Source: Marinifilum flexuosum
GTDB lineage: Bacteria > Bacteroidota > Bacteroidia > Bacteroidales > Marinifilaceae
Assembly: GCF_003610555.1 (NCBI RefSeq)
Contig: NZ_RAPQ01000009.1
Coordinates: 124,001 to 188,000, forward strand
Reading direction: 5' to 3'
DNA length: 64,000 nt
Part shown: one piece after another, positions 1 to 64,000 of the stretch
Layout of the letters: each line of letters starts with the position of its first letter
Numbering within the stretch: the stretch's first letter is position 1
Position numbers and translations under genes: made by a program
Notes under the pieces: model-generated
The model's input: the letters and a program-made list of their open reading frames with translations, nothing else
Told to the model about the DNA's origin: nothing
Databases searched by the model: none

Positions 1-102
1 AACAAAGTTACCTGGTTTGCGTGCTTTAGCAATTAAAGGAGCTTCAACTACAATTTTTACTACTTTTTCTGAAAAATTTTCTTTTTCAACGATCTTGTTC
101 AT
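1..102 (-). CDS. Ferredoxin-NADP+ reductase / sulfide dehydrogenase alpha-type flavoprotein, N-terminus only (cut by window edge)
   Basis: Only the first 34 codons lie in the window. The gene reads leftward from an ATG at 102 and is open to base 1. The visible residues (start MNKIVEKENF, then VVEAPLIAKARKPGNFV) match the opening beta-strands of the FAD-binding domain of the NfnA/SudB family, the electron-bifurcating NADH-dependent ferredoxin-NADP+ reductase subunit. The family name is recalled from the typical 'EAPLIAKKRKAGQF' pattern. The partner subunit would lie outside the window. A promoter candidate sits at 215-248. Confidence 0.7.
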   Translation of the reverse strand, partial: MNKIVEKENFSEKVVKIVVEAPLIAKARKPGNFV

Positions 103-214
103 TACTTTTTTTATAAATGAATGAAAAAACAGAATAAAAACTGACTTATTCATCTTTGGAACATGCTAATTCGCAATCGTTTCCATATCTGAATTTCAGC
201 ACTTGTTTCTATTC

Positions 215-248
215 CAAATGTAAAAAGAAGTGGCATACCTACCTACAA
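215..248 (-). promoter_or_regulatory. Candidate Bacteroidota promoter for the flavoprotein gene at the left edge
   Basis: On the minus strand an exact TAnnTTTG -7 box (TACATTTG, 215-222) is preceded by a TTG at 246-248, with a 23-base spacer that is slightly long for the -33/-7 pair of Bacteroidota sigma-ABfr promoters. It would give a leader of roughly 100 bases. Confidence 0.35.
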
Positions 249-601
249 CTAAAAAAGTATTTTTAAACAGTTTTTTAGTTTAGGATAAATCTAATTAAAC
301 CCTTAGATTCTCAGCGTTTTTGAACAATCACCTCTTCCTGCAAATAACGAGTTTGTAAAATATAGCATTACAACTACTTATGCAAAAAATACAGAAATAT
401 TTCTCTCCCTACAATCCTATCAAGAATAAATCGAGATTAGAAACTTGTACAAACACTTCTTTTCATCATTTCACTTGCTGAATGGTTATATGACAAACTT
501 AACTTATACATCTGGCTTTGACCTGAAACAAATAAAGGAGAAACTGTAACAATTTACTGAATCCATATTTACTAGATGTATATACTATCTAAAATAACAC
601 A

Positions 602-630
602 AAAGGGCATCCATAATTCAGGATACCCTT
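602..630 (-). terminator. Intrinsic terminator of the alcohol dehydrogenase
   Basis: On the minus strand the arms AAGGGTATCC and GGATGCCCTT pair (one G-U) around an 8-base loop and run into TTTT. The hairpin sits 25 bases beyond the stop of the gene at 655. Confidence 0.75.
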
Positions 631-654
631 CGTTCTATTACGATATAACTGTGA

Positions 655-1806
655 TTAGAAATCAATCTTTGTTCCTTCGTAACATGCCTGATAGATTGCC
701 TTAATCTCTTCAAACTTTGGTTTACGAGGATTGAATAAGGTACATGGATCTTTCATTGCATTCTCAGTTAATGTATCCAATTTAGCATCCCATTCTTCCT
801 GGCTAATACCATATTCTTTAATAGAACCAACTACACCTACTTTTAAGCGTAAAGCTTCAATTTCTTGTGCAAAATCTTCAGCAGTTGATTTTCCAAACAA
901 AGCAGCTAAATCTTCATATTTGTCGGTAACTTTAGAGTTGAAACGAGCTACATTAGGCATTAGAATAGCATTACCACATCCGTGAGGAATACCAAAAGTA
1001 CCTCCAATTTGATGAGACATAGAGTGAACAATTCCCAACCATACATTGGTAAAAGCCATACCTGCCATACATGATGCATCGTGCATTGCCTGACGAGCTT
1101 CTTTGTTGTTTGGTTCAGTGTAAGCTGTTGGTAAGTTTTCGAATACCAATTCAATAGCACCTTTTGCCAAAGAATCGTTGTAACGATCAGCAATATTTGA
1201 TACGTAAGCTTCAACACCGTGACTTAAAGCATCTAAACCAGTGTTTGCAGTTACATGAGCCGGCATACTTTCACAAAGTTCACCATCAACAATTGATACA
1301 TCAGGAGTTAACTCGTGAGAAACAATTGGATACTTGGTTCCTTTTTCTTTGTCTGTGATTACAGAAAGACCTGTGATTTCGGTACCAGTACCACTTGTTG
1401 AAGGAATTGCTACAAAATAAGCTTTGCTACGCATTTTCTTAACTGCAAAAGGAGCTGCTAACTCTTCTAGAGTTGACTCTGGATACTCATAGTATACCCA
1501 CATTGCTTTTGCCGCATCAATAGCTGAACAACCACCTAAACCAACAATAACATCTGGTTGCTCTTGTGTGAAGAAATCAGCTCCTCTTTTCACAGTATCA
1601 ATAGATGGATCAGCTTCAACACCTGAGAATACTACTGAAGAAATTCCTGCTTCTTTCAAAAAGTCTTCAGTTCTTTTTAATGAACCATTTGCTCTTACCG
1701 AGTTACCTCCAATTACGATAACTGCTTTTTTACCTTTTAATTCTTTTAAATTTTCAAGACTTCCCAATCCGTGGAAGATCTCTTTTGGTACGATAAATTT
1801 TGCCAT
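655..1806 (-). CDS. Iron-containing alcohol dehydrogenase
   Basis: This 383-residue protein is a full-length group III (iron-dependent) alcohol dehydrogenase, which interconverts aldehydes and alcohols with NAD(P)H in the cytoplasm. Visible signatures are a nucleotide-binding GGCSAIDAAK (residues 91-100), STSGTGTE at 136-143, and the four metal ligands expected from the FucO/1,3-propanediol dehydrogenase family: Asp192, His196, His261 and His275. The substrate cannot be read from sequence; ethanol, butanol, propanediol or lactaldehyde are all possible. Such enzymes usually regenerate NAD+ in fermentation. It is transcribed alone, with its own -7 box at 1900-1907 and a terminator at 602-630. 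The adjacent upstream AraC gene runs in the same direction and is a natural candidate regulator. Confidence 0.93.
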   Translation of the reverse strand: MAKFIVPKEIFHGLGSLENLKELKGKKAVIVIGGNSVRANGSLKRTEDFLKEAGISSVVFSGVEADPSIDTVKRGADFFTQEQPDVIVGLGGCSAIDAAKAMWVYYEYPESTLEELAAPFAVKKMRSKAYFVAIPSTSGTGTEITGLSVITDKEKGTKYPIVSHELTPDVSIVDGELCESMPAHVTANTGLDALSHGVEAYVSNIADRYNDSLAKGAIELVFENLPTAYTEPNNKEARQAMHDASCMAGMAFTNVWLGIVHSMSHQIGGTFGIPHGCGNAILMPNVARFNSKVTDKYEDLAALFGKSTAEDFAQEIEALRLKVGVVGSIKEYGISQEEWDAKLDTLTENAMKDPCTLFNPRKPKFEEIKAIYQACYEGTKIDF

Positions 1807-1899
1807 AACTTTTTATTTAATTTGGTTTTTATCAATTCAAAACAATTGTTCTACTGAATGCTCATTTCAGTCTTGAACCATTGTTAATGATTACGCTGA

Positions 1900-1907
1900 C
1901 AAAAGTA
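1900..1907 (-). promoter_or_regulatory. Candidate -7 box for the alcohol dehydrogenase
   Basis: The minus strand reads TACTTTTG, an exact match to the Bacteroidota TAnnTTTG box, about 94 bases upstream of the start codon. No clear -33 TTG is seen. The same octamer forms the -7 box of the neighbouring AraC gene. Confidence 0.4.
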
Positions 1908-2045
1908 TGGCAAGTCCCCTTCAGCATGCTTACTGAAAAAGTTCATTCTATTATTAAAAAAGGTCAAGTTGATTTTAAAATGAATCTTTTATCCTAACAC
2001 ACCCTACAGACACCCTATAAAATAAGGATTTTATATAGCTATGAA

Positions 2046-2885
2046 TTACTTAGTAATTTCCGTTGGACTAATTCCAAATTTATTTTTAAAGGCAATACTA
2101 AAATTAGGAAGATTAGAATATCCAAAGTCCAGATAGATGTCCGAAGCTGTAACATCACCTTGTTGTAATAACTCTTTTGCTCTTTGCAGCCTTTTATCCT
2201 GAAGCCACTTTCCTGGTGACATTTCATATTCTGCAATAAAATTGCGTTTGAATGTTGACAGACTCATATTACACAAAAAGGCAATTTCCTCTAACTTTAG
2301 ATTCGAATATGCATTGCTCTCTATCACCTTTTTAAATGGGGAATGTTCTTTAGATATCAATGAATGAAGGTACAATTCAAACTTCTCTCCATATTTTCCA
2401 ATAAGATACAACATGATTTCTTCGAACTTAATGGAAAGCAGGTTTTCGTTAAAAGTTGAAGGCATGGCTGCCATTCTGGAGAGCGTACCGATATACGAAG
2501 CGATATATTCATCATTCTCTATCACAAAAAATGGCACTTCCTCTTTTAACTTCCCTTCTTGAATAGGATATTTCTCCAAGAATTCCTTTAATCTATCTTC
2601 AGAAAAGAAAAATAGCTTACAATAATAGATATCATCATTGTCCAAAAGCTCTGTCCATAGCCAATTTCCCTCACGTATTAATAAGGATTGTTCCTTATTC
2701 ACCATTACTGATGCATCGGCAAAATGAACCTGTTTTTTACCTATCTGCAAAAAACTAAACATGTTCATGCTTAAATTGACCTTGCTTTTAACTACATCAC
2801 TGGTCATTTTAAAATCATAAACAAATAAATCTTGCTCTCGACTATCCGATTGAATATATATTTCTGGAATATTTGCTACCGACAT
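2046..2885 (-). CDS. AraC-family transcriptional regulator
   Basis: The 279-residue protein has a C-terminal double helix-turn-helix of the AraC/XylS family (about residues 185-279). It includes LEEIAFLCNMSLSTFKRNF for the first HTH and the hallmark GYSNLPNFSIAFKNKFGISP of the second. The N-terminal 180 residues are a beta-rich sensing region without a family I can name; the layout resembles ExsA-type regulators. The gene lies 239 bases upstream of the iron alcohol dehydrogenase in the same direction, so control of that gene is plausible but inferred. Its promoter is at 2915-2947. Confidence 0.9.
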   Translation of the reverse strand: MSVANIPEIYIQSDSREQDLFVYDFKMTSDVVKSKVNLSMNMFSFLQIGKKQVHFADASVMVNKEQSLLIREGNWLWTELLDNDDIYYCKLFFFSEDRLKEFLEKYPIQEGKLKEEVPFFVIENDEYIASYIGTLSRMAAMPSTFNENLLSIKFEEIMLYLIGKYGEKFELYLHSLISKEHSPFKKVIESNAYSNLKLEEIAFLCNMSLSTFKRNFIAEYEMSPGKWLQDKRLQRAKELLQQGDVTASDIYLDFGYSNLPNFSIAFKNKFGISPTEITK

Positions 2886-2914
2886 GCTAACTCGATTAAA
2901 TAAAGAATCTGAGA

Positions 2915-2947
2915 CAAAAGTAATTCATTTTCTCATAAGTATTCAAC
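2915..2947 (-). promoter_or_regulatory. Promoter of the AraC gene
   Basis: On the minus strand TTG (2945-2947), a 21-base spacer and TACTTTTG (2915-2922) form a good Bacteroidota -33/-7 pair, with the -7 box about 30 bases upstream of the start codon. Confidence 0.5.
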
Positions 2948-2973
2948 AATAAAGTGCAATCTACATTTTATGC

Positions 2974-2981
2974 TATCTTTG
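2974..2981 (+). promoter_or_regulatory. -7 box of the DksA-type gene, deciding its start codon
   Basis: TATCTTTG is an exact TAnnTTTG match. It overlaps the upstream in-frame ATG at 2970, so transcription would begin near 2988. That argues for translation from the next ATG at 3009. Confidence 0.5.
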
Positions 2982-3008
2982 AATAACCCAAACTTTAAGC
3001 AACTCAAA

Positions 3009-3344
3009 ATGATACAAGAGAACAGAGACCATATTGAAAACCAGATAAAAGAAAAGATTGAAAAACTGGAAGTTGAAATTGTTACACTAAAAGATTTAAC
3101 CCAACCCATTTCTCCGGATTCTGCCATTGGACGAGTTAGCCGAATGGATGCCATTAATAACAAAAGTGTAAACGAGGCCGCATTACGCAAGAAGAAATCC
3201 CAATTAATTGCTTTAAAAGAAACAGTGAAAAACCTGGATGACCCTAATTTTGGAAAATGCATGAAGTGTGGTGCCGAAATTCCTATCGGAAGAATCATGA
3301 TCATGCCCGAAAGTAAAAAGTGTGTTCGCTGTGCAAGCAGGTAA
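3009..3344 (+). CDS. TraR/DksA-type zinc-finger protein
   Basis: This small (111-residue) protein has a long charged helical N-terminal half and a C-terminal C4 zinc finger, C-M-K-C-G then C-V-R-C. That is the arrangement of the DksA/TraR family, which binds in the RNA polymerase secondary channel and tunes transcription. I chose the ATG at 3009 rather than 2970 because an exact -7 promoter box covers the upstream ATG and the 13 extra residues are not family-like. The classical DksA coiled-coil tip DxxDxA is not evident, so the protein may be a paralogue with another role. A pair of small membrane genes follows in the same direction. Confidence 0.82.
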   Translation: MIQENRDHIENQIKEKIEKLEVEIVTLKDLTQPISPDSAIGRVSRMDAINNKSVNEAALRKKKSQLIALKETVKNLDDPNFGKCMKCGAEIPIGRIMIMPESKKCVRCASR

Positions 3345-3400
3345 TTATTCCGTAACTTTAATAGTGACAAACTCTTTCATCTAACTCAAACTTTTTAAAA

Positions 3401-3619
3401 ATGTGCGACAGTTGCTGTTTTTCCGGAGTTGGCATGATCATCATGATCGTTTTCTCGATTTTAATTTTCCTTTTGCCATTGATCGCTTTAATAGATATTG
3501 TTAGAAATGAATTTACAAACTCGAACAAACTAATTTGGGTTCTGGTAGTATTGCTGTTCCCATTTTTTGGTCCAATTCTTTATTTTATATTTGGACTGAA
3601 ACAAAAAATTAGAAAATAA
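3401..3619 (+). CDS. Small membrane protein with PLDc_N domain (first of pair)
   Basis: The 72-residue protein has a Cys-rich start (CDSCC), one hydrophobic segment at about 11-33 and a second at about 44-65 containing the W-x(7)-PFFGPILYF pattern of the PLDc_N family (the membrane N-terminus found in cardiolipin synthase-like proteins). It lacks any phospholipase D catalytic domain, as is usual for the stand-alone members. Function is unknown. Only three bases separate it from a paralogue, so the two are co-transcribed and may form a hetero-oligomer. Confidence 0.75.
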   Translation: MCDSCCFSGVGMIIMIVFSILIFLLPLIALIDIVRNEFTNSNKLIWVLVVLLFPFFGPILYFIFGLKQKIRK

Positions 3620-3622
3620 AGT

Positions 3623-3826
3623 ATGATTACCTCAATTCTATTTAATATTTGGCTACTACTTAAAATAGTAGCCATTCTTCTGCCTATTGTTGCAATAGTA
3701 GATATCCTCAAAAGAAAATTACTGGGAATCGACAAATTAATTTGGATTCTACTGGTAATCTTCATTCCGATTATTGGCTCCATTATCTATTTTTACGACC
3801 GCATAAAACATCGAAAGAGAAAATAG
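3623..3826 (+). CDS. Small membrane protein with PLDc_N domain (second of pair)
   Basis: This 67-residue protein is a diverged paralogue of the preceding gene. It has two hydrophobic helices and the same D-x-L-x-R-K...LIWILLVIFIPIIGSIIYF signature, ending in a basic tail (DRIKHRKRK). The tandem arrangement with a 3-base gap points to duplication and joint expression. No catalytic residues are present. Confidence 0.75.
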   Translation: MITSILFNIWLLLKIVAILLPIVAIVDILKRKLLGIDKLIWILLVIFIPIIGSIIYFYDRIKHRKRK

Positions 3827-3834
3827 GTATCTTT

Positions 3835-3883
3835 GCAGTTAGCAGTTAGCAGTTAGCAGTTAGCAGTTAGCAGTTAGCAGTTA
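3835..3883. repeat. Seven tandem copies of the heptamer GCAGTTA
   Basis: Seven perfect copies of GCAGTTA lie directly between the PLDc_N pair and the SUI1 gene. They read through stop codons and are not coding. A perfect heptamer array is prone to slippage, so copy number probably varies between strains. It may alter spacing upstream of the SUI1 gene. Confidence 0.95.
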
Positions 3884-3951
3884 CAAAGTTCGGAGATAAT
3901 CAACCTCCTACCAACTTTATACTTATTACTTTAAACTTTATCCTTTTTGTT

Positions 3952-4287
3952 ATGGCTAAAAAGAAAAAAAATATCGTATACTCAACCAATCCAGATTACA
4001 ACTACGAATACGAAGAAGATTTTGTAGAAGAAACACTTCCCCCTAATCAGCAAAAACTAAAGGTTTTACTAGATAAAAAACAGCGCAAGGGTAAAGTAGT
4101 TACTTTAATTGAAGGTTTTGTTGGCAGTCCTGATGATTTAAAGGATTTAGGAAAAATGCTAAAATCGAAATGTGGTGGCGGAGGATCTGCTAAAGATGGA
4201 GAGATTTTGATTCAAGGCGATCACCGAGATAAGATTATGGATATCCTAAAAGCAGAAGGTTACCAGGTGAAACGTGTTGGTGGATGA
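3952..4287 (+). CDS. SUI1/eIF1-like translation initiation factor (YciH family)
   Basis: The 111-residue protein has a lysine-rich and acidic N-terminal extension (1-45) followed by the SUI1 fold: KGKVVTLIEGF, then LKSKCGGGGSAKDGEILIQG and a C-terminal GYQVKRVGG. Homologues in E. coli (YciH) act on start-site fidelity at the 30S subunit. Its role in Bacteroidota is not well defined. It is probably a single-gene unit ending at the bidirectional terminator 4344-4375. Confidence 0.9.
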   Translation: MAKKKKNIVYSTNPDYNYEYEEDFVEETLPPNQQKLKVLLDKKQRKGKVVTLIEGFVGSPDDLKDLGKMLKSKCGGGGSAKDGEILIQGDHRDKIMDILKAEGYQVKRVGG

Positions 4288-4305
4288 TTTCAATGATTGT
4301 TATAG

Positions 4306-4325
4306 AGACACACGACCGTGTGTCT
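4306..4325. repeat. Short REP-like palindrome
   Basis: AGACACACG and CGTGTGTCT form a perfect 9-bp inverted repeat with a 2-base loop just after the SUI1 stop. Similar 'GAGACACG' palindromes are dispersed in many Bacteroidota genomes. It lacks a T-tract, so it is more likely a REP-type or RNA-stabilising element than a terminator. Confidence 0.55.
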
Positions 4326-4343
4326 GTACATCATACAAATATA

Positions 4344-4375
4344 AAAACCCCGAAATCCTTGGATTTCGGGGTTTT
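4344..4375. terminator. Bidirectional terminator between SUI1 gene and purC
   Basis: AAAACCCCGAAATCC, a two-base loop and the exact complementary arm form a 15-bp stem flanked by A and T tracts on both sides. It serves the two convergent genes. Confidence 0.9.
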
Positions 4376-4395
4376 CTTATATCATCTTACAAAGC

Positions 4396-5343
4396 TTACA
4401 TTTCTTTCAAACAAGCTTCAATGTTCTTTTCAATTCTTTCTTTAACGCTAGTAGCTTCAGCTTTAACGAATTTCTCACCAATAATTTGCTCGTACAACTC
4501 AATGTAACGCTCAGAAATTTGGTTAATTCTTGCCTCATCCATTTCAGGAACTTCTTGTCCTTCCTTACCCTGGAATCCATTTTCCATTAACCACTCACGA
4601 ACAAACTCTTTCGACAATTGCTTTTGAGCTTCGCCATTTGCCAAGCGCTCTTCGTAACCTTCAATGTAGAAATAACGAGATGAATCAGGAGTATGAATTT
4701 CGTCGATCAAGTAAATCTTACCATCTTTCTTACCGAACTCATATTTTGTATCCACCAAAATCAAACCTTTTTCAGCAGCAATTTCAGTACCTCTCTGGAA
4801 CAATTCCATTGTGTACTTTTCAAGAGCTTCGTAATCTTCTTTACTCACGATACCTTGTTCTAAGATCTCTTCTCTTGAGATATCCTCATCGTGACCTTCT
4901 AAAGCTTTGGTTGTAGGTGTAATAATTGGTTTTTCGAACTTTTGGTTTTCAACCATTCCCTCAGGAAGTGGTACACCACATAATGTTCTTTTTCCAGCTT
5001 TGTATTCTCTCCATGCGTGTCCTGTTAGGTATCCACGAATTACCATTTCAACCATGAATGGCTCAGCCAAATGACCAACAGTTACCATTGGATCTGGAGT
5101 AGCAATTTTCCAGTTTGGAACAATATCTGCAGTTGCATCCAAGAAGCGCTCTGCAATTTGGTTCAAAACCTGACCTTTGAAAGGAATTCCCTTAGGCAAT
5201 ACAACATCAAATGCCGAAATACGATCAGAAACAACCATTGCAAGATATTCGTCGTTGATATTATAAACGTCTCTTACCTTACCCTTGTAAACATTTTTCT
5301 GATTCGGAAAATTAAAATCTGTTTTAACAATAGCTTCTTTCAT
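4396..5343 (-). CDS. purC: Phosphoribosylaminoimidazole-succinocarboxamide synthase (SAICAR synthetase)
   Basis: The enzyme joins aspartate to CAIR using ATP, the eighth step of de novo purine synthesis. The 315-residue length is that of the long, yeast-like form rather than the about 237-residue enterobacterial form. Visible family signatures include KGKVRDVY (about 22-29), a DRISAFDV motif near 41, the conserved [15 protein letters not shown] region, and LVDTKYEFG followed by [11 protein letters not shown] for ATP/metal and substrate binding. It appears monocistronic, with a bidirectional terminator just beyond the stop. Confidence 0.97.
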
Positions 5344-5590
5344 TGCTCCAAAAAATTCAAATAATTTATAAAACGGTTTAAATTAAGCTAAAAGCCAAAA
5401 GTTGTTAGCCATTAGCCAATAGATATTTCAATTAGTTGCGAAGATAGATAAAAGTAAAATTGTAAAAAAGAACAAATATGGAATTTGTTACAGAAAATTC
5501 ACCTTGAATTTATCCTATAGGGAAAACCCTAATTATTCAATAAGTTGATGCAAAAATACACCCCAATCTGAATTGATAATTGTTCATTAT
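5344..5590. other. Intergenic region upstream of purC
   Basis: AT-rich with the short repeated words typical of this genome (AAGCTAAAAGCCAAAAG, TTAGCCATTAGCC). CGAAGATA at 5439-5446 is a 7/8 match on the minus strand to the -7 box and could drive purC. Nothing else is recognised. Confidence 0.4.
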
Positions 5591-6595
5591 TTACTGATCA
5601 TTGTCCTTCTTCTTCTCCTCCAGCTTTTTCTCTTTTATCCTTTGCTCTACCCTCTCGTCTTCTTTCTCGTAAGCTGCAACAATTTCCTTTACCAAACGGT
5701 GGCGAATAATATCCGAACTATCGAACTCCACCATTGCAATTCCCTTAATCTTTCGAAGAATTCGGAATGCCTGAATCAAACCTGATTGTTGTTTGCGAGG
5801 CAAATCAATTTGGGTAATATCACCGGTAATCATAAACTTACCACTGGTTCCCATACGAGTTAAGAACATTTTCAACTGTTTGGTAGTTGTATTTTGTGCC
5901 TCATCTAATATTACAAAAGCATCATTTAAGGTTCTACCTCGCATATAGGCCAAAGGTGCAATTTGAATGACCTCAGCTTCCAAATAATCAGCCAGTTTTC
6001 TTGGCGGAATCATATCCAACAAAGCATCGTAAAGCGGTTGCAAATACGGATCAATCTTTTCCTTTAAATCGCCAGGAAGAAAACCAAGATTCTCTCCAGC
6101 CTCAACCGCTGGACGACTCAATATAATACGCTTTACCTCCTGATTGCGCAGAGCTTTAACCGCCAAAGCAATTGCCGTATAGGTTTTACCCGATCCTGCA
6201 GGTCCTACAGCAAACACCATATCGTTTTTAGCTGATTTTTCTACCAGCTTACGCTGATTGGCTGTTTTGGCACGAATAATTTTCCCATTGTTCCCAAAAA
6301 TAATTACACTTTCAGGATCATCAGGGTCTTGAATGCCTGGCGTATTTTCAAGAATGATTCTTTTGATATTGGCAAGAGTAAGAACATTGTACTGGTTGTA
6401 GTGTTGAATCAACAAATTGATTTTATCCTCGAATACCTCAAGTATTTTCTCCTCTCCGCTTGCGATAATTTCATTTCCTCTGCCCACAATTCTTAGCTTC
6501 GGAAACAACTCCTTTACCACTTCAAGTTTTGCATTGTTAATTCCATAAAATTCAAGAGGGTCAATTACCCCTAAAGATATACTCTTTTCTATCAT
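5591..6595 (-). CDS. PhoH-family P-loop ATPase (YbeZ-like)
   Basis: The 334-residue protein has an N-terminal region of about 110 residues, then the PhoH ATPase core. The core shows Walker A GPAGSGKT (131-138), the RPAVEAGENLGFLPGDLKEK segment and Walker B ILDEAQNT. The C-terminus is rich in Lys/Glu. YbeZ/PhoH proteins are cytoplasmic RNA-associated ATPases, usually encoded near ybeY in other bacteria. That partner is not adjacent here; purC lies downstream in the same direction across about 250 bases. Confidence 0.93.
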   Translation of the reverse strand: MIEKSISLGVIDPLEFYGINNAKLEVVKELFPKLRIVGRGNEIIASGEEKILEVFEDKINLLIQHYNQYNVLTLANIKRIILENTPGIQDPDDPESVIIFGNNGKIIRAKTANQRKLVEKSAKNDMVFAVGPAGSGKTYTAIALAVKALRNQEVKRIILSRPAVEAGENLGFLPGDLKEKIDPYLQPLYDALLDMIPPRKLADYLEAEVIQIAPLAYMRGRTLNDAFVILDEAQNTTTKQLKMFLTRMGTSGKFMITGDITQIDLPRKQQSGLIQAFRILRKIKGIAMVEFDSSDIIRHRLVKEIVAAYEKEDERVEQRIKEKKLEEKKKDNDQ

Positions 6596-6693
6596 ATAGT
6601 TTTTTCAATATTCATTACATTTGAGCTCACAAATTAGTTATTAATTCTGATTTGTAAACTCCTTACTAGTGAAAATTATTAAATAAAATTCCA

Positions 6694-6972
6694 ATGATTA
6701 TCCGATTTGTAAAACTTGAAATCCGAAAGGAGCATATTGAGGATTTCAAAATCCTGACAAAGAATGAAAAAGCTGATATTTTGGCCTTCGAAGGATGTTC
6801 TTACCTACAAGTTTTACAGGATCAAAACAATTCTTCCATCTTTTTTACTGTGAGTCATTGGGAATCCGAATCAGCATTAAACATTTATCGAGAATCAGAT
6901 TTTTTCCGTGGCAACTGGAGCCAGGTAAAACAATGGTTTGCCAACAAACCACAAGCTTGGAGCCTTGCCTAA
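6694..6972 (+). CDS. Antibiotic biosynthesis mono-oxygenase (ABM)-like protein
   Basis: The 92-residue protein begins IIRFVKLEIRKEHIEDF and contains the SHWESESALNIYRES segment typical of the dimeric alpha/beta-barrel ABM fold (quinol mono-oxygenase YgiN and relatives). It is of normal length for the fold. The substrate is unknown. It stands between a divergent phoH and a sensor kinase 228 bases downstream. Confidence 0.75.
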   Translation: MIIRFVKLEIRKEHIEDFKILTKNEKADILAFEGCSYLQVLQDQNNSSIFFTVSHWESESALNIYRESDFFRGNWSQVKQWFANKPQAWSLA

Positions 6973-7200
6973 TTACAGGCTTCTTCTCTTATCAAAACCA
7001 TTTTTCAATCCTATTTTCACTACAACTTAAATTTACACCCACAGCAATTACTGTACAATAAATTTAAGCGCTTCTCCACAACTTTTAACAAAAAAAATAC
7101 GTAAAGTAATTTGCAGAAATCATAAGATTGTTATTATTTAGCTATAGAAAAACAATATCTACAATTAGCACCACAACTACAAAACTAATTTATATTACTT

Positions 7201-8763
7201 ATGACTAAAGACATTAACCACATCAAACAATTCTTTTTCGCAACTAGTATAGGATTTATATTTCTACTTGCAAGTTCCCTTATCTGGAACATACAAGAAG
7301 AAAAAAAGACAACATATGAGTTAGCAAAGGTTGAAGCAAAAGGAAATCATAATAAAGATCTATCTTTTCGACGATGGGCTGCAACGCATGGTGGTGTTTA
7401 TATTCCAATTACCGAGAAAATTACTCCGAACAAATACTTAAATTTTGTTCCCGATAGAGACATTACAAGCACAACTGGCAAAAAACTAACTTTAATCAAC
7501 CCGGCCTATATGACCAGGCTTGCATTTGAAATTAGTGAAGCTGAATCTGGAGAAAAAGGACACATAACCAGTTTAAATCCAATACATCCTAAAAACAAAC
7601 CAGATGAGTGGGAAATTAAAGCATTAAAATTGTTCGAAAACGGAGCTAAGGAATACAGCAGCGTTGAAACCATAGACAATAAAGAGTACTTGCGTTATAT
7701 AAAACCTCTTTATGTAGAAAAAGGATGTTTGAAATGTCATACTGAGGGGAAGTATCAGTTGGGAGACATTCACGGTGGAATTAGCGTAGCCATTCCTATG
7801 GAAAGGTATGATGCCATATTAAATTCTAAAATACAAGATTATGCCTATTCGCATGTTTTAATTGCCCTAATGGGATTATTTTTAGGATGGCTAGCCTATC
7901 GAAGAACTTTACATTCGGTAAGAGAGAAAAACGAATCACAACACAAAATAGCTGTTAACGAAGCCTTGTTAAGAGAAAAAAACAGAGAGCTTATCACTGC
8001 AAAAGATAAAGCTGAAGAAAGCGATCGCTTAAAAACAATTTTCCTTCAAAATATGAGTCACGAAATCAGGACTCCAATGAATGCCATTCTTGGTTTTTCA
8101 TCATTGCTTCCCGACGAATTTGATAATAGAAACAAACTAATTGAATACACCAGTATCATTAATCAAAGAGGAAAAGATTTACTTCGTATTATTAACGATT
8201 TGCTTGACATTTCAAAAATTGAATCAGAAAAAGTAGAATTACATATCGAACAGTTTGATTTAAACTCTCTATTAATTGAAGTACAATCTGTTGCTTTAGC
8301 CCTGCAAAGCAGGTACGAGAAATACCATATTAATGTAATATTTCCAATAAACTTCGATAACGAAAACATTGTTCTTTGCAGTGATAAAGGAAGACTAAAG
8401 CAGGTGTTTGCCAATTTAATTAGCAATGCCTTTAAATTTACACAAGAAGGAAGCATTACTATTGGCTATTACCTTTCAGCAAATAAAATTTACTTTCAAG
8501 TTGAAGACACGGGCATTGGAATCCCTGGAAAAGAATTAGAGAATGTGTTCAACCGTTTCACCCAGGTAGAACAGGAAACCACACGCACTCACGATGGAAC
8601 AGGCCTGGGTTTATCCATTGTAAAAGGAATTCTACGTCTTTTAAACGGACAAATAGATGTTGAATCAGAAGAGAATAAAGGCAGTAAATTCACCTTCTAC
8701 ATCCCACTACAAAATGCTGATTCAGAACAAGGCCAACAACAAAAATTGCAGTTTGAAGTGTAA
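7201..8763 (+). CDS. Membrane sensor histidine kinase with DUF3365-type haem-c sensing domain
   Basis: The 520-residue protein has an N-terminal membrane helix (about 12-30), a periplasmic domain (31-215) of the DUF3365/Tll0287 type carrying a haem-c attachment motif C176-L-K-C179-H180, and a second helix (219-234). A short linker leads to HisKA with the phospho-acceptor His287 in FLQNMSHEIRTPMN. The HATPase domain shows N-box NLISNAFKF, DTGIGIPG and GTGLGLSIVKG. No receiver domain is fused, so it needs a separate response regulator. A covalently bound haem suggests redox, NO or O2 sensing, which is inferred. The gene is monocistronic and is followed by the 41-bp repeat array. Confidence 0.9.
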   Translation: MTKDINHIKQFFFATSIGFIFLLASSLIWNIQEEKKTTYELAKVEAKGNHNKDLSFRRWAATHGGVYIPITEKITPNKYLNFVPDRDITSTTGKKLTLINPAYMTRLAFEISEAESGEKGHITSLNPIHPKNKPDEWEIKALKLFENGAKEYSSVETIDNKEYLRYIKPLYVEKGCLKCHTEGKYQLGDIHGGISVAIPMERYDAILNSKIQDYAYSHVLIALMGLFLGWLAYRRTLHSVREKNESQHKIAVNEALLREKNRELITAKDKAEESDRLKTIFLQNMSHEIRTPMNAILGFSSLLPDEFDNRNKLIEYTSIINQRGKDLLRIINDLLDISKIESEKVELHIEQFDLNSLLIEVQSVALALQSRYEKYHINVIFPINFDNENIVLCSDKGRLKQVFANLISNAFKFTQEGSITIGYYLSANKIYFQVEDTGIGIPGKELENVFNRFTQVEQETTRTHDGTGLGLSIVKGILRLLNGQIDVESEENKGSKFTFYIPLQNADSEQGQQQKLQFEV

Positions 8764-8881
8764 ACACAATGTAACAGTTGCAAACTCTAACAGTCACAAA
8801 ATCCAATAGTCAAAAGGTGAATCCTTAAGAATTACTGAATAATGGTCACTCTTGACCTTATATACTCTTCGCAAAATATAC

Positions 8882-9216
8882 CTCCCCAGCTTGGGGAAAC
8901 CCCATCCTATTTTTTGAAGTGCTTCCCCAAGCTGGGAAAGCACTTTATTTTTTCATTTTACGTTTTCCCAAGTTGGGGAAGGCTTTATTTTTCAGAATGG
9001 GATTTTCCCAAGCTAGGGAAGCACCTCTTTTTCTCATTTCGAGCTTTCCCATCTTGGGGAAGCACCTCTTATTTTCATTTCGAATTTTCCCAGATTGGGG
9101 AAGCACCTCTTATTTTTATTTCGAGTTTTCCCATATTGGGGAGAGGCCCTTTTTCTCATTTCGAACTTTCCCAGTTTGGGGAAGGCGTTTTTTTTCAAAA
9201 CTGGCTTCCCCAAATT
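8882..9216. repeat. Nine-unit tandem array of about 41 bp with palindromic TTCCCAAnnTTGGGGAA cores
   Basis: Palindromic cores start near 8882, 8921, 8962, 9003, 9044, 9085, 9126, 9166 and 9204, spaced 39-41 bases. Each core resembles TTTCCCAAGTTGGGGAAG, and the spacers are AT-rich (CACCTCTTATTTTCATTTCG-like). The period is not a multiple of three, so the two overlapping open frames that read FPKLGK/FPSWGR-like repeats are not credible genes. The array lies about 250 bases upstream of the DUF6261 gene. Confidence 0.9.
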
Positions 9217-9463
9217 CTCATTTCGTATATATTTTTAATTGACTATAATCATTTAACCCTCCAATACATCCATCTTATTCTCTTCTTACCTCCCCTATTA
9301 CCTCTTATATTAAATCACACAATTAACCCCACTAAAGCTACATTTTAACTGATAAAAGGAATTTCCTTTTAAAATTTTATTTGATTTTATGATTCCTTTA
9401 CAATATTTTTTCATACATTAGTTTTGACATAAAAAACAACCTACAAACCCAAAACCTTATTTT

Positions 9464-10210
9464 ATGTATCAAAAGATCAATTTTCACAATCTCCAGAACA
9501 TGGAGTTGATTCTGTTCATTAAATCATTTATTGAGATAATTGCCAAAGCCGATCCTGAGCTTCTTAAAGTAAAAGCCCAATACGATGCTTTGCTAGCCAT
9601 TTTCACTGAAATGGATACATTCTATAACCCAGAACTGGCCAACAAGCTAACCAAGTTGATTCAAGAGTTAGATGGTAAAAGAGACCAAGCACTGTCTGGT
9701 ATTATTGATGTATTAGAGGCTTACCTAAAACATTACGACCCTGCCACAAAATTGGCTGCCGAAAGTTTGCTTCATTCTATTGACAATTATGGCGATCAGA
9801 TTGGCAATTACAATTACATTAAAGAAACTGGTACAATTAGAAGTATGTGTACCCGTTGGAAAAACGTTGATGAACTTACACAGGCACTAACAAAACTAAA
9901 CCTAACAGCGTGGACCAATAAATTAGAAGAATTCAACACTCAATTCGACGCTCAATACATGGAGCGAAACGAATTGGATGCCAAATCGCCTGACATTACC
10001 ATGGTTGAATATCGCAAACAAAGTTACGAAGCTTACAAAGCAGTATTAAAATATATGGAAGCCAATGCCTTGTTAAACGGTGTGGAACCATATACTGAAG
10101 TAAACAAGAGCATCAACCAGACGATTGAAAAATACAACCTGGTAATCAAAACCAGAATTAGCAAAAAAGACGAAACTGAAGTTCCTGAAGAGTCAACTTC
10201 CGTAGATTAG
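9464..10210 (+). CDS. DUF6261 family protein
   Basis: This 248-residue, all-helical, soluble protein has no signal peptide. Its pattern (an opening MYQKINFHNLQNMEL, then YDALLAIFTEMDTFYN and a central LTKLNLTAWT) agrees with what I recall of DUF6261, a family largely limited to Bacteroidota with no known function. The start is preceded by an AT-rich leader containing the palindromic 41-bp array. The gene ends at a strong terminator (10236-10260) and so forms its own unit. The family assignment is from memory of its sequence style and is moderately certain. Confidence 0.65.
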   Translation: MYQKINFHNLQNMELILFIKSFIEIIAKADPELLKVKAQYDALLAIFTEMDTFYNPELANKLTKLIQELDGKRDQALSGIIDVLEAYLKHYDPATKLAAESLLHSIDNYGDQIGNYNYIKETGTIRSMCTRWKNVDELTQALTKLNLTAWTNKLEEFNTQFDAQYMERNELDAKSPDITMVEYRKQSYEAYKAVLKYMEANALLNGVEPYTEVNKSINQTIEKYNLVIKTRISKKDETEVPEESTSVD

Positions 10211-10235
10211 TAATAATTACTTACATGCAATTTGG

Positions 10236-10260
10236 AACTACCCCGAGAGGGGTAGTTTTT
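10236..10260 (+). terminator. Intrinsic terminator of the DUF6261 gene
   Basis: AACTACCCC-GAGA-GGGGTAGTT forms a 9-bp GC-rich stem with a GAGA tetraloop followed by TTT, 26 bases after the stop codon. Confidence 0.9.
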
Positions 10261-10342
10261 GGTTGAATCTGTAAAATTAACCAATCGCAACACATAAGTT
10301 AATTTAATACCAAACACTTTACAACACATTAATTTTACTCCA

Positions 10343-11161
10343 ATGAAGATTTATGAAAAAATAAGGCCTTTTCTATTCTTAAAAAGAGACAAGAAGTCGG
10401 TTCATTACAAAAATCTAAAAGATGGCGATAAAATCGAAATTGATGGGAAAGAATATGTGAAAGTAAGACTTCAATTGGTAGATAGCTTGGATATGGATTC
10501 TGCAAAATCAATTGATAACCTGGAAACTGAAAACAGTTTACTTACCGAGCAAAATAAAGAATTGATAGCTAATTTTGAGGAACTAAATATTAAAGCATCT
10601 TTACTCGAACAATTAAACCACAACTTAATAAACCACAGCCAACCTAATTTTTCACGAATAAAAACTCTTGAAAACAAAGTTAGTGAACAAAAAAAGAGAA
10701 TTGACAAGCTACAACTATTATCGAAACGACATAAAGAAAACATCCTGAGATTAAGCATTAAGCATACAGATCTTAAAGTAAAGTTAGATAAGGAAAAACG
10801 AAAAGTAAAAGAGCTGAAAGAATACAATCTTCAAAATGAAGCAAATCAAAAGTTAATTTCAAAATTAGAATCCCTCAACAATAAAGTAATATTATTGGAA
10901 CAATTGAATAAAAACCTGGTAAGTACTGATAATAAAGAAGCATGTAGATTAAATAAACGAGATGCTACAATTACCAAGTGCAATAAGGAAATCAACAGAC
11001 TAAATAAACTAACTGAAAATTATAAATTTATTGAAAAGGAAAATGAAAGCCTTAAAATAAAGCTCGCTAAAGAAAAATACAAGGTAACAGAATTATTAAA
11101 ACAATTACAAGCCCATATAAAATATGAACAGGTTGAAAATACAGAAGAAAGCCTGTATTAA
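10343..11161 (+). CDS. Coiled-coil protein of unknown function
   Basis: I do not recognise this 272-residue protein. Residues 1-45 are basic and may form a small domain (KNLKDGDKIEIDGKEYVKVR). Nearly everything from 50 onward is Lys/Glu/Asn/Leu-rich coiled coil. The coiled coil carries an internal duplication: one segment starting LLEQLNHNLI (about residue 87) and another starting LLEQLNKNLV (about 189), each ending in a KLxKEKxKVxEL motif. No signal peptide or membrane helix is seen. It stands between the DUF6261 gene and a membrane protein gene, both in the same direction. Confidence 0.7.
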   Translation: MKIYEKIRPFLFLKRDKKSVHYKNLKDGDKIEIDGKEYVKVRLQLVDSLDMDSAKSIDNLETENSLLTEQNKELIANFEELNIKASLLEQLNHNLINHSQPNFSRIKTLENKVSEQKKRIDKLQLLSKRHKENILRLSIKHTDLKVKLDKEKRKVKELKEYNLQNEANQKLISKLESLNNKVILLEQLNKNLVSTDNKEACRLNKRDATITKCNKEINRLNKLTENYKFIEKENESLKIKLAKEKYKVTELLKQLQAHIKYEQVENTEESLY

Positions 11162-11240
11162 ATCCATTGTTCAAAAAATAGGGTTTAAATAATAACGAAC
11201 AATTTCACTATCTTCAACTTTCATCAATCATATAGTCCTA

Positions 11241-11696
11241 ATGATCCTATCCTACAAAACCGAACGCCTTCCCCTTAACTTTTTTATGCTGGGCATTAGT
11301 TTACTTTTAATTGGGATTGCCTTAAGTATTAGCGAAGGTTATCAAGGAATACCAGCCATCACTCTGTCCATCCCTTTCTTATTTACCCATTCGGGTTTAT
11401 TGATAGATGCAGAAAACAAGCGATTCAAAAAATACACAGGCTTATTGGGGCTTCGTCTTGGTTCTTGGTGCGATTTATCGAGAGTCACACATCTGCAAAT
11501 TATTCACACACGTGAAACCAAAGGAATGGCAGTACTTTCCATAGCCCGAAACGAAACCAACGTGGTACAAAAACTTCTCCTCATGATGCCACATGAAAGA
11601 ATTGTTCTGTTATCGGATACACATGAAAAATTGGAACCTATGGCAAAAGAAATTGCAACGGAATTGGGGCTGGAATTGAAGTTTCCGAAGAATTAA
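11241..11696 (+). CDS. Membrane protein of unknown function with cytoplasmic PH-like region
   Basis: The 151-residue protein has two closely spaced hydrophobic segments (about 14-31 and 36-53) and a C-terminal soluble domain. That domain (IDAENKRFKKYTGLLGLRLGSWCDLS, then strands with LSIARNE and IVLLSDTHEKL) is reminiscent of bacterial PH-like proteins. No catalytic motif is seen. It precedes mazG by about 100 bases. Confidence 0.65.
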   Translation: MILSYKTERLPLNFFMLGISLLLIGIALSISEGYQGIPAITLSIPFLFTHSGLLIDAENKRFKKYTGLLGLRLGSWCDLSRVTHLQIIHTRETKGMAVLSIARNETNVVQKLLLMMPHERIVLLSDTHEKLEPMAKEIATELGLELKFPKN

Positions 11697-11716
11697 ATTC
11701 CAATCTCCAAACCAGC

Positions 11717-11765
11717 CTGATTTTTTTGGACTTTGGACTTTGGGTTTTGGGATTTGGAATTTGTA
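11717..11765. repeat. Heptamer-period run (GGACTTT/GGGTTTT/GGAATTT)
   Basis: Directly upstream of mazG the sequence reads as consecutive degenerate heptamers GGACTTT, GGACTTT, GGGTTTT, GGGATTT, GGAATTT. This is the same style as the exact heptamer arrays at 3835 and 27828. Confidence 0.7.
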
Positions 11766-11796
11766 CATTTGATCTTCGATTATCAAATACACAAGT

Positions 11797-12573
11797 ATGG
11801 ACAGAAAACTAAAAGCCTTTGAGCGCTTATTGGATATAATGGATCAACTTCGCGAAGGTTGTCCCTGGGATAAAAAACAAACATTCGAAAGCCTTAGAAC
11901 CCTTACCATTGAAGAAACCTACGAGTTAGCCGACTCCATTCTTAAAGGAGACAAGCAAGAAATTAAAAAGGAATTGGGCGACATTTTGCTACACATTGTG
12001 TTTTACGCAAAAATTGGCTCGGAAACCAAAGATTTCGACATTGCCGATGTTTGCGATGGCATTAGCGAAAAGCTGATTTATCGTCATCCACACATTTTTA
12101 GCGACACCAAAGTTGCCGATGCCAAAGAAGTGGAAGAAAACTGGGAACAGTTGAAACTAAAAGAAAAAGGTGGTAACAAATCGGTACTCGAAGGAGTTCC
12201 TCAGTCTCTGCCTGCCTTGGTAAAAGCAAACCGTATTCAGGATAAAGTACGTGGTGTTGGTTTCGATTGGGACGAAAAAGAACAGGTTTGGGAAAAGGTG
12301 AAAGAGGAAGTAAACGAGGTGGAAAGCGAAATCCGTAAAGGCGATCAGGATAAGATGGAGCAAGAATTTGGCGATTTGTTCTTCTCTTTAATCAATGCAG
12401 CGCGTTTGTATGGCGTTAATCCCGAGAATGCTTTGGAAAGAACCAATCAGAAGTTCATGAAACGATTCAATTACCTTGAAAGCAAAACCCTTAAACAGGG
12501 ACTAAACCTAAAAGAGATGAATTTGGAAGAAATGGATGAGATTTGGGAAGAGGCAAAGCAATTTGATAAGTAA
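11797..12573 (+). CDS. mazG: Nucleoside triphosphate pyrophosphohydrolase MazG
   Basis: The 258-residue, two-domain MazG removes pyrophosphate from (d)NTPs and acts as a housecleaning or stress enzyme. Both all-alpha MazG modules are present (about 20-105 and 160-235). The N-terminal one has GCPWDKKQT and the metal-binding pattern E39-E40-x-x-E43 with E59-L-G-D62. The C-terminal one has EVNEVESEI followed by EFGDLFFSLINAARL. Length is normal for the E. coli-type enzyme. It ends at a strong terminator. Confidence 0.95.
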   Translation: MDRKLKAFERLLDIMDQLREGCPWDKKQTFESLRTLTIEETYELADSILKGDKQEIKKELGDILLHIVFYAKIGSETKDFDIADVCDGISEKLIYRHPHIFSDTKVADAKEVEENWEQLKLKEKGGNKSVLEGVPQSLPALVKANRIQDKVRGVGFDWDEKEQVWEKVKEEVNEVESEIRKGDQDKMEQEFGDLFFSLINAARLYGVNPENALERTNQKFMKRFNYLESKTLKQGLNLKEMNLEEMDEIWEEAKQFDK

Positions 12574-12600
12574 GAGTTGCAAGATTCATACTACAAGAAA

Positions 12601-12639
12601 ACAGCGCTAAATTGAATTAACAATTTAGCGCTGTTTTTT
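12601..12639 (+). terminator. Intrinsic terminator of mazG
   Basis: ACAGCGCTAAATTG and its exact complement form a 14-bp stem around AATTAA, followed by TTTTTT. It lies 27 bases beyond the mazG stop. Confidence 0.92.
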
Positions 12640-12685
12640 GTTTTAAAACTTTTAACTTTAGACTTCAACACTTTTAACTTTCTCT

Positions 12686-13978
12686 ATGAACATTCTTCAA
12701 ATCATACCGGGTTCGGGCGGCAGCTTTTATTGCGGCAATTGCTTACGCGATGACAAATTCTATTTAGCAATGAAAAAACAAGGACATCAGGTAACCAAAT
12801 TGCCCATGTACCTTCCCCTGTTTTCGGATGAACATGATCTGAATGAAATTCCTGTTTTTTATGGAGCCATCAGCATTTATTTGAAGCAACTCTACCCTAT
12901 TTTCCAGAAAGCTCCTGCCTGGGTAGACAAACTTCTCAACTCGAAACCCATGCTTAAATTGGCTGCGAGTATGGCAGGCTCCACCAGCGCGAAAGGATTG
13001 GAAGAGATGACCATATCCATGCTAATGGGTGAAGAAGGCAAGCAGAAAGAAGAGCTACACCGAATGGTAAGTTGGATGGCAGAACACCTACATCCAGATG
13101 TACTGCATTTATCAAATGCTTTGTTGTTAGGTTTGGCTCCAAAGCTTCGAGAAGTATTTCCCGATGCTGTAATTGTTTGTTCCTTGCAAGATGAAGATGT
13201 TTGGGTGGATGCCATGAACGATTCGTTCAGAAACAAAATCTGGAAATTAATGAGCGAGAAAGCTGAAGCGGTTGATGGTTTTATTGCAGTTTCCGATTTT
13301 TACGCAAAAGTTTCATTGGAGAAGATGGACATCCCTGAAAGCAAAGTTTTCATTAATCACTTGGGAGTTGAACCAAGCGAGTACCAGGTAAAAGCATTTG
13401 AAGAAAAACAAAGAAACATAGGATACATCTCAAGAATGTGTGAAGCCAATGGCTTCGACATCATGATAGATGCATTCATTCTTCTGAAACAAGACAAAGA
13501 GTTTGAAGATGTTCAACTCATTTTAACGGGTGGATCTACCGGCGATGACAAAGGCATATTGAACGAAACAGAGAAAAAGCTTAAAAATGCTAAGCTTTGG
13601 AATGATGTAGAATTCCATGAAGATTTCGATGGAAGCGGACGCCACAATTTCTTTAGCAAAGTACAAATGATTTCTGTACCGGTACGCAATGGTGAAGCTT
13701 TTGGCTTATATCTCCTGGAAAGTATGGCATCAGGTGTACCAGTGGTGCAACCCAAACTGGGGGCATTCCCTGAAATCGTTGATAAATCGAAAGGTGGAAT
13801 CATTTACGGGCACAATAGCAAAGAAAATCTTTGCGATGCTTTAAAAATCTTATTAAGAGATCAGAATCAACTGAAACAACTCTCCTTAGATTGTAGAATT
13901 GGTGTGGAAAATGAATTCAACATCGTGAATCAAACCCAAAGCCTTCTGAACATTTACAATCAACTCAAGAGAAATTAA
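12686..13978 (+). CDS. Glycosyltransferase, GT4-like
   Basis: The 430-residue protein has a two-domain GT-B layout. The N-terminal domain opens with a glycine-rich loop, PGSGGSFYCGNC (8-19). The C-terminal glycosyltransferase group 1 domain carries PVRNGEAFGLYLLESMASG and VPVVQPKLGAFPEIV, the EX7E-like nucleotide-sugar site. It has no signal peptide and is likely cytoplasmic. The sugar and acceptor cannot be inferred. It is not inside a polysaccharide cluster. The gene converges on the acyl-CoA ligase and shares its terminator. Confidence 0.88.
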   Translation: MNILQIIPGSGGSFYCGNCLRDDKFYLAMKKQGHQVTKLPMYLPLFSDEHDLNEIPVFYGAISIYLKQLYPIFQKAPAWVDKLLNSKPMLKLAASMAGSTSAKGLEEMTISMLMGEEGKQKEELHRMVSWMAEHLHPDVLHLSNALLLGLAPKLREVFPDAVIVCSLQDEDVWVDAMNDSFRNKIWKLMSEKAEAVDGFIAVSDFYAKVSLEKMDIPESKVFINHLGVEPSEYQVKAFEEKQRNIGYISRMCEANGFDIMIDAFILLKQDKEFEDVQLILTGGSTGDDKGILNETEKKLKNAKLWNDVEFHEDFDGSGRHNFFSKVQMISVPVRNGEAFGLYLLESMASGVPVVQPKLGAFPEIVDKSKGGIIYGHNSKENLCDALKILLRDQNQLKQLSLDCRIGVENEFNIVNQTQSLLNIYNQLKRN

Positions 13979-14030
13979 TTTTCTAAATCAATCATATCTA
14001 CTCTTTCTTAAAAGAGAATTGCATAAAATA

Positions 14031-14060
14031 CAAAAGGCCGATCAGTTGATCAGCCTTTTG
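14031..14060. terminator. Bidirectional terminator between glycosyltransferase and acyl-CoA ligase
   Basis: CAAAAGGCCGATCA and TGATCAGCCTTTTG pair over 14 positions with one mismatch around a two-base loop. Purine- and T-rich flanks on both sides fit two convergent genes. Confidence 0.8.
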
Positions 14061-14063
14061 TTA

Positions 14064-15707
14064 TTAGTAGTATAAAAATCGTTTTATCTTATGCGTTGCT
14101 GTTTTTTGAAATGGATCAACATGTGCAACCACCATCTGAACCTGAGAGAACTTGTTAACTCGAGAATTCACATAAACCTGCAATTCTTCTATCAGTTCGT
14201 CAACAGTATGATCTACATAGTCTTCCACCTCTTTTTTCAGATATTTGTATTGTTGCTCAAGCTCTTCGTAGTTAAAGTGAACCATTGCCACCAACTTGCC
14301 TTTTTTCTCCACTACAATCGATTCAACAACATGCTTAAAGTTGTTGATTACTGATTCAATCTCTTCCGGGTAAATGTTTTCCCCACTTGCGCCAACAATC
14401 ATATTCTTTAATCTACCTTCTATGTACAAGTAGTTGTCCTTGTCCATTTTGGCCAAGTCTCCAGTTTTAAACCAACCATCTTCGGTTAGAACCTCTTTGG
14501 TTTTCTCTGGCTCTTTGTAATATCCCATCATCACATTATCACCTTTGGCCCAAACTTCACCAATTTGAGTTACAGGATCAGGATTGTGAATTTTCAACTC
14601 TACCCCCATTAATGCTGGTCCTGTAGATTGATATTTGGTCTTCGACGGACCAATCCCCGCCAACAAAGGTGCAGTTTCCGTTAAACCATAACCTATTGCA
14701 TAAGGAAATTTAGCTTCGCGCAAAAATCTTTCCACATTCGAATTCAACTTGGCTCCACCAATTCCAAAGAAGGTTAATTCTCCACCAAAGGTTTGCATTA
14801 GCTTTTTACCTGCTATGGCATTTAATCTTTTGCGGAAGAAAGGTACCTTATACAAGAATCTTGTAATGGCTTTCGAATTGATAGACGGAAGTACTTTCCC
14901 CTGGTAGATCTTCTCAATAATCAGCGGAACTGAAAACATCACAGTAGGCTTAACTTCCTTAAGTGCAGAAATTAACAAAGAAGGAACCGGAGTTTTTCCC
15001 AAATAATAGATACATGCTCCAGCAATCATTGGAATTACATAGCCCAAAGTATTTTCATAGGTATGCGATAAAGGAAGTATTGACAAAAATCGATCTGTTT
15101 CATCAATTGGATGAATAGTTTTAGATCGAGCGGCATTCGAACAGATGTTCTTATGCGATAACATTACTCCTTTAGAATTACCTGTGGTTCCCGAAGTATA
15201 TATAATAGCAGCCAAATCATTTTCTTCAACTGCGTATTTTCTTTCAATTTGAATATTAGCATCAAATTTAAAATCTGCTGCATCTTCCCCAATCAATGAG
15301 TAATCCTCAATTGCAATTTTATATTGTAGATTCTCTGCTTCTATTTTCCCCAATTTTGGAAGTAGTCCTTTGGAAACCAATACGACTTTTGCTTCAGAGT
15401 GCTTAAGGATATTTTCAATTTCACCAATACTAAAATCAGGCAACATAGGCACTACAACAGCTCCCATAAAAACCGTTGCATAATAGGCCATTCCCCAATT
15501 GGGCATATTGGTACTTAAAAGTGCTACTTTATCTCCCGGCTTTATTCCGAGTTTCTCATAAAATGCCATTAATGATTTAATCGTAGCATCAACCTCTTTA
15601 TAAGTAAATGGTTTTTGTCCGACTAAAGCCATTGCATTACAATCACCAAACTTTTGAACTGAATTTTCAAAGAGAGAAGGGAATGTAAATTTATTGTTAT
15701 TTTCCAT
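14064..15707 (-). CDS. AMP-binding long-chain acyl-CoA ligase
   Basis: The 547-residue adenylate-forming enzyme should activate fatty acids to acyl-CoA through acyl-AMP. It shows the P-loop IIYTSGTTGNSKG (168-180), GYGLTETAPL for substrate and adenine contacts, GWFKTGDLAKMD, and the hinge GRLKNMIVGASGENIYPEEIE. The C-terminal catalytic Lys region THKIKR is also present. It is about 50-100 residues shorter than FadD/eukaryotic ACSL forms, common for Bacteroidota paralogues. It begins opposite an exported amidase gene across a 376-base shared upstream region. Confidence 0.92.
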   Translation of the reverse strand: MENNNKFTFPSLFENSVQKFGDCNAMALVGQKPFTYKEVDATIKSLMAFYEKLGIKPGDKVALLSTNMPNWGMAYYATVFMGAVVVPMLPDFSIGEIENILKHSEAKVVLVSKGLLPKLGKIEAENLQYKIAIEDYSLIGEDAADFKFDANIQIERKYAVEENDLAAIIYTSGTTGNSKGVMLSHKNICSNAARSKTIHPIDETDRFLSILPLSHTYENTLGYVIPMIAGACIYYLGKTPVPSLLISALKEVKPTVMFSVPLIIEKIYQGKVLPSINSKAITRFLYKVPFFRKRLNAIAGKKLMQTFGGELTFFGIGGAKLNSNVERFLREAKFPYAIGYGLTETAPLLAGIGPSKTKYQSTGPALMGVELKIHNPDPVTQIGEVWAKGDNVMMGYYKEPEKTKEVLTEDGWFKTGDLAKMDKDNYLYIEGRLKNMIVGASGENIYPEEIESVINNFKHVVESIVVEKKGKLVAMVHFNYEELEQQYKYLKKEVEDYVDHTVDELIEELQVYVNSRVNKFSQVQMVVAHVDPFQKTATHKIKRFLYY

Positions 15708-16083
15708 TTTTCTGGTCTTAAGGTTTGAGCAATTTCAAGCACTGTGTATAGGCTTTTTAAATGATTTGCTCCCATGCAAGTTATAAAAAATATCATTCGA
15801 GCTATCTTTTTTAGGCTTTTAGCACTTCTATGAATTAAATATTCTTTTGTTCTGTTTATCCAAAGCACCCTCTTAACGACCTAATAATAGGGCAATAATC
15901 ACATGTCAAACATTCATTTTTATTCATAAAGATTTTAACCTCACAAATCTTGAAATTATTCTTTTTTTAATACATTTATTGTTCTAATCAAGAAACAACA
16001 CACCAAGCAAGCAACAAATTGAATGATCCTTTTCACCCATTGATGATTCTTTATACTTGTAAGCACCTAAGACCTATTTAACT
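15708..16083. other. Divergent upstream region of the acyl-CoA ligase and amidase genes
   Basis: No gene is credible here. A near-match to the -7 box (TATACTTG, 16052-16059) lies 25 bases before the amidase start but without a properly spaced TTG. No inverted repeat or other site stands out. Confidence 0.4.
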
Positions 16084-17700
16084 ATGAAACGTCGTCACTT
16101 TATATCACTATCAGCATTAGCCGCACCAATGCTAGCGGGACTAGGAATTTCTTCCTGCAATACTACCACTTCGAGTAATGAAGTTGAGGAACACCCTAAT
16201 TTTAACGATTTTAAATACAATGAGAAAAGCATCTCAGAACTTCAACAGCTGATGGATGCTGGAAAATTAACTTGTGAAGAATTGGTGATAGAATATCTAG
16301 ATAGGATTGAAAAAATAGATAAAAATGGTCCCGGCTTAAATTCAGTTATCGATATCAATCATGATGCTTTACCTCTAGCCAGACAACTTGATGAAGAAAG
16401 AAAAAGCGGTCTTTTACGTGGTGCATTACATGGAATCCCAATTCTATTAAAAGATAATATAGACACAGCAGATAAAATGATGACAACTGCAGGTTCCTTT
16501 GCTTTAGAGGGGAATTTTGCTGACCAAGATGCCTTCATTGTAAAACAACTAAGAAAATCAGGTGCTTTAATATTGGGCAAAACCAATTTAAGCGAATGGG
16601 CCAACTTTAGAAGCACACGTTCGTCGAGTGGATGGAGTGGACGAGGCGGACAAACTCACAATCCTTATGTCATTGATCGATCACCTTGTGGTTCAAGCTC
16701 TGGATCGGGAGTTGCCGTTGCTGCCAACTTATGTGTTGCAGCAGTAGGAACAGAAACCGATGGTTCTGTTGTATGTCCATCCGGACATAATGGCATTGTT
16801 GGTATCAAACCCACCTTAGGAATGGTAAGCAGAACTGGCATTATTCCTATTGCTCATTCGCAAGATACCGCCGGACCAATGGCGAAATCTGTTAGCGATG
16901 CAGCTATTCTACTGGAAGTTATGAGTGGAGCAGATCAAAATGACAATATCACACTAAACAAGAAGAACAAAGCATTTAATTACATTGCAAACCTGAAAAA
17001 GGATGCCTTAAAAGGAAAACGAATCGGGATTGTTCGAGCAATGATGGGATTCCACTCAGAAGTAGATAAAATCATAGAACAAGCCATTGAAGACATCAAA
17101 TCAGCAGGAGCTGAAGTAATTGATGTTGAACTGGAAAACCTGAACCAATATGGCAATGAGGAATATGAAGTATTGCTCTACGAATTCAAACATGACTTAA
17201 ACGAATACCTGAGCAAATGTAAATTCCCTATTGTAAAAAGCCTGGATGACATTATCAAATTCAATGAGCAATATAAGGATCGTGAAATGCCTTGGTTTGG
17301 TCAGGAAATACTGGAAATGGCCAACAAAAAGGGTGATTTGAATGAAAAAGAATATTTGGAAGCATTGACAAAAAGTAAAAAGTTATCGGGTGAATTAGGA
17401 ATTGATTACACACTAAAAAAATACAATGTAGATGCGCTAATGGCTCCTACCAATGGTCCTGCCTGGAATATCGATCTTGTAAATGGTGATCACTACGGCG
17501 GAGGAAGCAGTCAACCTGCAGCAGTTTCTGGTTATCCAAACATTACTATTCCCGCCGGATTTGTACACAGTCTTCCTATTGGAGTATCATTTTTTGCTGA
17601 AGCCTTCTCCGAAGAAAAATTGATTCAACTGGCATACTCTTACGAACAAAACACCATGCACAGAAGAGCTCCGGAGTTCTATTCAACAATTATGCAATAG
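16084..17700 (+). CDS. Exported amidase (amidase signature family)
   Basis: The 538-residue protein starts with a twin-arginine-like motif (KRRHFI) and a lipobox ISSC ending at Cys25, so it is probably a Tat-exported lipoprotein. The amidase-signature domain spans about 45-530 and shows the Ser-cisSer-Lys triad. Lys123 lies in GIPILLKDNID, the cis-Ser (about 205) in SPCGSSSGSG, and the nucleophile Ser228 in GTETDGS. The substrate is unknown; related enzymes hydrolyse small amides or peptide amides. The gene runs convergently into the TPR kinase with only five bases between the stops. Confidence 0.9.
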   Translation: MKRRHFISLSALAAPMLAGLGISSCNTTTSSNEVEEHPNFNDFKYNEKSISELQQLMDAGKLTCEELVIEYLDRIEKIDKNGPGLNSVIDINHDALPLARQLDEERKSGLLRGALHGIPILLKDNIDTADKMMTTAGSFALEGNFADQDAFIVKQLRKSGALILGKTNLSEWANFRSTRSSSGWSGRGGQTHNPYVIDRSPCGSSSGSGVAVAANLCVAAVGTETDGSVVCPSGHNGIVGIKPTLGMVSRTGIIPIAHSQDTAGPMAKSVSDAAILLEVMSGADQNDNITLNKKNKAFNYIANLKKDALKGKRIGIVRAMMGFHSEVDKIIEQAIEDIKSAGAEVIDVELENLNQYGNEEYEVLLYEFKHDLNEYLSKCKFPIVKSLDDIIKFNEQYKDREMPWFGQEILEMANKKGDLNEKEYLEALTKSKKLSGELGIDYTLKKYNVDALMAPTNGPAWNIDLVNGDHYGGGSSQPAAVSGYPNITIPAGFVHSLPIGVSFFAEAFSEEKLIQLAYSYEQNTMHRRAPEFYSTIMQ

Positions 17701-17705
17701 AGATT

Positions 17706-19676
17706 CTATTCGACCAAATGATTACAGGGAAACTCTAATTCAAAAGTGGTTCCCTGTCCTTCATGGCTTTCCACTTTAATCTTGCCTTTGTGAATCTGAA
17801 CCAGCTCTTGAACTACACTCAGACCTAGTCCTGTCCCTCTTTCTCCGCGCAATCCTGCTTTACTTTGCGTAAAGCTCTTCTCTTTAAACAACTTGTTAAT
17901 TAACGATTCAGACATTCCTATTCCTGAATCTTTTACCTTAATATGAATCGCAGAAAAATTCTTGAAAGCGCTTAAAAATATAGTACCATTGCTTTCTGTA
18001 TATTTCAATGCATTTGAAATGAGATTCATCAGTACAATCCTTACAATATTTGGATCAATAAAAACCTCATCTATTTCATTTTCTATTTTAAAATCAATTT
18101 GATTTTTATTCAAATCCGTAGTGTAAAACTCTTTCAATTCGTTAATAATTTCATCAAACTTTACATCTTCTGGTTGAAAATGAATTTTTCCAGACTGCGA
18201 CATGGACCAATGCAACAAACTTGTTAGTAGCTTCAAGCCTTCAACAGCCGACTGGTTAATAAACCTTGCATATTTTCTGGACTTATCGCAATCTTTACGC
18301 TCTATCTCAGTGATCAGAAGCTCACTAAAACCGATTAATGAATTAAATGGATTTCTTAAGTCATGAGAGATCACCGAAAACAATTTGTCTTTGGTTTGGT
18401 TCATCTCTTCAAGTTTCTTATTCATCCTTTGGTTAGTCCTAAATCGCCAAATTAAAATAGCAATAACCACTATCATGAAGAAAATGACCATGACCAAATT
18501 TTGCTCCATCAACTCATTGGTTTTCAACTTCTGCTCTGTAAGAAGCAAATCATTCTGCATATCAAAATTTCGGTCCATTTCATTCATAATCTCGAACTGT
18601 TGAACCGATAGTACAGAATCATATTGCACATTAAATTTTTCAAAACTCAAAGTCGCATACTTATAATCTCCTAAAATTTTATAGAAATCAATATACGAAT
18701 GCGATGCCTCAATAATTTTTGCATTGATACCAAGTTTTAAGGCAATTTTCATTGCAAGCTCCAGTGATTTTTCACCTTCAACCCTCTTCTTTTTTTGGGC
18801 ATAAACCAGAGCCATCCCTATATAATTATCTACAACGCCAAAGTCATGATCCTGCTTAAGGTTTAAGTCCAATGCATTTTGATAATATTCAAAAGCCTTA
18901 TCAAACTGGCCCCTTTGATAGTAAATATTTGCCATCCCATTCAAACAAAAAGCAGCATATCTCACTCTTTCCACTCCAACACTCATGGCATAGGATCTCT
19001 GATAATATTTCATTGCAGAATCCTTGTCCCCCTTTACCTCATAAGTACGAGCAATTTCCCTGTAAATCGCACCAATACCAACTTCATTTCCCAATTTCCT
19101 CCATATTTCTATTGCCTTATGAAAATATTGCAAGGCAAGATCAAATTGCTCCTGCTCCCGATACACCAAACCGATATTAACATACGAATAAGATCTTCCT
19201 GATGGATGACTTAACTTTTCAAACATATTAACGGCATATTCCGAGTATCTCATGGAAAGAGGTAAGTTGCCCGTTATCAAATACAAATCCCCTAAATTGT
19301 TATAGGAATAAGCTATTTGCACAGAATCTTTCTGAATCAAACTATGTCTCAGAGAGTTATGTAAATTAGGAATCGATTCCTTGGTCCGGTAAAGGTAATG
19401 AAGCTCTATCACTCCAATAAAGCCATACACCTTAGGCAATGCTTCCTTAATATCATATTGAATAGAAAGTTCTAAAGCGCGTTTTCCCAAAACCAATGCG
19501 GAATCGGAATCACTTACTCTTAGCCGCCAACATTCATCAGCCAAGCGTTGTATTTCTTCCACAACACTCTTTTCTGTGAACAATTGATCCACAGTTTTAC
19601 CATCCGACTGACTAAAACAGATCAGGATGGTTGAGAAGAATAACACGCACGCAACAATCAGTCGTTTATACAGCAT
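17706..19676 (-). CDS. TPR-containing membrane sensor histidine kinase
   Basis: The 656-residue protein has a signal peptide (1-22) and a periplasmic TPR array from about 85 to 340 (for example VVDNYIGMALVYAQK and AAFCLNGMANIYYQRGQFDKA). A coiled linker leads to one membrane helix (394-411) and a HisKA domain with His438 in FSVISHDLRNPFN. The HATPase domain shows NLISNALKYT, DSGIGMSE and GTGLGLSVVQEL. This is a common Bacteroidota architecture, in which the TPRs presumably bind a periplasmic protein or peptide. No cognate response regulator is adjacent. Confidence 0.93.
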   Translation of the reverse strand: MLYKRLIVACVLFFSTILICFSQSDGKTVDQLFTEKSVVEEIQRLADECWRLRVSDSDSALVLGKRALELSIQYDIKEALPKVYGFIGVIELHYLYRTKESIPNLHNSLRHSLIQKDSVQIAYSYNNLGDLYLITGNLPLSMRYSEYAVNMFEKLSHPSGRSYSYVNIGLVYREQEQFDLALQYFHKAIEIWRKLGNEVGIGAIYREIARTYEVKGDKDSAMKYYQRSYAMSVGVERVRYAAFCLNGMANIYYQRGQFDKAFEYYQNALDLNLKQDHDFGVVDNYIGMALVYAQKKKRVEGEKSLELAMKIALKLGINAKIIEASHSYIDFYKILGDYKYATLSFEKFNVQYDSVLSVQQFEIMNEMDRNFDMQNDLLLTEQKLKTNELMEQNLVMVIFFMIVVIAILIWRFRTNQRMNKKLEEMNQTKDKLFSVISHDLRNPFNSLIGFSELLITEIERKDCDKSRKYARFINQSAVEGLKLLTSLLHWSMSQSGKIHFQPEDVKFDEIINELKEFYTTDLNKNQIDFKIENEIDEVFIDPNIVRIVLMNLISNALKYTESNGTIFLSAFKNFSAIHIKVKDSGIGMSESLINKLFKEKSFTQSKAGLRGERGTGLGLSVVQELVQIHKGKIKVESHEGQGTTFELEFPCNHLVE

Positions 19677-19733
19677 ATGGCATAACGATTAAGAATTTCA
19701 TTTGAGTCAGATCAAAATGAATGATACCCAATA

Positions 19734-19766
19734 CAAAATTAGAATTTGAATTTAATTTTTATTCAA
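19734..19766 (-). promoter_or_regulatory. Promoter of the TPR kinase gene
   Basis: On the minus strand TTG (19764-19766), a 22-base spacer and TAATTTTG (19734-19741) fit the Bacteroidota -33/-7 pattern, with the -7 box 58 bases before the start codon. Confidence 0.45.
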
Positions 19767-19794
19767 GCTTTGATGTATCGCACTCAATATTTTA

Positions 19795-20010
19795 CTAAAG
19801 GAAAAATTTGTACCCTATAATCAAAAGTACAATGAACACTGCCGCCAGCAAAGAATACTTACTGGCAAAATTAATAGTATATCCTAACATTGGATCATAC
19901 TTGGGAACAAACAATCTGGGATCCTTTCGGTTACAATAAAATGGACCATGCCAATTTCCCAGATCTTTATGCATTTCATCCAATATGTGCTGATCCAGTT
20001 TCTGTTTCAT
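19795..20010 (-). CDS. Small membrane protein with DUF5808-like motif
   Basis: The 71-residue protein has a soluble N-terminal part with WHGPFYCNRKDPRLFVPK and then LGYTINFASKYSLL, matching my memory of DUF5808 (a pattern like 'NPKDPRxFVPK...GWTLNF'). One C-terminal membrane helix (about 52-70) follows. Function is unknown. It precedes the TPR kinase in the same direction but is separated by about 120 bases that contain the kinase promoter. Confidence 0.6.
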   Translation of the reverse strand: MKQKLDQHILDEMHKDLGNWHGPFYCNRKDPRLFVPKYDPMLGYTINFASKYSLLAAVFIVLLIIGYKFFL

Positions 20011-20090
20011 AGGAGTTTTAGTTTATTTAGATAGGTATAATCAAAATTAATAATAATTATACAATTGCTAGCATAATTACGGCTAAAAAA

Positions 20091-20127
20091 GAAATGGCAA
20101 TGATACACCAGGAATCATTGCCATTTC
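20091..20127 (-). terminator. Intrinsic terminator of the TonB receptor operon
   Basis: GAAATGGCAATGAT and its exact complement form a 14-bp stem around a 9-base loop. On the minus strand the hairpin runs into TTTTTT. It lies about 20 bases beyond the receptor stop. Confidence 0.9.
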
Positions 20128-20145
20128 TCTTATAAATTTCTGCTC

Positions 20146-22473
20146 TTACCAGCTTTTCAGTCTTACTCCAATATAAAATGTTCTTGGCGATCCTGGCCCA
20201 TAAACATAGTTGCTATCACGATTCTTTCCACTGTCAAAATCATCCTGATAAGCATTGGTAATATTTTTAATTCCCCCGAATAGCTCCAAACCGGAATCTA
20301 CCTGCTTCAATTTAAAGGTATACGATAGCTTAAGGTTCAACTCGGTAAATGAATCTGATTTTTTATACTCATCAATGGATTGTTCTGGTGCTCCTCCAAA
20401 ATGAGCCAATAGCATAGGTCCTGTGTAAACGCTGCTAAGTGTAGCATTGAATTTTGAAGATGGCGTAAACGACAAGCTCGCATATCCATACTTTTCCGGA
20501 GTTCTCAAAAACTCACGCTTGGCTTCCAAACCATCTATGTTCTCTACCGCCTCATCGAACTTGCTCGACTGCAAGGTAAAACCAGCTTCGAATTGCGCTT
20601 TTCTATTGTAATTAGCTCTTAACTCCAAAGTGACTCCTTGTACTTTTGCACCCGATCCATTTCTCTTTTCGAATCTATCGCCAAATTCATCAGCTTCCAA
20701 TGGTTCCAAATAAAAAGCATCATCCAACTTGGTATAGAATCCTTCCAAGGTAAATCCTGCAATCCACTTTTCTGTTGCCTTGTCGTAATTGATCGATCCA
20801 CTCAAAGAGTTCGATCTCTCTTCTTTCAAACCATCAGCCAAAATAATTCTGGAAATTCCTCCTCCTGCGAATGCAATATGCATATCAGAATCGAAAGCCT
20901 GAGGAGCTCTAAAGCCAGTACCCCATGTCAATCGCAATTGTGTATTGGTTTTGTACTTGTACAGCAATGACAAACGTGGACTTAAAATGGCTTTATCAAC
21001 TAAATTGTGCTTATCTACACGCAAACCAGCAAGGAAATTTAAATTTTTACGTACTTCCCAATCCGACTGGAAAAACCCACCAAAGTTCTTTGTGGTCTGA
21101 TCTGTGCCATAACTGTAGCGAGGAATCGAGTCCAACACATCATCATACACATACTCTGTTCCAACAGTCAATACATTTTTGCCACCTAAGAAATCATTCA
21201 ACCTATGATTCAATTGAGTTCCAAACTGTAAGGTCGTATTCTCTGTATCCCCATAAGGAGGATTACTCAAATGCAAATCAATTTCGTCCTGATCATCAGG
21301 ATATATACCGGTATAATGATCTCTTTCAGTATACTGGCCTGCCGCATAAGCAATAAAGGACGAATTGTCTTCATTAAAATTTATTTGATAATCTAAACCA
21401 GCCATCAATACATCGTGCGTTCTTTCTTCTGATTGTTTTGCCAAATGAGCTGCTCTATCAACAATTTCACCTCCATATCGATACTCATGCAAGCTGGTAA
21501 AGCTCAATTCCAACTTCTGATTCTCGCTAGGCTTATAAAACAGGTTGGCACCAAATGAATTGTTTTTTAATTCAGGCAGTTCAGAATAATTATCACCATT
21601 GGCATCAAAAGCACTACGCGTTCTACGATTCACATAAATAGACGCACCTGCATTTCTTTTCTGATTCAGCATGCTGATGTTTCCATTCATAATCACATCC
21701 GATTCTTTTCCATCAATAAACTGGGTAGTCACACCAAAATCGTAACTTGGCTGACTTGGAATCTTGGTAATCACGTTCACGGTTCCACCAATGGCACTCG
21801 AGCCATACAGTGCTGAACCACCACCACGAACTACCTCTATTCTTTCTACCATATTGGCAGGAATCTGCTCCATTCCATACAAGCCTGTTAATGGACTAAA
21901 AATAGGACGACCATTAATCAAGATTTGTGAGTATCCACCACCCAGACCATTCATTCTAAGCTGTGTATAATTACAAGTCTGGCAATCGGTTTCCACTCGC
22001 AATCCTGGCTGAAAACGCAATCCCTCAGAGATATTACAAGCCTGTACCTGATCCAAGGCCTTACTCTCCAAAACATTCACAATTACCGGCGATTCGGTCT
22101 TTCTCTTGAATGTTTTTGTACCGGTAACCACCACATCATCAAGCGACATTACCTGCTCCTTCAATACAAAATTTACTTCAATGGTTTTGCCACTTTCTAC
22201 TTTTATCTTTTGCCTGGCAATTTCATAACCCATCGATTTGGCTACAAGGGTATGTTCCCCTACCGGCAAATTCACCAATAAATAGTGTCCCGTATGATCG
22301 GTAGTGATTCCTAAGGTAGTACCCTCCAAATAAATACTTACAAAAGGAATGTGTTCACCACTCTGCTCCGATTTTACATCTCCAAAAACATTCGCATCCG
22401 TTTTCTGCGCCCAAAGAGCTTCGCTAATCCCCAACAAACAGAGAATTACAAATAAGTGTCTTATCATTTTCAT
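20146..22473 (-). CDS. TonB-dependent outer-membrane receptor, probably metal or metal-complex uptake
   Basis: The 775-residue protein has a signal peptide (1-22), a CarboxypepD_reg-like beta-sandwich (about 25-112), a plug domain (about 130-240, with NGRPIFSPLTGLYGMEQIP and VVRGGGSALYGSSAIGGTVN), and a 22-strand-type barrel ending in ...YIGVRLKSW. A Cys pair (CQTC) sits in the plug before the ligand loop. Receptors of this sub-type transport iron complexes, haem or cobalamin-like ligands. The gene lies 50 bases downstream of a DtxR-family regulator in the same direction, so metal-dependent regulation is the best hypothesis. No inner-membrane transporter genes follow. Confidence 0.93.
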   Translation of the reverse strand: MKMIRHLFVILCLLGISEALWAQKTDANVFGDVKSEQSGEHIPFVSIYLEGTTLGITTDHTGHYLLVNLPVGEHTLVAKSMGYEIARQKIKVESGKTIEVNFVLKEQVMSLDDVVVTGTKTFKRKTESPVIVNVLESKALDQVQACNISEGLRFQPGLRVETDCQTCNYTQLRMNGLGGGYSQILINGRPIFSPLTGLYGMEQIPANMVERIEVVRGGGSALYGSSAIGGTVNVITKIPSQPSYDFGVTTQFIDGKESDVIMNGNISMLNQKRNAGASIYVNRRTRSAFDANGDNYSELPELKNNSFGANLFYKPSENQKLELSFTSLHEYRYGGEIVDRAAHLAKQSEERTHDVLMAGLDYQINFNEDNSSFIAYAAGQYTERDHYTGIYPDDQDEIDLHLSNPPYGDTENTTLQFGTQLNHRLNDFLGGKNVLTVGTEYVYDDVLDSIPRYSYGTDQTTKNFGGFFQSDWEVRKNLNFLAGLRVDKHNLVDKAILSPRLSLLYKYKTNTQLRLTWGTGFRAPQAFDSDMHIAFAGGGISRIILADGLKEERSNSLSGSINYDKATEKWIAGFTLEGFYTKLDDAFYLEPLEADEFGDRFEKRNGSGAKVQGVTLELRANYNRKAQFEAGFTLQSSKFDEAVENIDGLEAKREFLRTPEKYGYASLSFTPSSKFNATLSSVYTGPMLLAHFGGAPEQSIDEYKKSDSFTELNLKLSYTFKLKQVDSGLELFGGIKNITNAYQDDFDSGKNRDSNYVYGPGSPRTFYIGVRLKSW

Positions 22474-22523
22474 ATACTATTATTTTCTTTGTTATTCATT
22501 ATTTCCTGATCACTGTTTACTGT

Positions 22524-23189
22524 TCATTGATCACTGATCCTTGTCACATATATATTGTTCGAAAATTCTTTCGGAATGACAATTTGTCTTCCAAGAATTG
22601 AAATTTCAGTCAATTGATTTTTGCTATACTGTTTTGCCACTTTTATTTCATTGTCAATTTCAATCTTGTTATCACAACAGAAATTGTAAAATTCTTCATC
22701 ATTGCTCACCAACCTAATGATTCTATACTCCTGTCCTTCCTCTGCCTTAAAAAGCACTTTGCTATCTTTTTCAAAATCAACAAAGCCATATACATTGGGA
22801 ATGGGATCTCCATGAGGATCAAAACTTGGTTTCTCCAAATAATTCCATAAAATCTCGGACATTCTATCCGATGTAGCATGCTCTAACAATTCAGCTTCGT
22901 TATGTATCTCTAACAAACTCATGTCAAAAGTTCGATACAGAAATGTCTCCCACAAACGATGCTTTCGAATAACCTGAAGTGCCAACCTTTCTCCTTTTGG
23001 TGTTAATTGTAAAGCCTGGTACTTTCGATATTCAAGCAAATCCTTCTCCGATAACTTACGAGCCATGTCGGTAGCAGCAGCATTACTGATGCCCAAAGCC
23101 TTTGCTATAGAGCCAGGTTTGGTATCCCTTGCCTCTAACTTCTGAAAGCAGTAAATGGTTTTTAAAAAATTCTCTGTTGATGCCGACAT
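22524..23189 (-). CDS. DtxR/MntR-family metal-dependent transcriptional regulator
   Basis: The 221-residue protein has an N-terminal winged HTH (about 1-60; STENFLKTIYCFQK, GSIAKALGISNAAATDMARKL). The metal-binding and dimerisation domain (65-140) shows LAL..IRKHRLWETFL, EIHNEAELLEHATSDRM and HGDPIPN, the ligand-bearing pattern of DtxR/IdeR/MntR. A C-terminal SH3/FeoA-like part (150-221) follows. With bound Fe(II) or Mn(II) such proteins repress uptake genes. It is the first gene of an operon with the TonB receptor. A 7-4-7 palindrome at 23201-23218 overlaps the expected transcription start and fits autorepression. Confidence 0.93.
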   Translation of the reverse strand: MSASTENFLKTIYCFQKLEARDTKPGSIAKALGISNAAATDMARKLSEKDLLEYRKYQALQLTPKGERLALQVIRKHRLWETFLYRTFDMSLLEIHNEAELLEHATSDRMSEILWNYLEKPSFDPHGDPIPNVYGFVDFEKDSKVLFKAEEGQEYRIIRLVSNDEEFYNFCCDNKIEIDNEIKVAKQYSKNQLTEISILGRQIVIPKEFSNNIYVTRISDQ

Positions 23190-23200
23190 TTAAATAAAAG

Positions 23201-23218
23201 ATTTAAGCATACTTAAAT
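23201..23218. promoter_or_regulatory. Palindromic operator at the DtxR-family promoter
   Basis: ATTTAAG-CATA-CTTAAAT is a perfect 7-bp inverted repeat with a 4-base centre, 12 bases upstream of the regulator's start codon and just downstream of its -7 box (23226-23233). The size and position fit a DtxR/MntR dimer site used for autoregulation. Confidence 0.65.
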
Positions 23219-23225
23219 ATTAATT

Positions 23226-23233
23226 CAAATATA
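23226..23233 (-). promoter_or_regulatory. -7 box of the DtxR-TonB operon
   Basis: The minus strand reads TATATTTG, an exact TAnnTTTG match. A -33 TTG is not evident. Transcription would start around 23219, at the edge of the palindromic operator. Confidence 0.5.
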
Positions 23234-23424
23234 TTAAAAAACCTTTTATTTAGACTAATTCTACTTTAAGTTTTTTATAAAAAATACGCCAACATTACAT
23301 TTAACACTTTGCTATTAATCGAAATTTACCTTCCTTTGCATCCCCCTTTTTTAAAAAAATAATTCGAGAGAATTGTTAAACAGAAGTCATCTTAATCAAA
23401 CAATGCTTTATTAAAACCATGTAT

Positions 23425-23442
23425 TTGTACGTGTTTGTACAA
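23425..23442. promoter_or_regulatory. Inverted repeat upstream of the FnIII lipoprotein
   Basis: TTGTAC-GTGTTT-GTACAA is a perfect 6-bp inverted repeat about 42 bases before the start codon, in promoter position. It could be an operator; no regulator is identified. Confidence 0.35.
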
Positions 23443-23483
23443 GTTGACTTGTCCTGTATACTATAGAATAAAAAAATTGAATT

Positions 23484-26363
23484 ATGCGAGTAAAATTGAT
23501 GTTTTCATGGCTAATGGTAATGGCCTTGATTTTGGTTTTAAGTTGTAGTAAGGATGAGACAAATCCTGAAGTAGAAATCAAATTAAATCCATCGAACTTT
23601 AATATCTCAGTAAAGGATCTTACCTACAATTCTGCTGAAATTCAGTGGACAGCTTCGTTAATTGCAGATGAATCAAAAATTGTGTACGATGTTTACCTAA
23701 ATGATGAGCTGAAAGCTAAGGATTTGGAGAATTTAAGCTATCAATTTGAAGAATTGGAAGCGGTAACTACTTACGATATAGAGGTAATTGCAAAAAGTAC
23801 TTATGAAACTCAAGTTGTTGTTTCGTATGCTTTAACGACAAAGGATACCCCAAATCCAGGAGCAATAGCAATGAAAATAGATGAATTATCTACCGATCAA
23901 ATAAAAGTATCATGGGTTAACTCTGATCCAACTCAAAATTTGTCTTATGCAATCTACCTGGACGATGTCTTAAGAGCCGAAAATTTAACTGTGTCGACTT
24001 TTACCTTTTCCGAGTTGGAAGGAAACAAGTTGTATCATATTAAGCTGATTGGAAGAAATGAGTTTAATAAAACAGTTGAAAGTAAACTTGATATTACTAC
24101 AAATGACTATGCAGAGCCCAGTGATTTTACCCTTTCAGTAGAAAGTGTGACAGGTAATGGAGCAAAAATAGTCTGGGGATCTTCGGAATCTGAAAAGTTG
24201 ACTTACCGAGTTCTCTTGAATACAGTTGAACATGCTAAAGGCATTGAGGTTTTGGAATATGAATTCACATCTTTGACTTACAATACGCAATATACTGCAA
24301 CAGTTGAGGCTACAAATGAGCATGGCAAAACCAAAAGTAAACAAATTGAATTTACAACTTTAGAAGCTGGAGTACCTGCTGATTTTATGATCTTTATTGA
24401 AAATATCAGTCAGGAATCGGCACTTATTCGTTGGGAAACAACAGGTGATAAAGAGGAGGTGATTAGTTATAAAGTATTCGTCAATGGATTTTTTAAAGGC
24501 GAAGCTTTTAACGTCAATCAGATTTTATTAGAAAGATTGGAAGCAGGAAAACTTCACCAACTTAAAATAGAAGCCAAAAATGCCTACAATAAAACATTGG
24601 AAAAGACCTCCGAGTTCTCGACTCTTGAAGCAGTCAGCTTGTCTGATTTTACTATCAGTTCGCAAGATATAGAACAGACTTCGGCACTTTTGAGCTGGAC
24701 CGAATGTGTGGCCAGCGATGGCAGTAAGGTGACCTATGATGTATATTATGGAAGCGGATCCATCGCCAAAAGAGGATTGGAGGAAAGGCAGTACAAGGCC
24801 ACAGGACTTCGTGCTGGTCAGGAGTATACCTACAAGATTGAAGCCCGTAGTGAGAAAGTATTATTGCCACGTACTCAAACCATATCATTTACGACCAAGG
24901 CATATGAAGTACCTGGTGAGTTTGAATTAAAGGTTCAGGATATTACAGAAACCCAGGCAAAAGTAAGCTGGACAAATTCAGAATTGCCATCAGGAGGTGC
25001 AATTACCTATGAGGCTTATTTGAATGACATAGCTTATACATACAACGCAAGTGGAAATGCTTTTATTTTTAAGAATTTAAAAGCCGAGACCAATTACACA
25101 GCCAGAATTGTAGCTAAATCTCAAAACAATACAACACATGAACAGACGATTCGTTTTACAACAAAAGCGGAAGCAGTTCCAGAAGTACAACTTAGTGTAG
25201 CAAATGTTGGAATTCGATCCTTTGAATTAAACTGGAAGCTAACGGAAAGTCCATCTTACGACAGCTATGAACTTTTTCTGGATGGCAAGTCAATAAAGGC
25301 GGGGTATTTTCTAACTTATACCTTCAGCGATCTGCAATCGAACACCAGCTATAAGCTAAAAGTTCTTGGCAAACGTGCGGGCAAAACCTATCAGAAAGAA
25401 ATCGAAGTAAAAACTTTAGCCTATCCTGAAGCCTTGGATTTCGATTTGGTAATTAACCCGAAATCCTACAATCAGGTTGAGATCAATTTAAATGATTTTC
25501 AAGATAAGAATAGAGATCGATTTGAGGATTTCAGTGAAATGACCTACGAAGCCTATTGGAATGGTGCCAAAGAATCATGGGGAGAGGGGATAACATCTAA
25601 AATTGTAAGGAATTTGGAGGAACAAACGCATTACAATTTTCAACTAATTATAAAATATGCTGATGGAAGCATTGCCCTGGAAAAAAGAGCTGATTTTACA
25701 ACACCCGAAAATCAGGCTCCTGTTTGGAATAGCGATTTGAAAATAAAGCAAACAGGCTTCAGTTTCTTAGAATTGGAGAATAATTTTGCTACTGATGCTG
25801 AAAATTCGGATTTGGTTTATACCTACTACGTGAATGGAACTCCTCTTCAGATGAATATTAATTATGGTGGAAACACTAGAGGTACTGGTCAGATTGAGAG
25901 TGGTGTAAATACAAATGATAATGAAATTTTATTGACACACCTGGAGTCGGATACAGACTACAGCTTTTATATTGAAGCAAAGGATCCTAAAGGAAAAGTA
26001 GGCCGCAGCAATACCATCCAGTTTAAAACTGCTGTTGATGCCAAGGAGGTTTTTAACATCATGGCAGCTATCGAAACAAATGTGAAACAGGTTGGTCCGC
26101 GTTGGTCAAAAATGGGAAAGGTTTCTTCGATGAAAGAAATCCGTATATTTTGGAATATTGACGGGGTTAAGATGGAGCGAGGACAGTACATCGATCCTTC
26201 AAAAGTGATTGAACTTGGTGGTGATCATTCTTTGGTTTTAGATTACAGTCCTTTCTTAAAAGAGAATCCAGATGTCAGTTTAAGCTTCACCGTTTTAATA
26301 AAATGGATTGACAACGAAGCTCTTGAGGAATCGGAATCAACTCTGATTGTGATACAAGAATAA
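23484..26363 (+). CDS. Fibronectin type III repeat surface lipoprotein
   Basis: The 959-residue protein has a lipoprotein signal peptide with Cys21 in LVLSC, followed by SKDE-type residues. From about 35 to 840 it carries a series of roughly 90-residue fibronectin type III domains. Each has a S-A-x-I-x-W early strand and a Y-x-x-x-I-x-A-x-N late strand, ending in F-x-T-x. I count eight or nine. The final 100 residues are a different domain of unknown type. It is probably attached to the outer membrane and exposed. Around 24650-24900 one repeat is visibly less AT-rich than the others, which suggests exchange between repeats or recent acquisition. It is transcribed alone. Confidence 0.88.
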   Translation: MRVKLMFSWLMVMALILVLSCSKDETNPEVEIKLNPSNFNISVKDLTYNSAEIQWTASLIADESKIVYDVYLNDELKAKDLENLSYQFEELEAVTTYDIEVIAKSTYETQVVVSYALTTKDTPNPGAIAMKIDELSTDQIKVSWVNSDPTQNLSYAIYLDDVLRAENLTVSTFTFSELEGNKLYHIKLIGRNEFNKTVESKLDITTNDYAEPSDFTLSVESVTGNGAKIVWGSSESEKLTYRVLLNTVEHAKGIEVLEYEFTSLTYNTQYTATVEATNEHGKTKSKQIEFTTLEAGVPADFMIFIENISQESALIRWETTGDKEEVISYKVFVNGFFKGEAFNVNQILLERLEAGKLHQLKIEAKNAYNKTLEKTSEFSTLEAVSLSDFTISSQDIEQTSALLSWTECVASDGSKVTYDVYYGSGSIAKRGLEERQYKATGLRAGQEYTYKIEARSEKVLLPRTQTISFTTKAYEVPGEFELKVQDITETQAKVSWTNSELPSGGAITYEAYLNDIAYTYNASGNAFIFKNLKAETNYTARIVAKSQNNTTHEQTIRFTTKAEAVPEVQLSVANVGIRSFELNWKLTESPSYDSYELFLDGKSIKAGYFLTYTFSDLQSNTSYKLKVLGKRAGKTYQKEIEVKTLAYPEALDFDLVINPKSYNQVEINLNDFQDKNRDRFEDFSEMTYEAYWNGAKESWGEGITSKIVRNLEEQTHYNFQLIIKYADGSIALEKRADFTTPENQAPVWNSDLKIKQTGFSFLELENNFATDAENSDLVYTYYVNGTPLQMNINYGGNTRGTGQIESGVNTNDNEILLTHLESDTDYSFYIEAKDPKGKVGRSNTIQFKTAVDAKEVFNIMAAIETNVKQVGPRWSKMGKVSSMKEIRIFWNIDGVKMERGQYIDPSKVIELGGDHSLVLDYSPFLKENPDVSLSFTVLIKWIDNEALEESESTLIVIQE

Positions 26364-26383
26364 AATATTGTACTTTCAACTAT

Positions 26384-26420
26384 AAAAAATCCCGGTCTTT
26401 AATTAGATCGGGATTTTTTA
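26384..26420. terminator. Terminator between the FnIII lipoprotein and channel genes
   Basis: AAAAATCCCG...CGGGATTTTT pairs with inner TCT/AGA around a short loop and has A and T tracts on both sides. It serves the lipoprotein and possibly the convergent channel gene. Confidence 0.82.
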
Positions 26421-26460
26421 AGATGATCAAGTATTTCCTTACCTGAGTGACCAAAATTAA

Positions 26461-27825
26461 TTACTTCTTTGAATCATCCTTATAAGGTCGATACAAGGGT
26501 TTGTGCTCCACATCCGGACCTTCGGAATCAAACATGATGGCAATACGAGATACCAATGCGGCCAATATCATATATCCGGCAATAATCTGCAAAGCAACCG
26601 TAATGTGCCCCAATAAACTGGCAGGGGCAGCATTCATCGATCCAAAGCCCAAGGTAATCATGGTAACCACCGAGAACGAAACGGTATGTAATGCTTTAAT
26701 AATGGTATCATTGCTGTTCATGTTGGTAATAATTTCTGGGTTGAACCAATAAATACAACCAAATACCAAAGCAAGTGTCGTAAAAATGTACAAGATTCTC
26801 CTTGTAGAGCGTCCATAATCCGAAATCTTCCAAAACAGATGAATAAACATATTCTTATACAACCTTTTCATGAAGCTGCCTGTTTTAAACCACTCTTCCC
26901 ATCGGTTTCTTCTGATGTTGTAATTTAAGGTATCCATAAGACCCGATCGTAATCGTGCCGAGCTCAAACCTACACTTGTAAAAAGCGTACGCTTGTCTAC
27001 ATCAATGGTATCAATCAAGGTTTCACCATCTACAATTGCAAAGGAAAAATTGGCACTTTCAATTTTCGCGTGATGCAGGTCAGTTCCCTCAATGTGTACA
27101 TATTTTGCACTTGCCCCTCTCAAATCGGTACCAATCATTCGGCTTTTCAAAAATTCTGTACCATTAATGGTAGCACCTCTCATGTCGGCCATAGTAAAGT
27201 TTGTCTTTTTTGCTGATCCATTGCTAAACCATGCCTTTCGAAAATCCGTATCGCGTAAATCACAAGCATCAAAATTTACCAGCGAAAGAAAAGCATAACT
27301 AAAATCAGCACAATGAAAATTTATATTACTCAAGTTTACCTTTTCAAAGTTCCTGCTGCTAAAATTAACGCCCTGTAAATAAATTCTCTCGTAATGATTC
27401 TGCTCTCTCCATCTATCCCATTCTCCAAAATCACCCTTATCGCTACAAGCAATCAGCAATTCGTAGGCTTTCTTATCTACTTTGGCATCAATTTTATCTT
27501 TTTTTGCTGCAGGCATTTCAGCACCTTCTCGTTTCGATAAGTCAATATCAATGAAAAAATTCCTTGTGCCAAAAGCATTGGGTATGCTATTGCTTTGAGG
27601 TTGCAACTCCTCCATTATTTCCACCCACTCCTCATTTATCCGATACTTGTACTGAAATGTACCCGATCGCTTAAAACTAATTTTTCGCTCGTAAACTCCA
27701 TCGCCCTTATCGTGTAGCTTCAAAGGAGCCTCTAACCAATTGGTGAAATCGCCCGCTATTTCAACTTTTGATCCTTCCGGGGCTTCAAAGGCGAATAAGA
27801 TGGTTTTAGATTTAAATAGATTCAT
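26461..27825 (-). CDS. Fusion of glycogen-binding (AMPK-CBM/CBM48-like) domain, pentapeptide repeats and two-helix K+ channel
   Basis: The 454-residue protein has three parts. Residues 1-95 resemble the AMPK beta glycogen-binding domain (ILFAFEAPEGSKVEIAGDFTNW, then GTFQYKYRINEEW). Residues about 150-265 are pentapeptide repeats (VNFSSRNFEKVNLSNINF). The C-terminal part (about 340-430) has a helix (RRILYIFTTLALVFGCIYW), a pore helix with the K+-type filter TLGFG (391-395), and a second helix, as in Ion_trans_2 channels. It ends in a short charged tail. It lacks a signal peptide, so the first two parts should be cytoplasmic. I know of no described channel with this order. A TTTTGGG array lies directly before the start codon. 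Confidence 0.8.
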   Translation of the reverse strand: MNLFKSKTILFAFEAPEGSKVEIAGDFTNWLEAPLKLHDKGDGVYERKISFKRSGTFQYKYRINEEWVEIMEELQPQSNSIPNAFGTRNFFIDIDLSKREGAEMPAAKKDKIDAKVDKKAYELLIACSDKGDFGEWDRWREQNHYERIYLQGVNFSSRNFEKVNLSNINFHCADFSYAFLSLVNFDACDLRDTDFRKAWFSNGSAKKTNFTMADMRGATINGTEFLKSRMIGTDLRGASAKYVHIEGTDLHHAKIESANFSFAIVDGETLIDTIDVDKRTLFTSVGLSSARLRSGLMDTLNYNIRRNRWEEWFKTGSFMKRLYKNMFIHLFWKISDYGRSTRRILYIFTTLALVFGCIYWFNPEIITNMNSNDTIIKALHTVSFSVVTMITLGFGSMNAAPASLLGHITVALQIIAGYMILAALVSRIAIMFDSEGPDVEHKPLYRPYKDDSKK

Positions 27826-27827
27826 GA

Positions 27828-27866
27828 TTTTGGGTTTTGGGTTTTGGGTTTTGGGTTTTAGGTTTT
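27828..27866. repeat. TTTTGGG heptamer array with G-quadruplex pattern
   Basis: Four perfect TTTTGGG copies (27828-27855), then TTTTAGG and TTTTAG, lie three bases upstream of the channel start codon. On the plus strand the four GGG runs separated by TTTT satisfy the usual intramolecular G-quadruplex pattern, on the template strand of the channel gene. Confidence 0.9.
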
Positions 27867-27872
27867 AGTGAT

Positions 27873-28433
27873 TCATTTATTTTCTATTGAATTAATCTTT
27901 CTATGGGTAGCACTTGTAATTTTATCTTTCCAAAATCTTCTTTTAAACGGATTTATCAGCAAATAAGGTATTGGATGATCTCTTACTGCCCAATCCATTT
28001 CTAAATCAAAAGTATATGCAAAACAGATCTTACCATCAATTAAAAAGAAGTAGAAAACACAAGTCCTGTATTTCTTGCTTACTTTAAAACAATGTCGATT
28101 TTGTATATCCATTTCAAATCCATTCTCTTCAAAAATTCTTTTAAGGATTTTGAAATTAACACTATCCGAATTATCAGTAGCTATTTTTGTAAATTTTAAA
28201 TCTATAAATTGAAGTAAAGCTGTTAACAATGAAAAACAAACAAGAATAAATAAAAAAATAATACTTGCTTTTGGCATTTCGGAAGCAGAATATTTTGTCC
28301 ATGTTATTATGAATATAAATATGGCAAATGCAAGCATTCCTATTTGCATCGAAAAATATCTAATAGTCCTAAAAGTGGACATAGGTATTCTTGTCTTTGA
28401 AAGTATAATGTTTCGAACTGTTACTTTATCCAT
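27873..28433 (-). CDS. Two-helix membrane protein of unknown function
   Basis: The 186-residue protein has two hydrophobic segments (about 25-45 and 55-77) followed by a soluble C-terminal domain with FEENGFEMDIQNRHCFK and VFYFFLIDGKICFAY. I recognise no family. It heads a group of minus-strand genes (28473, 29419, 29899) of similarly obscure function. Its stop lies just before the heptamer array of the channel gene, so co-transcription with that gene is possible. Confidence 0.65.
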   Translation of the reverse strand: MDKVTVRNIILSKTRIPMSTFRTIRYFSMQIGMLAFAIFIFIITWTKYSASEMPKASIIFLFILVCFSLLTALLQFIDLKFTKIATDNSDSVNFKILKRIFEENGFEMDIQNRHCFKVSKKYRTCVFYFFLIDGKICFAYTFDLEMDWAVRDHPIPYLLINPFKRRFWKDKITSATHRKINSIENK

Positions 28434-28472
28434 TACAAATTAATTCTACCAAACAAACTGCTCTTCTATTCT

Positions 28473-29384
28473 CTAATCTTTTATTCTAATCTTCTCACAA
28501 AACTCCGAAATCTCAGCTTTCATTTCTTCATTTTTATGATCACACATCCCATAAATAATTAATGCTAAATCATTTTTTAGAAGTATCAATTGATGATGAT
28601 GCATGTGATTTACTCCTGCATAACAATCACCAATCTTAGTCAATGCATTCGCACCATCCATCTGACAGTTCTCAGTACTATCTGTTTTAAATCCATACAT
28701 GCCATGCTTTTTTAATCCATTGATAGCCATTTGAGATACCTGTTCCTGTGTCAAACTCCCATCAAAAGGTGTGGGAGTCAATATGACCATTGATTTTGCT
28801 GTCGATCCGTTTTTACCAATTGGTGTAAACACATACATATTTGATGAAAAACCACCAAACTTAAACTTTGTTGACAAGGTATCGACTGTAAAACCAACTC
28901 CTTCAAACGGATCAATAACAATCTCCTTGTTATATTTTACCGATAAAATAGTCTCTTTTAAACTGTTTTCAAGCGCTTTATCATTTGCCTTGTGAATAGA
29001 AGATATCATTGTTGAAAAAGTAGTATCCCCAAAAACCAAGCTTATAGAATTATAATTCTTATCATCCGTGCTACCAACCATTACCTTTGCTGGATATCCA
29101 TCTACTTTTGTTTCTTCACATGAAAAAACGTTTATCCCCTGAAGTTCGAACGTTCTTTTATTAAAATCCTTGGCATTGGTATAATAATTACCTCCAACAA
29201 GATCCATAATAATGATTCCTTGTTTATCATCCTTTTGAAGTCCGGTAGTTGCTGGCATTAACGAATACCCATCAGGTATAGAAATCGAAACCCTTGTTCT
29301 GGGAATTTTGCTTTGCTTTTTTTGTCCAAAACAGCAAGTATTAAAAATTACAATTAGCAAGAACAATGGTATTACTCTTTTCAT
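28473..29384 (-). CDS. Secreted protein with duplicated domain, unknown function
   Basis: The 303-residue protein has a signal peptide (1-20, ending CCFGQ), so it is exported and possibly lipidated at a Cys near 17-18. The mature part consists of two similar halves of about 130 residues (about 30-155 and 165-303). Both have a beta-strand start (VSISIPDGY; VGFTVDT), a helix-rich middle and a final helical SLKETILSVK / EISEFCEKIRIK segment. The pattern is loosely like PsbP/Mog1-fold proteins, but I cannot name it. Confidence 0.65.
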   Translation of the reverse strand: MKRVIPLFLLIVIFNTCCFGQKKQSKIPRTRVSISIPDGYSLMPATTGLQKDDKQGIIIMDLVGGNYYTNAKDFNKRTFELQGINVFSCEETKVDGYPAKVMVGSTDDKNYNSISLVFGDTTFSTMISSIHKANDKALENSLKETILSVKYNKEIVIDPFEGVGFTVDTLSTKFKFGGFSSNMYVFTPIGKNGSTAKSMVILTPTPFDGSLTQEQVSQMAINGLKKHGMYGFKTDSTENCQMDGANALTKIGDCYAGVNHMHHHQLILLKNDLALIIYGMCDHKNEEMKAEISEFCEKIRIKD

Positions 29385-29418
29385 GTTGTTTCCTTTTCTT
29401 GATTTAAAATATTGTTAT

Positions 29419-29799
29419 TTAACTTTCACCTTTCCTAATGCCATCCAATATTTCAATTGGCATATCTAATTTCATCTTTTTGATCTTATATTTTTGAACT
29501 TTAGTTAAATCAGGATCAAAACTAATTTGTCTGGTTTTAAAATTATTTTCTCTAATCCGATTAAATAGTTTGTCCACAAAAACAAACCATTCTGATGATG
29601 GTCTTAACAATTGCAATTCCTCATAATCTGTTAGATATGTATATCCATCTGCTAAATGAAAACACATTATTGCTGTTCCCATATCACAATTATCATCTTC
29701 TACAATTGCTTTTGGAAAATCAAATCCTTCATCCCAATTGTATTCATCAAGTAAATGGTGAAGTGTTTCTTTGTTTATATTCTCCCTGTTTTCTAACAT
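29419..29799 (-). CDS. DUF4274-like protein
   Basis: The 126-residue cytoplasmic protein opens with LHHLLDEYNWDEGFDFPKAI and then DDNCDMGTAIMCFHLADGY. These agree with my recollection of DUF4274, a family often placed near toxin or effector genes and suspected to have immunity roles. No toxin gene is recognisable alongside. A secreted protein gene lies 34 bases downstream in the same direction. Confidence 0.65.
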   Translation of the reverse strand: MLENRENINKETLHHLLDEYNWDEGFDFPKAIVEDDNCDMGTAIMCFHLADGYTYLTDYEELQLLRPSSEWFVFVDKLFNRIRENNFKTRQISFDPDLTKVQKYKIKKMKLDMPIEILDGIRKGES

Positions 29800-29898
29800 T
29801 TCAGGACCACTTCGTCTTAAAAGCTCAATCGATTTTAGTGTGAATAATAAAATCCTATAGATTTACATTATTTAAACTTTATACTACAAATAGTATAT

Positions 29899-30909
29899 TC
29901 ATTTACATTCGAGCTTTTCAAGATAATCATGCACCAATGGTATTGAACTATCCTTCTCAATTGCCTTATTTAATAATTCCCTGGCCATTTGGTAATCTTT
30001 TTTCTTATAATAACAGATCCCCAAATTCCTTACTGCATATACATTGTCTTTATCAATGCTAATCGATTTTAATATCTCATCCATACCCTCATCAAATCGA
30101 TCAAGCATCAACAATGAAAAACCTCTATTATTAAGAGCGTAAGCACATTTATTATCCAAATCAATAGCTCTGCTAAAATCAAATATTGACCTTTCATATT
30201 TTTCCAATAGTTGATACGAATATCCTCTATTGTTATAATAGACAGAACTCTTATCATTAATTTCTATAGCCTTTGAATATTCCTTAATAGCACCTATATG
30301 ATCACCTTGCAAAAACCGATCATATCCAGCTTGAGCGAACTGCTGTGATAAGTCAATAATATGCTCTCCCAATTTAGAAGAATAATCAACTGAAATACTC
30401 TTCCTGTTTTTAATCAAATTTATAATGGCCTGACCATCATTATAAACATCTCTACCATCAAGATTTACAACTGGTTTCTTTTTGGGAATAAAATCAATAA
30501 AGAGGTCATACACCGATGAAATTAATAATATCATAACCAAAGCCTTAGGGATATCCGGCCATTCATATACAATTGATAAATACGTTAAAACAAATGAAAA
30601 CACAAAAACAAATAATGGGCCTGAAGCTAATATCACAACTTGTTTGAATATCGATAATTCAGAACTAAATGAGTCACATAATCCACCTGTAAATTGCATA
30701 GGACTATATTTAATGAAAATATGCAACCTCCCCATTCTTAATTTTATACAATTTTTCACATCCCTAAATGAACCGATATAAACATTAACATTACCTTTTG
30801 TGAATATTAAAGCTGGAATGGCATGACCTATTTCATGCAATGCAATTGTTATTGGTCTCAATATTGCAGAAATTAAGACTATAATATAAATAACATATAT
30901 AAATTTCAT
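29899..30909 (-). CDS. M50-like membrane metalloprotease fused to TPR repeats
   Basis: The 336-residue protein begins with a membrane helix carrying a zinc motif H25-E26-x-x-H29 (ALHEIGHA), typical of site-2 proteases (M50). Further hydrophobic segments follow at about 88-112 and 120-140. From about 190 it has four TPR units (for example DRFLQGDHIGAIKEYSKAIE, SVYYNNRGYSYQLLEKYERS, YALNNRGFSLLM). A third zinc ligand (Asp in a DG motif, VVNLDGRDVYNDG near 150) is plausible. M50 enzymes cut membrane-embedded substrates; here the TPRs may select them. The substrate is unknown. Confidence 0.72.
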   Translation of the reverse strand: MKFIYVIYIIVLISAILRPITIALHEIGHAIPALIFTKGNVNVYIGSFRDVKNCIKLRMGRLHIFIKYSPMQFTGGLCDSFSSELSIFKQVVILASGPLFVFVFSFVLTYLSIVYEWPDIPKALVMILLISSVYDLFIDFIPKKKPVVNLDGRDVYNDGQAIINLIKNRKSISVDYSSKLGEHIIDLSQQFAQAGYDRFLQGDHIGAIKEYSKAIEINDKSSVYYNNRGYSYQLLEKYERSIFDFSRAIDLDNKCAYALNNRGFSLLMLDRFDEGMDEILKSISIDKDNVYAVRNLGICYYKKKDYQMARELLNKAIEKDSSIPLVHDYLEKLECK

Positions 30910-30957
30910 TAATGCCTTATTTATCGATTGGAAAAGTTCCTATTGCATTAGCGCCCT

Positions 30958-31095
30958 CCAATTTAACAAGAATACATTTTAAACAAAATCTTTACCCTAA
31001 TAAATTGACATAGATTCTGACAACTTTCCTACTTTTCACCATTCCAACTCTTCAAGACTTTCAGAAAAAAAGTCCCCAATTACTCGGAGACTTTC
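30958..31095. repeat. Weak third copy of the terminator-bearing intergenic repeat
   Basis: This interval contains AATTTAACAAGAATA, AAACAAAATCTTTACCC and a terminator-like AGTCCCCAATTACTCGGAGACT. The same order of words occurs in the two better copies at 47143-47264 and 47709-47830. Similarity is partial. Confidence 0.4.
31068..31095 (-). terminator. Terminator of the beta-lactamase-fold hydrolase gene
   Basis: On the minus strand AAGTCTCC pairs with GGGGACTT (one G-U) around GAGTAATT and runs into TTTTTTT. It lies about 80 bases past the stop at 31178. Confidence 0.65.
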
Positions 31096-31177
31096 TATTT
31101 TACCATTTAAAGTATAATTTTCCACATGAAGAGCTCACATTAAGAATGGCCTCTACATGGCTAGCTGAGGTTTACAA

Positions 31178-32962
31178 CTATTTCTTTATTGCTTTAAAAG
31201 TTCCATTGGGTTGAATCAGGCTAAGCTCTGTATTGTCTTCAGCAAATTTCACCTTATAACCATCCAATCCCTTCAGAAGAAACAAATTCTTATCTGATGC
31301 TAACAATTGATATTCCGGTTGCCCCGCAACAAATAGATACAGTCCCTTATCATCTTTGGTATAAACCTTTATAAGCATACCGGCAACTTCATATTCTCCT
31401 TCATATCCCTTAAGTTTCGATATATCCACATCTATGACTTCCGGTTTATGAATGAACTCAATAGGGTCCAGGCTTGCTTCTAGCTTTAAATTCAAGGCTG
31501 AGATTTCACCAGCATCATTCGTACTAAAATTAAACTTCAAGGGTCCAGTTTCGCTTGTATCAATACCATGCTCTGTTACTTCAATTGGATTAAATACATC
31601 ATAGTGATGATGTTTTAGGTAATAACTATTCCTTTTAACATTGGCGAAGAGTGAATCTCCTTTTACCGATACATTGATTGTTCCGTAGCCAGGATGAAAG
31701 TAATCTCCCTTGTAAGAAATGTTCTTATGCGATGGCTTGGTGTTTTGTGCTCTTTGCGAGTTCGATTCCTTTTTTTCCCTGGCTTCTTTTCGTTTCTCTT
31801 TTATTTCGGAGTAGTAAGCAAGCCAGTCAAACTTTTTCTCAACCAACAAATAATCCGAAATCATATTTCGAACCATTCTTGGAACAAATGAAGCATTTTG
31901 ATTTGCCAGTACAACAATTCCAATGCTATCCGAAGGGAAAAATGCTACATTGGCCGAAAAACCATCAATATTCCCTCCATGCTCTACCCTGTAATGACCT
32001 CTATAGGAAGATATCATCCAGCCATACCCATAATTAGACATATGAAGATCAGGATTTTCCTTATCGGGTAAACCACCGGAAATTACTGCCTGTGAACTCA
32101 TTGCTGCCTTAGCATATGACTCTGGTAAAATTTGTTCTCCATTAAATTTTCCATTATTTATCCAAAGCTTCAACCAGTTTGCCATCTCACCTACGCTACT
32201 GTTAATGCTTCCTGCAGGAGCCATACCAGCAATACGATAATAATCCATTTTACGATTTATACTATCCTTATAAAGTTCATAACCAATTGCTTTATTTGTA
32301 CTTTGCTCCAGTTCCTCAATCGATAAATTGGATCGTTCCATTCCCAAGTGATTAAAAAAGCGCTCTCTAATATTCTCTTCCCAGCTTTTTCCTGTAATGC
32401 GCTCGGCAATCACCCCTTGAAGAAGAAACATGAAATTGTTGTAATGCCATTTCTGTCGTAAACCAGTAAAAGGTTCGTGATACTGAATTCTTTGAATTAA
32501 ACTATCCTTGCTATAGCTTGGAAATAAATACCATGAAACATCATGCCTTGGAATTCCTGTTTGATGACTCATGAGGTCACGTATATTAATCCCATGATCC
32601 AATTCATTGCTAAAGAATTTTAGTTCCTTAACATGCTTAATGGGACTATCTTCGAACGATAACTTCCCCTCATCTTTTAATTGTCCTAAAAGTGCACAGG
32701 TAAAAGCCTTTGATGTAGAACCAATGGCCAAGAGTGTATTTTCATTCATGGGAATTTTATTTTCCAAATCCTGATATCCAAAGCCTTTGGCATAAATGGT
32801 TTTATCTCCATGCACAACCGCTACAGCAAAACCAGGTGCCTGTGTTACTTCCAGTATTTTTTCGAACTCTTTTTCAATGCCTTTTAATTTATTATCATTT
32901 TGTGCAAGCCCTGCAGATACCATTCCAAGCAGGAACATAAACATTATACAATTCTTAAACAT
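31178..32962 (-). CDS. Exported serine hydrolase, class C beta-lactamase fold
   Basis: The 594-residue protein has a signal peptide (1-20). The beta-lactamase/PBP-like domain (about 30-370) has the catalytic S82-T-S-K85, Y174-N-N176 and a late HGGNIDGF in place of KTG. The C-terminal domain (about 400-594) is a beta-rich DUF3471-like lipocalin-type region with KGYEGEYEV. Such enzymes are usually D-aminopeptidases or esterases rather than antibiotic resistance enzymes. It is transcribed alone between the M50 gene and the ankyrin/propeller gene. Confidence 0.9.
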   Translation of the reverse strand: MFKNCIMFMFLLGMVSAGLAQNDNKLKGIEKEFEKILEVTQAPGFAVAVVHGDKTIYAKGFGYQDLENKIPMNENTLLAIGSTSKAFTCALLGQLKDEGKLSFEDSPIKHVKELKFFSNELDHGINIRDLMSHQTGIPRHDVSWYLFPSYSKDSLIQRIQYHEPFTGLRQKWHYNNFMFLLQGVIAERITGKSWEENIRERFFNHLGMERSNLSIEELEQSTNKAIGYELYKDSINRKMDYYRIAGMAPAGSINSSVGEMANWLKLWINNGKFNGEQILPESYAKAAMSSQAVISGGLPDKENPDLHMSNYGYGWMISSYRGHYRVEHGGNIDGFSANVAFFPSDSIGIVVLANQNASFVPRMVRNMISDYLLVEKKFDWLAYYSEIKEKRKEAREKKESNSQRAQNTKPSHKNISYKGDYFHPGYGTINVSVKGDSLFANVKRNSYYLKHHHYDVFNPIEVTEHGIDTSETGPLKFNFSTNDAGEISALNLKLEASLDPIEFIHKPEVIDVDISKLKGYEGEYEVAGMLIKVYTKDDKGLYLFVAGQPEYQLLASDKNLFLLKGLDGYKVKFAEDNTELSLIQPNGTFKAIKK

Positions 32963-33050
32963 AGCTTATGGATTATTAATTTATTATCATGATGGTTCCC
33001 AAAACAATTCTTCTGCTCTTATGCAGAATCATCCATTAGAATTACTCACA

Positions 33051-35258
33051 CTAGTTTTTTCCAAAACCATAGATGTAATCCTGGGCACGGATGATGAACA
33101 ACTTGTCAGAAATGGCAGGAGTAGCCATGCAGGTTTCACCCACCGGGTTTCTTGCAATGATTTCAAATTCAGGTCCTGCCTTCACCACAACCACACCTTT
33201 GCTTTCACTGGTACAGTACAACTTGCCATCAGCCGCTACCAACGATGCGGTTACTGCACTACATTTTAAGTTTTTTCGATAGATTTTCTCTCCTGTTTCT
33301 GCATGGTAACAAGTGAGCAATCCGTTATTGGCCATGGTATACAAATAACCATCATAGGCAATTGGTGATGGCATATAAGTCCCTCCTTTTAGGTATCGCC
33401 ACTTGATAAATTCTCCTGAAGACAAACTATCCGGAATAGAGATATCCCCACGCCCTCCGGGGATGATGGCATAAACCGGACGAACAGGTGGATATCCTCC
33501 CGTTACGTAAATCAAATCATTATACACAACAGGTGTACCCACGGTAACCTCCGAATTTGGTCCCAGTTTCCACAGCTCCTCACCAGTATCCGGATTATAG
33601 GCCTTTATGTATTCGGTTCCATTTGTAATCAGCTCATTATGATCTTTGCCGTAATACACAACCGGAGTTCCCCAGGAAGAGATCTCTTCCCGATTGTTTT
33701 TCCAAACCTCCTTGCCCGTTGCCAAATCAAAAGCAGCAACATAAGAATCCTTCGATCTGTCAGCCTGAATGATCACGGTATTCTTGTAGATCAATGGAGA
33801 AGCAGCATGTCCCCACTGGGTTTCCGACTCGAAAAACCAACCCGCGTCAAGAATTCCCATATCTTTTCTCCAAATCTCATTACCATCCATATCGTAACAC
33901 ACCAATCCCTCAGATCCATAAAGTGCTACCAGGTATTTCCCGTTGGTAACCGGAGTGGAATTGGCCTGTGTTGCCTTTGGATGGCGCTTCACCTTAGGCA
34001 CACCTTTATAGGCGGTATGTTCCCAAAGAATATCTCCCTTGCTCTTGTCCAAACAAAAGATCTTCCATACATGATTCGAATTGTCATTTACAGGTTTTAC
34101 ATCACCATATAAACCCACGCGATATTCTGCCGTTGGATCTTCACCTATGGCCGTAATCACATATATTTTGTCCTCCCAAACTACCGGACATGCATGAGAA
34201 AGCCCCGGAATCCTGGTTTTCCATTTCAGGTTTAAACCCTTTTCGGCATCCCATCTAACCGGTGGATACTGACCATCACCGTTTCCCTGGCAATTTTCTC
34301 CCCTGAAGGCAGTCCAGTTCAATACCTCTTTCACTTCTCCTACCTCATCCTTGTACTCAGACTTTACTTCCTTTTTCGCTACTTCTTCCGTTCGAACAAA
34401 ATCTCTCTGGTTTTCACCATTGCGAAACTTTACCGCTACAGCTATGTTCTCAACGGTTTTAAACGAGAGTGTAATGCTTGGAAATTCTGCTACAGAAAAA
34501 ATGTTTAATGAGTCATATTTCAATTCGTAATACTTGACATCATCAAAACTTGCAAATATCTTATTGTCTTCATTTTTGATTCTCAATTGCCCGTCTTTTT
34601 CTGAATACAAACCAGCAAACTTCACGTTTTTATCGTGATTATTCACTTTTGGAAGTACAGCTCCTGCATCCTTCAACAATTTGCATAGGTCTGTATTGTT
34701 CATCCCTGTTGCAGTTATCAGGGCAGCATTTAATTTATCACTTTCAATTTTCGTATGATCCAACAGTAGTTTTACTATCTCAACATGTTCATTGCGCACG
34801 GCAAGCACAATGGCATCATTGGCCCCAGCTACGTTTTTATCCAGCAATAGCTTCACGATATCAAGCTTCCCCTCTCTTACACTAAAAGGCAACAACCATT
34901 TGGTACTCAAATCAGCACCATGCTCCACCATCAGCTTTATCATTTCGAAGTTGGTTTCATAAAAAGCCCATTCAAAGGGAGTAGATTGATAAAAACGATC
35001 CCTGTTGTTTGGATCAGCACCATGTTCCAACAAGAACTTTACTGCCTCAAGGCTATTTTTCTCCACTGCAAAAGTTAAGGCCGTGGCTCCATATTTCGAT
35101 TTTGTATTTACATCGGTGCCCTCTTCAATCAACTTGGCAAGAGTGCCAATGTCATTGGTTTTGGCTGCCTTAAAAAAAGGAAGGTTGTCGGATTGTGCAT
35201 GAGCTGAGAGAAACACAGCTACCATTAGAAAAATGCTTAGGAATAATCTTTTCTTCAT
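33051..35258 (-). CDS. Exported protein combining ankyrin repeats with a PQQ-like beta-propeller
   Basis: The 735-residue protein has a signal peptide (1-22), five to six ankyrin repeats (about 28-205; TALTFAVEKNSLEAVKFLLEHGAD is typical), and a linker of about 100 residues with beta strands. A PQQ-like beta-propeller fills about 320-735, with repeated W-blade motifs (NLKWKTRIPGLSHA, VAAFDLATGKEVWK, AYNPDTGEELWKLG). No quinoprotein catalytic residues are obvious, so it may be a binding scaffold in the periplasm or on the surface. The combination of the two repeat types in one exported protein is unusual. Confidence 0.85.
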   Translation of the reverse strand: MKKRLFLSIFLMVAVFLSAHAQSDNLPFFKAAKTNDIGTLAKLIEEGTDVNTKSKYGATALTFAVEKNSLEAVKFLLEHGADPNNRDRFYQSTPFEWAFYETNFEMIKLMVEHGADLSTKWLLPFSVREGKLDIVKLLLDKNVAGANDAIVLAVRNEHVEIVKLLLDHTKIESDKLNAALITATGMNNTDLCKLLKDAGAVLPKVNNHDKNVKFAGLYSEKDGQLRIKNEDNKIFASFDDVKYYELKYDSLNIFSVAEFPSITLSFKTVENIAVAVKFRNGENQRDFVRTEEVAKKEVKSEYKDEVGEVKEVLNWTAFRGENCQGNGDGQYPPVRWDAEKGLNLKWKTRIPGLSHACPVVWEDKIYVITAIGEDPTAEYRVGLYGDVKPVNDNSNHVWKIFCLDKSKGDILWEHTAYKGVPKVKRHPKATQANSTPVTNGKYLVALYGSEGLVCYDMDGNEIWRKDMGILDAGWFFESETQWGHAASPLIYKNTVIIQADRSKDSYVAAFDLATGKEVWKNNREEISSWGTPVVYYGKDHNELITNGTEYIKAYNPDTGEELWKLGPNSEVTVGTPVVYNDLIYVTGGYPPVRPVYAIIPGGRGDISIPDSLSSGEFIKWRYLKGGTYMPSPIAYDGYLYTMANNGLLTCYHAETGEKIYRKNLKCSAVTASLVAADGKLYCTSESKGVVVVKAGPEFEIIARNPVGETCMATPAISDKLFIIRAQDYIYGFGKN

Positions 35259-35754
35259 TCTTATAGAATTTGTAGTTAGTATTCAGGCCCAATACGGATA
35301 AATACATTCACCCCCTATTCCTTCTACACGTCCTACAAACTATATACTTTCCCTTACACCAAGTAGTATTTTACCGTCTTATAAATTTATGATATATTTT
35401 CCCTTTCCCTTACACTTTCCTTAAAGATTTAGTTTTCAGATATCTATTTGGAACAATTCTATGCTTTAAACAGACACTATTATATGAAAAGATTCTTAAA
35501 TCCTCCGGTGTATTGCTTCCCAAATGATATGATCTAAGCACAGAGAACAAGAAGACACACAGAGGAACAAGCATTTCTCATCTCTATGACCTCTGTGCAT
35601 AAAAAATTTCTCCTCACAATCAGGATCATTCAAATATGCAGCTTTCCAATAATACCAAATGTAATATTTAATGAGCCATGTATTAAATGGCAGACAGAAT
35701 GAGCTTACACTGTACCTACAATGTTTTATACACTTTCTTAGACAAAGTACTTCA
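35259..35754. other. Intergenic region, no credible gene
   Basis: The only open frame here (minus strand, C-terminal HRGHRDEKCLFLCVSSC) comes from an 'acagaggaca'-rich intergenic sequence and looks like a spurious translation. The stretch near 35535-35610 (CACAGAGAACAAGAAGACAC and then GACCTCTGTGCAT) is of a type seen between genes in many bacteria. No RNA gene is recognised. Confidence 0.45.
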
Positions 35755-36306
35755 CTATCTTTTAAGCGATTTTTCTTCGCTCTTAACAAATGGATTGATA
35801 AAGGCTTTTCCATTCATTACATTAATTGCATTAAAGATTGACACCAAAGCACCAATGAGTAATCCTATCATAAAGGGAGTCAACTGATTCACTTTCCAAT
35901 AAACCCACAAGCCTCCCAAACTGATTCCCAAAATACACACCTGCATACTAAGAACAGCATGAAAATGATGTATCATATCTTTTGTTTTATTTTTTCTCTG
36001 ACGCCAAAGAATCAAGCTTGGAAAGAAAAGAGGCAACAATCCACTTAAATGCAAAAATCCAAGCCAAGTGTTGTGATTCACTTCCTGATCCTTCTTATCA
36101 TCATTCGTCTCCTCTACAAATAAGCTGAAATCAACATCCAATGCCTTTGCAATCATCTGAAGTGTATAAGCCCGTGGATCAACCTCTCCATTCTCAATCC
36201 GCTGTATGGTTCTTGCACTAAGCTCAGTCCTCTCAGCCAAGTCTTCCTGAGTTAAACCTTTTTTTACCCTTAGTTCTTTGATAAGTTTTCCTGTTTCCAT
36301 TTTCAT
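35755..36306 (-). CDS. XRE-family HTH protein with membrane domain
   Basis: The 183-residue protein has an N-terminal Xre/Cro HTH (about 5-62; GLTQEDLAERTELSARTIQRIENG). It is followed by a short acidic linker and a membrane part with three hydrophobic segments (about 80-100, 112-135, 140-162) resembling DUF4870. Membrane-tethered HTH proteins of this kind are common in Bacteroidota, where the membrane part may transmit a signal to the HTH. Its targets are unknown. It lies between the propeller gene and the defence-gene run, in the same orientation. Confidence 0.85.
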   Translation of the reverse strand: MKMETGKLIKELRVKKGLTQEDLAERTELSARTIQRIENGEVDPRAYTLQMIAKALDVDFSLFVEETNDDKKDQEVNHNTWLGFLHLSGLLPLFFPSLILWRQRKNKTKDMIHHFHAVLSMQVCILGISLGGLWVYWKVNQLTPFMIGLLIGALVSIFNAINVMNGKAFINPFVKSEEKSLKR

Positions 36307-36506
36307 TTCGTTTTTGATTTTGAGTCAAATGTCTGACTGATTAGGGTAACTTTCCAACTACAAAAGCACGACATTTACACGACACTCAAAATCAATCCAC
36401 ACATTATCAGCACTTTGAGAAAATGGAAAAATTAACTAGTATTTAATATTATCACTTATTCTTTTCATTCCCAAATTATAATATTGATTTAGAAATGTAG
36501 TCTTTA

Positions 36507-37067
36507 TCAACTTTCCCAAGTTATATAATTCAAAGATCCGTCCATATTAATTTGCACTACTAAAAGCTGATTACAAGGTTCTCCATCAATGTCAATCGAG
36601 TAGTCAAATGTTCCGAAATAAGATTCCTGTGGATAAATCCCAACTCTTATTAATTTCAGTTTTTCCATTAAGAGACTACTTCTTGATTTTTTTCGACTTT
36701 TTAAATCTATTATTCCAGCTAATTCATTCTCGCTAAGTTCATCAAGATAGAAATTTAGATAGTCGGATGTCATACTAACGGCTTGTTCAAAGTCCGCTTT
36801 TATGTAGTTCTGATTTTGATTATCAAATACAGGTATCTCATTCACAAACTCTATTACCTGATTTAATTCAGATTGGCTCGACATTTCAGTCTCAAAATTC
36901 AAATCTAAATTGAGTTTTCCCTCTCCATACTTTAATGTCCAATCATAATAATCGGTTAATTTATTCAATTCAATCTCTGCGAAATCTGGTTTTTCCAAAA
37001 TTCGGATTTCCTCTTTTCTTTTTTCATTCCTTTTATTGTTCTTTTTGAAAAAATCAAATATTCCCAT
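36507..37067 (-). CDS. DUF2004-like small protein at the edge of the defence genes
   Basis: The 186-residue cytoplasmic protein starts with a very basic stretch (FFKKNNKRNEKRKEE). It then has YYDWTLKYGEGKLNLDLNFE and ends FGTFDYSIDIDGEPCNQ followed by LLVVQINMDGSLNYI. This looks like DUF2004, a family proposed to include immunity proteins. The assignment is tentative. It lies 81 bases downstream of the helicase-nuclease gene in the same direction and could belong to that transcription unit. Confidence 0.5.
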   Translation of the reverse strand: MGIFDFFKKNNKRNEKRKEEIRILEKPDFAEIELNKLTDYYDWTLKYGEGKLNLDLNFETEMSSQSELNQVIEFVNEIPVFDNQNQNYIKADFEQAVSMTSDYLNFYLDELSENELAGIIDLKSRKKSRSSLLMEKLKLIRVGIYPQESYFGTFDYSIDIDGEPCNQLLVVQINMDGSLNYITWES

Positions 37068-37148
37068 TTTTTTGATTGTTTAGTCAGATTATAGCTAATC
37101 GTTTGGGTATATGGAGTGTCCCCTTGCCTCACGAATCGTAGACTAATG

Positions 37149-40100
37149 CTATTTCACCACACTTTCTAAAAATGATTTTGCTTTCTGTATCATATCTTGT
37201 GCTGGCTCTCCTTTTACAACAATAGATGATTCTTCCCTAAAGTATTTGCTTTGCTCGTCACGCAGAGCCGAAAACCAATTAAACGATCCATCAACAATGA
37301 TATCATTATCAATAATTATTGTTTTACTATGAATCCCATTTACAAGCTTTAATTTTGCACCACTTTGCTTGATGATCTCACGCCCCTTTTTGGCTGGAAG
37401 TTTTAATTGATTATTTGAAACATCAAGTGTTGAATCTGTAATAACCAAAACCTTTACTCCTCTATTTACCGTACTCCTTAATTGTTCCTTGATAGAATTA
37501 ATCCCTTTTGATTTCAACGCTTCTTTCTCGTTTCCATCATAATACTTAATCGTATCACATTCTATGGCATTGGAAGAAATAAAAGGAGAAACAATGATTA
37601 ATTCTGATTTTGCAATTTCAAATGCTCGATTTAAAGTTCCAACATGCTTATTTAAATCACTCACACGAACGACATTCTTGTCTGCATTTTTATTGTCGTA
37701 AACAATTTTATTCGATAGCTCACAACCTTCATCTTCCTGTAGCCATTGTTTTAAATAACCTAACGGATTTTTCTTTGTTGCATCAATGGCGTTCAGATTC
37801 CCAAAAACAAGAAAGCTCGACTTTGCTCTTGATATGGCTACATTAAGCATGTTAATATTACCTGCAAAAGAAGTACTGTTACCAGGAGTAATCACCGTAG
37901 AAAAAATCACAATATCAATTTCGGCGCCTTGCAATGCATGAACCGTTCCTGATATCAATTTCTGATAGATTTTCTTATCAATATTTAACAATTCATCTTT
38001 AATTAAAGAGGCCTGCGATTTATATGGTGTTACAACTGCAAGAATATCTGTTATGGGTTTATTTCCAAACGCTTTTTCAAGCTCTAGTCGTTTACTATCA
38101 ATCCATTTGGCAATGATTGCTGCATCCTGCACATTTCGCTTGCTACTTCCAATTTGCTCACTAGTACTTTCAATATGCATAAACCCTTTTAAAGGAAGTC
38201 CTGTTTCGACCTTCCTCTTGTTCCCTTTTGTTAATATCAATTTGTTATGATATACATGCTTATTGCTGTAAGATATGATCTTGTCGGGGCATCTTCTGTG
38301 TTCTTTTAGCAGAGTTCCTCCATCCTCACCATCTTTTACAAAACAGGCTTGTTGAGCCATTCTCATTATATTACCCAGCGAGCAAAGTAAGCCGTAATTT
38401 TTATAGGTGTTGAAGATATCATCGAGTGCAGTTTCAGGTAAAAGATTGTTCATTTTAAGATTTACAACATCCAGCTTATCTTCTACCGAACTAACGGGCG
38501 GAATTTGAAAAATATCACCCACTACAATTGCTTTTTTTGCCAAGGAAAAGGAAGGAATGGCAATTTCAGGAGCTACCTGACCTGCCTCATCAACAATCAG
38601 CAAATCAAATAAATCGTAATATGCTTTTTCACCTTCAGCCCTGTCGTAAAATGTACTAAAGCGAGGGATAGAATGAAAAGTAGAAATATAAATTGGCGTT
38701 ACACCTGCAAATCTTTGCAATTTTTCTTTATAAGTATCCTCGCCTCGTTCTCTATCATTGCTGTCTTGCTCTTGCTTCAGCTCCAGATTTAGCAAATATT
38801 CAGCTTCGCGAAAATGTATCGCATACCAAAAGGCTTCGTAACGGTACGATACATCCATTTTAACTTGCATATCCTCCAAAGCTTGTAAACCTGTGTACTC
38901 TTTACCTGTCATAGCCTGAAGGCTTTCAAGAACATCGCCATAATTCTTATTCCATTCGCGAATACATTGATGATAACTTGAAGTCAACTCTTCAATTTTG
39001 CATTGCAATGCCAGTAATTCATTCAATCGTTCATTGAGTTGCTTAAGCGAATTGGTCTTTGATATTATTGCTTCGTTTAGCAAATGAAGCAGAGCATTGT
39101 AATTGCTATAATCCGAAATTCCATTAACATCCACATTCAGCATAATTCTTTGAAACAGAGCAGCTCTGCGCTTTTTAAATTTTGGCAGAAAACAGAATAG
39201 CTTTTGCAGAAAAGGCTGTTGCTCTTTGGCTCTTGTCAACTGCTCTTCCACATCAGAAATTTGTTGAATTTCAACACCATACTTTTCAATATTCTCATAA
39301 GTAGAAGAAATATTTTCTTTTAGATCATCAAGATGTGAGAAGTTAGCAGTTTTCAACAATTGCCCAATACTTTCATATCCTTCAGCAATATCAATATGCT
39401 CTTTTATCTGTCTTACTTTCGACTGTACAATGGACAATAATTCATCTTTACACTCTTCAATATCAGTACATGCCTTGATATTCTCAGCGAACTCTTTTAA
39501 AAAGAACTCCTTTTTATCCTCTACATCGCCGCTTTCAAAATCATTCAAAAAGCCATTCCCATATTCCGAAGTACAAGTTTGATACTTTTTGTTATCATTG
39601 GTCGACAAATACAAACCCAAAGAAGACACCTCGGGCAACCACCTGTTGGTTAACTTGTCTTTCGAATCCAGAACAAAACTATCAAGTATATTTGTAATTG
39701 CCTGGTTATTTGCAGAACAGGCAACAATTAGTTCTGGTTTTTGCTGATTTGCCACAGTAGAAACCACACTATTGGCTACCACCGACTGTAAAAATGTAGT
39801 TTTACCCGTACCCGGAGGACCATTTACCGCCAGAACATTCGATTCTTCAAGAAGGTTAAAACAAGTAATGCTCTCCCTTTGCGAAACAGACAAGGGAAAT
39901 TCTCCACTCATTTGTCCCACATGCATTTTATTTCTAACAATCTTTGATTGCTCTGGTATAGCAATAGAATTTACACCTTCCCTATCAATAAGTTTTTGAA
40001 GCAACCCTTCAGTCGGAAGCGATTCTTCCAACCTGGTGTACAACTTTCTAATATTCTCACTTAGGCCTCGCAATTCTCCTTTTTGAACAAAAATGTGCTT

Positions 40101-40643
40101 CTCCTGTTTTATATTGTATTCCTCAAAGCTTTTCCCCGTTATCAACTTGAAAAAAGATTCACACTTTCTCCAAAATTCACTCCATGTCTCCTCTTTAAAT
40201 TCGATTTTTTGCAAACCACTATCAACATCCTGAATGGATGCAATACTGTATGTACCTTTAGGATTCGGAACCAGATACTCCCTTACAAAAAAAGGTTTAG
40301 TCAATCCCTTGTTGTTTTTTTGTGGTGCCAGTGTACCATCCTTATACATTATAGCTGGTATCCAAAACGGATAATGAACTTCCTCCACCAACTCTTTCGA
40401 TTTTGCATGTTCAAATGCCGTTTGAATGGAGCAAGAACAAACATCGACATTGATAAACTGAGTTTCCTCCTTGGTTTGAGAAATGTTCCACAAGAAATTT
40501 GCATGCCTCTGTGGAACCTTATCGATAAAGTATGATTCCACCAGTATAGGATGTGTTGTAACTTCAATCTTTTTCCTATCAACATCTGCCAATGTTTTCT
40601 TCCAGTAACTTAACCAGTATCTTATATCTGAAACCTTTACCAC
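37149..40643 (-). CDS. SF1 helicase fused to PLD nuclease, Mokosh type II-like (MkoC-like)
   Basis: The 1164-residue protein has an N-terminal region of about 240 residues of unknown fold and a Q-motif (LSVSQRESI, 251-259). Walker A is GPPGTGKTT (275-283), interrupted by a coiled-coil insertion of roughly 400 residues. Walker B is IVDEAGQ (about 685), then GDIFQIPPV, TPYKSQASLI, VHALQGAEIDIV and NVAISRAKSSF, the Upf1-like SF1B set (COG1112; AAA_11/AAA_12). The C-terminus carries a PLD active site H1105-S-K1107 with D1112 and GSFNW. The published Mokosh type II anti-phage system is a single protein of this kind. The N-terminal part may differ. It sits in a run of other putative defence genes. 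Confidence 0.85.
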   Translation of the reverse strand: MVKVSDIRYWLSYWKKTLADVDRKKIEVTTHPILVESYFIDKVPQRHANFLWNISQTKEETQFINVDVCSCSIQTAFEHAKSKELVEEVHYPFWIPAIMYKDGTLAPQKNNKGLTKPFFVREYLVPNPKGTYSIASIQDVDSGLQKIEFKEETWSEFWRKCESFFKLITGKSFEEYNIKQEKHIFVQKGELRGLSENIRKLYTRLEESLPTEGLLQKLIDREGVNSIAIPEQSKIVRNKMHVGQMSGEFPLSVSQRESITCFNLLEESNVLAVNGPPGTGKTTFLQSVVANSVVSTVANQQKPELIVACSANNQAITNILDSFVLDSKDKLTNRWLPEVSSLGLYLSTNDNKKYQTCTSEYGNGFLNDFESGDVEDKKEFFLKEFAENIKACTDIEECKDELLSIVQSKVRQIKEHIDIAEGYESIGQLLKTANFSHLDDLKENISSTYENIEKYGVEIQQISDVEEQLTRAKEQQPFLQKLFCFLPKFKKRRAALFQRIMLNVDVNGISDYSNYNALLHLLNEAIISKTNSLKQLNERLNELLALQCKIEELTSSYHQCIREWNKNYGDVLESLQAMTGKEYTGLQALEDMQVKMDVSYRYEAFWYAIHFREAEYLLNLELKQEQDSNDRERGEDTYKEKLQRFAGVTPIYISTFHSIPRFSTFYDRAEGEKAYYDLFDLLIVDEAGQVAPEIAIPSFSLAKKAIVVGDIFQIPPVSSVEDKLDVVNLKMNNLLPETALDDIFNTYKNYGLLCSLGNIMRMAQQACFVKDGEDGGTLLKEHRRCPDKIISYSNKHVYHNKLILTKGNKRKVETGLPLKGFMHIESTSEQIGSSKRNVQDAAIIAKWIDSKRLELEKAFGNKPITDILAVVTPYKSQASLIKDELLNIDKKIYQKLISGTVHALQGAEIDIVIFSTVITPGNSTSFAGNINMLNVAISRAKSSFLVFGNLNAIDATKKNPLGYLKQWLQEDEGCELSNKIVYDNKNADKNVVRVSDLNKHVGTLNRAFEIAKSELIIVSPFISSNAIECDTIKYYDGNEKEALKSKGINSIKEQLRSTVNRGVKVLVITDSTLDVSNNQLKLPAKKGREIIKQSGAKLKLVNGIHSKTIIIDNDIIVDGSFNWFSALRDEQSKYFREESSIVVKGEPAQDMIQKAKSFLESVVK

Positions 40644-40774
40644 TTTGCTAATTTTAAATTCTTACTTTATAATGTCACAAAGCCACAAGAGAAGACTCGT
40701 ATGGCAGTACAAAATCTACTAAAGAAAAGATGTAATTTTTTAAGACTCACTTCGCATGACAAAACCTATTAATT

Positions 40775-42313
40775 CTACTTCAGCCCATCAAACTTCGCCT
40801 TCATGGTAGGATTACCATAGGTCAATTTTTTAATGGTCAAATCATCGGCCTTGTTATTGGCCAAACGCAAATTATTCTCCGATGACAAAAGCGCATCCTT
40901 TGTTTTCTGAAGATGAGTAATGGTTTTATCGATCTCGTCAATGGCCGTTTTAAATTTTCTGCTGGCCAGTTCGTAATTGTAGGCAAAACCTTTTCTAAAA
41001 GCATCAATCTTTTCTTCGAACCTGGTGATATCCACATTCTGATTCCTCATCATGTTCAGCTCAGCCTTGTATTGCATTGAATTCATGGCAGCATTTCGAA
41101 GCAGGGTAATCATCGGAATGAAAAATTGCGGACGCACCACATACATTTTTTCATACTTGTGCGATACATCAACAATACCCGTATTGTAGAACTCATTATC
41201 CGATTCTAAAAGCGAGACCAGTACAGCATATTCACACTCCTTGTCTTTTCGATCCTTATCCAACTTGGCAAAGAAATCCTCGTTTCTCTTTTTCGTAGCC
41301 GTTTCATCGTTCTCGTTCTTCATTTCGAACATGATAGAGATCACCTCATTTCCTGCCTCATCCGTTTCGCGGTAAATAAAGTCACCTTTACTTCCCCCTC
41401 GGGCATCGTTATCCTTTTCGAAATAGGCTCTCTGGAATGCCGTTGCACGCAGCTTGTTAAATTCCGATTCGCAATGCTGCTCCAAAGTTTCCCCCACCAT
41501 CTTGGTAGAAAGTTTCTGCTTAAAGTCCTTCAAACGAACAATCTCATCATCCTTCATTTTAATGGTTTCATCTTTGGCAATCAACTGGTTGGTAAATTGT
41601 TCCTTTATCGATTTTTCAAGCAACTCCTTCTCTGTCTCTTTTATTTTCAGATCATTCACCAAATCATCTCTCTGCTTTTCAATTAGCTTGGTGGCCTCCG
41701 ATACGGCTAATTTCTTCTCCGTCTCCGCCTGCTCTATCCTCGATTTCATTTCAGCAATTTCGCCTTCTTTGGCAGCCAATTTCTGCAATAATTCCGTTTC
41801 ACTTTGGGCCTTTTGCTCTGTCAGTTTTCTGTCCTTTTCGGCCAACTCCTTTTCCAACAGACTTTTCACATTGGCCTCTGCCAGTTTCACCGCATTTTCC
41901 TTTTCAGCTTCCTTGCTTTTTAGACTGCCAGCCAAATCATCGCGTTCCCTTTCAATTTGTTTGGTAGCCTCCGATACCGCCAACATCTTCTCACTTTCTG
42001 CCTTTTCAATCTTCGATTTCATTGCAGAAATTTCACTCTCCTTCTCAGCCAACTTCTCCGAAAGTTGCGTATCGCTTTGCGCCTTCAATTCGGCTAACTT
42101 TCTGTCCTTTTCGGACAGCTCCTTTTGCAAGACATTTTTAATGTTTGCCTCAGCCAACTTTATGGCATTCTCTTTTTCCTGATCTGCCAGCAACAACCTC
42201 TTCTTCAACTCCTCCTCAAACTGACTGTCTCGAACTTGATTTAGAATATCCGCAAATCCAGCTTCATCTACCTTAAAGGCTTTCTTACAATTGGGGCAAA
42301 TTATTTCGTTCAT
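40775..42313 (-). CDS. DUF2130 (RmuC-like) coiled-coil protein
   Basis: The 512-residue protein starts with a CPNCKKAF knuckle (Cys6, Cys9), then a long Glu/Lys/Ala coiled coil (about 30-265), then the DUF2130 domain (about 265-430). The domain includes [38 protein letters not shown] and [14 protein letters not shown], a distant PD-(D/E)XK-like nuclease fold. The coiled coil holds a tandem duplication of 91 residues (about 48-138 and 139-229, each beginning ENA[IV]KLAEAN). DUF2130 proteins are often found near defence or repair genes, but their role is unproven. It lies between the helicase and HEPN genes, all on one strand. Confidence 0.88.
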
Positions 42314-42383
42314 GTGGTATCTGTTTTCTTCTGTAATATATTACAACCCTACTAAAACTAAACTGTTATAATTGGTGGTAAAA

Positions 42384-43790
42384 TTAATGATTTTGTTTTG
42401 TGCTAGCTAGCGGAGATCTCTCCTCTCCTTCACCAGCCCATAATTTCCTCGAACATCTATTATAGAATACCCCCTTAAACTTTAAGATATTTAGTAATGA
42501 TATTTCTAAACACCATATCCCAAATTCTAATGCCTCATATTTAACTATAGTTGAAATATTCTCTAGCTTCAGTCTCTTTTCCTTTTGAGAATGTACAATT
42601 GCATTACGAATCTCTACAAACGCATCAATTTCATCATGAATACTATTATTATCTCTCACAAACTGCTTTAGATTTTCTAAATTGATATTATCATTATTCA
42701 TTCCATTAACCTGTGATAACAATAAGCGAACCTTATTTGCCGCTGATAAATTTTCACAATCTCTTCCTCTAATTAATTGATTCTTCTCAACTACAAACCA
42801 ATTATACATCAACTCCAATGCAGTCTGGGTCCAGGTTATAGATCCTTCTACATATCCACTATACGCATTAGCTTCAACGTACCAATGAACAGCTGATATT
42901 AATAAATTCTTATCTGATTTATTTCTCCACAGTTTATAAAATTCCTGCCACAATTCATTTAACCCGTTAATATCATGTTTTGCAGGCCATGTCGTCACAT
43001 ATTGATATTGATCTACAGTATAATCTGTATAATCAGTCCAAATAGTTTTACCATCATCCATTCCTTGTATGATTAAAGGTGTCGTTCTTCTTCCATTCAA
43101 AAAACTTAAAAATGTGGAAAATGAATGAATAGTATCTGATATATCTTCGGTAGAAACTGGATTTTTATGACATATCATTTCTCCATTATAAAGAAACACA
43201 TAGCCTCCTGTATCTTTTAATCTATTAACCTTATCTTTAAAATTCCTTTCTCTATCGATTCTGATTGTAAAGTATTCATTCTCGAAAACTAACCTATCTC
43301 TCCCTAAATAATTCTCTGTTTCATCACGAATAGATTCTCCGAAGAAATCTCTTAAGTTAGGAATCACAAATTTCAACTTATCGACCTTTATTGTTCCATC
43401 ACCAAGGATTGCTCTACCTTTTAATATTCCAGATAGCTCTACTTGGTCAGAGAAGGTTTTATTCATCAAATAGAAACTCCCCAATTTTTCCTCATTTATA
43501 AATAGATCAAATTTTCCATCTGACGAAATTAAATTGATCTCCTTTTCTGAACAGAAATCTACTATCCCAATAAATTTCACTTTCAAGTTTGGAAACCATA
43601 ACAACTTAACTGTTCCTGTTAAGTTAATTTCCATAGTTCTTTGTACCAGCTTAAAGTTTCCTTCATGGATTAAAATTGATTGGTTTGGTTCATCCATAGT
43701 AATTGAAGGTTTTATTGCCAAAGGGATATCCTCTATCATTCTTTTTACTTCATCTTTCATTTTACTCAAAACAGTTATATATTCCCGCAA
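42384..43790 (-). CDS. HEPN-domain protein resembling the ApeA abortive-infection protein
   Basis: The 468-residue protein has a beta-rich N-terminal half (about 1-200). The helical C-terminal half carries R395-N-A-I-V-H400, the R-x4-H motif of HEPN ribonucleases, preceded by DEIDAFVEI. Size and layout (beta-rich sensor followed by HEPN) match ApeA, a single-gene anti-phage system, and its relatives, in which the HEPN domain cleaves RNA and stops growth on infection. Assignment to ApeA rather than another HEPN family is inferred. The last 20 residues (LWAGEGEERSPLAST) look like read-through into non-coding sequence. The gene is AT-rich relative to the housekeeping genes. Confidence 0.72.
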   Translation of the reverse strand: MREYITVLSKMKDEVKRMIEDIPLAIKPSITMDEPNQSILIHEGNFKLVQRTMEINLTGTVKLLWFPNLKVKFIGIVDFCSEKEINLISSDGKFDLFINEEKLGSFYLMNKTFSDQVELSGILKGRAILGDGTIKVDKLKFVIPNLRDFFGESIRDETENYLGRDRLVFENEYFTIRIDRERNFKDKVNRLKDTGGYVFLYNGEMICHKNPVSTEDISDTIHSFSTFLSFLNGRRTTPLIIQGMDDGKTIWTDYTDYTVDQYQYVTTWPAKHDINGLNELWQEFYKLWRNKSDKNLLISAVHWYVEANAYSGYVEGSITWTQTALELMYNWFVVEKNQLIRGRDCENLSAANKVRLLLSQVNGMNNDNINLENLKQFVRDNNSIHDEIDAFVEIRNAIVHSQKEKRLKLENISTIVKYEALEFGIWCLEISLLNILKFKGVFYNRCSRKLWAGEGEERSPLASTKQNH

Positions 43791-43854
43791 GAATACTTTC
43801 GTGTGATCTCTACTAAAAAGAGATAACTCTCTTCAATATCCCAATCATTATATT

Positions 43855-46146
43855 CTAATTCCTTTCAAAAATTGCCTCTATATCACAACTTGAATTTCCA
43901 CCAGAAGAATAACCTCCTCTAAACTCCTCTTCATATCCCTCCCCATATGAACTTATAAAATCATCTACTAACTGGTCTATTTCAATACTTTCAATAATAT
44001 CAGCACCGTCAATTTCTATATAATCCAAAAGTTTTTCATCTAATTCGGATATAATAGTATCAAGGATGGATTCCATTTCATGTTCTATCCCTCCAGAATC
44101 AAAATCCAATACAAATTCACCATGCTCATGATCATAACTACTATGAATATAAGGCTCTAGATTCGCGGAACTTTTATTGTCAGCAAACACTTCTCTAATA
44201 TATGAATCTACTTCATCACTCAAATTTTCGAAAAGTATTTCATCTTTAATATCATACTTCCTTATTAATTCCACCACCTTATTAATATCTTCTCTGTCTA
44301 AGGAACCATATTGTATATATCCAGCAACAAAAGAAAAATCCTTAATTTCAACATTTCCATTAAAATCAATTAGCAATTCCAAAAGTTCATATAATCTTTC
44401 CCCTCTTGCTTCTTTATAACTTGATATTTCTATAATAAATTTTTCTATTGAGTTTACGACTCTAGTATTTAAAATATCAAGACATGAAAGTTGTACCAAA
44501 TAATCCCAATCGCGATCTATAAGTTTAATATCGCAAAAGTGTCTAAATAACTCAGATTGTATTTCTCGAATTATGCTACGGGAGATTCTATTATTTTGTT
44601 TTAAACTGTTTAAAAAGTCAATCGAAGATCTTGTACCTAAAGCTTTTAAAACAGATTCAACTAGATCAACATCTTCTAAATATGCATTTAAAACGAAATC
44701 ACTAACCGAAGGATTAAATAGTGTATACTCATAAATTCTGTCCCCTATTTTTCTTCTATTTAGCAATGATTTAATTGCTAATTTTCTAACTGCATCAAAG
44801 CTGCTATCAGTACTGCCTGTATTCATTTTAAAATTTTGTTTATAGAATGAATAAGACTTACTCAACACACTTTCGCCAATTACCCCTGAGTTAAAAACAG
44901 TTAGGAAAGTCAAAACTCTAACCGGATCATCTATTTGATATTGAAAGAAATTACTCCAAATCTCTTTAGGGTTATCAAGTTTATCAACTATATAGTTCCA
45001 ATATTCACTTGATTTAATTCTAGAGATTCTCTTATTGTTAGTGATAAATTCAATAATTCTGGGATTAAAGTTCTTGTGTTGAATTATCTGTTTATATCTT
45101 TTTTGCTTATAAATTTCATCAATATAAACATTGTCGAGATTTGAATGATAAATGTGATTATAAAGAATTTTTGCTTTATCCAAATCAGATAGATCTTCAA
45201 TTTTCAACAAGAATTCATCCTCCCTAAGATCCTCATTTTGGAACCGATGACTTGAACTTACAGCCATTGCTAGAATATTTGTTCTGGAAGTAAGGATGAA
45301 CTTTTTCGAATCATCCTTTTTAATCCTATTTATAAACTTTACTATATGAGAATCTCTTTTATTACTTATAGCATCATATACATTACTTCCAAGGAAATCG
45401 TCACAATAAAATACTATCTTCTTTTTTTCTTTTTGCCTAAGGATGGCCTCTGCTTCACTAATTGATTCTTCTATATCACAAAATTCAAATCCATTTGCTG
45501 TATAGTACAGTGCAAGATTATTAGCTAATGTCGTTTTACCTATACCTGGTTCGCCAGAAATAATGATAACATTACTATTCTTTAAAATTTCCGTTCCTTT
45601 GGTATGATTATTTGTAATTACATACCTCTCATTATTTGATTTAATCTCACTTAAAGTACTCTCACTTCTTCCTTTTATTGCATTATTATATACTATATCT
45701 AATATTTGTGTACTTGTTATCCATAGTTTATAATTCTTTTCGACAATATTTTGATTCTCTTTCTTTGAAAGGAAATCATTTATATCATCTTCTCCCCAAA
45801 CATCTGATTCAGATTTTATAAAAGGTGAGAATATCTCTACTATTTCTTTTTTGTTCTCTCTAGATAATGGAATGGATGTAAAAAAAACATACTTAATTGG
45901 ATTAAGTTTCTTTACCTTATCGACCTCCTCTTTTTTTAATTTACTGATTAAACCTTTATATCCTGTTTTCCAATAGTGTTTGCATTGTATTATTCCTTCC
46001 CTTTTACCAATCCAAAAACGACCATCAACACCACCATCTCTACCTGCTTTAAACTTCTCAACAGTGAGATCTAATTCATCTGAAATAATATCTGCAGATA
46101 AAGATTCAAATTCTCTATCATTTAGTTTAGATAAAAAAAACTCCAT
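43855..46146 (-). CDS. STAND NTPase with N-terminal Mrr/PD-(D/E)XK nuclease domain
   Basis: The 763-residue protein starts with a restriction-endonuclease-like domain (1-130) with Glu14, D41 in GGVDG and Q54-C-K56 (IIQCKHYW), the Mrr-type PD-(D/E)XK core. A STAND-type NTPase follows (about 165-400) with Walker A GEPGIGKT (198-205), Walker B-like VFYCDDFLGS and sensor segment FILTSRTNIL, like the nSTAND3 class. The remaining 360 residues are helical and end in an acidic, Gly/Ser-rich tail. The architecture parallels AVAST-type defence proteins, where the C-terminal part recognises a phage protein and activates the nuclease. It lies 39 bases downstream of the GIY-YIG gene. Confidence 0.82.
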   Translation of the reverse strand: MEFFLSKLNDREFESLSADIISDELDLTVEKFKAGRDGGVDGRFWIGKREGIIQCKHYWKTGYKGLISKLKKEEVDKVKKLNPIKYVFFTSIPLSRENKKEIVEIFSPFIKSESDVWGEDDINDFLSKKENQNIVEKNYKLWITSTQILDIVYNNAIKGRSESTLSEIKSNNERYVITNNHTKGTEILKNSNVIIISGEPGIGKTTLANNLALYYTANGFEFCDIEESISEAEAILRQKEKKKIVFYCDDFLGSNVYDAISNKRDSHIVKFINRIKKDDSKKFILTSRTNILAMAVSSSHRFQNEDLREDEFLLKIEDLSDLDKAKILYNHIYHSNLDNVYIDEIYKQKRYKQIIQHKNFNPRIIEFITNNKRISRIKSSEYWNYIVDKLDNPKEIWSNFFQYQIDDPVRVLTFLTVFNSGVIGESVLSKSYSFYKQNFKMNTGSTDSSFDAVRKLAIKSLLNRRKIGDRIYEYTLFNPSVSDFVLNAYLEDVDLVESVLKALGTRSSIDFLNSLKQNNRISRSIIREIQSELFRHFCDIKLIDRDWDYLVQLSCLDILNTRVVNSIEKFIIEISSYKEARGERLYELLELLIDFNGNVEIKDFSFVAGYIQYGSLDREDINKVVELIRKYDIKDEILFENLSDEVDSYIREVFADNKSSANLEPYIHSSYDHEHGEFVLDFDSGGIEHEMESILDTIISELDEKLLDYIEIDGADIIESIEIDQLVDDFISSYGEGYEEEFRGGYSSGGNSSCDIEAIFERN

Positions 46147-46185
46147 TAAATTTATTTAAGATATGTAATTCGTTTTGTGCTCTGT

Positions 46186-46977
46186 TTAATTTTCAATTTT
46201 ACTTACCCATTCCCTCAGAGTTTCAGGATAAACAGTAGGATAACCATATCCTTGAGGTTTTATCCCTTGTATTGTTTTATTGATATACTTATTTCTTGTA
46301 TCAATATCTGCCACTTCTCCATTAAAACCATACCCTAAATAAACATTACCATACTTATCTAGGCGCTCTTTGGTATACCATTCTTTTATTTTAAACACCT
46401 CCCTTATAAGACCTCTATATTCACTTAATACATAACAATATTTTGGGGGCCTCCATTCTGCCATTTTCCAAGTTTCTTTTGTAGCATTATAAATAGCTTC
46501 AACACCTGCACCTTTTTTATAATTCTTATTGATGTTTATTATTAAGCAGTTGTCATCAATAACCTTTAATGGCTCCGCATTATAGATAGATATAATTTCA
46601 TCGGAAGTCATTAATCCATTTTCTATTGAATTAACTCCACCTTGAATATTACCTTTGACAAAGGTATTAAATGAAGGAATATATCTAAACGTATCAATTA
46701 AGCTAGCTTCTACTGCAAATGCGGCAGACTCACTTAACCCATGCCTTACAATAACATGTTTTACTTTATCTGAACCAATACGTTGAATTTCTTGATACTT
46801 AAGATTCTCAGTATTTTCTTTTATATCAAGGTTTATATGAGCAAATACTCTATTCTCTTTACCTTTCCCAACATAAAAAGGTTCATTTGTTTCTGGGTCT
46901 ACCAATAGGTAGACATAAAAACTCAAAATTTCACATGTTTTTTCATCAAACATACTGGTATTATTTAAATTAACCAC
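46186..46977 (-). CDS. GIY-YIG nuclease (LEM-3-like)
   Basis: The 263-residue protein has the GIY-YIG core at 20-45: FYVYLLVDPETNEPFYVGKG with Tyr23, Tyr35 and a following Arg43 (ENRVFAH). Further on there is AAFAVEASLIDTF, with the Glu expected to bind the metal. The C-terminal 150 residues are unassigned but include a KMAEWR and tyrosine-rich segment. LEM-3-like GIY-YIG proteins are DNA endonucleases, often in bacterial defence or mobile contexts. It is first in the minus-strand run that includes the STAND, HEPN, DUF2130 and helicase genes. Confidence 0.85.
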   Translation of the reverse strand: MVNLNNTSMFDEKTCEILSFYVYLLVDPETNEPFYVGKGKENRVFAHINLDIKENTENLKYQEIQRIGSDKVKHVIVRHGLSESAAFAVEASLIDTFRYIPSFNTFVKGNIQGGVNSIENGLMTSDEIISIYNAEPLKVIDDNCLIININKNYKKGAGVEAIYNATKETWKMAEWRPPKYCYVLSEYRGLIREVFKIKEWYTKERLDKYGNVYLGYGFNGEVADIDTRNKYINKTIQGIKPQGYGYPTVYPETLREWVSKIEN

Positions 46978-47142
46978 AATAGATTGAATACCATCACACC
47001 TATGTTATATTATTCATTCACTTACCCTTGCAAACTACCGTTTATCATACTATTTTCTCAAAATCCTAACTGAAAAAGTTCTAATTTTTGAATGAGATAT
47101 TTCCCCCATACAAGTTCATATCTCTTGTAATCAAAATACAAT

Positions 47143-47264
47143 TCCGAATTTAACAACAATTATTACCAAACAAAATATTTATCCCAATAAAGATCAATAG
47201 AATTTATCAATACAATTTATATCTTGATTGAAAACACAAAAGCCCCCAATTACTTGGGGGCTTC
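47143..47264. repeat. Direct repeat copy 1, terminator-bearing
   Basis: The segment begins TCCGAATTTAACAACAA, continues with CCAAACAAAA and TATTTATCCC, then ATTTATCAA and GATTGAAAA. It ends in the hairpin AGCCCCCAATTACTTGGGGGCT. The same words occur in the same order at 47709-47830. Confidence 0.8.
47241..47262 (-). terminator. Intrinsic terminator of the small membrane gene
   Basis: AGCCCCCAA-TTAC-TTGGGGGCT is a perfect 9-bp stem. On the minus strand it runs into TTTT. It lies about 50 bases past the stop at 47311. Confidence 0.88.
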
Positions 47265-47310
47265 ATACAATTAGATAGTAGTATTATAAATGCTACCTGT
47301 AAATCTTTTA

Positions 47311-47667
47311 TTAAGAATTTAATTTTGCTTGTGCTTTTCTACCAAGTGGAACAAGAACCGTTATAGCAAAAGCCGAAAAGAAATAATATGCCATGGTAAT
47401 GATACCAAACCAGTAGGTAATATTGTAACCTGTACTATACTTAGCGGCCTTTACAAGGCGCTCTGGTTCTGAAGACAATATCATACTATAAATTTTATTT
47501 ATCCAAATAAAATTTCCATGAATGGCTCCCATAAAAAAACCATTAAACCCAGTGTATTCTTTTGCTGCTTCAGGGTAAACAAAATATGCTATAACAATGC
47601 TTGCAATAAAGTAAGAGATCACCTTAATTTTCTTTTCCTGTAGTTTGTTTGTTTTCTTTTCTGTCAT
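47311..47667 (-). CDS. Small membrane protein of unknown function
   Basis: The 118-residue protein has a basic N-terminus and two clear membrane segments (about 18-36 and 84-106). A third, weaker one lies near 40-58 (FNGFFMGAIHGNFIWINKIY). It is not a family I can name. It is bracketed by the two copies of a 120-bp direct repeat that end in near-identical terminators. This suggests that a gene-plus-terminator unit was duplicated and one gene copy lost or replaced. Confidence 0.7.
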   Translation of the reverse strand: MTEKKTNKLQEKKIKVISYFIASIVIAYFVYPEAAKEYTGFNGFFMGAIHGNFIWINKIYSMILSSEPERLVKAAKYSTGYNITYWFGIITMAYYFFSAFAITVLVPLGRKAQAKLNS

Positions 47668-47708
47668 TGTCTTTTTATTTAATTGTCATTTATCCTTTAA
47701 TCCACAAG

Positions 47709-47830
47709 TCCGAATTTAACAACAAGTATCTCCAAACAAAACACATATCCTATAAACCACAATAGTATTTATCAAAGCCTTATACTTATTGATTGAAAAT
47801 ACAAAGCCCCCAATTACTTGGGGGCCTTCC
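47709..47830. repeat. Direct repeat copy 2, terminator-bearing
   Basis: This is the second copy of the element at 47143-47264, with GTCCGAATTTAACAACAAG at the left and AAAGCCCCCAATTACTTGGG at the right. The middle has diverged more than the ends. Confidence 0.8.
47804..47828 (-). terminator. Second copy of the GCCCCC hairpin terminator
   Basis: AAAGCCCCCAA-TTAC-TTGGGGGCCTT pairs over 9 or more positions. On the minus strand it runs into TTT. It would end the possible gene at 47909. Confidence 0.7.
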
Positions 47831-47908
47831 TACTAATCCTGGCTTTAAACCATTCCTCTTATTATAACACTTAGGCATTCAACCAGGTTTTAAAACTTGT
47901 TTACAAAA

Positions 47909-48205
47909 TTACTTCAGTACACACTCCTTTTCCGTTTCATTTTCCAGATAATCGAAAGCCTTTACCACCATCTTGTCATCACTATTTTCCCTTCTCCTTC
48001 TCACATTTTTTTGTATTCCTCCATTTAGGATGACACAGTTTATTGAATAATCCCTCTTGCTTTTAGGAATACTCTTTTGAACTTGAACAAACCGAATGGA
48101 ATTACTTTCATCATGGTTCAATTTACCTAGATTATTTCTCGATTTTCTTCTAATCCCAATGGATTTTCTTCCATTCTGAATTAATTTTCCTTCATTCTGA
48201 ATCAA
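47909..48205 (-). CDS. Possible small protein beginning in heptapeptide repeats (uncertain)
   Basis: The 98-codon frame starts inside the 21-bp tandem array, so its first 35 residues are heptapeptide-like (KLIQNGRKSIGIRRKS). The remainder (VQKSIPKSKRDYSINCVILN, then KMVVKAFDYLENETEKEC) is charged and not repetitive. A terminator follows about 80 bases after the stop. It may be a decayed gene. I recognise no family. Confidence 0.25.
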   Translation of the reverse strand: MIQNEGKLIQNGRKSIGIRRKSRNNLGKLNHDESNSIRFVQVQKSIPKSKRDYSINCVILNGGIQKNVRRRRENSDDKMVVKAFDYLENETEKECVLK

Positions 48206-48570
48206 TTTTCTTCCATTCTGAATTGATTTATTTTCTTTTCCGCACTATCTATTTACATTCCCGCGCTATCTATTTTCTTTTCCGCACTATCTATTTACAT
48301 TTCCGTACAGTCTATTTCCTTTTCTGGAGCATCTATTTTCATTTCTGGAGGATCTATTTGCATTTCTGATGGATCTATTTCTCTTTCTGGAGGATTTATT
48401 TACTTTTCTGGAGGATTTATTTACTTTTCTGGAGAGCCTATTTCCTTTTCTGGAGGATTTATTCACTTTTCTGGAGAGTCTATTTCCTTTTCTGATGGAT
48501 CTATTTTCATGTCTGGAGGATCTATTTCCTTTTCTGGAGAGTCTATTTTCATTTTCGCGCTATCTAATTT
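48129..48570. repeat. Array of about twenty 21-bp tandem units
   Basis: Units such as TTTCTGGAGGATTTATTTACT, TTTCTGGAGAGTCTATTTCC and TTCCGCACTATCTATTTAC repeat every 21 bases from about 48129 to 48570. The unit sequence drifts from CATTCTGAATTAATTTTC to CGCACTATCTATTTAC to TCTGGAGGATCTATTTC. Each unit is seven codons, so frames on both strands read as heptapeptides (plus: LEDLFTF, LESLFPF; minus: SPEKEID). Whether any of them is translated is unclear. The array lies between the defence region and rarD. Confidence 0.92.
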
Positions 48571-48590
48571 CTTTATAGAACAATCCATTT

Positions 48591-48724
48591 CCGTCGCAAT
48601 AAACATCCCCTTACAAAACAACTTACCCAATTGCGACGATTTATTATAGAATCCTTTAACCCAGGGCGGCAGTCGCTTCACTCCCTTCCCCTGGGCTAGA
48701 ATGATATTTGCCTTTCAGGCAACA
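48591..48724. repeat. REP-like dispersed element, copy 1
   Basis: This roughly 130-bp element has three nested inverted repeats: GTCGCAAT/ATTGCGAC at the left, CCCAGGG/CCCTGGG in the middle and TTGCC/GGCAA at the right. The second copy lies at 50622-50749 in the same orientation. Related CCAGGGCGGCAG...CTGGGCTA sequences are recalled as intergenic repeats in Bacteroidota. Confidence 0.85.
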
Positions 48725-48783
48725 TTCCCAATCTTTCTATATATCAAATTTTGATCATGGCAAAATCCGATGCATAATTTCCT

Positions 48784-48791
48784 TACTTTTG
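48784..48791 (+). promoter_or_regulatory. -7 box of rarD, supporting the short start
   Basis: TACTTTTG is an exact TAnnTTTG match 27 bases before the ATG at 48819 and downstream of the alternative in-frame ATG at 48708. It therefore favours the shorter protein. Confidence 0.5.
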
Positions 48792-48818
48792 CGGCAATCC
48801 AAAGTCAAGACCATTCGC

Positions 48819-49715
48819 ATGGAAAACAGCAAGAACAACACGGTAGGATACATTTATGCATTGCAAGCCTTTTTTGCATGGGGCATATTGCCTTTGTTTT
48901 GGAAGCTGTTGAGCGATATCCCTGCAATGGAAGTATTGGCCCATCGTATTTTTTGGTCTTTCGTTTTCCTCTTGCTATTCATCCTGATTAAGAAACAGAA
49001 GAACATCATTGCACTGCTCAAGCAGAAAAAAACACGCAACAGCCTAATTGTCTCCTCCCTGTTAATTGGCGGCAACTGGGGATTGTTCATCTATGCGGTA
49101 AACATCAATCAAATTGTAGAGGCCAGTTTGGGTTATTACATCAACCCTATTGTAAATGTACTTTTGGGCATGATCATTCTGAAAGAACGCTTGAATACCC
49201 TTAAGACAATTGCACTAATCATTGCCTCCATTTCGGTAATTTACCTAACCATTGACTATGGTCGTTTTCCTTGGATTGCCATCATTCTGGCCCTGTCATT
49301 TGGCTTTTACGGACTGGTGAAAAAAACGGCAGGCATCGAAGCCATTCCAGCCCTTACTGTCGAGACTTTTATTTTGGCTCCTATCGCTGCAGGTTTTATT
49401 TTTTGGAAAATCTTCGATCATAGTGGAGCTTTGTTCTCTGGCAATATCTCTACCGATACTTACCTAATACTCACTGGTATTGTAACAACCTTACCATTGT
49501 ATTGGTTTGCCAAAGGAGCACAACGCATTCCATTATCGGCCATTGGTTTCATGCAATACATTGGTCCTACCCTAATGCTTTTAATCGGGGTATTTGTGTA
49601 CGACGAAGCTTTTAAAAGAGAACAAATCATTGCATTTTCATTGATTTGGTTTGCTTTGATTCTTTATACCATTTCCATGATCAGAGGAACCAGACAAAAG
49701 CAACAGATCAACTAA
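48819..49715 (+). CDS. rarD: EamA-family transporter RarD
   Basis: The 298-residue inner-membrane protein has ten hydrophobic helices in the drug/metabolite transporter (DMT) arrangement and family signatures GYIYALQAFFAWGILPLFWK, EVLAHRIFWSF, GYYINPIVNVLLGM and RIPLSAIGFMQYIGPT. RarD is related to chloramphenicol-sensitivity proteins and to DMT exporters; its natural substrate is not known. I start at 48819 because the 37 preceding codons read through the REP-like element and an exact -7 box lies between the two ATGs. Its stop overlaps the stop of the opposite gene by two bases. Confidence 0.92.
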   Translation: MENSKNNTVGYIYALQAFFAWGILPLFWKLLSDIPAMEVLAHRIFWSFVFLLLFILIKKQKNIIALLKQKKTRNSLIVSSLLIGGNWGLFIYAVNINQIVEASLGYYINPIVNVLLGMIILKERLNTLKTIALIIASISVIYLTIDYGRFPWIAIILALSFGFYGLVKKTAGIEAIPALTVETFILAPIAAGFIFWKIFDHSGALFSGNISTDTYLILTGIVTTLPLYWFAKGAQRIPLSAIGFMQYIGPTLMLLIGVFVYDEAFKREQIIAFSLIWFALILYTISMIRGTRQKQQIN

Positions 49716-50173
49716 TCTTTGCCCAAACCTTGATTTCCTGAATCGAAAACATATTTCCATTTTTCATCCGCTCCTTTTTTCCAAATGGATACATAAGTGC
49801 CTTTCGTAATGGTATCAGGAGTAGTGAATTGATAGATTCCGTAGGTATAACCCAAATCACCCGATTGGGCAACATCTGCAAAAGAAGGTTTCCAGCTCAA
49901 ACTAAACAAAGAATCATTTGTATTCGAGAATCGCTTTTTTATGGCTTCTCTTCCCATAATGGGATAAGAATTTTCTCTCAAGATTACGGCCGAGTCATGC
50001 GCAAAAACAAAGAAGGCCTTTTTCATTCCATGTTTTACCGAGTAATCTGAGAATTCCCGATCTGTCTTAAGCATGGCCTGCTTGCATGCCTCCACATCAA
50101 CTTTTGGATTACAAGCTGTTATCGTTACACCAATCAAAAGAAGATAGATTGCTTTTCCTATCGTCAATTTCAT
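49712..50173 (-). CDS. Lipoprotein with DUF4440/NTF2-like fold
   Basis: The 153-residue protein has a lipoprotein signal with Cys21 in ITAC. The mature region (MLKTDREFSDYSVKHGMKKAF, PIMGREAIKKRF and GTYVSIWKKGADEKWKYVFD) follows the DUF4440/SnoaL-like NTF2 pattern, a cone-shaped fold used for small-molecule binding or isomerase activity. No catalytic residues can be named. It converges on rarD with interlocking stop codons. Confidence 0.8.
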   Translation of the reverse strand: MKLTIGKAIYLLLIGVTITACNPKVDVEACKQAMLKTDREFSDYSVKHGMKKAFFVFAHDSAVILRENSYPIMGREAIKKRFSNTNDSLFSLSWKPSFADVAQSGDLGYTYGIYQFTTPDTITKGTYVSIWKKGADEKWKYVFDSGNQGLGKD

Positions 50174-50245
50174 ATTTTAGTATTGTTTTAGTTTCAATAA
50201 AGGAAAATACTTATTTTCAAGCAATAAATCCTAATCACAAAAGCT

Positions 50246-50551
50246 ATGTTAGTAAAAAAGCTATCCTCAACAATCGAAATCTCTAAAATTCAGAAAGAAC
50301 AGGTTTATTCCAACTCTCAATTCGAAAGTCTTATTGTAAGTGTTGAAAAAGGAATGGAAATCCCTCCACAACCTGCTCCTGCCAATGCTGGTCTTTACCT
50401 GATTAAAGGAAAACTAACCTTCGATATTGAAGGTACAATTTATGCCATTGAAGAAGACGACTTCTTCTCTTTCGAGAAAGGACAAATGCATGGACTTACA
50501 GCTGAAGAAGATTCAAAATTTTTAATTTCCAGAACCTTACCGGAAGAGTAA
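50246..50551 (+). CDS. Small cupin-domain protein
   Basis: The 101-residue protein is a single beta-barrel cupin with PANAGLYLIKGKLTFDIEG and a second motif with FEKGQMHGLTAEED. The usual two-His pair of motif 1 is absent, so metal binding is doubtful. It starts 72 bases from the divergent DUF4440 gene and lies inside the bracket formed by the two REP-like elements. Confidence 0.75.
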   Translation: MLVKKLSSTIEISKIQKEQVYSNSQFESLIVSVEKGMEIPPQPAPANAGLYLIKGKLTFDIEGTIYAIEEDDFFSFEKGQMHGLTAEEDSKFLISRTLPEE

Positions 50552-50621
50552 TTCATACACCCAGGGAGCATTAAATAAAAGCACCCCTCTGGCTTGAAGA
50601 CAAAACAAATAATTCACATCT

Positions 50622-50749
50622 GTCGCAATAGGCAATCCACACAAAACAACACCTCCAGTTGCGACAATTTATTATAGAATCCATTAACCCAGGGCGGCAG
50701 TTGCTTCGCGCCCTTTCCCTGGGCTAAATGATACTTGCCCTTCAGGCAA
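50622..50749. repeat. REP-like dispersed element, copy 2
   Basis: This is the counterpart of 48591-48724, sharing TTATTATAGAATCC, AACCCAGGGCGGCAGT, CCCTGGGCTA and CTTCAGGCAA, with the same three inverted repeats. The two copies enclose rarD, the DUF4440 lipoprotein and the cupin. Confidence 0.85.
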
Positions 50750-50945
50750 AATAAGACAAAACAACTCTACTATTCCCCTCTCCCTGTCAAATCCAAGAAA
50801 GCTTTCTCTTTAGACAGGATTAAAATCAATATGAAATATTCTGAAGTAAAGAAATCAAAACAGGAACTAAGAAACACTTTAAGTTTTGATTTTCGAACCT
50901 TTTCTACTTTTTCACTATTCAAACTTTTTAAGACTTTCAAAAAAA

Positions 50946-50974
50946 AAGCCTGACCAGTAAACTGATCAAGCCTT
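50946..50974 (-). terminator. Terminator of the outer-membrane transporter gene
   Basis: On the minus strand AAGGCTTGATCAG pairs imperfectly with CTGGTCAGGCTT around TTTA and runs into TTTTT. It lies about 30 bases past the stop at 51003. Confidence 0.7.
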
Positions 50975-51002
50975 ATTTTGAATTGATGTAATGAACTACC
51001 TG

Positions 51003-51773
51003 TTAAGGCATTCTTATTGATAAGCCTAAACTAATAAAAAAATCCGGAGAAACCTTACTCAAGCCAACTCCTGTGGAAAAATCCAATTGTAAATCCTCTG
51101 TAACTGCATAAGTAAGTCCTCCATCCCATCTGTGATCATTCTTACCTTCTCCTGGCAAAAAGCCATACAATTCTGCATATGCTCCAAGCTTATCCGATAA
51201 AGTCAAGCCGATAGCTGCCGCATACATCCAAACTGCATAGTCTTGTCCTTCTATTCCACTCCATATTACACCAAGGTTACCTCCTAAAGTCATGGCATCA
51301 CTTATGGTATAATCTGCATTCAATCGAATATCTGCTCCCAGGTTTTCATTCTCGAAGGCCGAAGCTCCCGATTTGGGAACCGAAAAAGTAGAAAGAAGCG
51401 CCAATTGAGGATGATTCCCCTCACTCTCTTCAAGTAATAAAAACTTTGCACCCAGTGTTAAAGGACCAAAGCCTGTTTCGTCAATATCCAGGCCATCCAT
51501 GGAATAATAAAAGCCTAAATATTGAACCCCTAGTCTTAATTCAATATTTTCAACCAGTCCATATCGCAACAGAGTACTGTTAAAAGTTACAAAATCAATA
51601 TCGGAACTCACCTTTTCGAAAGCAAATCCCGATTCTATCTGAAATCCTCTTATGTCCATAATACTCGCCGACTCAGCCTGACTTGGCCTATCAGTCACCA
51701 TAGGATCTTTTTCCTGGGCAATTATCACCCCACTCAACATTACGAATAATGTCAATACAAATATTTTCCTCAT
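51003..51773 (-). CDS. Outer-membrane beta-barrel protein, MetA-pathway/phenol-degradation transporter type
   Basis: The 256-residue protein has a signal peptide (1-19) and then MVTDRPSQAESASIMD and a series of short beta strands with alternating hydrophobics, ending in ...FISLGLSIRMP. This matches the Phenol_MetA_deg family of small outer-membrane barrels (MVTDRP opening). No substrate is known. It lies 30 bases downstream of a DUF2007 gene in the same direction, probably as one operon. Confidence 0.82.
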   Translation of the reverse strand: MRKIFVLTLFVMLSGVIIAQEKDPMVTDRPSQAESASIMDIRGFQIESGFAFEKVSSDIDFVTFNSTLLRYGLVENIELRLGVQYLGFYYSMDGLDIDETGFGPLTLGAKFLLLEESEGNHPQLALLSTFSVPKSGASAFENENLGADIRLNADYTISDAMTLGGNLGVIWSGIEGQDYAVWMYAAAIGLTLSDKLGAYAELYGFLPGEGKNDHRWDGGLTYAVTEDLQLDFSTGVGLSKVSPDFFISLGLSIRMP

Positions 51774-51802
51774 TTAAATAGAATTACAATTGGCCAATAC
51801 CT

Positions 51803-52030
51803 TTATTGATCCTGAAAACTTGCGATGCAATTCCGAGCTTTTGCTTCATACTCTTCATCCACATAAAGATCCACATTATCAGGCGTTCCACCCATTCCTA
51901 CCAATGTACCGGAACTAAATTCATCTTTCCACAAAGAAGGAATCCCTAATTCCTCCAACCTCTCCTTGTAATATTTTACATCTACTAATGATCCGGTAAA
52001 TACACAAATTAAATTATTTCCATCAGTCAT
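51803..52030 (-). CDS. DUF2007 small protein
   Basis: The 75-residue cytoplasmic protein has the DUF2007 (putative signal-transducing) pattern: VFTGSLVDVKYYKERLEELG and then DNVDLYVDEEYEAKARNCI. It is a ferredoxin-like ACT-type small fold in the family. It leads the pair with the outer-membrane protein. Confidence 0.78.
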   Translation of the reverse strand: MTDGNNLICVFTGSLVDVKYYKERLEELGIPSLWKDEFSSGTLVGMGGTPDNVDLYVDEEYEAKARNCIASFQDQ

Positions 52031-52520
52031 AAGCTAAGGTTTAATTGTTATGTTTCTTTCTAAGATAGAGAAATTCCCAATATGATCCTATTTTAATAGG
52101 ATCAAAAACTTATAAACAAATTGCATTTTTGAATCTGATCCTCATCATATCCTGAACATGTTAACACCAAAAGTTCTAATTATTACCTATCATTATTATG
52201 AGTATCTCTAATGGAAACATTAGATCAATTGAAAATTCAACTTTTTGAACCAATACAAGACATACATATTCTATTTTTATAATGTTTGCTTCAATTAAAG
52301 GATTGTAAGTTTATAGGAGCGATTCTTTACTTCCTAATTTATTATGATTTTATTATATGTAAAAAAGATATTTGTCGATAAAAAAAATACAATGATCAAG
52401 CATAAAGCATCTTTTAAATCCCAAAAACACGAACTGTTCAAATTCTTGAAGAATTTTTGATTAATATTTCTTTACATCAATCAGAAAAACTATTTTAGAG
52501 GGTGAATAAACAACTCCAAA
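52031..52520. other. Long AT-rich intergenic region without a gene
   Basis: No gene or RNA is recognised. It holds a perfect 8-bp inverted repeat at 52084-52103. The rest is AT-rich and upstream of the lone response regulator. Confidence 0.5.
52084..52103. promoter_or_regulatory. Perfect inverted repeat upstream of the DUF2007 operon
   Basis: GATCCTAT-TTTA-ATAGGATC is an 8-bp perfect inverted repeat about 54 bases before the DUF2007 start codon. Its position fits an operator, and A-runs to its right could make it a weak minus-strand element. Confidence 0.4.
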
Positions 52521-52895
52521 ATGAGTAAACTCAAAAACAAAACAATCCTGGTTGTAGAGGATGAAGAATTTAACCGCATCTACTTCGAAGAATTACTGCA
52601 TCAAATTAATTGTAAGGTAATTGTTGCTAGCAATGGTGTGGAGGCAATTGAACTGTGCCAAAAGAATGCAAAAATAGATTTGGTGTTGATGGACATTAAA
52701 ATGCCATTGATGAATGGTTACGAAGCAACAAAAGAAATCAAAAAAATAAGACCAAATCTTCCAATTATTGCTCAAACTGCATTTGCTTTGTTGGGTGATA
52801 AAAAGAAATCATTAGACAATGGTTGCGATGACTACGTTGCTAAACCAGTAAAAAAAGATGTTCTAATTAAATTGATTAACAAACATCTTCAGTAA
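52521..52895 (+). CDS. Stand-alone response regulator receiver protein
   Basis: The 124-residue protein is a single CheY-like receiver: acidic pocket E13-D14, phospho-acceptor Asp58 in LVLMDIKMP, and the conserved Lys in VAKPVKK near 107. No output domain is attached. It resembles the receivers fused to hybrid kinases, so it may take phosphate from a kinase such as the haem-c or TPR kinase elsewhere in the window, which lacks its own receiver. That pairing is speculation. Confidence 0.93.
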   Translation: MSKLKNKTILVVEDEEFNRIYFEELLHQINCKVIVASNGVEAIELCQKNAKIDLVLMDIKMPLMNGYEATKEIKKIRPNLPIIAQTAFALLGDKKKSLDNGCDDYVAKPVKKDVLIKLINKHLQ

Positions 52896-52945
52896 AAACA
52901 CAAAATCTACAATTATTTAAGGTTTTATAACATTCTTACTCTTGT

Positions 52946-52987
52946 AATTCAGACAAAAAAGTATTTTATTTATTTACTGTCTGAATT
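52946..52987. promoter_or_regulatory. 10-bp perfect inverted repeat between response regulator and hydrolase
   Basis: AATTCAGACA (52946-52955) and TGTCTGAATT (52978-52987) are exact complements around a 22-base AT-rich loop. It lies 50 bases after the regulator stop and 18 before the hydrolase start. It may be a weak terminator (followed by TTTT) or an operator. Confidence 0.5.
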
Positions 52988-53005
52988 TTAAGAGTTAAGG
53001 GTGAT

Positions 53006-53875
53006 ATGAGAAGAAAGATTAAAAGCGTATTTATAGTGTTGAGCATAGCAATTGTGATTATTGCAGGTGCATCAATCTTCCTTCTCCAAAAAATGCGATC
53101 TACCTTTAATGATCAAAACGTAATCGACGAATTACTGACTTACAATGTTGTTCCAAAAACAGAATTTGTAAGTTTTGGAAATTACTCCATCCACACCAAA
53201 CACATTGGTGATTTATCTTTTCCCAAAGTATTATTTATTCACGGCTCTCCAGGATATTGGTTTGATTTTAAAAAAGTATTTGCTGATGCGGAACTGCGTG
53301 AGCAATTCTGTCTAATCTCTTTCGATAGACCGGGTTATGGCAAAACAAGTGTTCCTGCCATGAGAAGTTTGTCAAACCAAGCCAGAGTTGCTGCAAAAAT
53401 CCTGGAACATTACGCGCAAAAAGATGAAAAGATAATTGTATTGGGGCATTCGTTTGGAGGTGCTGTATTAGAACAACTTTTAATTGATTATCCAGATAAA
53501 ATAAAACACGCTATTTACGTAGCACCATGTTTGTCTCCTGAATACCAGGAAGCCAAATGGTATAATATTTTGGCTGCGGGAGGAATTCCACAAAGAATAT
53601 TACCTCACGAATTGAAAAACAGCAACAAAGAAATGATGGATCTATCAGTATGCCTGATGAAAAATGAATCTCGCATTTCAGCGATTGATGTTCCAACAAC
53701 TTATATACAGGGCAAGAAAGACATTTTGGTTCCCTTTAGAACTTTAGATTATTATCAGAAATATCATAGCAATGTCAATTCCATTTTATTGGACGATTTG
53801 GATCACTTCGTACCTTGGTCACGACCCGATCTAATTGTTGAAACCATTCAAAATGTGAATCAGCAAACAAAATAG
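53006..53875 (+). CDS. Membrane-anchored alpha/beta hydrolase
   Basis: The 289-residue protein has an N-terminal hydrophobic anchor (about 8-27) and the alpha/beta-hydrolase fold: oxyanion motif HGSPG (79-83), SFDRPGYGKT, nucleophile Ser149 in LGHSFGG, and His in DDLDHFVPW near 272 as the base. The likely acid is in the GKKDILVPF segment. The substrate is unknown. It precedes an exported MsrB by 18 bases, so the two are probably co-expressed in the periplasm. Confidence 0.88.
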   Translation: MRRKIKSVFIVLSIAIVIIAGASIFLLQKMRSTFNDQNVIDELLTYNVVPKTEFVSFGNYSIHTKHIGDLSFPKVLFIHGSPGYWFDFKKVFADAELREQFCLISFDRPGYGKTSVPAMRSLSNQARVAAKILEHYAQKDEKIIVLGHSFGGAVLEQLLIDYPDKIKHAIYVAPCLSPEYQEAKWYNILAAGGIPQRILPHELKNSNKEMMDLSVCLMKNESRISAIDVPTTYIQGKKDILVPFRTLDYYQKYHSNVNSILLDDLDHFVPWSRPDLIVETIQNVNQQTK

Positions 53876-53893
53876 TAATCAAACTGAAAAGAT

Positions 53894-54349
53894 ATGAAGC
53901 AAGCAATAATATTAATTGGTATATTCATTTTTACAGCTCATAACCTAAACGCACAAAAAGCAATGACAAAAGACAAATACAACACCCTTACCGAAGCAGA
54001 GAAAAGGGTAATCATTCATAAAGGAACGGAATATCCTGGTACGGGAAAATATTTAAAGAATAAAGCAGAAGGGGTTTATACCTGTAAGCAATGCAACGCG
54101 GCATTATACAATTCCTCTGATAAGTTTGAGTCGCACTGTGGCTGGCCAAGTTTCGACGATGAAATTGAAGGTGCAGTAAAAAGAATTCCTGATGCCGATG
54201 GTAGGAGAACCGAAATTGTTTGCGCCAACTGCGACGGCCATTTGGGGCATGTTTTTCTTAACGAAGGATTTACAGAAAAGAATACTCGCCATTGTGTAAA
54301 CAGTATTTCATTGAATTTCATTCCCAAAGAAGAATTAAAAGAGAAATAA
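53894..54349 (+). CDS. msrB: Exported peptide-methionine (R)-S-oxide reductase
   Basis: The 151-residue protein has a signal peptide (1-20) and the complete MsrB domain. Zinc cysteines are C64, C67, C110 and C113. HCGWPSF contains Cys82, DGRRTEIVC leads into the zinc pair, and the catalytic Cys134 lies in RHCVNSISL. It reduces methionine-R-sulfoxide in proteins, presumably periplasmic ones here. The electron donor is not encoded nearby. It is paired with the preceding hydrolase gene. Confidence 0.95.
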
Positions 54350-54371
54350 AACATACGGAACAATTACATGG

Positions 54372-54402
54372 AAAGAGTTTTCTTCGGAAAACTCTTTTTT
54401 TT
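54372..54402 (+). terminator. Intrinsic terminator of the hydrolase-msrB operon
   Basis: AAAGAGTTTTC-TTCG-GAAAACTCTTT is an 11-bp perfect stem with a stable TTCG loop followed by TTTTT, 22 bases after the msrB stop. Confidence 0.93.
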
Positions 54403-54599
54403 GTATCTGATTAATGTAAAAAAAACATATCTTCGCGAAATGAAATAATATTTCACATCACCATCTGTTTATTGTGAAATTTTTAACTTTTAATTGTCGG
54501 TATTCATACATATTTTCCAATTTTCAGTCTAGCTTGATAATAAAAATATTGTAAGTTTACCATTAACATTTTACTATTAACCAATTAAACTCTATTGCG

Positions 54600-55214
54600 A
54601 TGAATCTAAATTTTCTTGAGATCGTTTCCGCCTCTATGGTACTTTTTGCAGTTATCGATATTATCGGATCTATCCCAATTATATTAGATTTAAAGAAAAA
54701 AGGTGGAAGAATTGAAGCTTTAAAAGCAACCCTGGTAGCCTTAATCGTCTTGATCATTTTCACATTCCTTGGTGAGAAGCTTTTGGGAATTTTCGGTGTC
54801 GATATTTCAAGTTTCGCCATTGCAGGTTCTATTATTCTATTTATTATGGGAGCTGAGATGGTAATGGGAATTGAAATTATAAAATACGATGGTCCAAGTG
54901 GTGTTTCAATTGTTCCTATTGCTTTTCCTTTGGTTGCAGGTGCAGGATCGTTTACAACGGTTTTGGCATTGCGTGCCGAGTATGCTGTGGAAAACATTGT
55001 TGCAGCCATTATTCTGAATCTAGCCTTTGTTTACCTAGTACTAAAATCAACCAACCTGGTTGAAAGAGTTCTTGGCGATGGTGGAATTCACATCCTTCGT
55101 AAAGTGTTTGGTATTATTCTTTTAGCAATTTCTGTAAAACTATTTATGACGAACATTGCCATTCAAATTCACACCTTATTCCCATTTCTAAAAGAAGCTA
55201 TACAACATCCATAA
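54600..55214 (+). CDS. MarC-family integral membrane protein
   Basis: The 204-residue protein has six hydrophobic helices and the MarC signatures FAVIDIIGSIPIILDL near the start and IVPIAFPLVAGAGSFTTVL in the middle. Its length is typical. MarC proteins are small inner-membrane proteins of uncertain transport function, once misassigned to multiple antibiotic resistance. It is monocistronic and precedes the TauE gene, with the first double-hairpin element between them. Confidence 0.92.
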   Translation: MNLNFLEIVSASMVLFAVIDIIGSIPIILDLKKKGGRIEALKATLVALIVLIIFTFLGEKLLGIFGVDISSFAIAGSIILFIMGAEMVMGIEIIKYDGPSGVSIVPIAFPLVAGAGSFTTVLALRAEYAVENIVAAIILNLAFVYLVLKSTNLVERVLGDGGIHILRKVFGIILLAISVKLFMTNIAIQIHTLFPFLKEAIQHP

Positions 55215-55268
55215 ACAAGTTTTATTAATAATGTTCTTCTGCTAACTTTGCAAGTAGTAATGACTGAA

Positions 55269-55389
55269 TAATACCGATTTACGAATCAAAACTATTGATA
55301 TAAAATCAATCTGTGATTCTGTATCGGCATTAACCATTGTAATAAGCAAAACGATCTTATCAATCATTTTGATTAACAATTGGTATAAC
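55269..55389. repeat. Double-hairpin repeat element, copy 1
   Basis: Hairpin one spans 55269-55332: TAATACCGAT...ATCGGCATTA, with inner arms ACGAATCA/TGATTC and ATTGAT/ATCAAT. Hairpin two spans about 55331-55389: TTAACCATTGT...ACAATTGGTATAA, with CAAAACGAT/ATCATTTTG inside. A second copy lies at 56144-56275 on the other side of the TauE gene. Confidence 0.75.
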
Positions 55390-55399
55390 CTGCGAAACC

Positions 55400-56146
55400 A
55401 TGCATGATATAACACTTATTCAAATTGTACTTTGCAGCATTGTAATTCTATCGGCAGCATTCATTAAAGGAATGACTGGTTTTGGATTTGCACTGCTTGC
55501 CATTCCTTTTCTTTCGTTGATATTTCCAATGCAAGTTTTGGTTCCGGCAATGAGTTTGTTCAATCTGATAACCAGTCTGGTCATTCTATTCAAGCTACAG
55601 GAAAGAATAAAGGCAAAGCTGTTTATTCCAATGTTTCTGGCAAGTTTGGGTGGAATTCCGCTGGGCGTTTATGCCTTGGAATTTGTAAGCAGCGAGAACC
55701 TGCGCCTGATTACTGGAATTTTGGTCATCATTTTCTCAATTAGAATGTTGGGCAAAGTACGCTTAGCCAAACGCTTTCGCAAATATCCAATTGTTTTCGC
55801 GGGTTTCATCAGTGGAATTCTAGGCTCTTGTATTTCGGTTGGTGGGCCTCCGCTGGTAATTGCCATGAATCGAAAAGGATACTCCAAAGATCACTTCCGT
55901 GGTGTTTTTGCCTGGTTCAGCACATTCTCTTCTTTCTTTACTACTGCTGCTTTTGTAATGAAAGGAATGATTGAAACAGAATCGGTAAACCTGGCTTTGT
56001 TTTGCTTACCGATTCTATTCTTTGGATCGCATTTGGGCTCAAAATTTTCGGGTAAGGTAGAGCCCGAAAAATTTCGAAAAATGGTAATTGGAATCAATAT
56101 CGTTACAGGAGTATTTATTGTGGTTTCAACATTAATTCACCACTAA
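55400..56146 (+). CDS. TauE/SafE-family sulfite/anion exporter
   Basis: The 248-residue protein has eight predicted membrane helices in two repeats, with the TauE/SafE hallmarks MTGFGFALLAIPFLSLIFP near the start and GSCISVGGPPLVIAMNRKG in the second half. Members export sulfite, sulfonates or related anions. The substrate is unproven. The gene is bracketed by two copies of a double-hairpin element, and its stop codon is part of the right copy. Confidence 0.9.
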   Translation: MHDITLIQIVLCSIVILSAAFIKGMTGFGFALLAIPFLSLIFPMQVLVPAMSLFNLITSLVILFKLQERIKAKLFIPMFLASLGGIPLGVYALEFVSSENLRLITGILVIIFSIRMLGKVRLAKRFRKYPIVFAGFISGILGSCISVGGPPLVIAMNRKGYSKDHFRGVFAWFSTFSSFFTTAAFVMKGMIETESVNLALFCLPILFFGSHLGSKFSGKVEPEKFRKMVIGINIVTGVFIVVSTLIHH

Positions 56147-56275
56147 TACCGATTATTAATTTGCATAAGCCATTAGTGCACTTCACTACTAATGCCTAAC
56201 AAATTATATATCGGCATTATACCTAAACTATTCGATAGCTTAAAATAGCTCTCTGTTTTTTATAAATGGTATAAC
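56144..56275. repeat. Double-hairpin repeat element, copy 2
   Basis: Hairpin one spans 56144-56219: TAATACCGAT...ATCGGCATTA, with inner arms AATTTG/CAAATT and GCCATTAGT/ACTAATGC. Hairpin two spans about 56217-56274: TTATACC...GGTATAA. The first three bases are the stop codon of the TauE gene. It may also act as its 3' end structure. Confidence 0.75.
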
Positions 56276-56292
56276 AATCCAAAGCTGACAAA

Positions 56293-57135
56293 CTATTCTG
56301 CAAGCGAGTAAAGCAATTTGATTTCCTCTGCCCAATTGTCTGAATCCGGTGTTTCCAAAACCATTGGAATCTCATCAAATCTACTATCGTTCATTAAGCA
56401 TTTAAAGGCATCCAAACCAATAAAACCTTTTCCTATTACTTCGTGACGATCCACTCGAGTTGCCAATTCCTTTTTAGAATCATTCAGGTGCATTCCTTTT
56501 AAGTAGTTAAAGCCGATGATTCTTTCAAAATCATCAAAGACTTTTTGAAAACCTTCTGCCGAAGAAATATCATAACCTGCCGTAAAAGCATGACAGGTAT
56601 CGATACATACGCCTACCCTTTCTTTGTCTTCCACTTGATGGATGATTTCTGCAATTTGCTCGAAGGTAAATCCCAAATTGCTTCCTTGTCCTGCAGTGTT
56701 TTCAATTACAGCACAAACACCATTGGTTTGATTCAAGCTAACATTTATCGATTCTGCAATGGTAGCCAAACATTCACCAACCGATACTTTCTTTAAATGA
56801 CTTCCGGGATGAAAGTTCAGGCGATTCAATCCCAATTGCTCACACCTTTGCATCTCATCCAAAAAGGCAGCTCGTGATTTCTCCAGTGCCATAGGATCCG
56901 GGTGCCCCAAATTAATAAGATAACTATCATGCGGAAGAATCTGCTCAGGACCATAAGCATACTTTTCACAGTTTGCTTTGAATTCCTGAATATTCTTCTC
57001 TGTGAATGGTTTAGCATTCCACTGTCTTTGGTTCTTTGTGAACAAAGCAAATGCCTTTGCACCTATTTTATTTGCGTTAATAGGTGCATTCTCAACACCT
57101 CCTGCTGTACTTACGTGTGCTCCTATATATTTCAT
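56293..57135 (-). CDS. nfo: Deoxyribonuclease IV (AP endonuclease)
   Basis: The 280-residue TIM-barrel zinc endonuclease cuts 5' to abasic sites in DNA repair. Visible signatures are [18 protein letters not shown] at the start, [34 protein letters not shown] and the MHLNDSK region, which supply the three-zinc site. I chose the ATG at 57135 rather than one 12 codons upstream because the family begins here and a good GGGAAAGAG ribosome site precedes it. It is followed by the double-hairpin element. Confidence 0.96.
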
Positions 57136-57189
57136 CTCTTTCCCTTTCATCATACTTTCGTAAATCACCACAAAATAGCATAAAACAAA

Positions 57190-57217
57190 AAACTCACGAA
57201 AATTAATCCGTGAGTTT
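57190..57217 (-). terminator. Intrinsic terminator of the second TonB-type receptor
   Basis: AAACTCACG...CGTGAGTTT pair over 9 bp around a 10-base loop. On the minus strand the hairpin runs into TTTTTTG. It is between nfo and the receptor. Confidence 0.85.
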
Positions 57218-57235
57218 CTTTTATATCAGTTTATA

Positions 57236-59686
57236 CTACATCTCAAAATCTTCGGTATCAACTCCTCCGTTGCTACCTCTTGAACCTCTCTTTTTCTTGT
57301 AATTATTAATCTTGTAACTCAAGTTAAAACGGAATGATGGGTAATCCATTTTGAACTGAGAAGATGTATAGAAATCAGGTCCAAACACTTCGCTTTCATG
57401 CTTAAATGTTCCAAACAAATCTCTCATTGTTAAAGTTGCCGAAAGTTTACGTTTGAAAAAATCTCTTTTGATTGCAGCTGTTGCCATTACAAACCCTTCA
57501 CGCTTTCCTTGAGCCCAATCAGTTGGAGAACGGTAGTTAACATTTAACTGAAATCTTGTTTTTGGATTAATAATAAAAGTCATATTATTCCTTAAACTCC
57601 AGTTGTAACTATCTGTTGAGAAATCTTGAATCACCATCTCTCCCTGAGTATTTTCTGTAGTAAAGTCACCTTCTTCTTTGTAATAATAGACAGTACCTAT
57701 TAAATCGTTTTTAAACCATTTGGCGAAGGATAAATTAAGTGTTGCTTCTAAACCGGTAGAATAATCTTTACCAACATTTTCAGGAGTGCTAACCATTATA
57801 CCATCCTTATCCAATGCTTTTACCCTTTCCAATTTATTATCAGTACGTTTATGATATACCTCAAAGGAAATAGCTTGATCACCAAATCTCTTCATGTATC
57901 CTAACTCATATGAATCTATGTATTCAGGCTTCAAGTCCGGATTACCTAATCTTGCATTAAATGCATCTGTATTTGTTCTAAAAGGCTCCAGGTACCATCC
58001 TCTTGGTCTTTGAATTCGTCTTGTATAACTAGCCATGATTTGATTCTTTGAGCCCAAATCAAACTGAGTATGGATGGTAGGGAAGAAATCCCAACGTTTA
58101 ATTGTGAATTTATCAGGATTGTTATCAAAAGTAATTTCACGATCAGTGTATTCTGTTCTAAATCCCAGTTGATATCCAAACTTACCAACTTTAGAAGCAT
58201 AAGTAGAATAAACCCCATGAACTCTTCTCTTGTATGTTACATCATGATTGTTAATCAATTCATATAAACCATTATCTGGGTTATAGTTTTCTTGCATCGT
58301 TATGGCGTCACTAGATCTTACCTGACCTTGATATCCGATTTCAAACTTACTGTCTTCTCCTAATGGTAAAGTATAGTCAGAACGAAATTCCCAACGTTCT
58401 CCGGGCCCCTCTTCAGTAGAAATTTGTCCACTTTTTAACTCGGTCCCTGACTTTAATTCATTTGTAGATATTTCATCACCACTTCCTCTGCGAGAAAAAG
58501 TTATTTGATTTGCCCATTGGTGTCCCTTGCCTTTAAACTTCTTAGTATACGATAAATTGGAATTGATAAAACTCATATCACGACTCCAAAAATCTTTACT
58601 GTCATAAAATTCCGAATCTTCACCTTCTACAAATTCTTCATAATCTAAAATAGATTTTCGTTCCATTTCTCTGTTACCCAATCTAAATCCAAAAGAAACT
58701 TGATTCTTCTCATTAATGTCATAATCAAAGCCTGTACGAATTCCATATGACAATCTATCTCGCTGCGTATCACCATCCGACAAAATATGATTCGTAATTC
58801 CATTAAGAGTATTTCTTCTTACTGACTCAGTTGATCCTTTAAAACCTCGTTTTCCATAATCAATACCAAAATTAAGATTTAGCTTTTTCTTTCGGTATGT
58901 AAGTAAAACGTCTCCACCATAATTGTTCTGGGTCCCTAAATTTAAATTGGCTACTCCGGCAATTCCATTGGATTTATTCTTCTTGGTGATTACATTTATA
59001 ATACCCGCTGTTCCTTCCGGATCGTACTTGGCAGAAGGATTGGTAATGATCTCAATATTTTCAATCATGCTGGCAGGCATTTGTTCTAAAATATCCGCAG
59101 CATCCAAAATAGAAGGTTTGCCATCCACCAATACGGTAAAGTTCGAACTTCCACGCAAGCTTACATTTCCCTCTATATCTACACTAACCGATGGAACATT
59201 CTCCAACACATCAACAGCATTACCACTTGCTGCAGTAATTTGTCGACTCACTGGAATTACCTTCTTATCGATTTGATATTGAACCGGAATTCTTTCTGTA
59301 GTAACAGTAACCTCATCCAGCGACTCGGTGGACTGACGTAGAGAAACCGTTTTAAGATCGATCACTTTGCGTTTTTTGCTAATGGGGATATTTCGAACCG
59401 CAGCTTTGTTGTAACCAATGAAAGATACTTCAACAAAATAGCTACCTGGTTTTAATTTTTTTAAGGAGAAAGCTCCTTTTGCATCGGTAATGGTACCATC
59501 AATTAAAGTTGAATCTGCCATGGAGTAAACCGATACTGTTGCATATTCGACCGGAATTTCCAATGCCTGATCTTTCACAACTCCTTTGATAATTCCCCCT
59601 TGAATTTCTGGTTTTACAGCAGGTTCAACTGCTTTTGAAAACATTGCCAAGCAAACAAAGCTTAACAATAGTAATAATCTATTCAT
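57236..59686 (-). CDS. TonB-dependent receptor / outer-membrane beta-barrel protein with carboxypeptidase-like domain
   Basis: The 816-residue protein has a signal peptide (1-19) and a CarboxypepD_reg domain (about 30-118; GVVKDQALEIPVEYATVSVY). A plug-like region (about 125-240) contains SRQITAASGNAVDVLENVPS, NFTVLVDGKPSIL and NPSAKYDPEGTAGIINVITKK. The large outer-membrane barrel is of the OMP_b-brl_3 type. The C-terminal tail is Gly/Ser/Lys-rich (RGSRGSNGG). Such proteins are a Bacteroidota-specific branch of TonB receptors; the substrate is unknown. It has its own promoter and terminator. Confidence 0.92.
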   Translation of the reverse strand: MNRLLLLLSFVCLAMFSKAVEPAVKPEIQGGIIKGVVKDQALEIPVEYATVSVYSMADSTLIDGTITDAKGAFSLKKLKPGSYFVEVSFIGYNKAAVRNIPISKKRKVIDLKTVSLRQSTESLDEVTVTTERIPVQYQIDKKVIPVSRQITAASGNAVDVLENVPSVSVDIEGNVSLRGSSNFTVLVDGKPSILDAADILEQMPASMIENIEIITNPSAKYDPEGTAGIINVITKKNKSNGIAGVANLNLGTQNNYGGDVLLTYRKKKLNLNFGIDYGKRGFKGSTESVRRNTLNGITNHILSDGDTQRDRLSYGIRTGFDYDINEKNQVSFGFRLGNREMERKSILDYEEFVEGEDSEFYDSKDFWSRDMSFINSNLSYTKKFKGKGHQWANQITFSRRGSGDEISTNELKSGTELKSGQISTEEGPGERWEFRSDYTLPLGEDSKFEIGYQGQVRSSDAITMQENYNPDNGLYELINNHDVTYKRRVHGVYSTYASKVGKFGYQLGFRTEYTDREITFDNNPDKFTIKRWDFFPTIHTQFDLGSKNQIMASYTRRIQRPRGWYLEPFRTNTDAFNARLGNPDLKPEYIDSYELGYMKRFGDQAISFEVYHKRTDNKLERVKALDKDGIMVSTPENVGKDYSTGLEATLNLSFAKWFKNDLIGTVYYYKEEGDFTTENTQGEMVIQDFSTDSYNWSLRNNMTFIINPKTRFQLNVNYRSPTDWAQGKREGFVMATAAIKRDFFKRKLSATLTMRDLFGTFKHESEVFGPDFYTSSQFKMDYPSFRFNLSYKINNYKKKRGSRGSNGGVDTEDFEM

Positions 59687-59717
59687 GTTAGTAGGTTAAG
59701 TTTTTTTTGTGTCCAAA

Positions 59718-59725
59718 CAAACTTA
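59718..59725 (-). promoter_or_regulatory. -7 box of the second TonB-type receptor
   Basis: The minus strand reads TAAGTTTG, an exact TAnnTTTG match 32 bases before the start codon. No TTG is found at the expected spacing. Confidence 0.45.
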
Positions 59726-59918
59726 CGATTCCTTATTGGATAAACATATACCCATCTAGTTTTTTAGATATTTATTAACATTTACCCGATGAAACAAATG
59801 CCTGTTTCGACCTTATGTCGAAGTATAGACACACAAACTACCAAAAGGTTTAATCTACTTTTTAAAATAATGAGATTTTTTTTGAGTTCAATATTCAAAC
59901 GCAACGGATAACTGAAGC

Positions 59919-60761
59919 TTACCACCTTTCAATGGCTTCAATTCCTTGCTCTTTGCCAAGTTTATAATCCCTATCCAGAATCTCTTTGTCTTGTGAGAAT
60001 CGCTTGGTAGAAAAAGAATCTGCCGGACAAATATCAATAATTTCCACTCCTGCGGGAGGATGGTTGATCAACTCAATGGTTTGATTGTAGGTATCAGGGC
60101 GTTTTTGAATGGCTTTTGCCAAACCCGGATGTTTTCTGAACAGAAATCGTGACAACTTATTTTCATTTCCATTCTTCATGCGATAATCACTCTTTCTCGA
60201 TCGGATGACCATAACCTTGGTGGCACCCTTTTCAATGGCGCGCTCAACAGGAATGGGTGCTGATACTCCACCATCCGCAACAATTTCACCATCTACTTTC
60301 AGAAAATTTCGATAGAACAAAGGTACAGAACAACTGGCCTTCATCACATCACTCAAATTCTCTGGGCTTGCTTGAATAAACTTGGAACTGCCATCACTAT
60401 TACGGGTAATTCCTATTTCGAAGTCAATGTTTTTCTTGAAAAGTGAATCTGCATTTATGGGCAATTCCCTTCCGGTGATATCCCAGGACCAATCCAGATC
60501 CATTAAATGTCCACCACGCAAGAATTTCTTCCAGCTAATGTATTCCGGTCGCAAAGAGTAATCGGTAAAAACCTTATAGTTTCTGCCATGCTGATTTGCC
60601 AGATAGGCAGCTGCATTAATCGAACCTGCCGATACGCCAATCACCATATCGAAAGGAAGAAAGGACTGCTCCATGAAAGCATCCAATACACCAGCGGCAA
60701 AAATGCCTCGCATGGCTCCTCCTTCAACTACCAAAGCTGTTTTACCTGAGTCTTTTTGCAT
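59919..60761 (-). CDS. Patatin-like phospholipase
   Basis: The 280-residue protein has the patatin fold: glycine-rich oxyanion loop GGAMRGIFAAG (14-24), nucleophile Ser44 in GVSAGS, and Asp163 in DGGVSAPIPVE, giving the Ser-Asp dyad. It resembles the YjjU group of cytoplasmic lysophospholipase/acyl-hydrolases. Its ATG is one base after the plsC stop, so the two are co-translated. This links an acyl hydrolase to a glycerolipid acyltransferase in membrane lipid remodelling. Confidence 0.92.
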   Translation of the reverse strand: MQKDSGKTALVVEGGAMRGIFAAGVLDAFMEQSFLPFDMVIGVSAGSINAAAYLANQHGRNYKVFTDYSLRPEYISWKKFLRGGHLMDLDWSWDITGRELPINADSLFKKNIDFEIGITRNSDGSSKFIQASPENLSDVMKASCSVPLFYRNFLKVDGEIVADGGVSAPIPVERAIEKGATKVMVIRSRKSDYRMKNGNENKLSRFLFRKHPGLAKAIQKRPDTYNQTIELINHPPAGVEIIDICPADSFSTKRFSQDKEILDRDYKLGKEQGIEAIERW

Positions 60762-60762
60762 A

Positions 60763-61500
60763 CTACAGCTGATTTAACTTCTCACGAATCACTTTTTCTG
60801 CCTCATCTGTAATCTCAGCAGCCGATTTCCCTTCCGTTTCAATCGGAGTCAAAATGCTGTATTTTACTCTCTGCCCAATGCAAAGGGGAAACATTCCCCT
60901 GCGCTCTATCTTGTAATTTCCATCAACGGCAAAAGGTACGATCAGCGCATTCGGAGCAGCATCAAGAAGTGTTTCGATCCCTCCCGATTTAAATTTTCTC
61001 ATCTTCCCGGTTTTGCTTCTGGTTCCTTCCGGAAAAATACAAGCTGCATAATTGTTCCTGGCAATCAATTTTCCCAATTTGTGAATCTCAGGAATTGCCT
61101 GTGCCCTGTTCGTTCTATCGATTAAGGCTGCACCACTATGACGCAAGTTGTAAGATACACTTGGAATATTTTTAGCCAGCTCTTTTTTGGATATGAACTT
61201 TGGGTGGTACTTTCTAAAAATCCATACAATGGGAGGAATATCGTAGGTTCCCTGGTGGTTTGATACAATGATCAAGGGACGATCAGTAGGCAGATCTACA
61301 CGTCCTTCGTAGGTAATTCTTACCCCCAGAATACCAACCAATCGCATCAGGAAAAAGTTAAGAACATCCACAGAATTCTTGTGCGCTTTGTAGCCAAACA
61401 GCTTTAAACTAATCACCTGAATTGGGTGAAAAATAACAAGCAGTAAGAAAAATAAGATGTAGAATATTGTAGTTAGGATATATGATAAAATCTTGGTCAT
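60763..61500 (-). CDS. plsC: 1-acyl-sn-glycerol-3-phosphate acyltransferase
   Basis: The roughly 245-residue PlsC-type enzyme acylates lysophosphatidic acid in phospholipid synthesis. It has an N-terminal membrane helix (about 5-25), HQGTYD (HX4D motif), FPEGTRSKTG (acyl-acceptor motif) and a late IVPFAVDGNYK. I start at the ATG at 61500; an in-frame ATG nine codons upstream is less likely because its extra residues (VNFNQHRT) are not family-like. It overlaps by operon with the patatin gene. Confidence 0.9.
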   Translation of the reverse strand: MTKILSYILTTIFYILFFLLLVIFHPIQVISLKLFGYKAHKNSVDVLNFFLMRLVGILGVRITYEGRVDLPTDRPLIIVSNHQGTYDIPPIVWIFRKYHPKFISKKELAKNIPSVSYNLRHSGAALIDRTNRAQAIPEIHKLGKLIARNNYAACIFPEGTRSKTGKMRKFKSGGIETLLDAAPNALIVPFAVDGNYKIERRGMFPLCIGQRVKYSILTPIETEGKSAAEITDEAEKVIREKLNQL

Positions 61501-61590
61501 TGTTCTGTGTTGATTAAAATTCACCACAAAAGAACAAAAAAATCATTTATTGAAGAAATGTTAGGAAAAAGTCAATGCATGAAAACAAAA

Positions 61591-61656
61591 AACCATGGAA
61601 TACAAGATTTAGATTGAGTCCTCCATTCTCTCTCTAAACCTGTTGAATCCATGGTT
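61591..61656 (-). terminator. Large-loop terminator downstream of the SIMPL gene
   Basis: AACCATGG and CCATGGTT are perfect arms 8 bp long, extended by a few pairs (CAA/TTG), around a loop of about 40 bases. On the minus strand the hairpin runs into TTTTTTG. It lies after the stop at 61678 and before plsC. Confidence 0.6.
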
Positions 61657-61677
61657 AAATATCGTGTTAGATAAATC

Positions 61678-62373
61678 TTACAACAGCTCGAAACGCAACT
61701 GTACCGAGTATTCCAATTTTATTTTCTGGAAATCCAAATCAGGAGTTTTCATTTTTGCCAAAGAAGAAGTTCCTCTAATTCTTATGGCTGTATTGGCATA
61801 ATCATTTCTGTAATGAGTAGCATTTTCATTGATGTAAATGGCCTTCCCCACTTTCTGTCCTATGGCTTCCGTTAATTCTTCGGCCTTTTCTTTTCCGGCC
61901 TTAATGGCATTCACTTTTACTTGCTGGCGGTACTTTTCAATCTCAGAATGATCTACTCTCAGAATATTGATATTAGAAATTTTAATCTTCTCCAATTCTA
62001 CATATACCTGAGCAAGTGTATGAGAATCGTGAAGCAAAAGCTCATACTTTTTAGCTTTAAGCACATTCGAACCTTTAAAAAAGTGAAATTTTAAATTGCT
62101 GCTGAAATCTGAAACCGAAAGTTGTTTTTCAAGGTTTACACCTGCTTTTTCCAGAGCTATAAACATTTTCTGTTCCAATTGTTCAATGCTCTCCTTGTTT
62201 TTGGTATCCTTTTCATCCAAAACAATATTTACAAATATCTCATTGGGAGCAATTTCCAACTTAGCTACGCCTTTTACCTCTATGTAGTTCTGATCGATAA
62301 AATTCTTTTGGGCCTGTGCACTTAAATTAAAGCCAATAAACATGGCAAAAACAATAACAATAATACGTTTCAT
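61678..62373 (-). CDS. SIMPL (DUF541) domain protein, secreted
   Basis: The 231-residue protein has a signal peptide (1-19) and the SIMPL fold: NYIEVKGVAKLEIAPNEIFV near the start and a central segment with VNAIKAGKEKAEELTEAIGQKVGKAI. Family members are periplasmic proteins tied to oxidative or membrane stress in bacteria. No partner is nearby. Confidence 0.85.
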   Translation of the reverse strand: MKRIIVIVFAMFIGFNLSAQAQKNFIDQNYIEVKGVAKLEIAPNEIFVNIVLDEKDTKNKESIEQLEQKMFIALEKAGVNLEKQLSVSDFSSNLKFHFFKGSNVLKAKKYELLLHDSHTLAQVYVELEKIKISNINILRVDHSEIEKYRQQVKVNAIKAGKEKAEELTEAIGQKVGKAIYINENATHYRNDYANTAIRIRGTSSLAKMKTPDLDFQKIKLEYSVQLRFELL

Positions 62374-62573
62374 GTGCGTTGTATTTTATGTGATTTTTTA
62401 TTTTTCAACATGGCTTACATATCACATATTGTGCCAAACAAGGAGTAATTCAGCATGAATTTGAAGGCGCATCATGAAATTAAAATCATCAATAAAAGAC
62501 CAGTTTATCTTTTATTAAAATTTTCGTATCTTTTTGATACCAGTCAATCAACTATCCACCAATTGTATTCGAC

Positions 62574-63956
62574 ATGAAAAAAACCATCATTTGTTTCCTA
62601 TGCCTTATTGCCATTCATTTCTCTTATGGACAAAACCAAAATCTTTCTTTAGAAATTGTAAATGGAATCAGTTTGCCCAATGGCGATTTTAAAGATCTCG
62701 TTGAAGATGGATTCAATAACGAATTGTCCGTTAGCAAGAGCTTTTGTCCCAAACTCTCATTGGCAATGGGTGTAAAACATTCCTCTTTTAATGTTAGAGA
62801 AGAGTTTGGACAGACACAAGGCAATCGCAAACAATTCAGAAGCCTGGGTTTCGACCTGGGACCTCAGTTTAGTTTTGGTAGCAATAAACTATCGGTAATA
62901 TTATATGGGCGAACGGGTTTAAGTGTAAACAGCACACCTGAAATTGCACAACAATATCCCAATACCGATATCACTACCTGGAGTTTGAAGCAACAAAGCA
63001 TTAAAGCTTTAAGTGCACGAATTGGCGCAAAAGTGAATACCGAACTTTGTAAAGGAATACAATTATTTGTGAGCGGTGAATATGCCACTGCATTAAATGG
63101 AGATGTAAGCTACCACACCAAAGACATTTCGAAAGCCATGGGTGCCAATGGAAGAATTGATCCTGATTTGGCAAACGAAATTCCAACCACAAGCAACAGT
63201 TTTAATTTCAACAGCCTGAATGTGAATTTTGGTGTAAGCATTAGCATTGGAAAACTGGGCAATCATCCCAATCTAAGAAGCTCTAATCCTTTGTACCAAG
63301 GCAATCAAAACAAAGGAGAAAATCCCATGTACCAGGAAAGAGGACACAACAACAACCCTTTGCATGAGCAATCGGGACAGCAGGGAAATAATCCCATGTA
63401 TGAAGGGGGAATAAGTGGTGGCGGTGGTCATGTTGGGCAAACATCGGGAAGCAAAGCACAAGACTACAATTCGAGCCGTAGCAATACAACTTCCGCCAAA
63501 GAAGACAAGAAAGAGGAGGATGACCAAAAAACAGTAGATGCTCAGGATTACAATTCCAGCAGAAGCAATAATATAAATGCTGTTGGAGGTGATCCAAATC
63601 AGGGAGCTACACGAGCGCAGGACTACAATTCGAGCCGTAGCAATACTACTTCCGCCAAAGAAGACAAGAAAGAGGAGGATGACAAAAAAACGGTAGATAC
63701 ACAGGATTACAATTCCAGCAGAAGTAATAATGTAAATGCTGTTGGAGGTGATCCAAATCAGGGAGCTACACGAGCACAAGACTACAATTCGAGTCGAAGC
63801 AATACAACCTCTGCCATTGATACAGGAGATGCCATTCGTGAATCGATATTGGCAAAAGAGAAAAGGCAAATCAAGCGAAAGCTCCGTAAAGAAGAAAAAA
63901 AAAAATTGCGAGAAGAAAAAAAGCGAAGAAAGCTACAAGCAAATAAAGTTTACTAG
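62574..63956 (+). CDS. Outer-membrane protein with NPLY-type and DYNSSRSN repeats and basic tail
   Basis: The 460-residue protein has a signal peptide (1-19) and a beta-barrel-like region of about 200 residues (20-225; alternating strands such as NLSLEIVNGISLPNGDFKD and SLNVNFGVSISIGKLG). Its other parts are low-complexity. Residues about 232-285 carry NPLYQ, NPMYQ, NPLHE and NPMYE motifs. Residues about 295-410 hold five DYNSSRSN units in alternating 28- and 25-residue repeats. The last 35 residues are almost pure Lys/Arg/Glu (IKRKLRKEEKKKLREEKKRR). The family is unknown. A near -7 element (TATCTTTTTG) precedes it. Confidence 0.82.
   Translation: MKKTIICFLCLIAIHFSYGQNQNLSLEIVNGISLPNGDFKDLVEDGFNNELSVSKSFCPKLSLAMGVKHSSFNVREEFGQTQGNRKQFRSLGFDLGPQFSFGSNKLSVILYGRTGLSVNSTPEIAQQYPNTDITTWSLKQQSIKALSARIGAKVNTELCKGIQLFVSGEYATALNGDVSYHTKDISKAMGANGRIDPDLANEIPTTSNSFNFNSLNVNFGVSISIGKLGNHPNLRSSNPLYQGNQNKGENPMYQERGHNNNPLHEQSGQQGNNPMYEGGISGGGGHVGQTSGSKAQDYNSSRSNTTSAKEDKKEEDDQKTVDAQDYNSSRSNNINAVGGDPNQGATRAQDYNSSRSNTTSAKEDKKEEDDKKTVDTQDYNSSRSNNVNAVGGDPNQGATRAQDYNSSRSNTTSAIDTGDAIRESILAKEKRQIKRKLRKEEKKKLREEKKRRKLQANKVY
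63456..63803 (+). repeat. Five in-frame DYNSSRSN repeats (84- and 75-base units)
   Basis: Units starting at 63456, 63540, 63615, 63699 and 63774 each open with (A/T)QDYNSSRSN. The spacers alternate between an acidic/lysine stretch and NAVGGDPNQGATR, so the true period is 159 bases (53 codons), present about twice. Near-identical nucleotides point to recent duplication. Confidence 0.93.
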
Positions 63957-64000
63957 ACCAAAGTTCATTTCATGTATATTATTTTCTTAAGCTATATTAA

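Follow-up and report, generated by a model that had tools for sequence, protein, structure and literature searches.

Chromosomal defence hotspots, in which flanking genes common to relatives enclose varying known systems, have been described for Pseudomonas aeruginosa as cDHS1 and cDHS2, and passages of the report give 29% and 47%, respectively, as the share of these sites without a detectable mobile gene (PMC10250203). Among the individual systems, CMoRE of E. coli is presented in excerpts of its description as a single-component system (PMC12923530), while a PLD-like domain is listed for both Mokosh types in a section of another source (PMC10952713). An interval of the Marinifilum flexuosum chromosome (positions 36507 to 46977 of the window, the whole stretch of 64,000 nucleotides that was analysed) is very probably a defence hotspot of this kind, in which two slots flanking a DUF2130 gene are filled by independent modules. 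The site resembles cDHS1 and cDHS2, as far as the excerpted description goes, in its flanking genes common to relatives, its contents of varying known systems and, as in many of those sites, the lack of a detectable mobile gene, here among the proteins scanned (PMC10250203). It differs in that a kept DUF2130 gene divides it into two slots, in the small size of its slots (0.2-4.7 kb for those with both edges placed), and in its occurrence in another phylum, with five genomes of the same genus of which one is without the whole region. As relatives hold other systems or none at this place, the locus can be seen as a parking spot for defence genes and not as one new multi-part machine. Its features are:

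35755..36306, minus strand: left anchor, HTH and DUF4870 gene
36494..40785: slot L, delimited by blastn edges; contains E and F in the window genome
36507..37067, minus strand: F, 186-aa protein without family label
37149..40643, minus strand: E, MkoC, Mokosh type II, SF1 helicase and PLD nuclease, 1164 aa
40775..42313, minus strand: D, DUF2130 protein with N-terminal Cys pair, long predicted helix and PD-(D/E)XK-like domain
42384..43760, minus strand: C, ApeA-like, N-terminal half beta-rich, second half with HEPN motif; start at the ATG at 43760
42405..47078: slot R; contains C, B and A in the window genome
43855..46146, minus strand: B, Mrr-type PD-(D/E)XK nuclease and nSTAND3 NTPase, PDC-S73, 763 aa
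46186..46977, minus strand: A, GIY-YIG endonuclease, PD-T4-3/CMoRE relative, 263 aa
47060..47280: right anchor, shared with the sister genomes G036, G038 and G039; contains the terminator-like hairpin upstream of A

Layout and composition of the locus

The six minus-strand open reading frames delineated by a sequence-only reading were recovered at the coordinates given there, with gaps of exactly 39, 64, 70, 131 and 81 bases, the gap between B and C extending from 64 to 94 bp if C begins at the ATG at 43760, with which homologues of C align their first residue. The shared strand and the short gaps favour the proposal of that reading that the six genes constitute one long operon encoding one multi-part defence system. 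Equally, internal terminator-like sites are not clearly above chance, with 7 found between 35700 and 47800 versus 4.8 ± 2.2 expected, while the longest hairpin, a terminator-like structure of 11 pairs at 47264-47239 of the minus strand, is located directly upstream of A, outside the island. A sigma-70 promoter scan identified 43 sites versus 49.0 ± 6.1 in shuffled sequences, thus no excess. As A, B and C share one direction and are separated by gaps of 39 and 64 (or 94) bp, a transcript spanning A, B and C is possible. The unequal GC content of the modules, on the other hand, argues against one operon with all six genes: A (30.8%), B (29.1%), C (31.6%) and F (30.8%) are low, and D has 41.7%, with 37.1-42.4% in three flanking genes. 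E with 36.2% is no different from the window (35.7%), which speaks against the reading as inserted modules.

The designation of the interval as a compact defence island without mobility genes holds for the part covered by Pfam, as the 28 window proteins scanned, out of 52 open reading frames of at least 80 aa in a greedy list for the whole window, include no such gene; the window equally contains no tRNA gene. Since no mobility gene occurs among the genes scanned, homologous recombination of the conserved flanks might be the route by which modules have been gained and exchanged.

The same site in relatives

The sister comparison covered four relatives of the same genus, G036, G037, G038 and G039. 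In G038 and G039, the DUF2130 gene (98% and 97% identical, respectively) and the HTH-DUF4870 gene (96% identical in both) are present at the same site without A, B, C, E and F, and the distance between these two genes is 338 bp in G038 and 179 bp in G039 versus 4,293 bp in the window genome. Alignment by blastn against these two sisters places the edges of slot L, between DUF2130 and the HTH-DUF4870 gene, at 36493 (36478-36482 in G039) and 40786-40788, and those of slot R, between DUF2130 and the right anchor, at 42386-42404 and 47060-47079. While slot L is nearly empty in the sisters, slot R contains a Gabija system in G039 (GajA 752 bits, GajB 783 bits); in G038, neither slot gave a PADLOC match, with three open reading frames scanned in slot R. 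In G036, where slot R is placed by the right anchor alone, QatABCD is located beyond this anchor (QatA 367, QatB 33, QatC 318 and QatD 223 bits), the DUF2130 gene is retained as a displaced tail only and the match to the left-anchor gene covers residues 43-183 and contains one TGA. As G037 (80% complete) is without both anchors, the flanks are constant in four of the five genus genomes and not in all; this genome is without the whole 25.6 kb region including DUF2130, and window positions 23274 and 48853 are only 124 bp apart there. The contents of one place thus range from C, B and A together with MkoC through Gabija and, as placed by the right anchor in G036, QatABCD to no PADLOC match.

These sister sites, where the set of six genes and its order are not conserved and D persists without the other five in two genomes, led to the rejection of one operon with one system. 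The idea of a multi-part system, raised for the case that the whole set travels together, likewise finds no support in the scatter of its genes elsewhere. In the 56 genomes of the family, the window genome included, B was found in 4, E in 4, D in 5, C in 2, A in 1 and F in 1, whereby the counts for D, E and B may be low, as the search scored part of the first-look candidates in a given genome (up to 27 in the D search, 12 in the E search, 6 and 2 in further searches). No second genome among these 56 combines two of the six genes on one contig; beyond the window genome, more than one gene occurs only in G032 (C, D and E on three short contigs) and in G038 (D and E on two). Another of the six genes was nearby in none of nine non-self B loci, none of four C loci and none of three E loci; the one additional match, to B at E 6.7e-4, lies within the MkoC gene of locus L036. 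Genes occurring singly and scattered, with separate promoters at this locus, had been named by the sequence-only reading as evidence against itself, and the scatter is indeed found, with relatives carrying the genes singly, at other places and with other partners. As A, B and E moreover each match a family catalogued on its own, a single six-gene system is extremely improbable.

Plasmid records were matched by A (181), B (44), C (5) and E (54), with no accession shared between searches among the matches listed (10, 20, 5 and 10, respectively). Viral contigs provided no confirmed relatives of A, B, C, E and F, in a search with single-protein queries that reach close relatives only.

Over the 21 bases of its final six codons and stop (STKQNH, stop), C differs at 1 position from the sequence upstream of the DUF2130 gene in G039 and at 6 positions from that in G038. 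Presence and absence alone cannot separate gain from loss, and it is the low GC content and this tail of C that suggest gain of modules in the window genome over loss in the sisters. A hotspot of defence genes next to DUF2130 is documented here in a genus of the Bacteroidota, with its edges resolved to the base and with sister sites for comparison. The locus is a place to seek further systems in relatives and cautions that neighbouring defence genes need not form one machine.

Individual modules in the two slots

The GIY-YIG label of A is borne out by a PADLOC match to PD-T4-3 (E 3e-43), and a PDB sequence search retrieved the solved E. coli CMoRE structures 9u7u and 9u75 (E 1.7e-24 and 2.7e-24). 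Residues 10-236 of A align with the crystallised proteins, including YVY, FYVGKGK.NRVFAH and VEA.LID, with weak alignment in the C-terminal part up to residue 236; as judged by sequence alignment alone, A possesses the GIYxY-YIG motif, the catalytic Arg and Glu and the C-terminal sensor region. A difference, within the excerpted description of CMoRE (PMC12923530), concerns the stretch that we read as the acidic loop of that paper, which in A appears shorter and without a run of four acidic residues. By analogy to CMoRE, for which cleavage of 5hmC/5ghmC DNA is characteristic, A would cut phage DNA with modified cytosine.

Equally, the assignment of B as PD-(D/E)XK-STAND protein agrees with Pfam matches to Mrr_cat and nSTAND3 and with the motifs GEPGIGKT (Walker A) and D...QCK. 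B matches PADLOC PDC-S73, a single-gene candidate system in that catalogue, over its full length (E 5.7e-241, residues 2-762 over positions 3-751 of the 752-position model). A PDB sequence search with B found only a stretch of a Lon protease (E 0.0044), and a literature search by name retrieved no paper on PDC-S73. B might act as a sensor of the STAND type and activate its own Mrr nuclease.

For C, the HEPN label stands on the RNAIVH motif (Rx4H, RNxxxH), in which R, N and H do not vary among the 5 aligned sequences (the window protein and four others). In Pfam, HEPN_Apea scores 16.0 bits under a cut-off of 24.4, and ApeA_NTD1 with 26.0 bits is just above its cut-off of 25.5. C resembles ApeA, as excerpted in the sources, in that its ApeA_NTD1 match precedes a helical half carrying RNxxxH (PMC10952713, PMC3710099). 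It differs by the HEPN_Apea score, by the lack of a PADLOC ApeA match at E 0.1 and by its rarity, with relatives in 2 of 56 genomes of the family and 2 of 247 of the order, its own genome counted. The predicted structure proceeds from beta to alpha (pLDDT 68.5); the model found no match at E 0.001 in a PDB fold search and the best hit of a PDB sequence search had E 0.11. C adds an ApeA-like candidate not named by PADLOC, which might act as a HEPN RNase through abortive infection.

The common low GC content of A, B and C (29-32%) and their spacing of 39-94 bp within one slot that they fill could also indicate a small cassette of modified-DNA cutter, STAND nuclease and HEPN RNase which moves and acts as a unit, with DUF2130, MkoC and F as bystanders. 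We judge this quite improbable, as none of the nine B loci and none of the four C loci contains either partner, the C homologue of locus L057 adjoins a PDC-M01A/B pair instead and E. coli CMoRE is, in the excerpts of its report, single-component (PMC12923530). In the preferred hotspot of independent modules, each module would act alone by the mechanism of its own family, and the modules together would provide breadth of protection and not one pathway.

In slot L, the label helicase-PLD for E is consistent with Pfam AAA_11, AAA_12 and PLDc_2. E matches PADLOC MkoC, which we take to be the type II Mokosh protein, nearly end to end (1022 bits over residues 8-1160 of 1164) and combines SF1 helicase and PLD nuclease in one protein with the motifs Walker A, DEAG and HxK(x4)D(x6)GSxN; it would unwind and cut phage nucleic acid. 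A difference to Mokosh type II is that E is followed by F, which is absent from the other 55 of the 56 family genomes. The proposed identity of F as DUF2004 was rejected, as the sole Pfam matches, to DUF2262 (15.8 bits, cut-off 29.8) and to Peptidase_C50 (12.9 bits, cut-off 27.8), are both under cut-off, and a PDB sequence search with F gave nothing better than E 0.45.

The DUF2130 gene and its neighbours

D is a DUF2130 protein, as had been proposed (Pfam E 3.9e-89), with a Zn_ribbon_4 match under the Pfam cut-off. The strand order of its model fits beta-beta-beta-alpha-beta with D...ExK at low model confidence (pLDDT 59), the residues D311, E330 and K332 are invariant in 5 aligned sequences, and the best hit of a PDB sequence search had E 0.73, thus no solved relative. 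D may be a coiled-coil nuclease similar to RmuC, in a housekeeping or other role. The DNA immediately upstream of DUF2130 is kept in G038, which is without C, B and A, and also, with a diverged central part, in G039; this would be consistent with a separate promoter for the gene.

Several features would suit a role of DUF2130 in defence, in cooperation with any adjoining module and as the core of the system, not a mere anchor: the invariant D...ExK residues, adjacent Gabija genes in G039 and G032, which represent two genera of the family, a type I restriction subunit nearby at loci L061 and L065, and RmuC domains listed, in a section of the source, for Shield and as DISARM accessory (PMC10952713). 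This is quite unlikely, as DUF2130 stands in G038 without a PADLOC match in either slot (three open reading frames scanned in slot R) and as its neighbours elsewhere gave few defence matches at E 1e-15. The neighbour scan comprised the 57 nearest genes (at most two per side, at least 100 aa) of 16 DUF2130 loci, one from the family (G050) and 15 from the order at large, where 17 other genomes had a match; the fragmentary G211 and G299 and four viral loci stood outside it, and G038, G039 and G032 were viewed separately. Besides the type I restriction subunits at 2 of the 16 loci, the 57 neighbours contained one mad3 match (E 1.2e-24) and one WYL regulator at this threshold. In a comparison set of 80 genes farther out at the same 16 loci, with 178 families matched, the type I methylase and the specificity models among the 25 families listed had two matching members each, presumably the remainder of the same two restriction operons; as the near and far gene sets are linked in this way, they are silent on an enrichment of defence genes at DUF2130. 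There is equally little chance that DUF2130 forms the unchanging half of a modular defence locus, as an RmuC-like coiled-coil PD-(D/E)XK nuclease which would process phage DNA with or after the neighbouring CMoRE, STAND-Mrr, HEPN, Mokosh or Gabija module. A further neighbour of DUF2130, at locus L085, shows a weaker match to a type II restriction model (E 3.4e-9).

Gene content and the same site in sister genomes

The interval is very probably a hotspot with two slots holding independent modules. Six minus-strand open reading frames occupy it, and a re-reading of the window reproduced exactly both their coordinates and the gaps of 39, 64, 70, 131 and 81 bases claimed in the sequence-only reading. 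The genes and the anchors of the site are:

35755-36306, minus strand, HTH-DUF4870 gene, left anchor
36507-37067, minus strand, 186-aa gene, Pfam matches under the cut-off only
37149-40643, minus strand, MkoC of Mokosh type II (PADLOC, 1022 bits)
40775-42313, minus strand, DUF2130 (Pfam)
42384-43790, minus strand, ApeA-like gene, Pfam ApeA_NTD1 just over and HEPN_Apea under the cut-off
43855-46146, minus strand, Pfam Mrr_cat and nSTAND3; PADLOC single-gene candidate PDC-S73 (E 5.7e-241)
46186-46977, minus strand, GIY-YIG gene, PADLOC PD-T4-3 (E 3e-43)
47060-47280, right anchor, with a terminator-like hairpin (47264-47239, minus strand)

The ApeA-like gene probably starts at the ATG at 43760. 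As all Pfam matches of the 186-aa gene fall below the cut-off, its earlier label DUF2004 has been dropped.

In G038 and G039, two genomes of the same genus, DUF2130 is 98% and 97% identical, respectively, and found at the same place as in the window together with the HTH-DUF4870 gene. In the slot between these two genes (slot L), blastn homology ends at 36493 (G038) or 36478-36482 (G039) and picks up again at 40786-40788, so that 4.3 kb with MkoC and the 186-aa gene are absent from both sisters and 338 bp (G038) or 179 bp (G039) stand in their place. Between DUF2130 and the right anchor (slot R), homology to both sisters ends at 42386-42404 and resumes at 47060-47079; here G038 has three ORFs, none with a PADLOC match, and G039 has GajA (752 bits), GajB (783 bits) and an 88-aa ORF with no PADLOC match. 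In a third genome of the genus, G036, three genes without PADLOC match, followed by QatA, QatB (a weak match, 33 bits), QatC and QatD, lie beyond the right anchor, on which flank the slot placement rests since the contig ends short of DUF2130. About 100 bp of the DUF2130 end occur in G036 on the far side of the HTH-DUF4870 gene (locus L077, 5875-5980), a displaced remnant.

The ApeA-like gene ends in the six codons for STKQNH and a stop; these 21 bases differ from the DNA upstream of DUF2130 at 1 position in G039 and at 6 in G038, and homologues of the gene have other C-terminal ends in the alignment; from these comparisons we take the gene to have been joined onto pre-existing sequence upstream of DUF2130. 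The direction of change would be gain here; presence and absence, taken by themselves, could be explained by loss in the sisters too. GC content agrees with gain for four genes, the GIY-YIG (30.8%), Mrr-nSTAND3 (29.1%), ApeA-like (31.6%) and 186-aa (30.8%) genes, next to 41.7% for DUF2130, 42.4% for the ankyrin-PQQ gene, 39.9% for the EamA transporter gene and 37.1% for the HTH gene; MkoC, at 36.2%, is not distinct from the window (35.7%).

Distribution of the six genes among relatives

The proposal that the six genes travel together as one set does not hold, as far as seen in the family counts and the loci of three of the genes. Among 56 genomes of the family, own genome included, matches were obtained for Mrr-nSTAND3 in at least four (threshold 1e-20), MkoC in at least four (1e-20), DUF2130 in at least five (1e-20), the ApeA-like gene in at least two (1e-5), GIY-YIG in at least one (1e-8) and the 186-aa gene in at least one (1e-4). 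At the level of the order, again own genome included, the ApeA-like gene occurs in 2 of 247 genomes, DUF2130 in at least 18 of 247 and Mrr-nSTAND3 in at least 7 of 393. None of the nine non-self Mrr-nSTAND3 loci, eight with wider flanks (4.4-20 kb in total, some ending at contig ends), and none of four ApeA-like loci contains another of the six. Equally, three MkoC loci (4.1, 17.5 and 20 kb) lack the other five, bar the sole extra match in these two sets of loci, one to Mrr-nSTAND3 at E 6.7e-4 inside the MkoC gene of L036.

Outside the window's own genome, more than one of the six turned up in two family genomes, G038 and G032. In G038, DUF2130 and a 38% identical MkoC lie on separate contigs (C55, C71). 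In G032, from another genus of the family, the ApeA-like gene (40%), DUF2130 (83% over residues 182-511) and MkoC (37%) are spread over three contigs (C20, C102, C143), which at 10-28 kb are short, so that separate contigs alone are weak proof; still, the local neighbours differ, with MkoC adjoining a type I restriction-like gene and DUF2130 adjoining Gabija. The G032 contig is identical to JAESUW010000032.1 from Labilibaculum sp., assigned by NCBI to Marinifilaceae, so that Marinifilaceae is probably also the family of the window. As side observations, the MkoC relative of G038 (L055, 8638-16367) has a PDC-S06 gene a few ORFs off, and in L057 (MEOH01000024.1, 788-4593) the homologue of the ApeA-like gene comes after PDC-M01A and PDC-M01B, a pair at which PtuA models match more weakly.

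Gabija adjoins DUF2130 in both G039 and G032, and a scan of 16 further DUF2130 loci showed a type I restriction subunit close to the gene in two; DUF2130 matches were also found in four viral contigs. A functional role of DUF2130 in the neighbouring modules is judged very unlikely. The second DUF2130-Gabija neighbourhood, that of the other genus, carries a different Gabija pair directly downstream (L050, 2030-7209; GajA 993 bits, GajB 714 bits).

Predicted modes of action and route of exchange

Each module would work by the mechanism of its own family. With the PLD and PD-(D/E)XK motifs in their general definitions, Walker A, DEAG and the PLD HxK...GSxN are intact by pattern in MkoC, Walker A and D...QxK in Mrr-nSTAND3, and D...EMK in DUF2130, which we take to be a relative of RmuC. 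MkoC would cut nucleic acid and Mrr-nSTAND3 may act as a STAND switch. The DUF2130 model is poor (pLDDT 59, pTM 0.28); its strand order and residues D311, E330 and K332, invariant in five aligned sequences, would be compatible with PD-(D/E)XK, no proof. Its coiled coil contains an internal duplication (41659-41905 and 41932-42178, 74% identical). In several homologues the frame is about 425 aa long, and across this part they align as two overlapping pieces.

The ApeA-like protein retains RNAIVH, a HEPN motif as defined in PMC3710099, which predicts RNase activity for HEPN domains that carry Rx4-6H; it would by family be a HEPN-type RNase and may lead to abortive infection. Its model (5 sequences; pLDDT 68.5, pTM 0.72) has a beta-rich N-terminal and a helical C-terminal half, a predicted layout as expected from an ApeA_NTD1-HEPN architecture, and a PDB fold search with it gave no match at E 0.001. 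The GIY-YIG protein matched two solved E. coli proteins in a PDB sequence search (9u7u, E 1.7e-24; 9u75, E 2.7e-24), both structures of CMoRE, a modification-dependent endonuclease acting on 5hmC and 5ghmC DNA, and its YVY...YVGKG is intact by the GIYxY definition of the same source (PMC12923530). By family it would be a CMoRE-like modification-dependent endonuclease. Its stretch aligned to the CMoRE acidic loop appears shorter and has no four acidic residues in a row. PMC10952713 includes Mokosh and ApeA among defence systems.

The sequence-only reading had seen no mobility genes, which is borne out for the 28 ORFs, out of 52 in the window, that were compared with Pfam, and no tRNA was found in the window; homologous recombination of shared flanks would therefore be the simplest route by which modules are exchanged between relatives. 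PMC10250203 proposes the same for hotspots of P. aeruginosa, where no mobile gene is detectable at 29% of the sites of one hotspot and 47% of those of another. The alternative is carriage on mobile elements, as described for E. coli defence genes (PMC10121019). Defence hotspots with differing contents are already known; the present site adds a member with two slots around one kept gene, DUF2130.

The larger variable stretch and its repeats

G037 is an assembly of about 500 contigs with 80% completeness. On one of its contigs (L079, 3294-3418), window positions 23274 and 48853 lie only 124 bp apart, and 25.6 kb in all, with both anchors, DUF2130 and the island, are absent. Equally, 967 bp replace window 26419-35539 in G039 and about 1.2 kb replace 27901-30947 in G038. 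The flanks are thus common to four of the five genomes of the genus, not all, and the two slots are where a longer plastic stretch (about 23.3-48.8 kb) is rich in defence genes.

Two direct-repeat pairs, 85% and 72% alike and about 565 bp apart (47138-47268 and 47704-47833), bracket a 118-aa gene (47311-47667); as both copies match one stretch of G036, this gene seems to lie in a small hairpin-containing duplication. A tandem array of 21-bp units with ORFs on either strand occupies 48162-48602. An interspersed 86-bp repeat, 87% identical between 48613-48698 and 50641-50726, has more related copies in G036 (L053, L078) and G038 (L047).
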